From contig NC_081807.1 in assembly GCF_030704535.1 (NCBI RefSeq), positions 4,381,001 to 4,445,000 on the forward strand: a stretch of DNA of 64,000 nt, in the 5' to 3' direction. This stretch comes from Vitis vinifera. Its lineage: Eukaryota; Streptophyta; Magnoliopsida; Vitales; Vitaceae. A model generated the notes under the pieces. It did no database searches, had not been told where the DNA came from, and saw only the letters and a program-made list of their open reading frames with translations. Position 1 is the first letter of the stretch; each line of letters starts with the position of its first letter. The position numbers and the translations under genes were made by a program. This document shows positions 1 to 64,000 of the stretch, piece by piece.

Positions 1-1539
1 TCCCAGCTTGGATGTGAAAGCCTGCCACAGTGCAATCTTCCATGGCCTCATGCGGCACGGAAAGTGGCCCAGGAGGGTACAATCGTAATGTTTCCTTGAC
101 GATGGCTTGCAGGTAGACTAGGTTCTTTATATCTGATCCATCCACTTGGCGATGCTTACCCACATGGATTTCCAGCTCTGCTTGTGCCTTTTTTAGCGCA
201 TGGCGGTTGTTCAGTAGAAGAGAGAGGGCCCATGTAAGAGTGATAGATGTTGTGTCATAGCCAGCTAATATGAGGTTCTGCAATCAACAAATGATGTCGA
301 CTTCAATATGTGATCAGGAAAAGTTTACTTATCAGTAGTGAAATACCATGTTTAGCAGAATGATAAAACAAACCGTGAATAAGGAATCTAAGTGAAATTC
401 GATCACCCCACCTGGTTTGTCATGATAAATACAGATGATAAAGCTATACTGGATTTGATGAATGCTTGTAGAAATGCGAGGAGGGTTTAGGAAATTGGGC
501 AGAAAAAGTTGCAGAAATTATGATAGTAGATGGTGTTTTTTTTTTTCTCTTTTCATTTCATGGTCAAGTTATGGAAGTAGCAGGGACATACCAAGCAAGT
601 GGCCTTAATGACGGTATCAGGATCACGACCAGAGAATTGGCCATCATCTATGACGGAAAGCATGACATGGAGGAAGTCTACCTCAGCCCTGTTGTTGTTT
701 GCGGAAAGCCTTTGCTGGCGATGCTCCTCCACCCACCTTCCAAGCAAATAATCCAACTCCTTAGCTATTTTCTTCATATCAGTGGTATACCCTTTCACCG
801 TGTCCAACCAGCCGAGAAAAGGGATGGCATCCGAGACCATGAACAGCCCCACTAGAAGCATAAAATCGTCCAAGGCCTTTTTGCCCCGTTTTGGCTCATC
901 ATCACAGGCATGGGTCCCAAAATACCGTTTCCCTGCAATTGCTCTCACCATTACATTCATTACCAAGTTCCCAAATCTTTCCTTCATCTCCACCAAAGCG
1001 GGGCTGTCCTTGTTTCGTGCCCATTGCCCATAGAGCTCTTTTATTAAGAACTCAACTTCTGAGTCCTGGACATGTTTGAGCATCTCAAGCTGGCGGTTTG
1101 AGAGGAGCTCAACCATGGCTAGCTTCCGCACATCACGCCAGTATGGTCCATAGGGAGCAAATCCTAACATGGCATGATCATAGCCCATGAGCTTTACTGC
1201 TAAGGATCTTGGTCGAGTGGCGAATACCTTGTCATTGGTAGTGTAGCATTCCTTTGCTACTTCCCAGCTACTAACCACCAGAGCTTTACGAAGGCCAAGA
1301 TGAATGCAAAAGATTGGTCCATACTTATCAGCCATGTCTCCAAGTGTCCGATGTGGCAGCTTGTCTGCTCCTAGAAGATGAAGGTGACCGATAATAGGCC
1401 ATCGCCCGGACGGCTCCTGTGGCCTTTTGCCTTTCTTCTTGTTCCCTTTGGCATTAAATACCGTTGCCAACAACAAACAGATTGTAGCAAGAAGAAGCCC
1501 AAAAACTGTGATATCTTGTGGCTGAAGGGAGAATCCCAT
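1..1539 (-). CDS. P450-1: CYP82-like cytochrome P450, two exons, C-terminus beyond window edge
   Basis: Haem-thiolate monooxygenase of the plant CYP82 family, expected on the ER membrane. Exon 1 (592..1539, 316 codons) starts with MGFSLQPQD and a hydrophobic anchor at about residues 10-28. A basic linker and the proline-rich hinge [11 protein letters not shown] follow. The C-helix reads WRDVRK and the exon ends IKATCL before a GT donor at 591. The intron is 278..591. Exon 2 (1..277) opens NLILAGYDTT, the oxygen-binding I-helix motif, and contains the K-helix KETLR (ExxR). The reading frame stays open to base 1, so the haem-binding loop and about 118 residues lie outside the window. No stop or frameshift is visible. 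CYP82 members act on diverse substrates such as homoterpene precursors, coumarins, flavones and alkaloids, so the substrate cannot be named. Family confidence is high; function is unknown. Confidence 0.9.
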
Positions 1540-2172
1540 GACTAGTTAGTACCAGAGCAAATGTGTCAGTGGAAAGAATCACCTTTCTCAGGTACCATAA
1601 ATAGGAAAAGGCTTCGAAAATGGTTCAAAACTACATTCGCTAGAACACTCACAAGTAGGAATTCACGCTCTACACATGTGCCATCCTAATTTAGTGTAGA
1701 CAGCTCTAGATGATAATAAATAATATGAAGCTCCTTTCAAGTCCTATATAACACGATTTGTTCATTGAAAATCAAGTGGTGTGTTGATTTTGGTATCAAG
1801 TTTTACTTCTCTTTACTTACACGCCACACAGTACACGGTACATAGATATTTTAGAGAACCACATGGTACACATATTTTAGAGAAGTGTGCTTTAAAGGTG
1901 GAGGTGGAGCCCCCTATGGATTCAATCATTCAAAATTAGGAGACTAAAAACAAAAACCTATAGTTATCAGCCGAAAAAGTCGAGATTGTCCACTTCTGCA
2001 AAATCCACATCTTCTTCCTAATCATAAGCCAAAGTAAAGCTATTGGTACGGCAATTGCAGGGAGTATGAGTGTAGCATCTAGCTATGAATGCAATGTGCA
2101 AAATATGTCTCCAATTTGGAGAAGGAACTGGCAACCAAAGATCCAAAATTTATTGTGTCAAATTTTAAGGAA
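1507..2172. repeat. Left arm of a large inverted repeat covering the P450-1 5' end and flank
   Basis: This stretch holds the first codons of P450-1, its presumed promoter and about 600 bases of flank. Its reverse complement recurs almost unchanged at 3088..3741. The same sequence recurs in direct orientation from 56115, the displaced flank of P450-7. It has no supported gene of its own; the short plus-strand frame at 2089..2295 is not conserved in the copies. Confidence 0.9.
1596..1603 (-). promoter_or_regulatory. Possible TATA-like element of P450-1
   Basis: Read on the minus strand this is TATTTATG, about 57 bases upstream of the ATG at 1539. The surrounding DNA recurs in the inverted copy near 3650 and near 56170 upstream of P450-7. 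It is placed by motif and spacing only. A second TATA-like stretch, TTATATAG, lies near 1745 and could be used instead. Confidence 0.3.
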
Positions 2173-2814
2173 AAAAAAAAAAAAATTCTAACTAAACTTT
2201 TTAACCATCAAGTGCATCAAAACAATCCAATTCCCACTTTGCTAATTGCTCCGTCTCATTCACCAATTGATTATCTTGACCCAAAATTTGGGTAGTTTTT
2301 TTAATTAGAATGTAATGAAAATCATTTTGAAAAATTATATATGGTTATAATATTATCCGGTTTCTTGGGCTTTTGAAGTTTTAGTTTGTCTCCGCTTAAA
2401 GGATCTTGAGTTGTTAGGCAAAGAACCCGTGTAACTCACTATATTGTAGAGAAACTAGCTTGTAGAAAAGATAGAGAGGAAGTTGGAGTTAGAGGAGAAT
2501 TTTCTTTCTTTTTAATCTGTAGATAATAAAATAAACTACAACCTCAATAATTTAAAATACTTTCCAGATCAGATAAGATATGATTTAAGAAATTCAAAAT
2601 TCATTTAAGCAAGGAGACCACCTACAAAACAAACCAATGAGGTGAGCAGATTTGCTTCCCACGTTCTCCAAGTCCAAACGTTGGGAACCTGCCTGAGCTA
2701 ATTGGGGAAGTTTGTGCCACACATTTTTTCTTACTTTCCATTCTGCTTAATGACAGAAAAGCTAAGAAGATCATACCTCCTTAGGTTCTATAAACACTAC
2801 CAAACATTTGGAGT
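2173..2814. other. Spacer of the inverted repeat; no gene seen
   Basis: AT-rich non-coding DNA. It has a direct counterpart at about 56760..57370, including the stretch around GGAACCTGCCTGAGC. It resembles 5110..5310 more weakly. No reading frame, RNA gene or element end is supported. Confidence 0.6.
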
Positions 2815-3087
2815 AGACAATAGCTTGCAGGCTATACTCGTAATGTTTCCACTTGACAATGGCTTGTAGGTAGATTAAGTTGTCTTCATAGCTGATTCCT
2901 CCACTAGGCGATGCTTTCCCAATTGGACGTCCAACTCATCTTGTGTTTATTTTTTCAGCACGCAGCTTTTGTTCAACAGAAGAGAAAGGGCCCATGTAGG
3001 CGTGATCACTGTTGTCTCAATCCTGCCAGCTTTTGTTCAACAGAAGAGAAAGGGCCCATGTAGGCGTGATCACTGTTGTCTCAATCC
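2815..3087 (-). pseudogene. CYP82 exon-2 relic with internal 64-bp tandem duplication
   Basis: The minus strand encodes a degraded version of the I-helix to K-helix part of exon 2: relics of [21 protein letters not shown] and the following leucine-rich stretch, with stops and frameshifts. A 64-bp unit beginning AGCTTTTGTTCAACAG is present twice, at 2964..3027 and 3028..3087. The second copy is cut where the inverted repeat arm begins. A near-identical relic with the same tandem duplication is at 57370..57660, so the duplication predates the segmental copying. It is not functional. Confidence 0.75.
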
Positions 3088-3741
3088 TTAAAATTTTTGT
3101 ATCTTTGGCTGCCAGTTCCTTCTCCAAATTGGAGACATATTTTGCACATTGCATTCATAGCTAGATGCTACACTCATACTCCCTGCAATTGCCTTACCAA
3201 TAGCTTGACTTTGGCTTATGATTAGGAAGAAGATGTGGATTTTTCGGAAGTGGACAATCTCTTGACTTTTTCGGCTGATAACTATAGGTTTTTGTTTTTA
3301 GTCTCCTAATTTTGAATGATTGAATCCATAGGGGGCTCCACCTCCACCTTTAAAGCACACTTCTCTAAAATATGTGTACCATGTGGTTCTCTAAAATATC
3401 TATGTACCGTGTGCTGTGTGGCGTGTAAGTAAAGAGAAGTAAAACTTGATACCAAAATCAACACACCACTTGATTTTCAATGAACAAATCGTGTTATATA
3501 GGACTTGAAAGGAGCTTCATATTATTTATTATCATCTAGAGCTGTCTACACTAAATTAGGATGGCACATGTGTAGAGCGTGAATTCCTACTTGTGAGTGT
3601 TCTAGCGAATGTAGTTTTGAACCATTTTCGAAGCCTTTTCCTATTTATGGTACCTGAGAAAGTTGATTCTTTCCACTGACACATTTGCTCTGGTACTAAC
3701 TAGTCATGGGATTCTCCCTTCAGCCACAAGATATCACAAGA
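3088..3741. repeat. Right arm of the inverted repeat (inverted P450 5' end and promoter copy)
   Basis: Reverse complement of 1507..2172 with few differences by eye. It ends with an inverted P450 start at 3706 on the plus strand, which encodes MGFSLQPQDIT and then leaves homology at about 3741 and stops soon after. The orphan promoter would therefore point rightward, opposite to all the P450 genes. A deletion of about 13 bases near 3095 distinguishes it from the left arm. Confidence 0.88.
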
Positions 3742-5982
3742 TGTAAATAGTGCGCTTCACAATGATTTTATAAAGCGGTTGTCTTTGTTACCCATACATT
3801 AGACCATACAACAATGATTTGCATTTATTTTTAACACTATTACTTTTGCTGCTGCTAATGGAAGTAGAGTTCAAAAGATAATATCGTCATGGTTGCTTTG
3901 GATAATATGGAATCCTACAACAGTGCAGTCCTTTCGTTAACCTAATTATACACACAATTAGAAATAAAGAAAGACAAAATAAAAAAATTTACTCTATTTC
4001 TATAGTCAATATGATCACAGTTTTCTCTGTTCAGAACAGGGATATTTATACATACCCAGGTCACACTTTCTGTGAGTGCTTCTTAGATCTAAAAAAAATA
4101 TATAAAACATGATTACATTTAGAAAAGGGGCAAGTCACCACCCTCAGTACATTGTTGAATGCATCAGGGGAAAGAATCACTTCTCCAAAATGGCTCAAAA
4201 CTACACACACTAGAACACCGACACGTCGAATTCATGTTCCACACATGTGCCATCCTAACATAGAAACTATAGACAGCTGTGGATGATGTAAAATGTGAAA
4301 GCTCCTTCGAAGTCTTATATATGATAGTTCTGAGTATGAAAAATCTTTCTTTGGCCAGTTGTTATGATGCATATTTGTTCATTGAAAATCACGTGGAGTG
4401 TATCTAACGTACCCCACAGAAATGGGTGATTTAGCTATTAAGTTTGGCTTGCTCTTTACCACATACCACACACCACACACCACACATCACATAGATAATA
4501 TTGAGAAGCTTTACCTTACCTAAGTGTAAGGTGGATGCCCGTTTGGACTGAATGGTTCAGAATTAAGGAGACTAAAAACAAAACGCCACATCTTCTGCCA
4601 CATACATCATAAGCCAAAGCCAACTGTTGCTGGATGCTGGACGACTCTAGAGGCATCTAGATATAAATGCAACGTGAAAAATTAGTATATATATATATGG
4701 CTCCAATTTGAAGAAGGAACAGACAACCGAAGATACGAAATTTATCGTGTCAAAGTTAAAACCAAAAAAAAAAGAGGGTCCTAATCAAACATCTGCTCTT
4801 GAATCCAAACAATCCAATTCCGACGTTTTCTTATTGTTCCTTCTCATTCACCAATTGATTATTTCGACCCAAATTTGGGCAGTTTTTCTAATTTGAATGT
4901 AATGAAAATATTTTGACAAACTATGGTTATAATATTATCAAGGTTTCTTGGGCTTTTGAAGTTTTAGTTTGTATTGGCTTAAGGGATCTTGAGTTGTTAG
5001 GCAAACAGCCTGTGCAACTCACCTTTTTGTAGAGGAAACTGTGGAAGATAGAGAGAAGAGGTTGTAGTTTGAGGAGAAAGCTTCATCCTATTTGCTGAAA
5101 ATAAAACAAGCTACAACCTCAATGATTTAAATTACTTTCAGGATAAAATATGAATTAAGAAACTCAAAATTCAGTTGAAGCAAGGAGGCCACCTGCTAAA
5201 CAAATCAATGAGAATGAGCAGATTGGTTTCTCATGGTCTCAAAGTCCAAACATTTGGACCCTACCTGAGCTAATTGGGAAGTTTGTGGCACACATTTTTT
5301 CCCACTTTCAATGCTGGAGTAGACGGTGCCTGAACTAATCTGAAGACTTTGTTGCACGCATTAAGCTATTACTTTTGCTGCTGCTAATAGAAGTAGAGTT
5401 CAAAAGAGAAGGTAGCCATTGTTGCTTTGGATATGGAGACCTGCAATAGTGCAGTCCTTTAAGTAATTTAATCACACACACGCGAGTAGAATTAAAGAAA
5501 AACAAAATAAAAGAATTTATCCTATTTCTACAATCAATATGATCACCAAGTTCAGGAAATATATCAACACTCAAGAATCTACTAATCAAATTAATATAGA
5601 TAGAAAAATTATAATGGTGAAAGTTATCCTGCTCCTCACAATCGCAGCTATACATACAATAATTCTCTTTCTCTCAAACAAAATCCTTCAACAAAACTGT
5701 AAATCATAAACCGATTAAATACAATAGGGATAAATTCATCATTCAATAAATAAATAAAAAATTATCTAAATGTCTTGCCCTTCAGTCTCTGCAAAGGTAA
5801 TTGGGCACCTTGACCACTGTGAGCTCAATGAGTGGTTAAACCCCACCATCTACCGTAAAACTAATTCAAACTTTACAATTCAACCCTGATAATGCAACAC
5901 TGAAAGTAGTGCAAGTGAAAGCAGTGCAACTCAGTGTACTGTTAATTTCATAAAATAAAAAAAAGAAAGAACAGGAAGATAC
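3742..5982. other. Intergenic DNA with old duplicated flank sequence; no gene seen
   Basis: Two diverged copies of one block beginning ATTACTTTTGCTGCTGCTAA are at about 3840..4030 and 5368..5550. The stretch 4160..5320 is a diverged relative of the P450-1 flank (1560..2760). This suggests an older round of tandem P450 duplication. Short open frames here are not conserved and carry no recognisable domain. Confidence 0.6.
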
Positions 5983-6232
5983 CAAGCATGTGCCCTTAAT
6001 GATTGTGTCGGTGTTATGACCAGGAAACCGTCCATCTCCTATTACAGACGGTCTGACATGGGTGAAGTCTTGTTCAGCTTCTATACTCTCAGCAAGCCTC
6101 TTGAAAGGATGCTCCTCCAATCATCTTCCAAGCACATGATACACCTTCCCAGCTGTTCTCTTCATTTTTGCCTTATACCCCTTCACCGTGTCTAACCAGC
6201 CAAGGAAGGGATTGCATAAGAAACCATGAGTT
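5983..6232 (-). pseudogene. CYP82 exon-1 3' relic
   Basis: Minus-strand remnant of the last part of exon 1. It contains WLDTVKGYKAKMKR, then a stop in place of the residue before LEEHPFKR, and the frame ends [12 protein letters not shown] donor-like GTATC follows at 5982, at the same place as the conserved exon-1 junction. Nothing upstream of about 6232 matches the rest of exon 1, and no exon 2 follows. A dead fragment of an old array member. Confidence 0.75.
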
Positions 6233-7448
6233 GTTAGCCTATAGCTTTTTAAAAATCTATTTTGATAATAACAAAACAAAAGATTATTGTTTAATCCTTG
6301 GTTTAATCATGATTGGGCATGTTATAAAATGCAAATGCTTTCGGAAGCTCAAAGATGAAGAGTTGACATGTTATAAACCCATAGCGTCCAGCATGATGCA
6401 GATTTTTAGGAATTAATCTAAGCTAGGCTAGTGCATTATTTTAAGAAATTTGCCCCATCCAAACCATATCTCCATATCTTTTACTTTAATGTATTTATCT
6501 ATTTAAGATATTATGTTATAAAAATAATTTATTAACTTTAAATTTATCAATTTTGTTTTTTTAAGAGCCAAATATAATCTTAAATATCATTTAAGAAAGT
6601 GACTTCAAAAACATAAAATTGGATTTTTTTTTTCAATGGTTAAAAGGATGAAAATTGAGGTTTCCAAGTGTCTCTTAAGGCAAAAAGGGTTTTCAAAATT
6701 GAAATGAAATCATATATATGGATAGTTGGAGTTAGGAGGAAGCCGACGATTAAGAATCGAAAAATCACTATATTTGGCTCTCTAACTTGGGCAATTGATT
6801 GGGTGGTTGACTAATCCCACTTAGAGATGTGCATGAGATTGGGTGGAAAAATCCTCACTCTTTCGTGTCATACTTATCCATATCAGGAAACTGCGCACAA
6901 ATATTTATATAAAAAAGCTAAGTTTGTACAAGCTTCCAAATAAGACCATTCTGCTGGTGGAAAAAAAAAAAATAAAATAAAAAACACAAATCCCATTTGT
7001 GTTTTTCCCCACGCTGAGTCGACTTAAAACATGAGCTAGGCTCAACCCAAACAAGAAACTTTGAAGCAGAAGCAAGAAAAATTATCAAATCAAATAACAA
7101 CACAAACATCAACAAACGACCTCTATTTGATCGATGAAGATGATCATAATCAACTGATGTATAATCTTAAATAAGTCAGGGTATAGGCAACCAAGTAGAC
7201 TCTGCATGAAGCAGCAGTAGACAGATATTGAAGGTTATGAGTTGACAAATCATTCAGAATGAGCTACACATGCATAACAAGAGCAGATTTAATCATATTC
7301 TCCTGAGTCCAAACATTTGTAGACGACACTGCCTGGGCTTGTGAGGGGAGTTTGTGAATTGGGTTGTTACCTCTTATGCCTAATTAATCACAATATAGCT
7401 TAGAAGATAACATTTGGAGTAGACTTTTCCGTCTTCATGCATGCTTGC
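6233..7448. other. Intergenic and 3' flank of P450-2; no gene seen
   Basis: AT-rich. The stretch 6900..7190 is nearly the same as 29755..30024 beside P450-4, including AAGCTTCCAAATAAGACC. This shows P450-2 and P450-4 were copied together with their 3' flanks. No supported gene or element ends were found. Confidence 0.55.
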
Positions 7449-7649
7449 TTAATAACCGTAGAGCTCGGAAGGTAGCCTTGGGACAACGGTGACCTCCAAT
7501 GGGGTTGCTCTGGGAAGAGTCACCCCTGAACCTTCAGTCCTATCCACTGGTAAATCCGCAACCACTCCCAATTGAAAACTATGAAGCAGTCTGGCTAGTG
7601 TCAGGTGCATGACCTCAAGCGCAAATGAGATTCCTGGGCATACCCTTCT

Positions 7650-7839
7650 TGTTGAGATATTAAGAATATTGAGATATTAGGAACGTTGAGATATTAGGAT
7701 ATTAATTGTTATTTCCTTATGCCATTCTTTCCTTGTATCATTCTTTCCCATTCTTAGAATGACGATACCCTCTATATATACTCTGTACATGAATGAATGA
7801 AAATATGAATGAAAAAACTATCATTTATCAATTTGAACA
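7650..7839 (+). repeat. Left LTR of copia-A
   Basis: 190 bp, with the TATA-like TCTATATATACTC near 7760. A short unit GAGATATTAGGAAT-like is repeated at its 5' end. It has one fewer unit than the right LTR (207 bp). Confidence 0.95.
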
Positions 7840-10800
7840 TGGTATCAGAGCCATGAAACTGAAATCCTGGATATTTTGTCGTTATGGTAGTCCGACAGCG
7901 ATCAACCATCCTAAGACAAGCCCTAATATTGATAAGTCAACCTTCAAATGCACTCACTGCAATAAGACTGATCCCACCAGTCTGGATATCCCAACAAAGC
8001 AACGACTCTTGGTATGATCAAGAAAAAAATGAGGAATCGAGGGTTTGAACCATGGACCTTTAAATCATGTTTAGGTTATCAACACTTTGTTATTAATGAT
8101 AATAATCGTGATCAACGGAAGAAGGATTCCAAGAAAATCTTGACTGCAACTATTGCCGAAATAAAAATAGAGGCTAATGTTGCTGAGAAAGCCTCTGCAT
8201 TGGTAGCCGCTACAGATCATGGTGGTAAGTTTTTAAATACTTTTACATCTGTTATTAATAGTGCATGGATAATTTATTCTGGTGCTACAGATCATATGAC
8301 TTTTGATTTTAGACAGGTTTCAACCCTTAGACCTTCCTCACAAAAAATTGTTTCCACAGCTAATGGTAACACAACCCCAGTCATTGGGAAAGGATCCTTA
8401 ACTCTTACTGATACTTTGAATTTGGATTCTGTTTTAGTTGTTCCATCTTTAGATTACAATCTTTTGTCAGTTTCTCAAATCACTGCAGCCTTATCTTGTA
8501 TTGTCATTTTTTGGCCTGGATTTTGTGTGATTAAGGACATCCAAACAAGACAGACGATTGGTTGTGGTATTAAGCGGGAAAAACTCTATTACTTGGACTT
8601 GCAGTCAAAGGATTCAAATAAGTTGCAACAAGCCTTGATGGCAGATGAATCTGAGGGAGAGAAGAAAAAATCTGAAATTTGGTTGTGGCATCGACGTTTG
8701 GGACATGGTTCCTTTGGTTATTTAAAAAAATTGTTTCCTAGTTTGTTTGCAAAGAGTGATATTTCTGGTTTCCGTTGTGATATTTGTGAATTGGCTAAAA
8801 GCCATCGTGCTTCGTTTCTGTTAATTTTAAATAAAAGTCCGTTTCCTTTTATGGTTATACATTCTGATGTTTGGGGCCCATCCAAAGTCCCAACTTTGAG
8901 TGGCTCACGTTGGTTTGTTACTTTTATTGATAATTGTACCAGAATGACATGGTTATGCTTGATGAAGACCAAAGATGAAGTGAACTTGTTGTTTCAAAAA
9001 TTTCATAAAGTGATTGAAACTCAGTACAATGCAAAGATTCGGGTTCTGCATAGTGATAATGGTGGAGAATATCAAAGTTCTGATCTTCAAAATTATTTAG
9101 AAGGACATGACATCATTCATCAAACTACTTGTTCCAATACACCCCAGCAAAATGGAGTCGCTGAACGAAAAAATTGGCACTTGTTAGAGGTTGTTCGTGC
9201 TTCCTTGATAGCAGCAAAAACACCGATATCTTATTGGGGAGAAGCAATCACATTTGCCGCATACTTGATCAATCGGGTACCTTCTAGCTCAATTAACTTT
9301 CAAACACCACTTCAAGCTCTTACTAATGTCGTAGTTGCCCCAACCGTCCCAAATCTACCTCCTCGTGTTTTTGGTTGCGTGGCATTTGTGCATCTACACA
9401 AGCACCAACGCACCAAGTTAACTTCTCATGCATTACAATGTGTGTTTGTTGGATATGCATTGCACAAAAAGGGATATCGATGTTACCATCCTCCAACTCG
9501 ACAAATGTATATTACAATGGATGTGGTGTTTCATGAAGATTCGATGTATTTTTCATCTGAGTTTGAACTTCAGGGGGAGTACCATAAGGAAATTCAGACT
9601 CTCGATTATGATTATCATATATCTGAGGAAGATGAATCTGGACAATCTGAACTAGTGAACCAGGAAGTGGGTGAGTTGGATATGAGTGGTCAACAATTTG
9701 GGTTCGAAGATGTCTTCACTGAAATACCAAACCAATCGTCGTCTGTTGAGGGTGTTCTTAATTTGGAACCTGATCCATTCATGAAACGGTTACCACACCG
9801 TCATAATATAGGTATTCCTAAACCCACATATGAACCTGAATTGTCTACCAAAGTCAAATATCCCATGAGCAACTATGTGTCTAACCATCGTTTGTCTGAA
9901 TCAAACAAGTCATTTGTAAATCAATTATCTACTATAGCTATTCCTAACAGTGTGCAGGAAGCCTTAGCTGATCCAAGGTGGAAAGTAGCCATGAATGAAG
10001 AGATGAAATCATTGCAGAAGAATGAAACATGGGAACTCGTAGAATGTCCACCAGGAAAGAAGCCAGTTGGGTGTCGTTGGATCTATACTGTGAAGTACAA
10101 GGTAGATGGTAGTATTGAACGATTTAAAGCAAGACTGGTAGCAAAAGGGTACACTCAAACTTATGGAATTGACTACACAGAGACATTTGCACCTGTAGCT
10201 AAGATCAACACAGTTCGAGTATTACTGTCTTTAGCTGCAAACCTAGATTGGCCATTACAACAGTTCTATGTGAAAAATGCCTTTCTGCATGGCGAGTTAT
10301 CTGAAGAAGTATATATGGATCTTCCACCAGGATGCATGGTGTCAGAAAAGCAATGTCAGAAGGTGTGCAAATTGAAGAAGTCATTGTATGGGTTGAAGCA
10401 ATCCCCGAGAGCATGGTTTGGAAGGTTCACAAAGTTAATGAGAGCTTTTGGCTATTGTCAAAGTAATTCAGATCACACTTTGTTCCTGAAAAAGCAACAT
10501 GGTAAGATTACGACACTCATCGTATATGTGGATGACATGGTAGTTACAGGAAATGATCCTGAAGAAAGAAAAGCTCTGCAAAATTATCTATCTAGAGAAT
10601 TCGAAATGAAAGATCTAGGTCCTCTAAAATACTTTCTTGGGATTGAAGTTTCTCGATCAAGTGAAGGAATTTTTCTGTCTCAAAGAAAGTATGCCTTAGA
10701 TCTTTTACAGGAGACTGGAATGTCGGGATGTCAACCTGTTAATACACCAATAGAAGAAGATCTGAAATTGTGTGTTAAGCCTAATCAAGTATCAACCGAT

Positions 10801-11484
10801 AAGGGAAGATATCAGAGACTTGTGGGGAGATTAATGTACTTAGCTCATACAAGACCAGATCTTGCTTATGCATTGAGTGTAGTGAGTCAATACATGCATA
10901 ATCTTGGAGAGCAACATATGAATGCAGTCATGCGTATTTTGAGGTATTTGAAGAATGCTCCTGGGAAGGGAATTTTGTTCTCTAAAAATGTTGATCATCA
11001 AAGTATAGAAGTATATACTGATGCTGATTGGGCCGGTGCAGTGGATGATAGGTGATCTACATCTGGTTACTTTACCTTTGTAGGTGGTAATCTTGTAACA
11101 TGGAAAAGTAAGAAGCAAAATGTCGTCGCTCGTTCAAGTGCAGAAGCGGAATTTAGAGGTATGGCTCTACGACTTTGTGAGGCATTATGACTAAGACTCC
11201 TCTTACAGGATTTAGGTTACCTATCTAGGCAACCAATCCGATTGTTTTGTGACAATAAAGCCGCGTGTGACATTGCTCATAATTTAGTACAACATGATCG
11301 TACAAAGCATGTCGAGGTGGATAGATTCTTCATTAAGGAAAAGTTGGATGATAAGATTGTGGAATTGCCTAAGATTCGATCAGAAGATCAATTGGCTGAT
11401 ATCCTTACCAAAGCTGTCTCAAGTCAAGTGTTCTCAAAATTTTTAGACAAGTTGGGCATGTGTGACATCTATGCACCAACTTGA
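7840..11484 (+). pseudogene. Copia-A gag-pol remnant
   Basis: A gag remnant near 7945 keeps KCTHCNKT, the start of a CCHC knuckle. The main frame 8014..11055 encodes the following. Protease reads WIIYSGATDHMT, with Tyr where the catalytic Asp of DSG should be. The pre-integrase zinc region is LWHRRLGH...CDICELAKSH. Integrase D-D-E residues lie in HSDVWGP, HSDNGGEY and NGVAERKN. Reverse transcriptase keeps YVDDM but has FYVKNAFLHG where LDVKNAFLHG is normal, so a first catalytic Asp is lost. RNase H continues in the same frame to 11484 after two TGA stops, at 11053 and after CEAL near 11187. Inactive polyprotein. Confidence 0.93.
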
Positions 11485-11491
11485 GGGGGAG

Positions 11492-11698
11492 TGTTGAGAT
11501 ATTAGGAATATTGAGATATTAGGAATATTGAGATATTAGGAAAGTTGAGATATTAAGATATTAATTGTTATTTCCTTATGTCATTCTTTCCTTGTATCAT
11601 TCTTTCCCATTCTTAGAATGGCGATACCCTCTATATATACTCTGTACATGAACGAATGAAAATATAAATGAAAAAACTATCATTTATCAATTTGAACA
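11492..11698 (+). repeat. Right LTR of copia-A
   Basis: 207 bp. It is similar to the left LTR but has an extra 17-bp GAGATATTAGGAATATT unit plus scattered substitutions. The CTTCT target duplication and P450 exon 2 resume immediately after it. Confidence 0.95.
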
Positions 11699-12734
11699 CT
11701 TCTGCCTGACCCAAATGGCAGAAATTCAAAATTTCGACCCCTAACATCCAAATCCACATGCTTTGTTAGAAACCTCTCAGGTTGGAACTCCAAAGGATCC
11801 GACCAAATTCTGGGGTCCCTGTGCAACTTCCAGAGGTTAACCAAAAGGCGCGCCCAGCTTGGATGTGGAAGTCTGCCATGGTGCAATCCTCCATGGCCTC
11901 ACGTGGCACTGAAAGCGGTGCAGCAGGGTACAGTCGTAAGGTTTCCTTGATGATGGCTTGCAAGTAGACTAGGTTCTTTATGTCTGACTCATCCACTTGG
12001 CGATGCTTTCCCACTTTGATGTCTAACTCATCTTGTGCTCTTTTTAGAGTGCTGGGATTGTTCATTAGCGGACAGAGGGCCCAGGTCAGTGTGATCACCG
12101 TTGAATCAGAGCCGCCTATTATTAGAGTCTGCATCAACATTACATCCATGTTGGTCTTTTGAGCTGGTGATATGGCTTCTTTGATCAGTGTGTGTTAAAA
12201 AATAGTATGTCTAGCTGTTAGTAGAACAATTTAAAAGTTTATAATAGTTTTCATTATTCCCAGAAAATTTGTCAAAGAAAGTTGAGAGTTAATAATCAGT
12301 CCTGAAATAGCAAGTATAACAGCTGGACAAAACAAATCATGATGGAGGTTTGCTGTTTCCATACAGAAGTGTGTGGAGGTTTATGGAATTTGACCAAGGA
12401 AAGTAGAAGAAAAATACCAAGCAAGTAGCCTTAATGACAGTGTCATGGTCATGATCAGAGAACTGACCATCATCAATAACAGACAGCATGACATGGATGA
12501 AGTCTTGCACAGCCTCGTTCATGCTTCCAGAGAACCTCTTCCGGCGATGCTCCTCCACCCAGCTTCCCTGCACCTGATCCACCTCCCTAGCTATTCTCTT
12601 CATTTTTGCCGTATATCCTCTCACAGTGTCCAACCAGCCAAGGGAGGGAATTGCATCAGAAACCATAAATATCCCCGACAGATATAACAAATCTTCAAGG
12701 GCCTTCCGGCACCGTCTTGACTCATAGTCATTTG

Positions 12735-13099
12735 TGTTGGAAATCAAGCCAGCATCCTCTGTTTACTTCCCTAATTAGTGTAATGTACAGCCTTTATTAT
12801 AATTGATTTAGGAATAATTCTAGCAAGGTAGTTTATTCACTTTCCATGTAAGAGTAGTTTATTCACTTTCCATGTAAGAGTAGTTTATTTACTTTCCATG
12901 TAAGAGTAGTTTATTTAATTCCCATGTAAGAGTTTATTCACTTTCCATGTAAGGGAAATTCCATTCCGGAATTGTCTCATATCCGTAGGCTATTTATTTA
13001 TGCTTTCATTCATTGTAAAGGAAGGAATCACAGAATGAATTGAGGTGTTCCTCCATATTTTGTCTTCAAATTCCTTCATATTTTTCTTCAAATTCTTCA
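12735..13099 (+). repeat. Left LTR of copia-B
   Basis: 365 bp from TGTTGGAAATC to AAATTCTTCA. It contains five copies or partial copies of a unit of about 26 bp, CTTTCCATGTAAGAGTAG, at about 12838..12955. Tandem repeats of this kind in an LTR often sit in the promoter or enhancer part, but function is not shown here. Confidence 0.96.
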
Positions 13100-13199
13100 T
13101 GGTATCAGAGCAGGTTTAATCCTGTCTCATCGTCTTCATCTTTAGTCAGTTTTTACTCAATTCTATTCTTCTAATTTATGCCCAAATAAGGTTCAGCCT

Positions 13200-16147
13200 T
13201 TGGAATGGCTACCAACTCATCATCCTCTACTTCTGATATCATCATCTCATCGTCTTCATCCTCTCATCAGATGGAAACTGGCTCATCTTCCAACCAGGTC
13301 ATTGGTTCCGGAACCTTGGCTCACAAAGGATTTGGATTCGGGGAAGACGATTGGCAATGCTGAGGAATGCTCTGGACTCTACATCCTTAAGGAGCGCCAC
13401 GATCCACAAGAACAACCTCAAATGACAGTTGGTAGTAATTCTTTTTCGGTTTCATGTCAAAATAACGATAGTGCAATTAGGTTGTGGCACTATCGCTTAG
13501 GTCATCCAAATGTTATGTATCTCAAGCATTTATTTCCTTCATTATTTAATAAAAATCCACAATCCTTTGAGTGTGAAATCTGTCAATTATCAAAGCAAGT
13601 CCGGTCTCATTTTCCCATTCAACCCTATAAAGAGTCTAGTCCATTCTCAATGATTCATAGCGATATCTGGGGTCCGTCAAGAATAAAAAATGTAACTGGT
13701 ACTAGGTGGTTTGTCTCATTCATAGATGATCACACTAGATTAACTTGGGTATTCCTCATGAAAGAAAAATCTGAAACGAGTCAAATTTTCAAAAATTTTA
13801 AAAATATGATTCAGACCCAATTCCAGTCAAAAATATAAATTCTAAAGTCTGATAATGCTAGGGATTATTTCAACTCCATTCTAGGATAATTTCTAGCACA
13901 AGAAGGGATAGTTCACTTAAGTTCATGTGTTGATACCCCACAACAAAACGGAATCGCTGAAAGGAAAAATAGGCATTTGTTAGAGGTGGCTAGATCACTA
14001 ATGTTCTCCATGAATGTTCCAAAATTATTCTGGGGGCAAGCTATCTTTACGGCAGCCTACCTCATCAATAGGATGCCGTCTAGGGTACTAAAATTCCAAA
14101 CACCTTGTCAAACTCTCCTAAAATCCTTTCCGACTACTCGTCTCATCTCCACCGTCCCACCCAAAATTTTCGGGTGCTTTGTCTTTGTTCATATCAATCA
14201 ACAACATAGAAGTAAACTTGATCCTAGGTCACTCAAGTGCATCTTTCTTGGGTATTCTTCAAATCAAAAAGGGTATAAGTGTTACTCTCCGGTCACAAGA
14301 AAATTCTACAATTCAATGGATGTCACCTTTTTTGAAACCCAGCCTTACTATCCCAAAAACGATATTCAGGGGGAGAATTCAACTCAGGAATATCAATTTT
14401 GGGATCTTGAGTCATTCAGTGAGTCACCCATCACCACTGAAAATCACATTCCTCCAGAGTCATTTAATCAACCCGAGTCCATTGTTGACTTGTGGGATAA
14501 GGAGCACATCTAAGAGGAAACGGAGGAAAGAGCACTTTCTCAACAAACCCATGAGGCAGAACCGGGTCCTAATCCAAGCAAACTTCCAGCATCACAGAGA
14601 TACAAGTTCCTCAGAATATTCATGAAGTTTTCAAGTATCCTAAGTGGAAGGCGGCAGTCGATGAGGAAGTTCGGGCGCTGGAAAAGAATGGTACGTGGGA
14701 AATTACTGACCTCCCAAGAGGTAAGAAACCAGTTGGGTGTAAGTGGATTTTCACAGTAAAGTACAAGGCAGATGGTAATGTGGACAGGTATAAGGCTCGG
14801 TTGGTCGCCAAAGGATTCACCCAATCCTATGGCATTGACTATCAAGAAACTTTTGCTCCAGTTGCCAAGCTCAATACTGTTCGTGTACTTTTATCCTTGG
14901 CAGCTAATCTCGATTGGTCGCTTCACCAACTTGATGTGAAGAATGCATTCCTCAATGGTGACTTAGAGGAAGAAGTTTACATGGACATTCCTGCTGGACT
15001 TGAGACGACATCAAATTTCAACAAGGTTTGCAGACTCCGAAAATCCTTGTATGGTCTCAAACAATCTCCCAGGGCCTGGTTTGAACGGTTCACTAAGGTA
15101 GTGAAAAGGTACGGATTCGTTCAATGTCAATCCGATCACACATTATTTGTGAAACACTTCCCAGAAGGGAAACTGGCAATTATCATTGTATATGTGGACG
15201 ACATAATTTTGACAGGTGATCATGAAGAGAAAATTGACTTACTTAAAAAATTACTGACAAAGGAATTTGAGATCAAGGATCTTGGAAACCTCAAGTACTT
15301 TCTCGGAATGGAGATTGCTAGGTCAAAGAAAGGTATAGCAGTCTCACAACGCAAATACGCTCTGGACTTATTGAATGAAATAGGAATGCTAGGATGCAAG
15401 CCGGCAGAAACACCTATGGATACAACTGTCAAACTGGAAGAAAGTGATGGAAGTGCGCCAATTGATAAAGGAAGATATCAACGTCTTGTGGGGAAACTCA
15501 TCTATCTTTCTCATACAAGGCCAGACATCGGCTTCTCCGTTAGTGTGGTAAGTCAATTCATGAATAATCCAATCGAAAAACACATGACTGCTGTGATCAG
15601 AATATTGAGATACCTCAAGATGACACCGGGAAAGGGCCTCTTCTTTCAAAGAACAACAAAGAAAGAGATTGAAATTTTTTCAGATGCAGATTGGGCAGGT
15701 TCAGTGACTGATCGGAGATCAACTTCAGGCTATTGTTCATTTGTCTGGGGGAACTTGGTTACATGGCGAAGCAAGAAACAGTCAGTGGTAGCCCGTAGCA
15801 GTGTTGAGGCAGAATTTCGTGCTATGGCACAAGGTATCTGCGAGGGAATCTGGTTGAACAGGCTGTTAGAAGAATTACGGGTTCCATTGAAGCATCCCAT
15901 GGTATTATACTGCGACAATCAAGCTGCCATCAGTATCGCTAAGAATCCGGTTCATCATGATCGAACTAAGCACGTGGAGATAGATCGACACTTTATCAAG
16001 GAAAAGATTGAAGAAGGAGTTTTCAAAGTCAGCTACACTCCGACAAACTGTCAAACGGCTGACATTCTTACAAAAGCTCTTGCTCGAGTTAACTTCGAAG
16101 ATCTGACAGAAAAACTTGGAATGATCAACATCTACAACGCGGCTTGA
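13200..16147 (+). pseudogene. Copia-B gag-pol remnant with intact RT-RNase H frame
   Basis: Near 13333 the sequence joins a serine-rich gag N-terminus to the pre-integrase motif DSGKTIGNAEE, with gag body and protease deleted. Integrase (13480..14510) has LWHYRLGH, HSDIWGP and NGIAERKN but stops at 13836 and again near 13887 (GGATAATTT region). The linker is broken at 14511. A continuous frame 14780..16147 gives reverse transcriptase with LDVKNAFLNG and YVDDI, both catalytic sites preserved, and RNase H with SDADWAG and VVARSSVEAEF, ending in LTKAL and TGA. A separated RT-RNase H could be translated only from an internal start, so activity is unlikely. Confidence 0.92.
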
Positions 16148-16154
16148 GGGGGAG

Positions 16155-16519
16155 TGTTGGAAATCAAGCCAGCATCCTCTGTTTACTTCCCTAATTAGTG
16201 TAATGTACAGCCTTTATTATAATTGATTTAGGAATAATTCTAGCAAGGTAGTTTATTCACTTTCCATGTAAGAGTAGTTTATTCACTTTCCATGTAAGAG
16301 TAGTTTATTTACTTTCCATGTAAGAGTAGTTTATTTAATTCCCATGTAAGAGTTTATTCACTTTCCATGTAAGGGAAATTCCATTCCGGAATTGTCTCAT
16401 ATCCGTAGGCTATTTATTTATGCTTTCATTCATTGTAAAGGAAGGAATCACAGAATGAATTGAGGTGTTCCTCCATATTTTGTCTTCAAATTCCTTCATA
16501 TTTTTCTTCAAATTCTTCA
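16155..16519 (+). repeat. Right LTR of copia-B
   Basis: 365 bp, no difference from 12735..13099 seen in a line-by-line comparison. It is followed by the ATTTG duplication and by P450 exon 1 sequence encoding GKRYFGTVTN on the minus strand. Confidence 0.97.
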
Positions 16520-17176
16520 ATTTGTAACGGTGCCAAAATACCGTTTCCCAGCTACTTCGCTCACCATTACATTTGCTGCCAGGAACCAACACTTCTCCTT
16601 CATCTCGACCAAGACAGGCCTGTCCCCATTTTGTATCCATTGCCCGTAGAGCTCTTTGATGAAAAGCTTGACTTCTGAGTCCCGGACATGGTTGAGTAAC
16701 TCAAGCTGGCGGTTTAAGAGGAGCTCAACCGAGGCCAGCTTCCTTACCTCACGCCAGTATGGCCCGTAAGGAGAGAAGCCAAACATGGCATGGTCATAGC
16801 CCATGAGCTTTCCTGCCAAGGATCTGGGTCGAGTGTCAAATGCTTTGTCCATGGTAGTGAAACATTCTTTTGCTGCGTCCCAGCTGCTAACCAAAAAAGT
16901 TTTGCGCAGGCCAATATGAAAGCAAAAGATTGGTCCATACTTATCTGCCATGGCTCCAAATGATTGATGTTGGGGCTTGCCTGCTCATAGAAGATGAAGG
17001 TGTCCGATTAAAGGTCATGCCCTGGATGGTTCTGGTGCCCTTTTGCCTTTGTTCTTGTTCCCTTCAGCTTTTATCAACCACAAACAGAAGGCCAAAAACG
17101 ATGATCCCTCGAAGCTGAAGCCATGACTCAATAGAAAAGAAAATGTTTTAGGGGGAAGAATTACTTCCCACTACCA

Positions 17177-17185
17177 TATATATAT
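17177..17185 (-). promoter_or_regulatory. Likely TATA box of P450-2 (pseudogene)
   Basis: ATATATATA about 53 bases upstream of the old ATG at 17124. The same box at the same distance is present upstream of P450-4 (31762..31769) and P450-6 (43372..43379), which supports it as the ancestral core promoter of this subgroup. Confidence 0.45.
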
Positions 17186-19236
17186 CTCTAATGTTCTGCC
17201 TATACCAGGAAAAGGATTCCAAGATCCTTAGAAAAGGAAAAGGAAAAAAAAATTACTTTTCTGTAAATTCAGCTCTGTTCTTTTCCTTTCTGTTCTTCAG
17301 CTAACTGATTTTGAATTTTGAAGAACCAACCCTGAAAAAGGATGATCACCTTCTTGGTAATGGGTCTGTTGTTTATTCATGGACGGCTGCATTTAAATTT
17401 AAATATGCTTGAATGAGTGAATGAGTGGGTTTGGTGCCTAAATAAAACCAAGGAATCTTCTGTTTTGTCTATAGTTCTAATGCGTTCCAGCACTAAGTAA
17501 CAAAAGTGTTCATGTTTATATAAACAATAGCATGAGAGTAGGGCCTAGTAACTACGGTGTTTAAAACGTTAACGGCTGGGTAAGGATTCTTTAAAGTTTA
17601 CTTCTTATTCTAGCTTAAAAAAATATTTTTGACCAAAAAAAAAATAAAACTAGATAAAATTTAGACAAGGGTTATAAAAAAAGTTAAAAAATCACTTATA
17701 ATTCTTCTTACACGTTTATAGTGATTTTAAAAAGTATTTTTAATATTTTTAACATTTAAAATTTTTTATCTTTCAAGTATTAAAGATATTAAAAATACTT
17801 TCTACAAACACACTCTTAAAACAATAGTGAGAGTGGACTTGAAAGTATTTATATTCAAAGTTTCTTTAATAACAATGTTTTCTCATAAAATATTATTTTT
17901 CGAAAAATCATCTCAAGTGTTTTCTAAAAAATGATTTTTCAAAATTTGAATAGTATTTTCTAAATTCTGTTAAACATTCAATATTTAAAAAAAAAAAATC
18001 TTTTTAGGATAAAAATACTTATTAGAATCATTGTCAAGATAACTTTTAATAAATGATTCTCTGAAAAAAACTATTAGAGAAAATACTTTCACAAAAATCA
18101 TGTTGATGCATTTTTAGAATTTTGAATAGTATTTCTTAAATTCGGTTAAACATTCAATGTTTTTTTTTAAACTCCTTTTTATAGTAAAAACACTTTCTAG
18201 GATCACTATCAAAATAACTCTTAATAAATGATTATATGAAAAAAACTATTAGAAAAAATACTTTCACAAAAATCATGTTTGGTAAAAACATTGACAAACA
18301 CATTTTTAAAATTCGTTTGATAGTAATTTTAGAATGTATTTTTAATCTTTTTAATATTTAAAAATTTTTCTCAAAAGAAATATTTTTAAGTTCTAAAAAG
18401 ATTATAAACGCTTTTTAAAACCTCTATCAAACAAGTTCTTAAATCATGTTACAAATGATGAGCTTTAAAGGCCACACTCATTCCATTCACTCACCTGTTA
18501 TTCTTGAACACTTTAAATTCAACATTTTTATTTTTATTTTTTTAAAAAAAGCTTAAGTTATGTTTACAAATTGTTATTAAGAATAATTATTTTTATTTTT
18601 GAGAATAAAAAAAACATAAAAAACGTATTTAATTAATTTTTAGAAATGGTTGAAAATAAAGCATTGGAGATAGAAGGTCATTTTTTAAAAAAAATTTGAA
18701 AATTAAAAAAGAAAAAAACATGTTAAAAACTTTCTAAAATTTCAAACATATTTTTATTTTAGAAAATATGATAAAACAATTTTTGAAAATAGTTTAAAAA
18801 TGTATATATATTTTTAAGAATTATTTTTAAAAACCTTCCCAAAATAGACCCAAGACTCCTAATTTTAACATGTTCCAGTTAAATTACAAACACAAGGTAC
18901 CTAGAAAGTATCCTGATTAAGAAAGCTTGAGTAGATATGCAAGGACGGCAAGTGATGTAACATCCCAAGATGTGAGGCTCTTCATCGAGGTTCATTTAGG
19001 TGGATATGCATTCGGAGTGAGCTACATAAATATACATAAAATGAGCATAATTTATTCATCATCTTCATGGACTAATTAGGGGATTTTGTGGCACTCATTG
19101 TTTATTATTTTTTCTGCTACTTCTGTAGCAGGAGAGCTCAGAAGGTTGCTCCTTATGTCCTATGAAGACCAAACCTTTGGAGTAGACCCTTCCAGGGCTA
19201 ACCAGGGGATTTTGTGGCACACATAAGGATACTACT
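17186..19236. repeat. AT-rich intergenic DNA with a 176-bp direct duplication; no gene seen
   Basis: This holds the 5' flank of P450-2 and the 3' flank of P450-3. A block starting TTTGAATAGTATTT is present at about 17945 and again at 18120, period about 176 bp, diverged. Related sequence recurs at 31900..32280 and 43840..44150, that is, upstream of P450-4 and P450-6, so it travelled with the P450 duplication. No gene or element end is supported. Confidence 0.6.
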
Positions 19237-21474
19237 TTAGTGGTAGAGCTCGGAGGGTAGCCTTGGGACTAGGGTGACCTCCAGTGGAGTTGCTTTAGGC
19301 ATAGCGAGCCCAACACCTTCAGTCATATCCAGGGGTGAATCTGAAACTACTCCCAATTCAAAACCATGAAGCAATCTGGCTAGTGTCAGCTGCAGGATCT
19401 CCAGAGCAAGTGAGATTCCTGGGCACATCCTTCTGCCTGACCCAAATGGTAGAAGTTCAAAATGTTGACCCCCAACGTCCAAACCCACATGCTTTGTCAG
19501 GAACCTCTCAGGTTGGAACTCCAAAGGATCCGACCAAATTGTGGGATCGCGGTGTAACTTCCAGAGGTTAACCAGAAGGCGAGTCCCAGCTTGGATGTGG
19601 AAGCCTGCAATAGTGCAGTCCTCCATGGCCTCATGTGGCAGTGCAAGCGGCCCAGCAGGGTATAGTCGTAAGGTCTCCTTGATAATGGCTTGCAAGTAGA
19701 CTAGCTTCTTTATATCTGATTCGTACACTTGCTGATTCCTTCCCACATGAAAGTCCAACTCTTCTTGTGCCTTTTTTAGTGCACGAGGGTTGTTCATTAG
19801 CAGAGAGAGGGCCCAGGTGAGTGTGACCGCTATTGTATCATTGCCCGCCAACATGACAGTCTGCATCAACATATTACGCCCATGTTGAACTTGTGATTAA
19901 AGAAAAAAGTCCATACATCATTTGTGAAATAGTATGTCTAGCGGCAGAAGAATTATGACTGGGGAATCCGGGTAAAAAAAAAATTATCCCAGTTCCTGTT
20001 ATTCCAGCCTAATTTATGAATTCTGTCTGCTGTTTCCTTAGGTTATGTTTGGTTCCGGAAAATACTAAAGAAAGAAAAAAAATGCAAAGGAAAATGATTT
20101 TTTCATGTTTGGTTGTCCTATAAAAAATATAAAAGAAAATCAAATATAATTAAAACTAATTAAAAACTTATGTATTTTAAAATTATTTAATCTTTATATT
20201 GATGAGTTAAAATAAATAAAATGAGTTTGAAGTAAAAAATAAAAATAACTTATCAATTTTTAATCCATTTTTTATTTTCTTTCACTTTTTCTTTCCTTCT
20301 ATTTTTCTTTTGTATTTTCTTTCCCTTGTATTTTCCCTCAAATTTTCTGAGAACCAAACATAACCTTACGGAATGGTCTCGGCAATTTTTGTCAAAGAAA
20401 GAAACAGAGTTACTTCAATAGTCCTGAAATACTGTATAGCAGAAGGAAAAAATAGATCATGACGGAGTAATACGAGTATTATCAAGGTCTTGATGAAGTT
20501 GCAGATGCTCATGAGGATGGTGGTGTTATGAAGTAGTAGAAACATACCAAGCAAGTGGCTTTGATGACAGTATCATGGTCATGGTCATGACCAGATAACT
20601 GAGCATCATCTATAACAGACAGCATGGCATGAATGAAGTCTTGCTCAGCGTCATTGATGCTTCCGGAAAGCCTCTTCTGACGATGCTCCTCCACCCATCT
20701 TCCAATAACCCGATCCAACTGCCTAGCTGTTCCCTTCATTTTCGCTGTATATCCCCTCACTGTGTCTAACCATCCAAGGAAGGGTAGTGCATCAGAAACC
20801 ATAAATTGCCCCATTAGATTCATGAAATCACCTAGGGATTGGCACCATCTTGACTCGCCATTTTCACACCGTTTCCCAGCAACTGTTCTCATCGTCAAAT
20901 TTGCTACCAGGTGCTCAAACTTTTTCTTCATGTCCACCAAAACAGGACTGCCTCCATTTTCTACCCATTGCCCATAGAGCTCTTGGATGAAAAACTTGAC
21001 TTCTGAGTCCCGGACATGCTTGAGCATCTCGTGCTGGCGGTTGGAGAGGAGATTAACCATGGCTAGCCTCCGCACATCACGCCAGTATGGACCGTGACGT
21101 TCAAACGCAAACATGGCATGGTCATAGCCCATGAGCTTTACTGCTAAGGATCTTGGTCGAGTGGCGAGTGCCTTGTCCTTGGTAGTGTAACATTCTTTTG
21201 CTACTTCCGAGCTACTAACCACCAGAGCTGTTCGAAGGCCAACACGAATGGAGAAGATTGGTCCATACTCATCAGCCATGGCTCCGAATGTCCTATGTAG
21301 TGGCTTATCTGCTCCTAGAAGATGAAGGTGACCCATTACAGGCCATGCCCCGGAGGGCTCTGGTGGGCTTCTGCCTTTGTTCTTGTTACCTTTGGCATTA
21401 ACCAACCACAGACAGATAATTGCAAAAAGAATGCCGAAAACTGTGACATCTTGAAGCTGAAGAGAGAATCCCAT
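19237..21474 (-). CDS. P450-3: complete CYP82-like cytochrome P450
   Basis: The only complete intact P450 in the window, about 516 aa. Exon 1 is 20548..21474 (309 codons) and exon 2 is 19237..19860 (207 codons plus TAA). The intron is 19861..20547 with GT and AG ends in phase 0. The frame could start six codons earlier; MGFSLQLQD is chosen because it matches the other copies. Features are a hydrophobic N-terminal anchor, hinge PPEPSGAWPVMGHLHLLG, C-helix WRDVRR, I-helix AGNDT, K-helix KETLR, PERFL, and haem loop FGSGRRMCPG with the Cys ligand. It is slightly shorter than its neighbours after VAGKR, where [11 protein letters not shown] is replaced by a shorter stretch. Its upstream DNA is unlike the other copies, and a MITE lies in the intron. 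An ER monooxygenase; the substrate is unknown. Confidence 0.94.
20041..20365. mobile_element. MITE in the intron of P450-3
   Basis: About 325 bp, AT-rich, with no coding capacity. The ends are inverted repeats: GGTTATGTTTGGTTCC on the left and, read in reverse complement on the right, GGTTATGTTTGGTTCT. The element is flanked by TTA on both sides (20038..20040 and 20366..20368). A 3-bp TTA/TAA duplication fits the PIF/Harbinger type; the superfamily is inferred from this alone. Intron splicing signals are not disturbed. Confidence 0.8.
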
Positions 21475-21840
21475 TAGAAGATGGAGATACAAAAATCTAG
21501 TTCTTCTCCGTTTCCTTTGCTTGTCAATGAAGGATTACCATCCTCCTCCTTTCCTTTTTTAAGGTCATTTCCCTTTTGACTTTTCATTTTGTCGTTGACG
21601 TTGCTGACAAGCGTAGTCACGGGCTGACAGCTTTTTCCGCAAGTGCCATGGCCCAGGGGTTGGTAGATTCGCATTTTGCCCACGTTTCCTTTTGGAGGCC
21701 ACGTTTCCCATGTTGCCCGATCTCAAGGAAGATTCGCACCGAGGCACCTTTTTTGCCCGATCTCGAGGTAGATTCGCACTGAGCTACCTTATCTGGGAAG
21801 TGCTGATCGAGGATAAGGATGAAAGTATCCATGCTCACAT
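21475..21840. promoter_or_regulatory. 5' flank of P450-3, unlike other P450 flanks
   Basis: This stretch is more GC-rich than the rest of the window and lacks the GACTAGTTAGTACC block that precedes other copies. It contains a two-copy repeat of about 40 bp, TTGCCCGATCTCRAGGWAGATTCGCAC (about 21712 and 21752). It presumably carries the promoter, but no TATA box could be placed with confidence. Confidence 0.4.
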
Positions 21841-23171
21841 ATATATTGATAATTCATTTTAGGAAAATTCTAAGTTACCTCTTCGTACTTACGAAAAAAA
21901 AGTTTTTTAAGTCATTGAATGTCAAAGATTATATCTTGATCATCCACTTTAAATTTGAAATAAAAATTTCACTTAACTAATTAAGGGAAGAATCGGTTAT
22001 GACATTCTTTCTTCCTCCATTCTTAACAATTTTGGATTTAAATAAAATAAATATTAGATAAAAATAGAATTAGAAAAAAATAAAAATAAAAATGATATAA
22101 AATTTGAAAACATATTTATTAACAAAAAAAAATCATCATATATCATAATCACATTATTTTATTTTTAACAAATTATTAAACATTTAAATTCAACATAAAA
22201 ATTAACATGATAATATTTTAATATGAAATGAGTATTTTCATAAAAATTCAACATTTTGATAATCATATGTAAAACTTATGTAATTAGATTGTCCTAATTT
22301 TTTTCCGTACTCTCCAAATTTTACATTTTTTGAATTTAAGGTTTTTAAAGTTAAATTACAATAAAATAAATTACTAATACTCTTTTAAGTTACTAATGAT
22401 AGTATTTTCGAAAATAAATTTGTAATTTAAAAAAATTTTAAACTAAAAATCAATATGAAAAATGTGATAAAGGTACCAATCATGTATTTATCACATTTTT
22501 CATACTGTTCTCATATTTTTCGTACCCTAAATTATTTATATTTTTAAAATTTAAAATTTACTTTTTAACTTGAAATAACAATAACATAGTTTAATAATAT
22601 TATTTTGAGTTATTATTGATAGAATTGTTAAAAAAAAAAAAAGAATTAAAAAAATTTAAAATTGGAAATAATGTAAATTATCCTAAAAAATTAGAAAATT
22701 AAAACACTAAAAAATTAGAGAGGATATGAAAAATGTGAGAAAATGTATGAAGATTATGAGAAATCCTCACATTCTTCATACCTTACCTCACATTCTCCAT
22801 ATCCTGAAATTTAACAATTTTTTGATTTTTTTTTTCCACTTAAAAATACAAATAATATTGTTTATTGATACTAATCAAGCTTAGAAATGGTGAATATTAT
22901 TTTTAAGAAAATAAAAAAATTAAAACACTAAGTAATTATAGAATGTACGAATAATGTGAGGAATGGTACAAAAAATGTAAGGAATCCTTACATTCTTAGC
23001 ACCCTTCGTCACATTCTCTTTACCCTCGAAAATTTTACAAATTTTCAAACTTTTTAAAATTTTTTCCACATGGAAATACAATAATATTATTTATTGATAC
23101 TAATTAAGCTTAAAAATGATGGAAATTACTCTTAAAAGAAATTAAAAAAATTAATCTTAAAGAAATGATGG
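21841..23171. other. AT-rich intergenic DNA with diverged repeats of about 210 bp; no gene seen
   Basis: Blocks at about 22470, 22730 and 22940 share a motif pair, roughly GTGAGRAAT..., and ATTCTTCATACC-like sequence followed by TTATTGATACTAATYAAGC. They look like old tandem copies leading into the minisatellite. No coding signal was recognised. Confidence 0.5.
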
Positions 23172-23632
23172 AAGTTCGTACCTCATCTCACAAAGTTCGT
23201 ACCATCTCTCATAAAGTTCGTACACTCTCTTAAAAAGTTCGTACCCTCTCTTACAAAGTTCATACCCTCTCTTACAAAGTTTGTACCATCTCTTACAAAG
23301 TTCGTACCATGTCTTAGAAAGTTCGTATCATCTCTTAGAAAGTTCGTACCCTGTCTTAGAAAGTTCGTATCCTGTCTTAGAAAGTTCGTACCATATCTTA
23401 GAAAATTCGTATCATCTCTTAGAAAGTTCGTACCCTTTTTTAGAAAGTTCGTACCCTCTCTTAGAAAGTTCGTACCATCTCTTAGAAAGTTCGTACATCT
23501 CTTACAAAGTTCGTACCATTTCTTAGAAAATTTGTACCATCTCTTAGAAAGTTCGTACTATCTCTTAGAAAGTTCGTATCATCTCTTACAATGTTCGTAC
23601 ATTCTCTTAGAAAGTTCGTACCATCTCTTACA
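23172..23632. repeat. Minisatellite, 21-bp unit, about 22 copies
   Basis: Unit consensus AAAGTTCGTACCATCTCTTAG, with variants at the CATC/CCTG positions and one 20-bp unit near 23490. Because 21 is a multiple of three, one plus-strand frame stays open and reads as a repeating ESSYHLL-like heptad. I regard that frame as a by-product of the repeat period. The repeats abut one another without unique spacers, so this is not a CRISPR array. Confidence 0.95.
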
Positions 23633-23892
23633 AAATATTGATGACAATTTCATAACAAATGACTAAATGCTCTCAATTTGATTAATAATAACTGAGAAAA
23701 AAAATTAAAAAATCTAGATGTTATAAATCATTACATATTTAAATGTCATTTAACATGACATTTCTACCTACAATAGTTATATGTAAATGGGAAAAAAAAA
23801 AATCAAATGTTACCTTTTAACACTTGTAATCACTTGACATCCTTCAAGACATATAAAACTTCATATTCAAATTTAATCTATGAACAAAAAAA

Positions 23893-23925
<33 letters not shown>

Positions 23926-24729
23926 TTAATAACAATTTGATAACAAAATTTTATAATAAACTTATAAAAAATTCTAAAATCGTTATTTAACATCACATTT
24001 CTTCCTACAATAATTATATTTGGATAAAAAAATATCAAATATTACCTTTGACACTTGTAATCACTTAAAATCCTTCATCTTCTTCATATAATACAAAATT
24101 TAGATTTTCTCTCTCAAAAAGTTTTAAACTTGATCTTGAAATTTGATTCATCAAAATACATCTTACATATTTTGTAATTTGGTAGTTGAAATTATTTCAT
24201 TTTCATATTAAATTAATATCCCTTTTTTTATATATGAATAATGAGAGTATAAGAGTAGTTGGTAGGATTTTCTTTTTTTAGATAGAGTTAGGTAATGCAT
24301 TAAATAACAAATTATATTTGATATTTAATAATAAATTATAAAAAAGTTGTAATATTTGGATATATATGAAATGCATGTGATTATTTTTCACCAACAAGTC
24401 ATCTTTACCAGTTTGATAAGTTTTTATAAATTTTTTAATGATATATACTTAACACATGTCATCTTTTTATTGGGGTCAAATGTGGGTAGGTACCCCCAAA
24501 ATGAAAAGTGGGTACCATGGAACAACCCTTCATTTTATGATATATCTCCATATTTTAATATAAAATATTGATAAATCTAAAATTGATTAAAACTTATAAA
24601 TATATAGAAAAAAATTTAAAAATAAAATTAAAAGTATAATAGATATTTTGTTAAAAAATAAAAATACATATGTGATATAATTTATCATATTTGATAATAA
24701 TATTATATGCAAGAATAAACAAATATGTA
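23633..24729. other. AT-rich intergenic DNA; no gene seen
   Basis: Contains a short TA run at 23890..23920 and two diverged copies of a block with ATCACTTGACATCCTTCA-like sequence (about 23830 and 24060). No conserved frame or RNA gene was recognised. Confidence 0.5.
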
Positions 24730-24738
24730 TTTTATAAG

Positions 24739-27527
24739 GGGAGAATTGTGTTTTGGGCCCAGTTGGGCCTAAAAATTAACATTTGGTCCATATAACTTCC
24801 ATAATTGATGAAAAGGATATGAGATGTTAAAAGACCAATATATCCTTCAAATTTTTATATATTACCTTTTAAGGACATAAAATAGTGATGGACTAAAATA
24901 CCCCATGACCTTTCACATAAACTTTTTTTTTTTTTTTTTTGTCTTTATTGCACCATTATTCATGCAACCATAATAATTATATTTTAACAATTTGGATTTT
25001 TCATTATTTTAATTTTTTTTTTATAAATAATTGAAAATCAACATTATTTTCTATTTTAAATTATAAATAAAGAAAAATTATGTTCGAAAGCTATTTTAAA
25101 AAATACTTTCTAAAAAATAGTAATATGATTTATATTTTTTATATTTTCTTTTTGAAAAAACATTTATTTAAAAAATGAAAACTATTTTAAAAAATAAAAA
25201 TTGAAAACCTTAGTACTATTTTTTATATGAAAATAATAAAAAGAACTAAATTTCATTCATTGATTATCCATTTTTATTTTTTTTTCATTAGTTATTTTAA
25301 TAATAAAAAAAAATATAGTATGTTTACGATTAAACAAAGAAATTGATCAATTATGTGTTTTTTGTGGGACTATCTTTTACATGAAAAATAATTTAATAAC
25401 TAAATTATATATATTTATTACTCTTTTTAATTTTATTTTCTTTATTTATTTTTTATCAAAAATTTTAATATATCCATAATTAACAAAGTAATAAATCAAT
25501 TGTGCACATTTTAATCTATTAAAATAAATTAATTTCTAATTTAATAAATAAAATGAAATAAGTAAATAAATTTGGGGTTATTTCTATTTTTTAATATATC
25601 TTATATCAATATTTTTTATGATTAAATAAATTTTTTATTTTTTATTTCTTTAATTCCAAAAATAAAATGAAATAAATAAATAAATTTAGAATTTTCCAAC
25701 TGATCTTATATTCATATTTCTTATGGTTAAATAAATTTTTTATTCTTTTTTCTTTATTTCCAAAAATAAAAGGAAATAAATAAATAAATTTGGCTTAAAT
25801 AATAGTTTTTAAGTAATTTCTTTGTCTTATTTTTAATTACATTTTGCATTGAAAATAAAATAAAATAACGTTTTTTTAGTCACTGTACAAGGTATTTACA
25901 CTAAGTGTACATGACAAATATACTAATTGTACAAGGGTGTACAAAACTATTATTTGTGAAAGATTTTAAGTGATTCTAAAAAACTTGTTTGTTTATTTCC
26001 CTTAACCAATGATAAATGACATTTCTTACACACATTGGTTAAACATACATTCATCTCATGTATTTTATCTAATTTGTATATGGTCATTTTAATAGGTACC
26101 TCACTTATGATGATTGTAAAACAAAATTATACAACAATTTTTTTTCTTTTTTAAAACCAAACCGATGCAAACATGGTTAACCGACCTATTGTTAGATATT
26201 CATAAAATGATGTATGAAATTTGAGTTATTGTACAAGGGTATTACACTAACTGTACAAGGGTATTATACTAACTGTACAAGACAAATTTACTAATTGTAC
26301 AAGGGTGTACAAGACTACTTTTTGTTAAAGATTTAAAGTGATTTCGAAAAACTTTCCCATTTTTTTCCACTCAAATATTTTTTCCCCACTCAAATTCTCT
26401 CACTCAAGAATTGTTTCGAATTTTATTTTTAAATTTCATCATCAAATTTTTGTAATTGCATATTTTGTTTTTGTAGTTTTAACAATGTTCTTTCTTTTCA
26501 CTATTTTTTTTTTTTTTTGTGAAATTTTATCCACATGAATCTATATTTAAAATTATAATCATATTTATCAAATTTTTTACTAAGATTATCTTTAATTTTT
26601 TTTAATATATTTATACTCATTTATTTAAAAAATGAAAAACTAATTTTTTTTATAAACATGTTCTATTACCTTTCAAGTAAAAAACTAGATAAGTTTCAAA
26701 GTCAATAAATAAAAAAATTAAATACCACTTTCAATAATTTTTAGATAAAATTTTATATAATATATTTTATTTGAAACTTAATTTTTAAAGTTTAACTAAA
26801 AAATTGTATTGACAATTTCCTTGTTGGGGGTCAAAATACTTTGCATTAGTCTATCTAGATAAGAAAAATTATTAATATAATATTAGAATTTCATATCTTA
26901 GTTATTTTTTTTCAACAAATTTATCTTTTTAAAAATTTTAAAATAAAAACATTAAAAATTAAAAAGCTAAAAAGATATATATATATAATAAAGTGAAGTG
27001 ATAGTTAATTTTAAAATTTTTTAAAATATGGTTAATGTAGAAAATATAAAAAATAAGAGAAAAATATAGATGAAAGGGTAATATAAATTTAAAATAAAAA
27101 ATGAAAATTAAAGTAAAAGATAAATACATAAAGATAAAAAATATTTGGATGAAAAATCCCAAAATTTTTATCATTGCTTTTAATAAGAGCAAAAAGATTC
27201 AATATCTTTAAAAATGAAAAATAAAAAAATATTATTGTTTTTTATTTGACATAAAATAGAAATATATATTGGAATAAAAAGGAAAAAAAAAGTTAGAAAT
27301 GAGTAATATTTAATAGGGAATAGAAAAGGAAAACAAAAAACAAAAAAAATTAAAATTCACACTCACTTGTAGGCATATAAGGGATAAGGGTATTTTAGGA
27401 ATTAATGAAAGACAATATCCTTCATCTTAATTTTCATACTTTGTTTGGGTCTTGGGTTTAAATATGGGTGGTTGGAGGACCAAATGTTAATTTTTGGGCC
27501 TAGCTGGGCCCAAAACACAATTCTCCC
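24739..27527. mobile_element. Non-autonomous Mutator-like element (MULE)
   Basis: Terminal inverted repeats of about 51 bp begin GGGAGAATTGTGTTTTGGGC at the left and match the reverse complement of the right end with three mismatches. The 9-bp sequence TTTTATAAG flanks both ends exactly (24730..24738 and 27528..27536). A 9-bp target duplication is the hallmark of Mutator-type elements. The 2.8-kb interior is very AT-rich and encodes no transposase that I could see. It has a direct internal repeat around TGTACAAGGGTGTACAA at about 25883..25985 and 26225..26350. Capture of host sequence was not recognised. Confidence 0.88.
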
Positions 27528-27536
27528 TTTTATAAG

Positions 27537-29149
27537 TGTACATTTATTATTAAATATTATTGGAGGTAATATTATGATATTTGATTATTAAAAAATATAT
27601 TTAATATTAAAATCAAATTTATAATCCATTTTATTCAATTGTATTAAATAATATAAATTAAATAATATAAAATAAATAATGATATATATATATGATTTTT
27701 AATATTTAATTAATATATTAATGGAAGAAAATTATCAAGATAAATCTTATATTTTTGGTAATTAATTAATTTTTTTTCATTTAATTATGAAATAATTATA
27801 ATTAATTTATTCTTTAAAACATTCTTTAAATATTATGTTTATATAATAAGTTTTAGTATATATATATTTAGTACTAAACATATAACAATGGGCAAACTTG
27901 TCTCCGTGGTTGGTGAACATTTGGCTAGGGTTGGATTCCCTTCAGCACCAGTAGAAATTTTGAATTTTTTTGAAGTTTGACCTGTCAAAATATTGGTGAA
28001 AAATCAATAAATTATCGATAAATTGTGAAAAATATTGACTAGTCAAAATATTGGTGAAAAATCAATAAATTACCGATAAATTGTGAAAAATCGGTGAAAT
28101 TTTCAATAAATTGTCGAAATATCGAGGTGCCAATATTTCTTTCCTATATTTCGTGTCGAGATCCACCTATACACGATATTTTAACGATATATTGTCAAAA
28201 TATCACGTATTTTAATACTGGTTGAGGTCAGGTTTTGAGGTAGGGCAGTCTCTTGATGATCCAATTTTTAGCCGCTCAAGAGAAAATGAGTTAGTGGAAA
28301 GTTCAGTTCAGGTGCTTTCAGCCCAAGTTGTGCCTCCTCTTTACCTACCACACAATACATAGACTTACAAGCTCATCTCCAATATGATTTGATCAATGTT
28401 ACTTAGTGTTTCAAGTTCTCTTTACTTATTTATCTCTGAAAGTCTAATATAAGTATGCCAGACCTACGAGGAATCCTTAGGAAGCCGGTCTACTCTCTTG
28501 GTCACTTATATTTTTCTTGATAGGTATCTTCATGTTGTTATTTCTGGTGCTAACACAGGTTCAGTGGACTAAAAGTACCAGTTCCAGGCATAAAAAGGAA
28601 CCATATGTAAGCAAAGAGCCCCAACATGCACGCGCAATCGCCTGATGAAGGAAGATATTAATTAGAGCATTCTCTCATGCACACCTCATCTGCATGGAGG
28701 ACGATGACTAGTAATCTCGTGCACAGCCACACGACAAACCAGCAATGTAAACTTGATTCAGTATCACTTCTCATAGCTTCTCGCTAAATAAAAGGTGGGA
28801 GAGTTTGTCACAACATCAACAAATTTAGCTCCTCTTTTTCTTCTCTATGTTTTTGTTTAGCTAATTGATTTTCTGAGGTCTGCAAACCAAGAACTGTTCT
28901 ACCTTCCTGATTAGCTCTAGAGTTGATGGGGGAGAAAATGTCAATTTCTATGAAGATTAAAGTGTAATCAAACAACAAACAAGAAGAAAATGAAGAAGAT
29001 GCACTTTACGAGTATCAGATATGACTGCAATGTAAAAATACATAATTCCAATTTGAAGAAGAAAAAAACTTTCAGATCATCAAAGCTTACTGTTTAAATT
29101 TCAAAAAAAAAAAAAAAAGAAAAAAAAAAAAGAACTGTCAGCCATTGGT
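27537..29149. other. Intergenic DNA with a short CGATAAATT tandem repeat; no gene seen
   Basis: At about 27990..28100 a unit of roughly 65 bp containing AATATTGGTGAAAAATCAA is present twice, followed by sequence around TATTTCGTGTCGAGATCC. This resembles the edge of an old transposable element but no ends could be found. A poly-A stretch at 29102..29130 precedes the P450 relic. No gene is supported. Confidence 0.5.
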
Positions 29150-29475
29150 TGAGTGGCGAATACCTTGTCATTGGTAGTGTAGCATTCCTTTGCTACTTCC
29201 CATCTACTAGCCACCAGAGCTTTACGAAAGCCAAGATGAATGCAAAAGATTGGTCCATACTTGTCAGCCATGTCTCCAAGTTTCCGATGTAGCAGCTTGT
29301 CTGCTCCTAGAAGATGGAGATGACCGATAAGAGGCCATTGTCAGGACGGCTCTGGTGGCCTTTTGCCTTCCTTGATCTTGTTCCTTTTGGCATTAAGTGC
29401 TGTTTCCAACAACAGACAGATTGTAGCAAGAAGCCCAAAAACTGTGATCTCTTGAGGCTGAAGGGAGAATCCCAT
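29150..29475 (-). pseudogene. CYP82 exon-1 N-terminal relic
   Basis: Starts at an ATG (29475) encoding MGFSLQPQEITVFGLL, followed by the hinge and [22 protein letters not shown]. There is a TGA inside the hinge, between PEPS and QWPLIGH. Homology stops just after DKVFAT, next to a poly-A-rich junction. Upstream (29476..29755) lies a copy of a P450 5' flank like that at 4160..4410. It is a truncated dead copy most similar to the P450-1/P450-7 subgroup. Confidence 0.85.
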
Positions 29476-30024
29476 GACTAGTTAGTACCAGAGAGAATGG
29501 ATCAGGGGAAAGAATCACTTCTCCAAAATGGCTCAAAACTACATACACTAGAACACTCACAAGTAGGAATTCATGTTCCACACATGTGCCATCCTAATAT
29601 GAAAACCATAGACGGCTCTCAATGCATGATAGAAAATATGAAGCACCTTTGAAGTCTAATATAAGATAGTTCTGAGTATGAAAAAAACCATCTCTTTGGC
29701 CAGTTGTTATTATGCCTATTTGTACATTTTAAATCATGTGGAGTGTGGCTAGCCCCATAGTTATATAAAAAAGCTATGCTTGTACAAGCTTCCAAATAAG
29801 ACCATTCTGCTGGTGGAAAAAAAAAAAAACACAAATCCCATTTGTGTTTTTCCCTTACGCTGAGTTGACTTAAAAATATGAGCTAGGCTCAACACAAACA
29901 AGAAACTTTGAAGCAGAAGCAAGAAAAATTATCAAATCAAATAACAACACAAGCATCAACATATGAACTCTATTTGATCGATGAAGATGATCATAATCAA
30001 CTGATGTATGATCTTAAATAAGTC
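29476..30024. other. Fused flanks: P450 5' flank joined to P450-4 3' flank
   Basis: 29476..29755 matches P450 5' flank sequence, and 29756..30024 matches 6905..7190, the 3' flank of P450-2. The join lies at about 29756. No gene is present here. Confidence 0.6.
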
Positions 30025-31709
30025 GGATGCACGACCTCAAGCGCAAATGAGATTCCTGGGCATACCCTTCTGCCTGACCCAAATGGCAGAAATTCAAAAT
30101 TTTGACCCCTAACATCCAAATCCACATGCTTCGTTAGGAACCTCTCAGGTTGGAACTCCAAAGGATCCGACCAAATTCTGGGGTTCTTGTACAACTTCCA
30201 GAGGTTAACCAAAAGGCGCGTCCCAGCTTGGATGTGGAAGCCTGCCATGGTGCAATCCTCCATGGCCTCACGTGGCACTGAAAGCGGTGCAGCAGGGTAC
30301 AGTCGTAAGGTTTCCTTGATGATGGCTTGCAAGTAGACTAGGTTCTTTATGTCTGACTCATCCACTTGGCGATGCTTTCCCACTTTGATGTCTAACTCAT
30401 CTTGTGCTCTTTTTAGAGTGCTGGGATTGTTCATTAGCGGACAGAGGGCCCAGGTCAGTGTGATCACCGTTGAATCAGAGCCGCCTATTATTAGAGTCTG
30501 CATCAACATTACATCCATGTTGGTCTTTTGAGCTGGTGATATGGCTTCTTTGATCAGTGTGTGTTAAAAAACAGTATGTCTGGCTGTTAGTAGAACAATT
30601 TAAAAGTTTATCATAGTTTTCATTATTCCCAGAAATTTTGTCAAAGAAAGTTGAGAGTTAATCATCAGTCCTGAAATAGCAAGTGTAACAGCTGGACAAA
30701 ACCAATCATGATGGAGGTTTGCTGTTAAGTGTGTGGAGGTTTATGGAATTTGACCAAGGAAAGAAGAAGAAACATACCAAGCAAGTAGCGTTAATGACAG
30801 TGTCATGGTCATGATCAGAGAACTGACCATCCTCAATAACAGACAGCATGACATGGTTGAAGTCTTGCTCAGCCTCGTTCATGCTTCCAGAGAACCTCTT
30901 CCGGCGATGCTCCTCCACCCAGCTTCCCTGCACCTGATCCACCTCCCTAGCTGTTCTCTTCATTTTTGCCGTATATCCTCTCACAGTGTCCAACCAGCCA
31001 AGGAAGGGGATTGCATCAGAAACCATAAATACCCCCGAGAGATATAACAAATCGCCAAGGGCCTTCCGGCACCGTCTTGACTCATAGTCATTTGTAACGG
31101 TGCCAAAATTTCCCAGCTACTGCGCTCACCATTACATTTGCTGCCAGGTGCCAACACTTCTCCTTCATCTCGACCAAGAGAGGCCTGTCCCCATTTTGTA
31201 TCCATTGCCCGTAGAGCTCTATGATGAAAAGCTTAACTTCTGAGTCCCGGACATGGTTGAGTAACTCAAGCTGGCGGTTTGAGAGGAGCTCAACTGAGGC
31301 CAGCTTCCTTACATCACGCCAGTATGGCCCGTAAGGAGAGAAGCCAAACATGGCATGGTCATAGCCCATGAGCTTTCCTGCCAAGGATCTGGTCGAATGG
31401 AAAATGCTTTGTCCATGGTAGTTAAACATTCTGTTGCTACTTCACAGCTGCTAACCACCAAAGTTTTGCGCAGGCCAATATGAAAGCAAAAGGTTGGTCC
31501 ATACTTATCTGCCATGGCTCCAAATGATTGATGTTGGGGCTTGCCTGTTCGTAGAAGATGAAGGTGTCCGATTAAAGGCCATGCCCGTGATGGTTCTGGT
31601 GCCCTTTTGCCTCTGTTTCTGTTCCCTTTCCCTTAATCAACCACAAACAGATGATAGCAAACAGAAGGTTAAAAACTATGATCCCTTGAAGCTGAAGATA
31701 GAATCCCAT
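30025..31709 (-). pseudogene. P450-4: CYP82-like pseudogene, C-terminus deleted
   Basis: Exon 1 is 30778..31709 and exon 2 is 30025..30497, with the usual intron position. Several frame breaks are visible: one base lost near 31630 in the KGKGNRN linker, one base lost near 31391 in ATRPRSL, and about five bases lost near 31110 in GKRYFG. Exon 2 is open through [18 protein letters not shown] and [10 protein letters not shown]. It is then cut after SFALEV by a deletion of roughly 415 bp relative to P450-2, which removed the last 50 or so residues. The nearest copy is P450-2. Its TATA box is retained. Non-functional. Confidence 0.93.
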
Positions 31710-31761
31710 GACTCAATAGAAAAGAAAATGTTTTATGGGGAAGAATCACTTCCCACTACCA

Positions 31762-31769
31762 TATATATA
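31762..31769 (-). promoter_or_regulatory. Likely TATA box of P450-4 (pseudogene)
   Basis: TATATATA about 53 bases upstream of the ATG, conserved in sequence and spacing with 17177..17185 and 43372..43379. Confidence 0.45.
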
Positions 31770-33253
31770 CCTCTAATGTTCTGTCCATACAAGGAAAAGG
31801 ATTCCAAGATCCTTAGAAAAGGAAAATGAAAAAAAAAAAAACTTTTCTGCAAATTCAGCTCTGTTCTTTTCCTTACTGTTCTTCAGCTATAATACTTTTA
31901 GACAACGATTTTAAAAAAGTCAGATATAATAATTTTTAGAAAAACACCGAGGGTCGTATGAAAGTGTTTCTACTCATAGTTTCTTTAATGACTGTTTTTT
32001 CATAAATTGTTTTACGGAAAATCATTTATGAAGTATTTCTTTAAAAATTAATTTGAAAATTTTGAAAATATTTCTTAAATTCTCAAATATGTGATGTTTT
32101 TTTAAAAACATTTTTTAGGCTAAAAGCATTTCCTAAGATCACTGTCAAGATGATTCTTAATAAATGATTCACCGAAAAAGACTATTAGAGAAAATACTTT
32201 TACAAAAACCATTTTTAGTAAAAACATTGACAAATGCATTTTTGGAATCCGTTGGATAGTAATATTAGAAAGTGTTCCATGAGATTGTATGGCATATATG
32301 TGAACATGTAAAACTCTTGTCCGCTTAAGGGAAATTAATTTAGAGCATTTGATTCCAATCTTCTACCAATAATATAGTAATTGGATTCTAATTTCTTTAA
32401 AGTTGTCTGAGTTGTGGTGGTGGGTTGGATGCTCAGTTAATATAAGATATTTTAATATTGAGTTCAATAGGTCGTTCATGATGATCCTATGATTGCTGCC
32501 AAATGTTGTATTCATCTTGTGGGAAAGAAAATGCTAAGTGCAGGTCGATCATGAGGGCCTGCAGGCTGCAACTTTGTACAGTTAACTATTTCCCAATTAA
32601 TCCATATGATTTTACTATGAAAATCAGGATCAATTTTTTATGATGTGTTAATAAGTCAAGAGTAGGCACTCCAAATGATGAAGAAGCATAAGGTGCAGCA
32701 TCATCGAAACTTGGTTTTGGAAGGAGTTCAAAATTTAAGGTTGTATTTGAGAAGTGTTTTAAAAATAGTTATGAAAAATGATAGTTGAGAATTGTTTTTT
32801 AAAATTGTTTTTTGATGTTTTATGAATAAAATTTTATTTTAGAACTTGAAATATTTTTAATTTTTTTTAAATAACTTTCATGTTAGTTCTTTATTTATTT
32901 ATTTATTTTATTATCATGTATATTTTTATATTTATTTTTTTAAAATAAATGAAAATAGTTAAAATAAAGCCATGCTTTTTCTTTTTCTTTTTTTCTTTTT
33001 TTTTTTTTTTTTGTTTCAGGCATGGCTTTTTATTTTTTACTTTTTCTCAAAAACAGGTTTAAGATATTTTAAGTAATGCAAAAAGAATTACTCATAGATG
33101 GAAATTTATTACCATCCAAGTGGATGAAATTTGAGGAGAACACCCACTCCACCGGCAATTCAAAGTCAGTCACACCAACATAAATATACCCTAAACTAAA
33201 GCACTGGGCTAATTAGGGGACTCTCCGGCTCACGTAAGAGTCTTATTTACTTT
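31770..33253. other. Intergenic: P450-4 5' flank and P450-5 3' flank; no gene seen
   Basis: 31900..32280 is a copy of the AT-rich repeat upstream of P450-2. 32280..32560 has a counterpart around 60230..61300, where the other copy is interrupted by an inserted element. 32740..33110 recurs near 44150..44510 and 61520..62030. A pyrimidine-rich run lies at 32980..33015. No coding sequence was recognised. Confidence 0.55.
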
Positions 33254-34805
33254 CTATGCTGCTTCATAACTATAGAGCTCGAAAGGTAGCCTTGGAACAA
33301 TTGTGACCTCCAGTGGAGTTGCTTTGAGGGCAGTCAACCCAGGACTTTCAGTCATATCCACCCGTGAATCTGCAACCGCTCCCAATTCAAAACCATGAAG
33401 CAGTCTTGCTAGCGTCAGATGCGTCAACTCCAGTGCAAATGAGATTCCTGGGCATACCTTTCTACCTGAACCAAAGGGTAGAAGTTCATAATTTTTACCC
33501 CTAACATCCAAACCTGCATGCTTTGTCAGGAACCTCTCTGGTTGGAACTCCAAAGGGTCCAACCAGACTCTGGGGTCACGATGCAACTTCCAGAGATTAA
33601 CCAAAAGGCGCGTCCCAGCTTGGATGTGAAAGCCAGCCACAGTGCAATTTTCAATGGCCTCATGTGGCAGGGAAAGTGGCCCAGGAGGGTACAGTCGTAA
33701 TGTTTCCTTGACGATGGCTTGCAAGTAGACTAGGTTCTTTATATCTGATCCATCCACTTGGCGATGCTTTCCCACATGGATTTCCAGCTCTTCTTGTGCA
33801 TTTTTTAGCGCATGGCGGTTGTTCAGTAGAAGAGAGAGGGCCCATGTAAGAGTGATAAATGTTGATTCATAGCCAGCTAATATGAGGTTCTGCAATCAAC
33901 ATATGATGTCGACTTCAATATGCGATCAGGCAAAGTTTACTTATCAGTAGTGAAATACCATGTTTAGCAGAATGGTAAAACAAACCGTGAATAAGGAATC
34001 GAAGTGAAATTTGATCACCCCGCCTGGTTTGTCATGATAAGTACAGATGATAAAGCTATACTGGATTTGATGAATCCTTGTAGAAATGTGAGGAGGGTTT
34101 AGGAAATGGGCGAAAAAAGTTGTAGAAATTATGATAGTAGATGGTGCTTTTTTTTCTTTTCGTTTCATGCTCAGGTTATGGAAGTAGCAGGGACATACCG
34201 AGCAAGTGCCCTTAATGATGGTGTCAGGATCACGGCCAGAGAATTGGCCATCATCTATGACAGAAAGCATGGCATGTATGAAGTCTTGCTCAGCCCTATT
34301 GTCGTTCGCAGAAAGCCTATTCTGGCGATGCTCCTCCACCCAGCTTCCAAGCACATAATCCACCTCCTTAGCTACTCTCTTCATTTCAGGGGTAAACCCT
34401 CTCACCGTGTCCAACCAGCCGAGAAAAGGGATGGCATCCGAGACCATGAACAGCCCCACTAGAATAATGAAATCCTCAAAGGCCTTTTTGCACCGTTTTG
34501 GCTCATCACCACAGGCATGGGTCCCAAAATACCGTTTCCCAGCAATTGCTCTCACCACTACGTTCAGTGCCAAGTTCCCAAATCTTTCCTTCATCTCCAC
34601 CAAAGCGGGGAGTCCTTGTTGCTTGCCCATTGCCCATTGCCCATTGCCCATAAAGCTCTTTTATTAAGATCTTGACTTCTGAGTCCTGGACATGCTTGTG
34701 CATCTCAAGTTGGCGGTTTGAAAGCAGCTCAGCCATGGCTAGCTTCTGCACATCACGCCAATATGGTCCACAAGGAGCAAAGACAAACGAGCCATCATCA
34801 TAGCC
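33254..34805 (-). pseudogene. P450-5: CYP82-like pseudogene truncated by copia-C
   Basis: Exon 2 (33254..33889, 211 codons plus stop) is intact, with KETLR, PERFL, haem loop [10 protein letters not shown] and C-terminus FELYSYEAA. Its I-helix motif reads AGYEST where P450-8 has AGNDTT. Exon 1 (34199..34805) has a 14-bp expansion of a CCCATTG unit at about 34624..34650 and a nearby single-base loss, which shift the frame after YGQW. The exon then ends abruptly at 34805 within GYDDGS, where the copia-C LTR begins, so the N-terminal 100 residues are gone. It is otherwise very close to P450-8. Confidence 0.93.
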
Positions 34806-35066
34806 TGTTAAGCTAACCAAATTCAGTTAGGAAGTTAGCTAACCCCTGTAACTATAACTATGGTCAGTTAGTAACTACGGTTAATTGGTAACCAGAGTTA
34901 AAGTCTATAAGTTTTGATATAAAAACATATGTAAATCAATCAGATGAAGAGTGGAATGCAAGAACACGTTTTTTAGTTCCAGAATTTCTAATACTCTGTT
35001 TTTTCTCTTCTTCATACTCTGTTTTCTGCTACAATCCTGTTTTCTTTATTTTTCTTCAACCAGACA
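34806..35066 (+). repeat. Left LTR of copia-C
   Basis: Defined by the TG start at the P450-5 break and by CA directly before the primer site. Only one copy exists in the window, so the left boundary rests on the loss of P450 homology. Confidence 0.8.
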
Positions 35067-35098
35067 TGGTATCAGAGCTCCATTGACACACATCCAAA

Positions 35099-38000
35099 AT
35101 GGTGATTGATCACATCGATTTCTCTGCACCAGAGATGTCCTCACAAGGACTCCAATCTCCGGCAAGAAACTCGTTGGAAGTTTCCTCAATTCTTAAGGGA
35201 CAAAGTTCTTCTATGCTTCATCCGATCTCGGTGAAGCTAGAGATGAACAATTACACAATATGGCGATCTTAGGTATTACCAGCAGCTAGAGCACATCAAT
35301 TGGATCAAATTCTCATTGGTAAGCTACCAAAACCTCCAAGATTCTCTCAATCAACATCAGTTAATTCATCTCAACCTGCATCCAATCCAGAATATGATCA
35401 ATGGGTGATTTTAGATCAATTCTTTTTGAGTTGGATTCTTGCTTCCATATGAAGCCATGTATGGTCATGTGGTTAATTGTCAAACATAAGCCAAAGTATG
35501 GAGTGTTCTTTTAAAAACTTTTTGTCTCTAATTCAAAGGCAAGAACTCTTCAACTACGTTTCATGCTACAATCATTAAAGAAATGTGCTCTAAGCATAAA
35601 GGATTATGTGCTAAAAATGAGAAACATAGCAGATATGCTCTCTGCCTCTGGAAAACCTATACCAGATGAAGATTTAATTCTTTACATTTTAGGTGGATTA
35701 GGACTAGAATTTGAAACAATTGTTGTGAATATTACATCTAGATCTGAGGCAATCTCTCTACAAGAAGTCCATTATCTGCTACAAAGTCATGAAATTTGTC
35801 TTGAGCAACTTTCAACAGCCTTTGTTATTGACGTTCACCAGCAGCACATATTACAGTTGGAGGTGTTCAAAATTCTAACACTAATGATGGACAGTTTAGA
35901 GGCTCAAGCAACAGGAATTTTCGTCATAGAAATGTACATAATCCACAAACTTTAAGAATTGTTTGTCAATTGTGTGGAAAAATGGGACACACTGCTATGA
36001 AGTGCTTCCACCGTTTTGATGTGTACTTCCAATCTCCACCATGTGCATAAAATCAACAGTTTCCATCTCTTCATCAACCGCAACAACCTCAACTTCGGCC
36101 ACCTCCACTACAACCACAAATACAGCCTCAAAGTCAGCCTCAATATTATTCCACAAGGCCACTGATACCATCACTTCCAATTTAAAATTCACACCAACAA
36201 CAGGATTCAACAAACACTTCTCCTCGTGCCTATATTCTTACTCCGGATCTTGATTCAAACACTTCATGGTTTGTTGACAATGGTGCTACTCACCACATGA
36301 CCACTGATTCCAATACTCATGATGTCTTTGATCACTACTCTGGCACAGGTAATGTTGTGGTGGGCAATGGACAAACACTAGATATATCTAGTGTTGGTCA
36401 TACTTCTTTTCCTTCATGTAAATCTTCCAAGTCATTGCATCTTACCAATGTACTTCATGTACCTCAGATCACTAAAAATCTGATCAATGTAGCTAAATTC
36501 ACTCAAGATAATGATGTTATCCTTGAGTTTGACTCTCATTGCTGTTTTGTTAAGGACAAGAAGTCCAGAGAGATATTACTCCAAGGCAACCTTAAGGAAG
36601 GCCTATATCAGTTGGATATTTCCAAGGTCTCATCTAACCGGCAGTTTGCAGGTTTCTCTGAAGATACAAATGTGTTCCTACCTCATCTAGCTACTACTCC
36701 ATCTACTATCAACAAACAACCAGCTGCTCCATCTGTTGGATATAGCCTGCAAATAAATAAAATTGAGTCTACAAGATGTGTAGAAGACAGCAACATGGGT
36801 GTTGGACACTTGTGGCATCAAAGATTGGGTCATCCATGCAACAAAACTGTGTCTCTAGTACTTGACAGATTAGGCATTAATTCCAAGCTCCAAAACGAAC
36901 TCGGTTTTTGTACTACTTGTCCTTTAGGCAAGGCAAAACAGCTTTCATTCTCTACCACTATTAATAAAACACAAGTTCCATTCGAACTAGTTTTTTCGGA
37001 CGTGTAGGGTCCTGTACATACAACTTCATGTGATGGGTACAAATATTACATTGCATTTGTAGATGCTTTTACAAACTGTACTTGGATTTATCCCATGCAA
37101 CAAAAGTCCCAAGCAACATCAATTGTCTTGCAGTTCATAGCATTGGTAGATCGACAATTTCCCACCAAACTTAAGTGTCTACAAACAGACTGGGGTGGAG
37201 AGTTTCGTCCCCTTCAATATCTTCTGTAGAAGAAAGACATCCTCTTCCGTCATCCTTGTCCTCATGTTCATCAACAAAATGGGAAGGTGGAACGAAAGCA
37301 TAGAAGCATTGTAGAAATTGGATTGACTTTATTGGCTAAGTCTCAATTGCCATTTACTTTCTGGTGGCATGCCTTCTCTACAACAACTTACCTTCTCAAT
37401 AGACTACCAACTCCGGTTTTCCATTGTAAGACTCCCTATGAACTCTTGTTTAAGTCCTCACCTAATTTTTTATTCTTGAAGACTTTTGGCTGTGCTTGCT
37501 ATCCGTATCTCCGACCTTACAAAAACCATAAACTAGAATATCAGTCAACTCAATGCATATTTATTGGATATAGTCTCTCCCATAAAGGATACCTATATTT
37601 ACATCATTCCAGGAAAGTTTACATTTCAAGAAGCATTATTTTTTTATGAAAAAACATTTCCCTATTCATCTCTACCAATGAATGATTCTAGTCCTACCCT
37701 ACACACTTCCTCCACATCTTTCTCTATACCCCTTTTACAAACCATGTCACATACCTTTTCTCATCCTTCCATGTGTCCCGCTGCATCAAGACCAGTGTCC
37801 CCTTCTATTCCCTCACCTCCTATTTCAGCTTCTTCTCTTCATCCCATGACTACTCGTTCAAAAGTGGGTAAATTTAAACCCAAACTACTCCCAGACCATA
37901 TTACATACCTGTCTACTTCCATTTCACCCCCAGACCAACTTCCTACCACTGTTAGTCAAGCATTGAAAAATCCCAACTGCCACACAGCTATGGTTGAAGA

Positions 38001-38390
38001 ATATCAAGCCTTAGTAAAAAATACTTGGACCTTGGTTCTCTTTCATCCATCCATGAATGTCATAGATAGAAAATGGATTTTTTGTGTCAAATATAATTTT
38101 GATGGTACCATCCAACGCTTCAAGGCCAGACTAGTAGCCAAAGGATTTCAACAATATGTAGGTGTGGAATTTACTAATACTTTCAGTCCAGTGATCAAAT
38201 CCTCTACTATGCGAGTTGTATTTACATTGGCTGTAACATATAATTGGGAGATTCGACAAATTGATTTCAACAATGCCTTCCTCAATGGAGAAATTGTAGA
38301 AACTGTTTATCTTTCCCAACCAGCTGGATTTGTTAGCACATCTCATCCCCAACATGTTTGTAAGCTACAGAAAGCGTTATATGCTCTAGA
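35099..38390 (+). pseudogene. Copia-C gag-pol remnant
   Basis: Gag begins at 35099 (MVIDHIDFSAPEM) and meets a stop near 35271 in place of the Gln after WRS. The gag C-terminal part is 35563..35955. Protease reads WFVDNGATHHMT, with Asn for Ser in DSG. Integrase keeps LWHQRLGH and CTTC, a stop after FSDV (37005), QTDWGGEF, another stop after YLL, and NGKVERKH. Reverse transcriptase (to 38390) has [10 protein letters not shown] and IDFNNAFLNG. At least four stops or frame changes are present. Inactive. Confidence 0.9.
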
Positions 38391-38701
38391 TTCTCTACTA
38401 TCAGTGCTTTGGTCAACATGTAAGTTGGATTCTTGTTATTGTGTATTTTCACAAGTGTTAACATTCCATCTTCAAGCAAAGGCCTGATAAAGTGATAAAG
38501 AATTGTTATATGTCTAGTCCTAGAATGAAATGCTGAATTCTTAGCAAAATGTATTGCACTTTGGCTATCACTATACAAAACATTCATCACATGTTTGAAT
38601 CTCACCTTTGTCAACAAACTTTGCAACCATTTGACCCTCATGAGTTGATCGGGCAGTTCGACTCCCGACATCCCGAGCGAAGAGCAATAAAACTGGTTCA
38701 A
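38391..38701 (-). pseudogene. Inverted copia RNase H fragment
   Basis: The minus strand encodes WLQSLLTKVRF, LYSDSQSAIHFAKNSAFHSRTRHI and PTYMLTKAL, the typical C-terminal RNase H end of a copia pol. It is opposite in orientation to copia-C, so it comes from another insertion or an inversion. No LTR is attached. Confidence 0.8.
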
Positions 38702-38852
38702 GCTTCACAATCCAACACAATCGAGGCCAACTTCCTTACATCATGCTAGTATGCCCTGCAAGGAGAGAAGCCAAACATGGCATGGTTATAGCCCATGAGC
38801 TTTCCTGCCAAGGATCTGGGTTGAGTGGCAAATGCTTTGTCCATGGTAGTGA

Positions 38853-38857
38853 TGTTA

Positions 38858-38945
<88 letters not shown>

Positions 38946-39549
38946 GTTAAAAATAAAGTGTAAGAAGAGTTACACTTTTGAAAAATAACTTTTGAAAATA
39001 AAGTGTAAGAAGGGTTACACTTTTAATGTGTGAATTAAACACATGATTAAGTTTTGAAATGTTACAAAACTTGAAAGGTTAAGGAAGACAATGAGTCTTC
39101 TCATCTTTGTAACTTTATAAAACTTAAGAGGTTAAGTGTAAGAGAGTTACACATTTGAGATTAAATCATGTTTAATGTGTGAATTAAACATATGATTTAA
39201 TTTTTGAATGTTACAAAGATGAAGAGATTGAGAAAGACAATGAGTTTTTTCTCATCCTTGTAACCATTTTTCAACCCTAAGAGTGCTATATATGACTTTT
39301 CTTCTTTTTGAAATCTTATGTAGAAAAGTGAAAAGGCTTGATCAATCCCAAGACTATTTCCATTAGTTCCCTAAAGATTTCTAGTGGTGGGAGGAAATAG
39401 AGTCTTTGGACAAAGTTCCAAGAACTTGTTTGAGCCTTTCTTGTGTTCTTCTTCTTCTTGTTCTTATTTTGTAACTTTGAGAGTTTTATTGTATCAAGAG
39501 AGTGTTTGAGAGTGTTTCTTTTCTCCATTGTATCCAATTTTTAACATCA
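38853..39549 (+). repeat. Left LTR of copia-D with an expanded TA run
   Basis: 697 bp. About 80 bases at 38863..38940 are almost pure TA. The right LTR has only about 20-25 bases of TA, which accounts for the whole length difference. Confidence 0.94.
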
Positions 39550-39569
39550 ATCAAAGACTCTATTTTTCA

Positions 39570-41819
39570 ATGGAAGGAGAGATTATCAAGATTATGAACC
39601 AAGACCTTGTGAGGTTGGATCGTTTTGATGGTTCCAACTTCACTAGGTGGCAAGACAAGGTGAGATTCCTTCTCACAGCACTCAAGATTTTCTACATCCT
39701 TGATCCTACCTTGGCACCGTTACCGGAACCAAAGGAAAATGACACACCTCAAGTGGTGGCGGCAAGGAAGAAGAGAGAGGAGGATGAGCTCATATGTAGG
39801 GGTCATATTTTAATAGAATTCCTATGAAGAAAAATGAGATATCTCCATATGAGTTATGGAAAGGAAGGAAGCCTAATATAGGTTACTTCAAAGTGTGGGG
39901 GTGTCTTGCTTATTGCAAGAAAACGGATCCACATGAAACAAAATTGGGTCCAAGAGCCATTAAGTGTGCATTTGTAGGCTATGCCTCAAATAGCAAAGCT
40001 TATAGGCTATTAGACTTGGAGTCTAATGTGATAATTGAATCAAGAGAGGTAGAGTTCTTTGAGAATTTGTTGAGTGATAGCAATTCTCAAGTACCTACTA
40101 GTGTTGGAGAGTCTCTAGAGGAGACACCTTCAAAGGTTGTTGAGCAACCCATTGTGCCTTGGAAAAGCCAAAGAGCTAGAAAAGAGAAAGTGTTGGGATC
40201 AGATGAGATTGACTCTCAAAGAATTTCCTTTTACTTAGTAGAAGGAAATAGAGAAGATATTATAAGAAAAATTCCTATAGTACTTCAAATAGAGGAGGAT
40301 CCCAAAACATACAAAGAAACTATGGCTTCTAGAGATGTTGCTTTTTGGAAAGAGGTTATCAATGATGAAATGGATTCAATTATGTCCAACCAAACATGGG
40401 AATTGGTAGACCTTCCACCAGGATCTAAACCAATAGGGTGCAAGTGGGTATTTCGAAGGAAATATCACAACGATGGCATGATTCAAACCTTTAAGGCTAG
40501 ATTAGTAGCTAAGGGGTTTAAACAAAGAGAAGGTATTGATTATTTTGATACCTATGCCGGTGGCTAGAACAACATCAATTAGGATATTGTTTGTTTTGGC
40601 ATCAATTCATAATCTATTTGTTCATCAAATGGATGTCAAAACGGCATTCTTGAATGGGGATCTCAATGAGGAAGTCTACATGGAACAACCGGAAGGTTTT
40701 GTTCCACTGGGGAATGAAAACAAAGTGTGTAAACTTGTCAAATCATTATATGGTTTAAAACAAACTCTCAAACAATGGCACGAAAAATTTGATCATGCTA
40801 TTCTTTCGGATGGATTTAGACACAACAATGTGGACAAGTGCTTATATTCTAAGACTTGTGATGACTATATGGTCATAGTGTGTCTATATGTGGATGACAT
40901 GTTAATCTTGAGTGATGACATGAAAGGAATAATAGAAACGAAAAGGTTTCTATCCTCAACCTTCAAGATGAAAGATCTTGGAGAAGTTGATACTATATTG
41001 GGTATCAAAGTGAAAAGAAATAGTGGGGGTTATGCTTTGAACCAAACCCACTATATTGAGAAAGTAGTTAGCAAATTTAATCATCTCAAGATTAAAGATG
41101 CTAATACTCCATTTGATTCAAGTATAAAACTTGAAAAGAATGATGGTAGATCTGTGGCTCAACTTGAGTATGCAAGTGCAATTGGAAGTCTTATGTATGC
41201 TGCTCAGTGTACTAGGGCTGACATTTCATTTGCAGTTAGTAAACTAAGTAGGTTTATTAGCAATCCAAGCGTGGAACATTGGAAAGCTATTGGTAGAGTT
41301 CTTGGTTACCTAAAGAATACCAAAGAACTAAGCCTCCAATATTCAAAGTTTCCTGCTATACTTGAAGGGTATTCAGATGCAAGCTGGATATCGAGTGTGG
41401 GAGATAATTTATCTACCACAGGTTGGGTGTTTACACTTGGTGGTGGGGTTGTCTCTTGGGGATCCAAGAAACAGACTTGTATATCACACTCAACCATGGA
41501 GGCAGAGTTTATAGCTCTAGCTGCAATTGGAAAAGAAGCTGAGTGGCTTAGGGATCTCATGATGGACATCCCTTTTACTGCAAATAATGTGTCAACAGTG
41601 TCGATACATTGTGACAGTCAAGCCACTCTAGCTCGTGCGTACAGTGGAGTGTACAATGGGAAGTCTAGACATATAAGCATTAGACATGAGTATGTGAGAC
41701 AATTGATTCAATATGGAATCATCTCAATCTCATTTGTGAGGTCAAGTGGAAACTTGGCGGATCCTTTTACTAAGCCTCTTACAAGAGATTTAGTAAGGAT
41801 AACATCTAGAGGGATGTGA
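39570..41819 (+). pseudogene. Copia-D gag-pol remnant
   Basis: The gag start at 39570 encodes MEGEIIKIMNQDLVRLDRFD and LDRFDGSNFTRWQDKV, a normal copia gag N-terminus. At about 39798 it jumps to the integrase C-terminal part (NRIPMKKNEISPYELWKGRK). Reverse transcriptase continues with [10 protein letters not shown], then a two-base loss near 40557 shifts the frame inside DTYAPVAR. The second frame (to 41819) holds [20 protein letters not shown], and RNase H with SDASW and STMEAEF. Not autonomous. Confidence 0.92.
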
Positions 41820-42393
41820 CTAAAACTCCTTAAATAAAATTCACCAATGATGGTAACCTAACTTAATACTACGAAATGACTAGTCTTAAGTTCAATAGGT
41901 AAAAACAAGTCATTGATAAGTGGGTTGTGGCAGCATTAGAACATGTGAGTTCCATCTGTGATGATTAATGCTGGTTGTTACCGTTGGAGGGTTAAGCTTA
42001 AAGCTTTTAATGAAATTCAGTCTATGTGTGACAAGCATCTTAAAGGTAACAAGGATGCTGGAAGAATTTCACCTATGTGAACTTAGGGGTGGTGCCGCCT
42101 CTCATGAGAGTTGGAGTTTCTTTCAAGAAAGTTCATGAATGGATTGAGCACATGGCCATAAAAGTGCTAAGCAAGAAAATAATGGGCACTCATGTGGTTA
42201 GTGGAAGTGTGTGTGTTGTTACCGGTTTCGTTACAAGGAATAACTGGTTTAATGCTACAAGCAACCTGGGATTTCAACGGAGCTTTGTGACAATTACACT
42301 AAGGTAAAATTCAAATCGAAAGATATTTTATTTTATGCATTTTCATTGTTGAGGTTATAAGGGTTGATGTTTATTTTTAACCAAGTGGGGGAT
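41820..42393 (+). other. Copia-D 3' untranslated internal region
   Basis: About 570 bases lie between the RNase H stop and the right LTR, with no recognisable domain. Part of it resembles the untranslated leader of similar elements, but the short frame 42077..42307 has no known motif. Confidence 0.6.
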
Positions 42394-43028
42394 TGTTATA
42401 TATATATATATATATATATTGTTGGTTAAAAATAAAGTGTAAGAAGAGTTACACTTTTGAAAAATAACTTTTGAAAATAAAGTGTAAGAAGGGTTACACT
42501 TTTAATGTGTGAATTAAACACATGATTAAGTTTTGAAATGTTACAAAACTTGAAAGGTTAAGGAAGACAATGAGTCTTCTCATCTTTGTAACTTTATAAA
42601 ACTTAAGAGGTTAAGTGTAAGAGAGTTACACATTTGAGATTAAATCATGTTTAATGTGTGAATTAAACATATGATTTAATTTTTGAATGTTACAAAGATG
42701 AAGAGATTGAGGAAGACAATGAGTTTTTTCTCATCCTTGTAACCATTTTTCAACCCTAAGAGTGCTATATATGACTTTTCTTCTTTTTGAAATCTTATGC
42801 AGAAAAGTGAAAAGGCTTGATCAATCCCAAGACTATTTCCATTAGTTCCCTAAAGATTTCTAGTGGTGGGAGGAAATAGAGTCTTTGGACAAAATTCCAA
42901 GAACTTGTTTGAGCCTTTCTTGTGTTCTTCTTCTTCTTGTTCTTATTTTGTAACTTTGAGAGTTTTATTGTATCAAGAGAGTGTTTGAGAGTGTTTCTTT
43001 TCTCTATTGTATCCAATTTTTAACATCA
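42394..43028 (+). repeat. Right LTR of copia-D
   Basis: 635 bp, nearly identical to the left LTR apart from the short TA run. It is followed by AGTGA and P450-6 exon 1. Confidence 0.94.
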
Positions 43029-43371
43029 AGTGAGATATTCTTTTGCTACTTCCCAGCTGCTAACCACCGAAGTTTTGCGCAGGCCAATATGAAAGCAAAA
43101 GATTGGTCCATACTTATCTGCCATGGCTCCAAATGCTTGATGTTGGGGCTTGCCTGCTCGTAGAAGATGAAGGTGTCCGATTAAAGGTCATGCCCGTGAT
43201 GGTTCTGGTGCCCTTTTTCCTCTGTTTCTGTTCCCTTTGCCCTTAATCAATCACAAACAGATGATAGCAAACAGAAGGCTAAAAACTATGATCCCTTGAA
43301 GCTGAAGATAGAATCCCATGACTCAATAGAAAAGAAAATGTTTTATGGGGAAGAATCACTTCCCACTACCA

Positions 43372-43379
43372 TATATATA
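43372..43379 (-). promoter_or_regulatory. TATA box remnant of P450-6
   Basis: TATATATA about 53 bases upstream of the relic ATG at 43319, as in P450-2 and P450-4. Confidence 0.4.
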
Positions 43380-44550
43380 CGTCTAATGTTCTGTCTATAC
43401 TAGGAGAAGGATTCCAAGATCCTTAGAAAAGGAAAAAGAAAAAAAATACTTTTCTGCAAATTCAGCTCTGTTCTTTTCCTTTCTGTTCTTCAGCTAACTG
43501 ATTTTGAATTTTGAACAACCAACCCTGAAAAAGGATGATCACCTTCTTGGTAATGGGTCTTTTGTGTATACATGGACGACTGCATTTAAATTTAAATATG
43601 CTTGAATGAGTGGGTTTGATGCCTAAATAAAAGTAAGGAATCTTCTGTTTTGTCTAAAGTTCTAATGCGCTTTAGTACCAAGTAACAAAAGTGTTTGTTT
43701 TTATATAAGCAATTGCATGAGAGAAGGGCCTGGTAACCACGGTGTCTAAAACGTTAACGGCTGGGTAAAGATTCTTTGAAGTTAGAAGTACTTCTAGTTC
43801 TAGCTTACGTACAAAAATATTTTTGAGAAAAAAAAATTAGATAAAATTTAAACAATGGTTTTAAAAAGTTAAAAAATCACTTGTAATACTTATTAAAAAA
43901 ACATTTTAAGTGTATTTGAAAGTGTTTCTACTCAATTTTTTTTATTGACAGTGTTTTCTTATAAATTGTTTTTTCGTAAAATCATCTATTAAGCATTTAT
44001 CTAAAAAATGATTTTTCAAAATTTGAAAAGTATTTCCTAAATTCTGTCATCAAAAACTTTTTTTGAACTAAAAACACTTGTTAGGATCACTGGCAAGATG
44101 ACTCTTAATAAATAATTCTCTAAAAAAAAAACTATAGAGAAATGGGAAGTGTTTTAAAAAACAATTATGAAAATGATATTTGAGAATTGTTTCTAATAAT
44201 TGTTCTTTGATGTTTTGTGAATAAAATTCTATTTTAGAATTTGAAATATTATTAATTTATTTTTTATGTTTTTAAATATATATATATTTTTAAAAATAAA
44301 TTTTATGTCAGTACTTTATTTATTTATTTATTATCATTTTACATATTTTTATATTTATTTTTTAAAATAAGTGAGAATAGTTGAAAGAGGTAGATATTTT
44401 AAAACCATTTTCTATTTTTTTTTTTAGTGTCAAACCTGTTTTTGTTTTTATAAAAAACAAACTTAAGATATTTTAAGTAACACAAAAAGAATTACTCATA
44501 GATATACCATCCAAGTGGATGAAATTTGAGATGAGAAGATGAGAAAGGAG
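43380..44550. other. Intergenic: P450-6 5' flank and duplicated AT-rich repeats; no gene seen
   Basis: 43380..43800 is a copy of 17190..17600. 43840..44150 repeats the AT-rich block upstream of P450-2 and P450-4. 44150..44550 repeats the 3' flank of P450-5 and P450-8, including TTTTAAGTAACACAAAAAG. No coding sequence was recognised. Confidence 0.55.
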
Positions 44551-44797
44551 TATAAGTTTGTATAAGGAGAATGCAAATTTAGTTTATGTATATTGATTGG
44601 AAGAATTACATGTTCAGGAGAGGTTCTCTTCTCTACTATTTATAGTTTCAGTTGTAACAAACTACACTGCCAAATTCCTAACTATTTTCACAATTCAAAC
44701 TACACTACCAAATTCCTAACTACTTGCATAGTTCTTGAGTGATCTTGGTTCTGTTGTTGCAACAGCCTTTTGTTGCTGGTGCAGTTGTGGCCTATCA
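44551..44797 (-). repeat. LTR of copia-E (3' LTR in element sense)
   Basis: 247 bp from TATAAGTTTG to CCTATCA on the plus strand. A truncated copy of the same LTR family is at about 61874..62001. Confidence 0.85.
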
Positions 44798-44806
44798 TCC
44801 CCCCAC

Positions 44807-47800
44807 AAGCTCGCAGGTTTGGGAACAAAGGTTTGAGAACAATAAAGAGTTTGGTTTGAAAGCTAAAAAAACCGAGAGCTTGAGATATGTTTAGTGAAGA
44901 TATCAATGATTTGGTTGAAAGAGAGAAGATACCGAATACTAAGTTGGTTTTGAAGGACTTTATTACGAATAAAATGAAGGTCGAGTTCAATTTGCTTTGC
45001 TTGAGCATGAAATATGGGATTGGCAGCAAGATGTGCAACACTTTGGTTGTCACACCACAGAAGTGGTGGTGCTGAAGGAGAAAGACATAACTCGGTGAGT
45101 AGAGATTGAATCCAAGCAATTTTGGAAGTGACAACAGTTATGCCATGATACTCAGATTCCACACTACTTCTTGAAACAACTTTCTACTTGCTGCCAATTT
45201 TGGCCTAGTGAAAATACAATAGCCACTGGTGCTTCTTTTGTCATTTGTACAAAAAGCCCAATCTGCATCAGTGTATGCTTAAATGTCCAAAGAGAGACAG
45301 TTGCATGGAAAGACCATAAGATGTAGTGCCTTTAAGATAACGTAAGATGCGCTTTACAACAAGCCAATGTGTGTTGGAGGGACTACTCATAAACTGGCAT
45401 GATATGTTGACAACAAATGAAATATTAGGTCTCGTGAATGTGAGGTATTGAAGAGCACCAACTGTGCCAATATAGTGTGACATCATGGAAAGATCTCCAT
45501 CATGTTTGGATAAATTTTGACCAAACATTTGCAGTCGATAATATTGGCATTTGAAGGACCAGGAACTAGATTCCATGTTTTGTTTTTGAGTAGAATATCA
45601 TACTCTTGTTACATAGCCTTGGACTAGTAGAAACTTTTGATAGCTTGAGAAAATGTTGCTGGTTTAGTGGGCATGTGAGACAAAAAAGCTTTCTTTTTTA
45701 CAATGCCATCCTTGGCACGCGTTATCATATGATAATTATTCATAATAGGAGGATGCTGAGGAGCATTGTTAAGTATAGTTTGAAGGGTGTGGTCAGAAGA
45801 TGAGTGAAGTGGTGAAGACAAAGGTGTGGGATTATGCTGTGGAACGTCAGGAGAAGATAAAGCAAGAGAATAGGACATGTTTATGGGAAGAAATGCATGA
45901 GTGTAAATGGAAGAACTAGGATTAGAAGAAGTTGAAGGTGATAGAGCTGGAAAGATTGATTCATGAGAAATAACATGTCTAGTTATTTAAAGTCTGGTAG
46001 TTTTTGGATCAAAATATAAGTATCCTTTGTGATTGTTTCTATAGCCAAGAAAGATGCATGGAGTAGAACAATATTGCAGTTTTTGCTTGTTGTATGGTCT
46101 AATGTATGGGTAGCAAAGACAACCGAATGTCTTGAGATAATGATAATTAGGAATTTTCCCAAAAAGAGTTTGAAATGGAGATTGATATTTAAGTACCTTG
46201 GTAGGTAGATAGTTGATGAGGAATATGGCAGTATGAAAAACATACAACCAGAAAGAGAGAGGTAAGGAGGCTTTGGCTAGAAAAGCAAGACTAGTTTCTA
46301 TAACATGTCTCAATTTCTGCTTGACTCTCCCATTCTGTTCAGGTGTGTATGGGTAGGAGAACTTGTGTTCAATGCTATGAGCAGCAAGATAGGAAGAAAA
46401 TTCTTTGAATTCACCATCGTTATTTGATTGTAGGCTCTTAATTTTGAAGTTAAGTTGTTTTTCCACTAAAGTGAGAAATTTTATAAACATTGTAAGTACT
46501 TAATCTTTGGTGTGCAGTGGATAAAGCCAAGAAAATCTTGAGAACTCATCTATGAGTAGCAGAAAAAATCATGCATCGGAAGTAGACAAAGTGGGTGCAG
46601 GAGCCTAGATATTAGTGTAACATAATGTGCCTATGCTGTGTTTAGGTTATATATATATATGTAAAAATTAAGTTTTTTGTTTTTTATGTAAAAATTAAGC
46701 TTCAAGCTTTAAGAAGAGAGTTGGAAAATATGAAAATGAAGGAGAATGAAATTCTAAATGAGTTTTCTTTTAGATTAGTAAATCAGATGAAGTCATATGG
46801 CGAAGAAATTAGTGATAAAAGAATTGTTGAGAAACTTTTGGGTTCACTTCCGAAAGCTTTTTGGTATGGAGGAACATCACATTAGGGGGGAGAATGTAAC
46901 ATAATGTGCCTATGCTGTGTTTAGGTTATATATGTAAAAAATAAGTTTTTTGTTTTTATGTTTTGAGTGGTTGTCATGCTTCCATGTGGAGAGGTTTACT
47001 CAAGTTAAATCTCTTTGCATTTGGTTTCAAAACTACATACTGTACAACAAAAACAACATAACTGAGAATACAAAGTGAAGAAAAGAAAAAAGGTCCTCTG
47101 TTTTTGGTGGACTGTTTTTAACTCCTCTATTCCTAGGTGTTACTCTTCCATTTTTTCTTTTTTATAGCCAATCTCTGTTTTAAGGGTGAAACTACAACCA
47201 AAAATTAGCATGAACAAGTGCTAAAGGATGAGATGCTCTTGACATGGACAACGAAAATGGCAACTTGTGACTTTTGGCATATTGATAGACATAATAGATT
47301 TGGTGTTTATTACATTGATAAGAAATATTACAGTTGTTCAGAACATGTTTCATTATATCTTCAGCAGGATGACCAAGTTGAGAATGCTAAAGCTCAATCG
47401 TGGAATTTAAAGATGAAAAGTTGCTGAGGCTAGAGAACAAGCCTGCAGTGGAGCTAAAATTGGTAGGAAATTTATACAATCCTCGTTCGAGATGACCTTT
47501 GAGAAGAACTTTCTTGGTAACCTGTTCTTTGACAAGAAAGAACCGAGGATGAAACTCAACAAATGTATTGTTGTCAGCACAGAAATGAGCGACACTAACA
47601 AGATTGGTTGCAAGATGAGGAGCATGAAGAACTCTTTTTAATTGAAACACTTTAAAAGGAAACTGAAAAATTTTAGTACCCGTATGAAGAATGGGAAATT
47701 GTGTACCATTCCCGATTGTCACCTTGTCATTGCCATTATATGATTGTATATTGTCCAGAGAGGTGGTAGTTTGAGAAAGATGATGGGTGGCGCGAGTGTC

Positions 47801-48721
47801 AAAGAACCATTCCTTACTCTTTATGTTAATAGAAGATGCAATCATGACATGGGCTTAATCTCGATTTCTGTTAGTTGAATGGGGCTTAGATTCAGAGTGG
47901 GTATTTACCCCTTGGAAGTTTATTCGAAACGATAATAACATTGGACCATAGTATGTCCAGACTTTTTACAAAGTTTACATTGTGGGCGATTATGAGAGAC
48001 CAAGTTTCTATTGCCATGAGAGTTGCGTTCAGAGTTGACTATTCTGCTATTGTTTCTTGAGGAATTTCAATTGGAATTCCTTCTGTTGTTGTGGTGATTT
48101 GACGATGTGGTAGTGAGATTTGTAGAGATTACATTGTTTTCTGTTGACTTCTAAAGATTCAGGCACTGTTCATAGGTTAACAGAATATTGTGCACCGTAT
48201 GCAGTGAAACTTCATCTTCTCTTGCTATAAGAGACGCCACAATGGAATTGTATTCTACACCAAGCCCTCCAAGCAGTTTCAGAATATGATCTCTGTTGTG
48301 TACCAGTTCTCCAATGGCAGCTAAGTGGTCAGTCAGATTCTTCAACTTGAGAATGTAATCCATCATTGAGAGAGATCATTTCTTCGTGGTTTGCAATTCT
48401 AGTTGTAATTGCATCACCCAAGCTTTGGATGAAGTCGAGAAGATCTTTTCCAAAGCGGACCATGCATCATGGGAGGTTTGATACACTTTTATTTGACCCA
48501 TAATTTCTGGAGTAAGTGAGGAGTAGATCCAACTGAGGATCATTTGGTCAAATCTTCGCCAAAGAATAAACTTTGGATTCGTTTCACCATTGCTTGTTGT
48601 TTTTGAAAGATAGACTGTCAAACCTTCAATGTGGTTTTCAAAGCCGTTTGCCAAGATCACATTCTCCAATTGTGTTTTCCAATGCAGGTAGTTTATCTTT
48701 ATCAAGTTTAATGGGCAGTGC
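44807..48721 (-). pseudogene. Copia-E gag-pol remnant
   Basis: Read right to left: gag (48705 down to 48151) with LHWKTQLENVILANGFE and QLQLELQTTKK. Protease reads WFFDTRATHHLSQT with a changed active-site triplet (DTRA for DSGA). The integrase part at 46490..45987 has LQSNNDGEFKEF and PYTPEQNGRVKQKLRH. Fragments of the linker and reverse transcriptase lie at 45878..45268, and RNase H at 45162..44863 has WCDNQSVAHLAANPIFH. The YVDD region is missing or too degraded to find. Many stops. Inactive. Confidence 0.88.
46616..47203 (+). mobile_element. Copia-F: small nested LTR element remnant inside copia-E
   Basis: Two copies of an LTR start, TGTAACATAATGTGCCTATG, lie at 46616 and 46894. The second is preceded by a purine tract AGGGGGGAGAA. 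Between them is a plus-strand copia gag (UBN2-like) piece: LRRELENMKMKENE and DKRIVEKLLGSLPKAF. A possible 5-bp duplication ATTAG flanks the element (46611..46615 and 47204..47208). The left LTR is cut short and everything but a gag fragment is missing. The right LTR end is placed only by the duplication. Confidence 0.7.
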
Positions 48722-48829
48722 CTGATTCAACATCTGCATTGATTGAGCTATGGTTGAGGACGAATTTGCAGCTTTAGCTTGTATCCGAGAAGACTAAGGG
48801 AAATATGAAGAGGGGTGGCTCTGATACCA

Positions 48830-49085
48830 TGTAAGTTTGTATCAGGAGAATGCAAATTTAGTTTCTGTATATTGAGATGAAGAATTACATGTTCAGGAGA
48901 GGTTCTCTACTATGCTACTTATAGTTTCAGCTATAACAAACTACACAATCAGATTCCTAACTATTTGCACAGTTCAAACTACACTACCATATTGCTAACT
49001 ACTTGCACAATTCTTGAGTGATCTTGGTTTTGTTGAGTTCTGTTGTTGCAACAACCTTTTGTTGCTGGTGCAGTTGTGGTCTATA
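48830..49085 (-). repeat. LTR of copia-E (5' LTR in element sense)
   Basis: About 256 bp starting TGTAAGTTTG next to the primer site. Its outer end, GTCTATA then TTTTAAGTAA, is the same junction seen at about 62001 downstream of P450-8. Confidence 0.85.
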
Positions 49086-49280
49086 TTTTAAGTAACACAA
49101 AAAGAATTACTCATAGATGGAAATTTATTACTATCCAAGTGGATGAAATTTGAGACGAGAAGACAAGAAAGAAGAACACCCACTACACAGGCCATTCAAA
49201 GTGAGTTACACAACATAAATATACCCTAAAGCATTGGGCTAATTAGGGGACTCTCTGGCTCATAGAGTATTATTTAGTTT

Positions 49281-51175
49281 CTATGATGCTTCATAACTAT
49301 AGAGCTCGAAAGGTAGCCTTGAAACAATGGTGACCTCCAGCGGGGTTGCTTTGGGGGCAGTCAACCCAGGACCTTCAGTCATATCCACTGGTGAATCTGC
49401 AACTACTCCCAATTCAAAACCATGAAGCAGTCTGGCTAGTGTCAGATGCGTCATCTCCAGTGCAAATGAGATTCTTAGGCATACCCTTCTACCTGAACCA
49501 AAGGGTCAATTCATAATTTTTACCCCTAACATCCAAACCTGCATGCTTTGTCAGGAACCTCTCTGGTTGGAACTCCAAAGGGTCCAACTAGACTCTGGGG
49601 TCACGATGCAACTTCCAAAGATTAACCAAAAGGCGCGTCCCAGCTTGGATGTGAAAGCCTGCCACAGTGCAATCTTCTATGGCCTCATGCGGCACGGAAA
49701 GTGGCCCAGGAGGGTACAATCGTAATGTTTCCTTGACGATGGCTTGTAGGTAGACTAGGTTCTTTATATCTGATCCATCCACTTGGCGATGCTTACCCAC
49801 ATGGATTTCCATCCCTGCTTGTGATTTTTTTAGCGCGTGGCGGTTGTTCAGTAGAAGAGAGAGGGCCCATGTAAGAGTGATAGCGGTTGTGTCATAGCTA
49901 GCTAATATAAGGTTCTACAATCAACATATGGTGTTATCTTCAATATGTGATCAGAAAAAGTTTACTTATCAGTAGTGAAATACCATGTTTATCAGAATGA
50001 TAAAACAAACCGTGAATAAGAATCCAAGTGAAATTTGATCACCCCGCCTGGTTTGTCATTATAAATACAGATGATAAAGCTATACTGGATTTGATGAATC
50101 CTTGTAGAAATACGAGGGTTTAGGAAATTGGGCAGAAAAAGTTGCAGAAATTATGATAGTAGATGGTGTTTTTTAATTTTTTTTCTCTTTTCATTTCATG
50201 GTCAAGTTATGGAAGTAGCAGGGACATACCAAGCAAGTGGCCTTAATGACGGTATCAGGATCACGACCAGAGAATTGGCCATCATCTATGACAGAAAGCA
50301 TGACATGGAGGAAGTCTACCTCAACTCTGTTATTCTTTGCGGAAAGCCTTTGTTGGCGATGCTCCTCCACCCACCTTCTAAGCAAATAATCCACCTTCTT
50401 AGCTATTTTCTTCATATCAGTGGTATACCCTTTCACCGTGTCCAACCAGCCGAGAAAAGGGATGGCATCCAAGACCATGAACAGCCCCACTAGAAGCATA
50501 AAATCGTCCAAGGCCTTTTTGCCCCGTTTTGGCTCATCACCACAGGCATGGGTCCCAAAATACCGTTTCCCTGCAGTTGCGCTCACCATTACATTCATTA
50601 CCAAGTTCCCAAATCTTTCCTTCATCTCCACCAAAGTGGGGCTTTCCTTGTTTCGTGCCCATCCCATAGATCTCTTTTATTAAGAACTCAACCTTTGAGT
50701 CCTGGACATGTTTGAGCATCTCAAGCTGGCAGTTTGAGAGGAGCTCAACCATGGCTAGCTTCTGCACATCACGCCAGTATGGTCCATAGGGAGCAAATCC
50801 AAACATGGCATGATCATAGCCCATGAGCTTTACTGCTAAGGATCTTGGTCGAGTGGCGAATACCTTGTCATTGGTAGTGTAGCATTCCTTTGCTACTTCC
50901 CAGTTACTAACCACCAAAGCTTTACGAAGGCCAAGATGAATGCAAAAGATTGGTCCATACTTATCGGCCATGTCTCCAAGTGTCCGATATAGCAGCTTGT
51001 CTGCTCTTAGAAGATGAAGGTGACCGATAATAGGCCATCGCTCGGACGGCTCCTGTGGCCTTTTGCCTTTCTTCTTGTTCCATTTGGCATTAAATACCGT
51101 TGCCAACAACAAACATATTGTAGCAAGAAGAAGCCCAAAAACTATGATATCTTGTGGCTGAAGGGAGAATCCTAT
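49281..51175 (-). pseudogene. P450-7: CYP82-like pseudogene with copia-G at its start codon
   Basis: Exon 1 is 50230..51175 and exon 2 is 49281..49914, with the normal phase-0 intron. The copy is very like P450-1. The initiator ATG has become ATA (51175..51173) and copia-G begins three bases upstream at 51179. A two-base loss at about 50660 shifts the frame after KEIYG. A two-base loss at about 49505 shifts the frame before the haem loop. The loop itself reads RRVCLRIS instead of RRVCPGIS, so the conserved Pro and Gly after the Cys ligand are lost. The I-helix, KETLR and the C-terminal SYEAS with TAG remain recognisable. Non-functional. Confidence 0.94.
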
Positions 51176-51178
51176 GAT

Positions 51179-51387
51179 TGTTGAGGAGAAGAAAAATGGT
51201 ATTCTTCTATATGTAAAAGATACAATAGATGAGGGCTATATATAACCTGTACATGAAGTTAATTTGGAAGAAACTAATCACACTAATCTAGGCTACAATC
51301 TTGGATGATTTACAATCAAATAAAACTAACTTGGTAACTAGAATATTTTTATTTCTATAATTGCTCCTTCAACAACTCACTTGAATA
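51179..51387 (-). repeat. LTR of copia-G (3' LTR in element sense)
   Basis: 209 bp, directly abutting the disabled P450-7 start codon. Its TATA-like GGCTATATATAACC lies near 51233. Confidence 0.93.
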
Positions 51388-51394
51388 CTCCCCC

Positions 51395-54300
51395 TCAAGT
51401 TGGTGCATAGATATCATCAATGCCCAATTTGTCAAGTGAGTTGTGAAATATTTTGCTAGAGGCAGCCTTTGTAAGAATATCTGCTAGTTGATCTTCTGAC
51501 TTCACAAAAGGAAACTGAATGACCTTGTCTTTGAGCTTCTGCTTGATGAAATGCTGATCCACTTCAACATGTTTGGTGCGGTTATGTTGAACTGGGTTGT
51601 GCGCGATTGCTATGGATGCCTTATTATCACAAAACAGGTTCATTGTTTCATGAGATGAACAATCAATTTCCTCTAATAATTTTTTTAACCAAAGTAGCTC
51701 ACACAATCCTTTAGCCATGCCTCTAAATTTAGCCTCTGCACTAGATAAAGCAACTACCTTCTGTTTTTTACTCCTCCAAGTGACCAGATTGCCTCCCACA
51801 AATGTGAAGTAGCCTAATGTAGATTTTCTGTCAGTAATGTTCCCTGCCCAGTCTACGTCTATATAGCCGTCAATGTGCAGATGTTGGTTTCTCGTGAACA
51901 TCAGTCTTCTTCCTGGAGAAGACTTCAAGTACTGTAAAATACGAACCACTTCACTCATATGATCTTCGCTAGGACAATGCATGAATTGACTCACCAAGCT
52001 CATCGCATAAGCAATATCAGGTCGTGTGTGAGATAAGTATACCAGCTTTCCCACAAGGCGTTGATACCTTTCTTTATTGGTAGGGGTCTGGTTAGGAAAT
52101 TCTCCCAAGCCATGGTTTTGAACAATTGGTGTATCAGCAGGTCTACAATCAAGCATTTCTATTTCAGACAACAAGTCAAGCACGTACTTCATTTGGGATA
52201 GAAATATGCCTCATTTTGATCGAGCTACTTCAATCCCCAAAAAATACTTCAACCCTCAAAGATTTTTCATCTCAAATTCAGTTGCTAAATGCTCTTGTAA
52301 TTTAGAGATTTCTTCCTTGTCATTTCCTGTAGTTATCATATCATCAACATAGATTATTAGAGCTGTTACCTTCCCCCGTTGGTGCTTTAAGAAGAGAGTA
52401 TGATCTGAATTACTTTGCTTGAAACCGTGTTTTCTCATGACAAGGCGAAATCGTCCAAACCATGCTCTAGGAGACTGTTTCAATCCGTATAATGCCTTTT
52501 GTAACTTACAAACTATCTTCTCTTGTGTCGAAGAAACAAAACTAGGTGGAATGTCCAAGTACACCTCCTCTTCAAGATCCCCATGGAGAAAGGAATTTTT
52601 GACGTCGAATTGGTGCAACAGCCAGTCCAAGTTTGTAGCAAGAGAGATTAGTACTCTCACAGTATTTAATTTTTCTATAAGTGAGAAAGTTTCTTGATAA
52701 TCTACCCCATATGTCTGAGTATATCCCTTCGCAACAAGCCTTGCTTTATATCTTTCAACCGATCCATCTGCTTTGTGTTTGACAGAGAACACCCATCGAC
52801 ATCCCACAGTTTTCTTCCCCTCAGGCAATGGCACAAGCACCCAAGTATCATTTTCTGTATTTCTTTCATCTCTTCCTCTATCGCTTGGATCCATTTGGGA
52901 TTATTCATGGCTTCACTCACTGTATCAAGATCACCATCTACAAATAATTTATGAACCAATGCCTTGAGAGGTTCAAACAATTTTTGAGTTGAGATATGGT
53001 TGGCAATTGGGTACTTTGACTTGCTCGTTCCATGATCGTGTGAATAGCGGTTTGGTGGTTGCCCGCGGTTATACCTGAAAGGTAGTTAATAGCCAACAGA
53101 AATATTGTGAGGAGAGTTTAGAACTTGTACCTCATGAATATTCTCAGGAGATTGGTCTGATTGTGGTACTGTCAGGTCATGAAAGAGTTGCTCACTTTCA
53201 ATTTCCGTAACTTCTCCATTTTGATCTACTCTTGCTGGTTTTTTTGCTTCGACATGCTCAACATTTTCATCTTCTTCTCTTTGATCTATCAGTGTTACCA
53301 TTGGTTCTCTTGGCTGAACCTCCCCTACATCATTTGAAGTTTCTTCAAAGCCTGGCCAATTTTCCCAATTTTGCTCTTCACTCATCATTTCCCCCTGAAG
53401 AGAGGAGCGGGAAGATTGAGAAGTGAAGAAATTCTCTGATTCAATAAAGGTGACATCCATGGTGGTATAGAGTCGCCTTGTAACTGGATCGTAACATCGA
53501 TATCCTTTCTTGTGAGCTGCATAGCCAAGAAAAACACAACGGACATCACATGGATCAAGTTTTGTCCGTTGATTCTTGTGTATATGAACATATGTAACAC
53601 AACCAAACTTTCTTGGAGGAAGCATTAAAACTGATGGTAATGTCACATGTTGTGCGAGAACTTGAAGAGGGGTTTTGTAGTGCAAAACTCGTGATGACAG
53701 TCGGTTCATTAAGTATACAGCAGTCATTACTGCATCTGGCCAAAATCATTTAGGGACATAAGCAACAGTCAAGAGAGCTCGAGTGATTTCGAAAATGTGT
53801 CTATTCTTACGCTTTGCAACACCGTTCTATTGCAGTGTTTGAGAATAAGATGCCTTATGATGCAAACCATGTTCCTGAAAATATCTGTGAAATTGTGCAT
53901 TATCATATTCCCCGTCATTATCAGATCGAAGAATTTGAAGTTTAGCAGAAAATTGTGTTTGAATCATATTATGAAATGATCGAAATATTTCAAACACTTC
54001 ATGTTTATTCTTCAACACATAAAGCTAAGTCATTTGTGTATAATCATCGACAAAGGTTACAAACCAACAAACACCATAATAAATAGTAATAGGAGCAGGG
54101 CCCCAAACGTCAGAATGAACAATAAAAAAAGGAGTGTCACATTTATTCAAACTGATTGAATAAGGTACCCGATGACTCTTAGCTTGAATACAAGCTTCAC
54201 ACTTAAAATCTGACTCATTAAACTTCATAAATAAATCTGGAAATAAACATCTCAAATACTGAAATGAGGGATGCCCCAACCGATTGTGCCATAATCAAAT

Positions 54301-55836
54301 CTGTCTTTCCTTAATTCCAGCAGAATGCATATTATTTGCTCGACCATAACTGAAATCATCCATGTAATACAACCCTTCCCTTTTAGTGCCACGACCAATA
54401 ATCTCCTTGGTGAGAATATCCTAAAACAAATAGAAGTTAGGATACATTAGAGCACAATAATTCAATTCCTCAGTCACTTGTCCAATAGATAACAATTTAT
54501 TGGAAAGTGATGGAACTAATAAGGTATTTGGTAATGAAAAAGAAGGAGAAAGAGCCACTGTTCTAGCCCTTGTTATGGGATATGTTATTCCATTAGCATT
54601 GGCAATGCATATTCGTTTCGGTTGGGTGGCTTTAGAGAAGTCACAAGGGTCAAAGGTCATGTGGTCTGTTGCCCCAGAGTCAATGATCCAGCCATCATGG
54701 TTCCCCGTTTTCGAGCAAGAAAAAACATAACCTTGGTTACCTGAGTCATTCTGAGCAATCTGTTCACTAGTGGAGATAGAAGATTCTTGTTGTGGTACAA
54801 GAGATAGTTGAGGCTCTAGGCTCATAAGAGCTACATGACCAGGATTGTCGCCTCCACTTGCTTCACGTTTTTTCTTTGCCTTGAGTTCATGCCACCAATT
54901 TGGATAACCATGTAGTTTGAAACATGTTTCTTTGGTGTGTTTTGTATTCCCATAATCTGTGCAGCCTCCTCCTTCTCCTTGTGACTTTGGTTTTGTGGCT
55001 GTGTTAGGCTTTCCATTTGATGGCGTTTGAAAAGATAAATGGTGTTGAGGTTTCTGTCCTCCTCTTGAAAGCATAACACCACCAGATATGGTATCTTCAT
55101 TCATCATCATTACGGATTGCCTCAAATCCTCTCTTCGAACTTGTGCATAAGCTTGTTCCACTATTGGAAATGGTTGTATCTGCAGCACATCTGCTCGGAT
55201 CTTGTCAAGCTGATCATCAATTCCGTCTAAAAAGGTGTAGACTCTATCCTCCTACAAAACAGAGTTATATTTTTATATATCAATATCACATTTCGTAGGA
55301 TTTGGTCGACGAAAGTCAATTTCTCTCTACAAGCCTTGCAAATTGTTGTAGTATGTCTCGATAGATCCTCCTCCTTGTTTGAGTCTGGTTACTCTTTTTT
55401 TGAGATCATATACTTATGATGTATCAGTGCCATCAAAGTACGTAATAGCAATATTATCCCAAACAGCCTTAGCCATTGAGAATCTAATAAAGTTATTGAC
55501 TAACATTGGATCCATAGAATTGATTAGCCATCCCTTCACCACTGCGTTTTCGGTTATCCATTTTTTGAATGAAGGATCTGTTTGCAGAGGCTATGGAAGA
55601 TCTCCATTTATGTATCCCAACTTGTCTTTACCTGAGATATACATCTCGACAATTTGGGACCATAATGCATAATTGGTACCATCTAACTTGATTCCAATGT
55701 GTGTAGCAGGTTCATGACTTGTGACTTGGTTCTGAGTTTGATTGTGGTTTAGTACTTGAGTCATTCTTGTCGTAAGATCTGCGAGAATTGAATTCTCCCC
55801 TTCGTGTTTTTCCACCCCAGTGGGAGGTGTTTCCAT
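51395..55836 (-). pseudogene. Copia-G gag-pol remnant
   Basis: Read right to left. Gag (from 55836) contains GIKLDGTNYALWSQIVEMYI. The zinc knuckle reads CTDYGNTKHTKETC, with Tyr replacing the second Cys. Protease reads WIIDSGATDHMT and is intact. Integrase contains GHPSFQYL, CEACIQAKSH, HSDVWGP and RSDNDGEYDN, then loses its frame at 53827. Reverse transcriptase (52894..52256) has FDVKNSFLHGDL and YVDDM. RNase H (52192..51395) has DVDWAG and LSSAEAKF and ends LTKAAS and DIYAPT. There are at least six interruptions. The pol sequence is most like copia-A among those in the window (same DIYAPT ending). Confidence 0.92.
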
Positions 55837-55905
55837 TTTCCTCTTTCTGTTTTTTTTTTCTTCAGAAATTCTAAGGCCGGCCTTAGAATCTCTACTTTGA
55901 TACCA

Positions 55906-56114
55906 TGTTGAGGAGAAGAAAAATGGTATTCTTCTATATGCAAAAGATACAACAGATGAGGGCTATATATAACCTGTACATGAAGTTAATTTGGAAGAAA
56001 CTAATCATACTAATCTAGGCTACAATCTTGGATGATTTGCAATCAAATAAAACTAACTTGGTAACTAGAATATTTTTATTTCTATAATTGCTCCTTCAAC
56101 AACTCACGTCAATA
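55906..56114 (-). repeat. LTR of copia-G (5' LTR in element sense)
   Basis: 209 bp, followed on the plus strand by ATGAC and the displaced 5' flank of P450-7. Confidence 0.93.
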
Positions 56115-57369
56115 ATGACTAGTTAGTACCAGAGCAAATGGGTTCGTGGAAAGAATCACCTTTCTCAGGTACCATAAATGGGAAAAGGCTTCGAAAATGG
56201 TTCAAAACTACATGCGCTAGAACACTCACAAGTAGGAATTCATGCTCTACACATGTGCCATCCTAATTTAGTGTAGACAGCTCTAGATGATAATAAATAA
56301 TATGAAGCTCCTTCCAAGTCCTATATAACACGATTTGTTCATTGAAAATCAAGTGGTGTGTTGATTTTGGTATCAAGTTTTACTTCTCTTTAATTACACA
56401 CCACACAGCACATGGTACATAGATATTTTAGAGAACCACATAGTACACATATTTTAGAGAAGTGTGCTTTAAAGGTGGAGGTGGAGCCCCCTGTGGATTC
56501 AATCATTCAAAATTAGGAGACTAAAAACAAAAACCTATAGTTATCAGCCGAAAAAGTCAAGAGATTGTCCACTTCCGAAAAATCCACATCTTCTTCCTAA
56601 TCATAAGCCAAAGTCAAGCTATTGGTAAGGCAATTGCAGGGAGTATGAGTGTAGCATCTAGCTATGAATGCAATGTGCAAACTATGTCTCCAATTTGGAG
56701 AAGGAACTGGCAGCCAAAGATACAAAATTTATTGTGTCAAATTTTAAGGAAAAAAATAAAATTCTAACTAAACAACTTCTGTTTAACCATCAAGTGCATG
56801 CATCAAAACAATCCAATTCCCACTTTGCCGTCTCATTCACCAATTGATTATCTTGATAGTTTTTTTAATTAGAATGTAATGAAAATTATTTTGAAAAATT
56901 ATATATGGTTATAATATTATCCGGTTTCTTGGGCTTTTGATGTTTTAGTTTGTCTCGGCTTAAGGGATCTTGAGTTGTTAGGCAAAGAACCTGTGTAACT
57001 CACTATATTGTAGAGAAACTAGCTTGTAGAAAAGATAGAGAGGAGGTTGGAGTTAGAGGAGAATTTTCTTTCTTTTTAATCTGTAGATAATAAAATAAAC
57101 TACAACCTCAATAATTTAAAATACTTTCCAGATCAGATAAGATATGATTTAAGAAATTCAAAATTCAATTTAAGCAAGGAGACCACCTACAAAACAAATC
57201 AATGAGGGTGAGCAGATTTGCTTCCCACGTTCTCCAAGTCCAAAAATTGGGAACCTGCCTGAGCTAATTGGGGAAGTTTGTGCCACACATTTTTTCTTAC
57301 TTTCCATTCTGCTTAATGACAGAAAAGCTAAGAAGATCATACCTCCTTAGGTTCTATAAACACTACCAA
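56115..57369. repeat. Displaced 5' flank of P450-7, direct copy of the P450-1 flank
   Basis: Begins ATGACTAGTTAGTACC, as at 1538, and follows 1540..2814 with small differences. It includes the presumed promoter, now about 4.9 kb away from its gene because of copia-G. It differs from 1507..2172 by a few substitutions and from 3088..3741 by orientation. It contains no gene. Confidence 0.88.
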
Positions 57370-57660
57370 ACATTTGGAGTAGACAATAGCTTGCAGGCTA
57401 TACTCGTAATGTTTCCACTTGACAATGGCTTGTAGGTAGATTAAGTTGTCTTCATAGCTGATTCCTCCACTAGGCGATGCTTTCCCAATTGGACGTCCAA
57501 CTCATCTTGTGTTTATTTTTTCAGCACGCAGCTTTTGTTCAACATAAGAGAAAGGGCCCATGTAGGCGTGATCACTGTTGTCTCAATCCTGCCAGCTTTT
57601 GTTCAACAGAAGAGAAAGGGCCCATGTAGGCGTGATCACTGTTGTCTCAATCCTGCCAAA
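57370..57660 (-). pseudogene. CYP82 exon-2 relic, copy of 2815..3087
   Basis: The same degraded exon-2 segment with the same tandem duplication of about 64 bp (57531..57594 and 57595..57655). Here the second unit continues naturally into AAATATAAGACTGTACAATC, a degenerate intron-like junction, instead of flipping into the inverted arm. This copy therefore shows the arrangement before inversion. Confidence 0.75.
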
Positions 57661-58239
57661 TATAAGACTGTACAATCAACGTCACATGCATGGCATGTTG
57701 CCTTCATGAGCAGGAAGATTGTGCTTTGTCAATAGACGTTATTATTTCAACAATCAACATGTGATAAACGAAGTATTAATCCAAGAACCTTACTATCATA
57801 ATGAACTTATCAATAAGACAAGTGATGTTAGGATAAAACCCTTAAAAGTATGATATGATATAACAAATTTGAAATTCATAATTTATTTAATGATATTCTA
57901 ATTTCACTTTTATCTATCCTTACTCCATATATTATATTTTATAAGCATTATTGTCTAGAATATCTAACATTGTATATGAATTGAATGTATTTATATAGAA
58001 GATCTAAGTTATGAGTTTCTTACAAGTAGATGACTTATTTATAATTGGTTTAATTATGAACTTAGGCAATCTATTGAAGGCTATAGTACACTATTTTCTA
58101 GTTAAAGACAATTGTTCTTAGTCATCGGGGTGGGTTTCTCATGATAAGTGCATTAATGTATATGATTATATGCACATTGGACATAGCTTATGGTGAGTCA
58201 TGACTTAAAGCTTAGACAAACACAAACGATTCATATTTA
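57661..58239. other. AT-rich intergenic DNA; no gene seen
   Basis: Lies where the intron and the rest of exon 1 would be if the relics at 57370 and 58240 were one dead gene, but no exon-1 3' part could be recognised. No RNA gene or element end was seen. Confidence 0.5.
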
Positions 58240-58453
58240 TCATTTATGGCTCCAAATGTCTGATGTAACGACTTATCTGCTCCTAAGAGATGAAGGTGAC
58301 CAATTAAATATTAAAGGTGATGCTCCAGACAGGTCTGGTGGCCTTTTGCCTTTGTTCTTGTTTGCTTTGGAATTAAACAACCAGAGACAGAAAATGCATA
58401 GCAAAAAGAGGACCAAAAACTCTCATCTCTTGAAGTTGAAAGGAGAATGCCAT
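58240..58453 (-). pseudogene. CYP82 exon-1 N-terminal relic
   Basis: Starts at an ATG (58453) encoding MAFSFQLQEMRVFGPLFAM, recognisably the CYP82 anchor. It then degrades through frame changes across the hinge (AAAGGCCACCAGACC, GGTCACCTTCATCTC) to GCCATAAATG at about 58240. It may be the 5' end of the same dead gene as 57370..57660. Confidence 0.7.
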
Positions 58454-60367
58454 ACTATTTGTTAGCATAGAAAACGGGTTAGTTAAAAGAATTACTTCCC
58501 TCACTACCACACATAATACTTCTATTGCACCATTAATCTACAAGAAAAAGGCTTCCATGATGACACAAAACTATCTAAATTAGAACACTCTCAGAAGTAG
58601 AAAAACGTAATCCATTCAAATCCGAATCCGTTGAGGGCTAAGGATGATCATATTAGACTTCGAGTAAGGAACAAATCTGCCAGCTGATCATACGCTACAC
58701 TTTCTTTTGGATGACTTTAGTAGCATTAGGATGAGTAAGGTTTCCCTGAAGCAAACTGTTTTTCCTCTAGTCTCTCTGATTAGCTAGAAGTGGGGAGAAG
58801 GAATTTGTCATTGTTAAGAAGGAAGTGTGTCAAAGACACCATTCATCATTGTCAAGCTATGAAGAAAAATACGAATCCAATTTGAAGAAAGAAACCCTCA
58901 CACAATCGATGTTTCTAGTGTCAAATTAAAAAATAGACAAAAAAATAAAAATAAAAATAAAAATGTTAGGCCTGTTTCAGAATTGTTCATTTAAAAAAAG
59001 AAAAAATAAAATTGTGTTTTAATTTTAAAAAAATATGGTTGATAACTGTTTTACCAAACAGTTTTTTTTTAAATTTTTTCTAAAAACATGTTATTTAAAA
59101 AAAAAAAGTAAAAAATTGAGCTACTTTTCTATATTTTTTTGTGAAGTATTATGAGAAATAATTGAAAATATAAAAATGTTTTTGAGAATTTTTGTTTTTC
59201 AAATAAAATTTTATTTTTGAAAATAATTAAACAGATTTTTTAAGAACTATTCTCAAACATTGTTTTTAAAAACATTTCTTGACTAGGGCTAAACAACTAC
59301 TCTTAAACCTCTGAATCCTCACTTTGCTGTATGTTCCATCTGTTTCACCACTTGATAGAACTCGTGCCTGGATGTAATAAAAGCAATTGAGGTGATATCG
59401 ATTTTAAGAGACAATTATGTGAGATATTGGGGTGTCGAGAGTTTAAAGGGAGAATAAAAGCAAGTGGAAGTTGGTGCAGCCAAATGAGATGTTAGAGGAT
59501 GAAGGGTTTAGAGGGAGTCATAATAGAGCCAAAGGAGAGAATTTAGGAAAGTGGAAAATTTCTTCTTCTACCTTTAAATATAAAAATGTATATTGACATC
59601 ACCTCTCCCCACCCTCATCTAAAACCAACCTCCTTTCAAGAGCTCATAGAAAAGTTCATACCGATTGAAATATTTAAATCTGAACCATCATATAAATTGC
59701 AACTGTTCAATGAAATCTCTCAATTCTTTGATTTTTTTTTTTATTGACCAATATGACTTAACTTTTACTAGGTCTATTTCAATCCCTTTCTTGACAAGCC
59801 TTTGACTCCAACCACCATTGAGATGTGTGATCAGATCCTTCAAGCTTTTGTTTACTAGGGAAAGCACATTAGCATTAAAGTGCTACATAAGATAATTTTG
59901 AAGGGTATAGGAGATTAATAAGCCATAACTATTTTAGAAAAATATTGATTTTTTTTGTGCAATATGGGTGGAACAATAATCTCTTTGATCAGGTCCACAT
60001 AGTGTTACATTGCTAAAAGGTAAAGAGGGATAAACTCTCTTTACATACTGTACATTGTGAATAAGTATCCATATATGTTCTATGGTTTGCATATGCAGAT
60101 ATTTACTTAAAAGATAGGACAAATCACAATGATGTCCACCTGTCCTATGTTGGATACCATCAAATTGAGCTCTTCTTATCTCATCTCATAGAAGGAATCC
60201 ATTGATGACTTCAAGCAAGCTCATCCATGAAATATTCTATAGTATGTGAATATGTAAAACCTCATGGCCACTTAAAGGGCATTTAGAGCATTTGATTCCA
60301 ATCTTTCACCAATAACATGTAGATAGGCTTCTAACTGCTTTTAAGCTTTCTAAGTTGTGATGGTTTG
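58454..60367. other. Intergenic DNA; no gene seen
   Basis: 58970..59290 is an AT-rich block ending in CTCAAACATTG and related to other array flanks. 60190..60367 is a copy of 32260..32430. The short open frames here show no known motif. No RNA gene was recognised. Confidence 0.5.
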
Positions 60368-61199
60368 TGATACAATCCACACCAAGAAATTGTGAAACTT
60401 GTGGATCAAGAATGACTCCAAGATCGTCTAGAAATCGATTTATATGAAACTGCGACCCGTTGCTCATATGGAAGCAATAACCTTGATATAATGAAGATGT
60501 CATAATCAATTATGGAAGGATTGATTAATAAGTCGAAGAAGAACGCCACGAAAATTGTTTTGATAAATTCATAGAGTTCTAAAACAACCAAACGAATTTT
60601 CTGTCACAAAATTATGAATGGAATTTGTATTGTTTTTCAATAAGCTAATGGATATTTATGTACAAAGAGGTCCACGAATTAGGCAACTAGAAAATCTCCA
60701 AATATCCTGCCTAGGATTCGTAGATAGCTAGAAAAAGGAAACTAAAACATCCTAAGTTTAATTCTGAAAATTGAAGGCCAATAAGGAAAGTATCTAAATT
60801 GGCATGCAAACCATACAACTCAGCAATAAAATATAATAATAAATAAAAAAGATAATTTAGCTATCTTAAAATGATTGCTTTAAATTTAGCTAGCCATTCT
60901 CCTTGATGAATCAAAATTGGGTAATCACCAATTTAGAAAACTCCACTAAATCCACGCAATTTGTGAGCTGTTCTCTTTGAGGGATTCTTCTAGCTTATTC
61001 AAAAGCTTGAATCATGGAAATCCAACCTTGTGGAACACTTGGAGTAGCTTCCTTAGGCCTCCACAAATTTACCTCAGCCCAAATGTTTTGAATCAGTCTA
61101 TTGAAATTTTCCTCGGACTTTTTAGCTCGAGCCCTTGTAACCAGACCAATTGGAACTTGAATAGGATCTGCATTTCGTTGGTTAGTTATGCCCTCATCA
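60368..61199 (-). mobile_element. Candidate solo LTR or truncated Ty3/gypsy-like element
   Basis: Comparison with 32400..32460 shows an inserted segment here. Its ends read TGAT...ATCA and it is flanked by GTTTG on both sides (60363..60367 and 61200..61204), a 5-bp duplication. On the minus strand its first part is an open frame ending at about 61008, containing GLVTRARAKKSEENFNRLI and then IWAEVNLWRP before TAA. This resembles the C-terminal tail of Ty3/gypsy pol polyproteins. The remainder is non-coding. A gypsy LTR overlapped by the end of pol, left as a solo LTR, would explain both features. The family and the LTR status are inferred. Confidence 0.6.
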
Positions 61200-61204
61200 G
61201 TTTG

Positions 61205-62187
61205 GATGCTCTATTAATATAAGATATTTTAATATGAAATTCGATGGTTCATTCACGATCATATGTTTATTGCCACAAGCTATATTCACCTTGTGGGAAA
61301 GAAAAATGCGAAGTTTGGATCGATCATAAGGGCTTGCAACCTTATACAGATGATTAGTTTCTAATTAATCTTTGTGATTTCACTATGAAAATTAGGATGA
61401 ATTGTTTTATAATATGTTAACAAGTCAATAGCAGATATTCAAAATAAACTTTACTTGATGAAGAAGCATATACTGCAGCAGCAACATATGTTGACTTTGG
61501 AAGGGTTGATAAATTACAATTTTGTTTGAAAAGTGTTTTTGAAAATAGTTCTTAATTTTTTAAAAATCAGTATTGATATTTTGAGAATAAAAGTATGTTT
61601 TAGACATTGAAATGTTTTAAAACCATTTTTAATTTTTTAATTAGTGCTTCATTTTTAATAATTTTTCATACTTGTATAATTATTTTTTAAAATAATTTTT
61701 TAAAATAAATAAAATCGACTAAAAGATATTCTCATAAACAATTTCCTAATTTCTATTTTTCAAAACACAAATACCATTTCCCATTTTTTGATTGCCAAAT
61801 TATTTTTTTTTTCTCAAAAATAAAAGTCAACAAATACCCTCAACAAGAAGTTAAAAGGCAAATAGCGTCCACTATCAGATTCCTAACTATTTGCACAGTT
61901 CAAACTACACTTCCTAACTAGTTGCACAATTCTTGAGTGATCTTGGTTCAACAGCCTTCTGTTGTTGGTGCAGTGCAGTTGTCGTCTATATTTTAAGTAA
62001 TGCAAAAAGAATTACTCATAGATAGAAATTTATTACTACCCAAGAGGATGAAATTTGAGATGAGAAGCTGAGAAAGGAGAACACCCACTACACAGGCCAT
62101 TCAAAGTGAGTTACACAACATAAATATACCCTAAAGCATTGGGCTAATTAGGGGACTCTCTGGCTCACATAGAGTATTATTTACTTT
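61205..62187. other. 3' flank of P450-8 with a truncated copia-E-type LTR; no gene seen
   Basis: 61205..61490 copies 32440..32720. 61520..61800 is AT-rich, as at 32740. 61874..62001 matches part of the copia-E LTR (TTCCTAACTATTTGCACAG, then TCTTGAGTGATCTTGG). The remainder runs to the P450-8 stop and copies 49087..49280. Confidence 0.7.
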
Positions 62188-64000
62188 CTATGCTGCTTCA
62201 TAACTATAGAGCTCGAAAGGTAGCCTTGGAACAATGGTGACCTCCAGTGGGGTTGCTTTGGGGGCAGTCAACCCAGGACTTTCAGTCATATCCACCGGTG
62301 AATCTGCAACCGCTCCCAATTCAAAACCATGAAGCAGTCTGGCTAGCGTCAGATGCGTCAACTCCAGTGCAAATGAGATTCCTGGGCATACCCTTCTACC
62401 TGAACCAAAGGGTAGAAGTTCATAATTTTTACCCCTAACATCCAAACCTGCATGCTTTGTCAGGAACCTCTCTGGTTGGAACTCCAAAGGGTCCAACCAG
62501 ACTCTGGGGTCACGATGCAACTTCCAGAGATTAACCAAAAGGCGCGTCCCAGCTTGGATGTGAAAGCCAGCCACAGTGCAATCTTCCATGGCCTCATGTG
62601 GCAGGGAAAGTGGCCCAGGAGGGTACAATCGTAATGTTTCCTTGACGATGGCTTGCAAGTAGACGAGGTTTTTTATATCTGATCCATCCACTTGGCGATG
62701 CTTTCCCACATGGATTTCCAGCTCTGCTTGTGCTTTTTTTAGCGCATGGCGGTTGTTCAGTAGAAGAGAGAGGGCCCATGTAAGAGTGATAGATGTTGTG
62801 TCATTGCCAGCTAATATGAGGTTCTGCAATCAACAAATGATGTCGACTTCAATATGTGATCAGGAAAAGTTTACTTATCAGTAGTGAAATACCATGTTTA
62901 GCAGAATGATAAAACAAACCGTGAATAAGGAATCTAAGTGAAATTTGATCACCCCACCTGGTTTGTCATGATAAATACAGATGATAAAGCTATACTGGAT
63001 TTGATGAATGCTTGTAGAAATGCGAGGAGGGTTTAGGAAATTGGGCAGAAAAAGTTGCAGAAATTATGATAGTAGATGGTGGTTTTTTTTCTTTTCGTTT
63101 CATGCTCAGGTTATGGAAGTAGCAGGGACATACCGAGCAAGTGCCCTTAATGATGGTGTCAGGATCACGACCAGAGAATTGGCCATCATCTATGACAGAA
63201 AGCATGGCATGTATGAAGTCTTGCTCAGCCCCATTGTCGTTCGCAGAAAGCCTATTCTGGCGATGCTCCTCCACCCAGCTTCCAAGCACATAATCCACCT
63301 CCTTAGCTACTCTCTTCATTTCAGCGGTAAACCCTTTCATCGTGTCCAACCAGCCGAGAAAAGGGATGACATCCGAGACCATGAACAGCCCCAGTAGAAT
63401 AATGAAATCCTCAAAGGCCTTCTTGGCCCGTTTTGGCTCATCACCACAGGCATGGGTCCCAAAATACCGTTTCCCAGCAATTGCTCTCACCACTACGTTC
63501 AGTGCCAAGTTCCCAAATCTTTCCTTCATCTCCACCAAAGCGGGGCCGTCCTTGTTGCTTGCCCATTGCCCATAAAGCTCTTTTATTAAGATCTTGACTT
63601 CTGAGTCCTGGACATGCTTGTGCATCTCAAGCTGGCGGTTTGACAGCAGCTCAACCATGGCTAACTTCCGCACATCACGCCAGTATGGTCCATAAGGAGC
63701 AAAGACAAACGAGCCATGATCATAGCCTATGAGCTTTATTGCTAAGGATCTTGGTCGAGTTGCGAATACCTTGTCACTTGTAGTGTAACATTCCTTTGCT
63801 ACTTCCCAGCTACTAACCACCAATGTTTTTTTGAGGCCAAGACGAACGCAAAAGATGGGTCCATACTTATCAGCCATGTCTCCAAGTGTCCGATGTAGCA
63901 GCTTGTCTGCTCCTAGAAGATGAAGGTGACCGATAAGAGGCCATCGCCCGGACGGCTCTGGTGGCCTTTTGCCTCTCTTCTTGTTCCCTTTGGCATTAAG
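62188..64000 (-). CDS. P450-8: CYP82-like cytochrome P450, N-terminus beyond window edge
   Basis: Exon 2 is 62188..62823 (211 codons plus TAG) and exon 1 is 63134..64000, open to the window edge. The intron is 62824..63133 with GT and AG ends in phase 0. Given 316 codons in exon 1 of P450-1, about 27 codons (the start and membrane anchor) lie outside the window. Visible motifs are the hinge [19 protein letters not shown]-helix WRDVRK, I-helix AGNDTTS, K-helix KETLR, PERFL, haem loop [10 protein letters not shown] and C-terminus FELYSYEAA. No stop, frameshift or active-site change was seen, so it is likely functional. It is the closest relative of the dead P450-5. Substrate unknown; ER location expected. 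Confidence 0.93.

Follow-up and report, generated by a model that had tools for sequence, protein, structure and literature searches.

A near-identical inverted copy of a P450 promoter and start codon within a grapevine P450 array

Natural inverted repeats of gene sequence produce siRNAs in plants, as described in the available parts of two reports (PMC13213937, PMC3203196), which bears out the premise of our first-pass annotation. In Arabidopsis Cvi-0, VIM4 and VIM2 form, according to the accessible text, a head-to-head inverted repeat of duplicated gene sequence with near-identical arms, linked to local rearrangement (PMC13213937). In Arabidopsis Ws, the PAI1–PAI4 inverted repeat lies inside a duplicated gene family, and its dsRNA is described as coming from minority read-through transcripts, with PAI1 under a heterologous upstream promoter (PMC3203196, PMC3431836). 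Truncated FOLT2 copies silence FOLT1, whose promoter is methylated (PMC8042742), and young MIRNA loci such as MIR163 represent gene-family inverted duplications in which, for MIR163, the promoter was duplicated as well (PMC1790633). In grapevine, the large CYP82 clusters are tandem arrays of P450 genes in which blocks have recently duplicated and pseudogenes are numerous; the word "inverted" is absent from that text (PMC6023221).

The locus described here lies in a 64,000-nucleotide stretch of Vitis vinifera DNA (the window). It carries two near-identical, closely spaced inverted arms from one gene family, which places it among the gene-derived inverted repeats of plants. Whereas VIM4–VIM2 comprises whole genes in a ~6.4-kb repeat around a ~50-bp centre, with siRNAs, methylation and RACE measured (PMC13213937), the P450 locus comprises a promoter and 11 codons around a 0.94-kb loop and is described here from its sequence. 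The PAI genes are whole and tail to tail, with small RNAs and methylation reported (PMC3203196, PMC3431836); the P450 locus would likewise need read-through transcription. FOLT2 shares with it the truncated paralog pieces and differs in acting on an unlinked gene, with siRNAs and methylation documented; the word "inverted" does not occur in that text (PMC8042742). Young MIRNA loci differ, as described, in forming foldbacks with DCL1-dependent discrete products (PMC1790633). An Rfam scan of the window gave 0 matches at the gathering threshold among 4227 families, in which a newborn MIRNA would be unlisted. A literature search found no paper describing the P450 inverted-arm locus, a weak result given that the search was made without the species name.

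At the left edge of the window lies the gene that we call P450-1 (1–1539, minus strand), presumably CYP82-like. Exon 1 (1539–592) opens with an ATG at 1537–1539 and is followed by a GT..AG intron and by exon 2, of which ~94 codons are included before the window ends; this visible part is free of stops and frameshifts. The cytochrome P450 family domain (PF00067, Pfam) was recognized in exon 1 (E 1.8e-23) and in exon 2 of a copy at 62 kb (E 2.2e-59). Six bacterial P450 models of NCBIfam matched the exon-2 piece below their own cut-offs, and none matched exon 1. The nearest solved structure, the best of 55 sequences listed, was ferruginol synthase (5ylw, E 1.4e-21); such structures are uninformative on the inverted repeat. 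The array also contains P450 copies that are broken, as well as three probable LTR elements that interrupt P450 copies, and within the window P450-1 alone combines freedom from visible damage with a close match to the arms.

The first-pass annotation had reported that about 650 bases covering the P450-1 start and 5' flank recur, inverted and nearly unchanged, some 0.9 kb away. BLASTN confirmed this, aligning arm 1 (1507–2151, minus strand) to arm 2 (3738–3092) at 98.3% identity over 647 columns (1115 bits); the repeat search recovered two inverted pairs, 1507–1985/3260–3738 (479 nt, 99%) and 1982–2151/3092–3261 (170 nt, 96%), with inner arm ends 940 nt apart. The arms hold codons 1–11 of P450-1, beginning with the ATG, plus 5' flank, which in arm 1 is ~610 bp of the gene's native flank. 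Arm 2 (3092–3738, plus strand) had been placed at 3088..3741; we correct this to 3086/3092–3738, the lower start reflecting homology that, read by eye, reaches ~2170 and ~3086 across a ~13 bp deletion in arm 2. When bases 1–6000 were dinucleotide-shuffled 50 times, the strongest inverted match scored only 35.6 bits (mean of bests 25.2), so the identity of the arms is far above chance. Misassembly commonly arises where a repetitive array contains near-identical inverted arms; however, nine substitutions, a 2-nt gap and the ~13-bp deletion between the arms are unlike a simple chimera of one sequence, and the window contains no N. An assembly artefact is, in our judgement, very unlikely.

"Nearly unchanged" describes the overall identity well but not its distribution. 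A separate global alignment of the arms gave 9 mismatches and 2 gap columns, with a longest perfect run of 249; 8 of the 10 events fall inside 168 bp at the loop end, a clustering equalled in 212 of 20000 random placements. Most of these loop-end changes sit on arm 1, so that the arms have a mosaic past in which gene conversion could obscure the order of events. A relic at 4 kb was checked as donor of the clustered arm 1 changes and gave no sign of that role: of 7 sites at which the arms differ and this relic has a base, 3 favour arm 1, 3 favour arm 2 and 1 matches neither.

The loop (2152–3085; repeat search, BLASTN) contains further upstream flank of P450-1 and an exon-2 relic of the next upstream P450 copy (2829–3085, minus strand). 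The relic had been noted in the first pass, and it is borne out by a match of 3018–2881 to P450 exon-2 residues 10–54 (56.5% identity, E 7.4e-9); it is partly doubled by a 64-bp tandem duplication (2963–3026, 3027–3090) that is present in the block at 57.5 kb too.

That block belongs to a sister copy at 49638–57675, which a Copia-type LTR element divides at the start codon. Its gene copy (49638–51177, minus strand) is 95.6% identical to the visible part of P450-1; with an ATA start codon and a frame change in each of exons 1 and 2, it is, as read from its sequence, a pseudogene. The element (51179–56114, minus strand; 209-bp LTRs with 6 mismatches, flanks ATGAT/ATGAC) sits at this start codon and was typed by similarity to an element at 8–11 kb rather than from its own ORFs. 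The second copy of the promoter/loop block follows (56115–57675, minus strand), without the inverted arm. Its exon-2 relic continues to 57675, past the point where the inverted arm starts in the P450-1 block, and an exon-1 relic lies beyond (58416–58233). An arm-free sister whose relic runs on suggests that the arm was probably added after the block duplication, although the arm may instead be the older and have been lost from the sister. In the outer arm part, the two arms agree in 12 states that set them apart from the sister, and 2 substitutions separate them, so arm 2 derives from arm 1 or from a close copy outside the sample and not from the 56-kb block.

We consider it likely that the locus arose recently, after block duplication, when part of a P450 gene, its 5' end, was duplicated in inverted orientation within a fast-turnover tandem array. 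In keeping with this, arm 2 alone lies on the plus strand among the 33 P450 HSPs found with E no higher than 0.05, its own E being 0.042; a further plus-strand match, at 14223 (E 0.32), lies inside an LTR element. As to mechanism and order, we infer that a block of P450-1, its promoter and the upstream exon-2 relic would first have duplicated, giving the sister at 49.6–57.7 kb. Some 650–665 bp of promoter and start codon would then have been copied back, inverted, into the exon-2 relic, and the sequence formerly to the right would have been lost or replaced; a template switch in replication or break repair would be the simplest route. The inner junction shows a 3-bp match (CCT), which could be chance. 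No counterpart of the sequence right of 3738 was found at 57.7–60 kb at the sensitivities used, so a plain insertion fails to account for the two edges together; perhaps the duplicated block simply stopped at the ~57.7 kb edge. Inverted arms with a captured gene piece would also be expected of a foldback or Pack-type transposon that took up the promoter. Yet the promoter in arm 1 is native and remains attached to its own gene, the sister has the same stretch without the arm, and by eye no target duplication or terminal repeat was found at the arm edges. We therefore reject transposon capture as extremely improbable.

Right of arm 2, a junction segment (3739–4156) includes 39 bp (3776–3814) repeated at 46125–46087 and then a stretch (3837–4018) similar to 5366–5546; an exon-2-like match of 10 residues within it (E 0.19) is disregarded as too weak. 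Next comes a relic P450 promoter (4157–5316, minus strand), 75–85% identical to the promoters of other copies and in P450-1's orientation, with no exon 1 before it. Homology revealed no other promoter-like piece directed into the arms, and this one is a candidate driver of a leftward transcript across both.

The first-pass annotation had proposed that read-through of the region could produce dsRNA. The arms are able to pair: in the predicted fold of a 2235-nt leftward RNA, arm 1 pairs with 634 of the 647 bases of arm 2 within one molecule, at -1390 kcal/mol versus -565, -521, -496 and -476 kcal/mol for four other window stretches of the same length, used in place of shuffled sequences. Judged from the two ATGs, the arm promoters face away from each other, so neither should yield RNA with both arms, and a hairpin needs read-through. 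By default, then, the locus would be inert, a by-product whose two promoters face outward; if silent, it offers a snapshot of inverted-repeat formation in tandem P450 arrays, with the arm-free sister as a built-in comparison. The need for an outside promoter that this geometry imposes is directly testable. Should outside transcription enter, most plausibly leftward from 4157–5316, the RNA would fold to a ~640 bp duplex that could be diced, its main target being P450-1 through promoter methylation or 5'-UTR targeting.

That the locus is an active natural hairpin, in which read-through from 4157–5316 or an unseen start yields 21–24 nt RNAs that methylate or repress P450-1, we hold to be rather unlikely. 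This reading concerns function and is compatible with the proposed origin of the arm. In its favour, besides the pairing capacity, the relic promoter is correctly oriented and its TATA-like box (4321, minus strand) aligns with that of P450-1 (1750, minus strand, in arm 1), and the accessible accounts of PAI1–PAI4 read-through (PMC3203196) and head-to-head VIM4–VIM2 (PMC13213937) provide precedents. However, the relic promoter is decayed, and the TATA argument is weak: the single pattern used, with no promoter predictor, has 22 matches over both strands of 1500–6000, other leftward ones lie at 3772, 4050, 4104 and 4693–4697, and the boxes at 1750, 3495 and 4321 also match on the opposite strand (1745, 3500, 4316). 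Read leftward, the sequence has AATAAA at 3829 and at 3530, ahead of the completion of arm 2, although we estimate that about three such motifs would occur by chance. CpG observed/expected was 0.39 and 0.35 in the arms, within the 0.27–0.47 of six other stretches, and so gives no signal of a methylation footprint.

The supposed targets narrow further. For P450-7, which we take to be the 49–56 kb copy, the ATA start, two frame breaks and the retrotransposon between promoter and ORF leave the proposal unsupported. Most related copies are too diverged: of 1252 arm 21-mers, 1129 have a counterpart with up to 2 mismatches in the 56-kb bin, and the bins at 29, 4 and 51 kb follow with 154, 66 and 34, those at 31 and 43 kb with 6 each and that at 21 kb with 2. 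The more specific idea that the leftover promoter of a dead P450 copy drives RNA through its inverted neighbour promoter, a decayed member thereby silencing a live one and tuning the cluster, seems distinctly improbable. If transcribed, the locus would be a natural hairpin of young age, directed against a promoter instead of coding sequence, and useful for following the birth of a silencing locus. Overall, we view it as a structural by-product, recently left by P450 array turnover, which could by analogy behave like PAI or VIM4–VIM2.

The first pass had also suggested that arm 2 might act as an orphan promoter driving rightward transcription. Anatomically this is possible, since the arm is a promoter copy with a TATA-like box at 3495 (plus strand) and an ATG at 3706; transcripts would run antisense to P450 relics at 3.8–6.2 kb. 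After the copied codons, however, the reading frame runs into a stop (MGFSLQPQDITRCK, then stop), leaving an ORF of just 14 codons, and the P450 sequence in its path is only relic and on the other strand, which makes such a role unlikely.

Arm 1 (1507–2151, minus strand) spans about 610 bp of 5' flanking sequence together with the opening 11 codons of P450-1, the minus-strand P450 gene at the left end of the window (ATG at 1537–1539), and arm 2 (3092–3738, plus strand) is an inverted copy of it. The arms are 98.3% identical over 647 columns, with 9 mismatches, 2 gap columns and a longest perfect run of 249, and their inverted match scored 1115 bits, compared with a maximum of 35.6 bits in 50 dinucleotide shuffles of 1–6000. 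These values bear out the first-pass annotation, which had described a nearly unchanged inverted duplication of the P450 promoter and start. Aligning the window to itself gave 117 matches 150 bp or longer at E up to 1e-10, of which 111 run in direct and 6 in inverted orientation. The 6 consist of the arm pair itself, two in which arm 2 aligns with promoters belonging to other copies, and three between LTR elements. The arm duplication is real and well resolved in its anatomy, and ordinary in kind.

P450-1 exon 1 (1539–592, minus strand) reads open; the intron, as read from the sequence, begins with GT and closes with AG, and exon 2 is open over its first ~94 codons, up to the window edge. Pfam matched PF00067 to exon 1 of P450-1 and also to the 62-kb copy's exon 2. 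When two exon queries were searched at E up to 0.05, 32 of the 33 P450 HSPs in the window lay on the minus strand, arm 2 being the sole plus-strand HSP (E 0.042); an extra plus-strand match at 14223 (E 0.32) falls inside an LTR element. A probable LTR element at 12734–16519, with 366-bp end repeats showing 0 mismatches, interrupts exon 1 of a P450 copy at about residue 209, and this insertion is very recent. Another P450 exon 1 is cut near residue 100 by a probable LTR element at 38918–43029, which is bounded by 633-bp direct repeats (4 mismatches). The window resembles the CYP82 clusters of grapevine, which are large and contain many pseudogenes alongside recently duplicated blocks (PMC6023221).

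The block containing P450-1 has a second copy, the sister block (49638–57675), split by an LTR element at 51179–56114 (209-bp LTRs with 6 differing sites, flanks ATGAT/ATGAC) that sits at the sister start codon and parts the promoter from the gene. Because this element matches, in inverted orientation, the 8–11 kb element with its Pfam-typed ORF (RVT_2, rve and gag_pre-integrs among the matches), it is classed by similarity as Copia-type. The sister start codon reads ATA, and tblastn found sister exons 1 and 2 in two frames each. Identity between the blocks is 95.6% for 1–1541 against 49638–51177 and 95.5% for 1538–3088 against 56115–57654. In 150-bp bins, the promoter and loop part is 96–100% identical and the gene part 90–98.7%, so the arm stretch does not stand out by special conservation.

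The loop between the arms had been said to hold a P450 exon-2 relic, and this relic (2829–3085, minus strand) indeed recurs in the sister block together with its 64-bp tandem doubling, which makes the doubling older than the block duplication. In the sister, this relic extends as far as 57675, beyond which comes a relic of exon 1 (58416–58233). The sister block has no inverted arm, and the arm was probably added to the P450-1 block after the blocks had duplicated. Comparison of 3739–4156 and 5320–5970 with 57655–58240 and 58500–60000, in both directions, gave no match at E up to 0.01, and 4157–5319, searched against the window at E up to 1e-8 only, matched the sister promoter (56578–57311) and not 57.7–60 kb. 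No counterpart having been found for what lies to the right of arm 2, the event either deleted or substituted sequence as well, or else the duplicated block had its end at the same place.

At the inner edge of arm 2, the exon-2 relic sequence common to both blocks is CTCAATCCT, past which the 57.6-kb block continues GCCAAATATAAG and the P450-1 block TAAAATTT. Here CCTTAAAATTT is the reverse complement of 2160–2170, CCT is shared by both source sequences, and ~13 bp present in arm 1 and the sister block are absent from arm 2 just inside the edge. At the outer edge, arm 2 departs from P450-1 after codon 11 and then reaches a stop (MGFSLQPQDITRCK, stop). A 39-bp piece at the adjoining junction (3776–3814) recurs inverted at 46125–46087 with 97% identity.

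Arm differences were sorted by comparison with a third sequence, the 56-kb block. Within 1538–1981, 3 were specific to arm 1 (1 substitution and both columns of 1 indel), 1 to arm 2 and 12 to the sister, and within 1982–2152 the counts were 6, 2 and 1 (Fisher 0.0066 for arm 1 versus sister across the two segments, the boundary having been picked after viewing the data). Eight of the 10 arm–arm events lie inside 168 bp, a clustering equally tight in 212 of 20000 random placements, and across the rest of the loop the sister block is different at 12 of 912 sites. Together, the 6/2/1 split, the clustering and the loop value show an excess of arm 1's own changes at the loop end (1981–2151). Gene conversion with some unsampled copy as donor, and clustered mutation where the rearrangement took place, are both hinted at, and either would account for it. 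The relic at 4 kb showed no sign of being the donor. The outer arm part has 2 substitutions in ~443 bp, which points to a young inverted copy or to homogenisation of the arms; the duplication is probably young.

Of 1252 arm 21-mers, 709 recur exactly at another place in the window, and 1187 do so when up to 2 mismatches are allowed; counted by kb bin, those of the second kind number 1129 at 56, 154 at 29, 66 at 4, 34 at 51, 6 each at 31 and 43, and 2 at 21. The 56-kb promoter is severed from a broken gene, and the copy at 29 kb amounts to a piece of exon 1 (residues 1–110). Of the targets proposed earlier, P450-1 therefore seems the only one of consequence within the window searched, the promoter of the open 62–64 kb copy lying beyond its edge.

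Judged from where the ATGs lie, the arm 1 promoter should fire left and its arm 2 copy right, and their RNAs should share an identical 5' UTR in the same sense and hence not be complementary. This weakens the hairpin envisaged in the first-pass annotation, a structure that requires transcription to come in from beyond the arms. One TATA-like box lies on the minus strand at 1750 and another on the plus strand at 3495; the pattern is near-symmetrical, the opposite strand also matches at both boxes, and there are 22 matches on both strands of 1500–6000, so that the boxes alone prove no direction, and the weighing of the readings rests on orientation instead. Any leftward RNA from a relic promoter at 4157–5316 (minus strand) would pass through arm 2, the loop and arm 1. 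This relic is oriented like P450-1, is 75–85% identical to other copies' promoters and has a TATA-like box at 4321 aligned with that of P450-1; no exon 1 lies ahead of it. As RNA, 3741–1507 has a predicted fold of -1390 kcal/mol, against -565, -521, -496 and -476 for 4 other stretches of the same length. The relic promoter is, however, decayed, and the leftward strand carries AATAAA at 3829, 3530, 2951 and 2154 (a count estimated to be near chance), ATTAAA at 2516 and 2305, and AATGAA at 2605 and 1766; CpG depletion in the arms is no stronger than in other stretches. The proposed silencing function is possible but would depend on this putative read-through transcript, and the anatomy makes it harder to achieve than first supposed.

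By structure alone, the P450-1 arm locus belongs to the gene-derived inverted repeats. The nearest known case is VIM4-VIM2 of Arabidopsis Cvi-0, a head-to-head inverted repeat in which a deletion draws the genes closer, with read-through and stem-mapping siRNAs (PMC13213937). At PAI1-PAI4, PAI1 is driven by a heterologous upstream promoter, and a minority of transcripts run through into PAI4 to give fold-back dsRNA (PMC3203196). A newborn inverted duplication must adjoin a functional promoter, and at the birth of MIR163 the donor promoter was duplicated as well (PMC1790633). Truncated FOLT2 copies express siRNAs and silence FOLT1 (PMC8042742). Elsewhere in the window, 22000–28000 is very AT-rich (GC 0.19–0.23 per 2 kb) and includes a 21-bp unit repeated ~22 times at 23172–23634.
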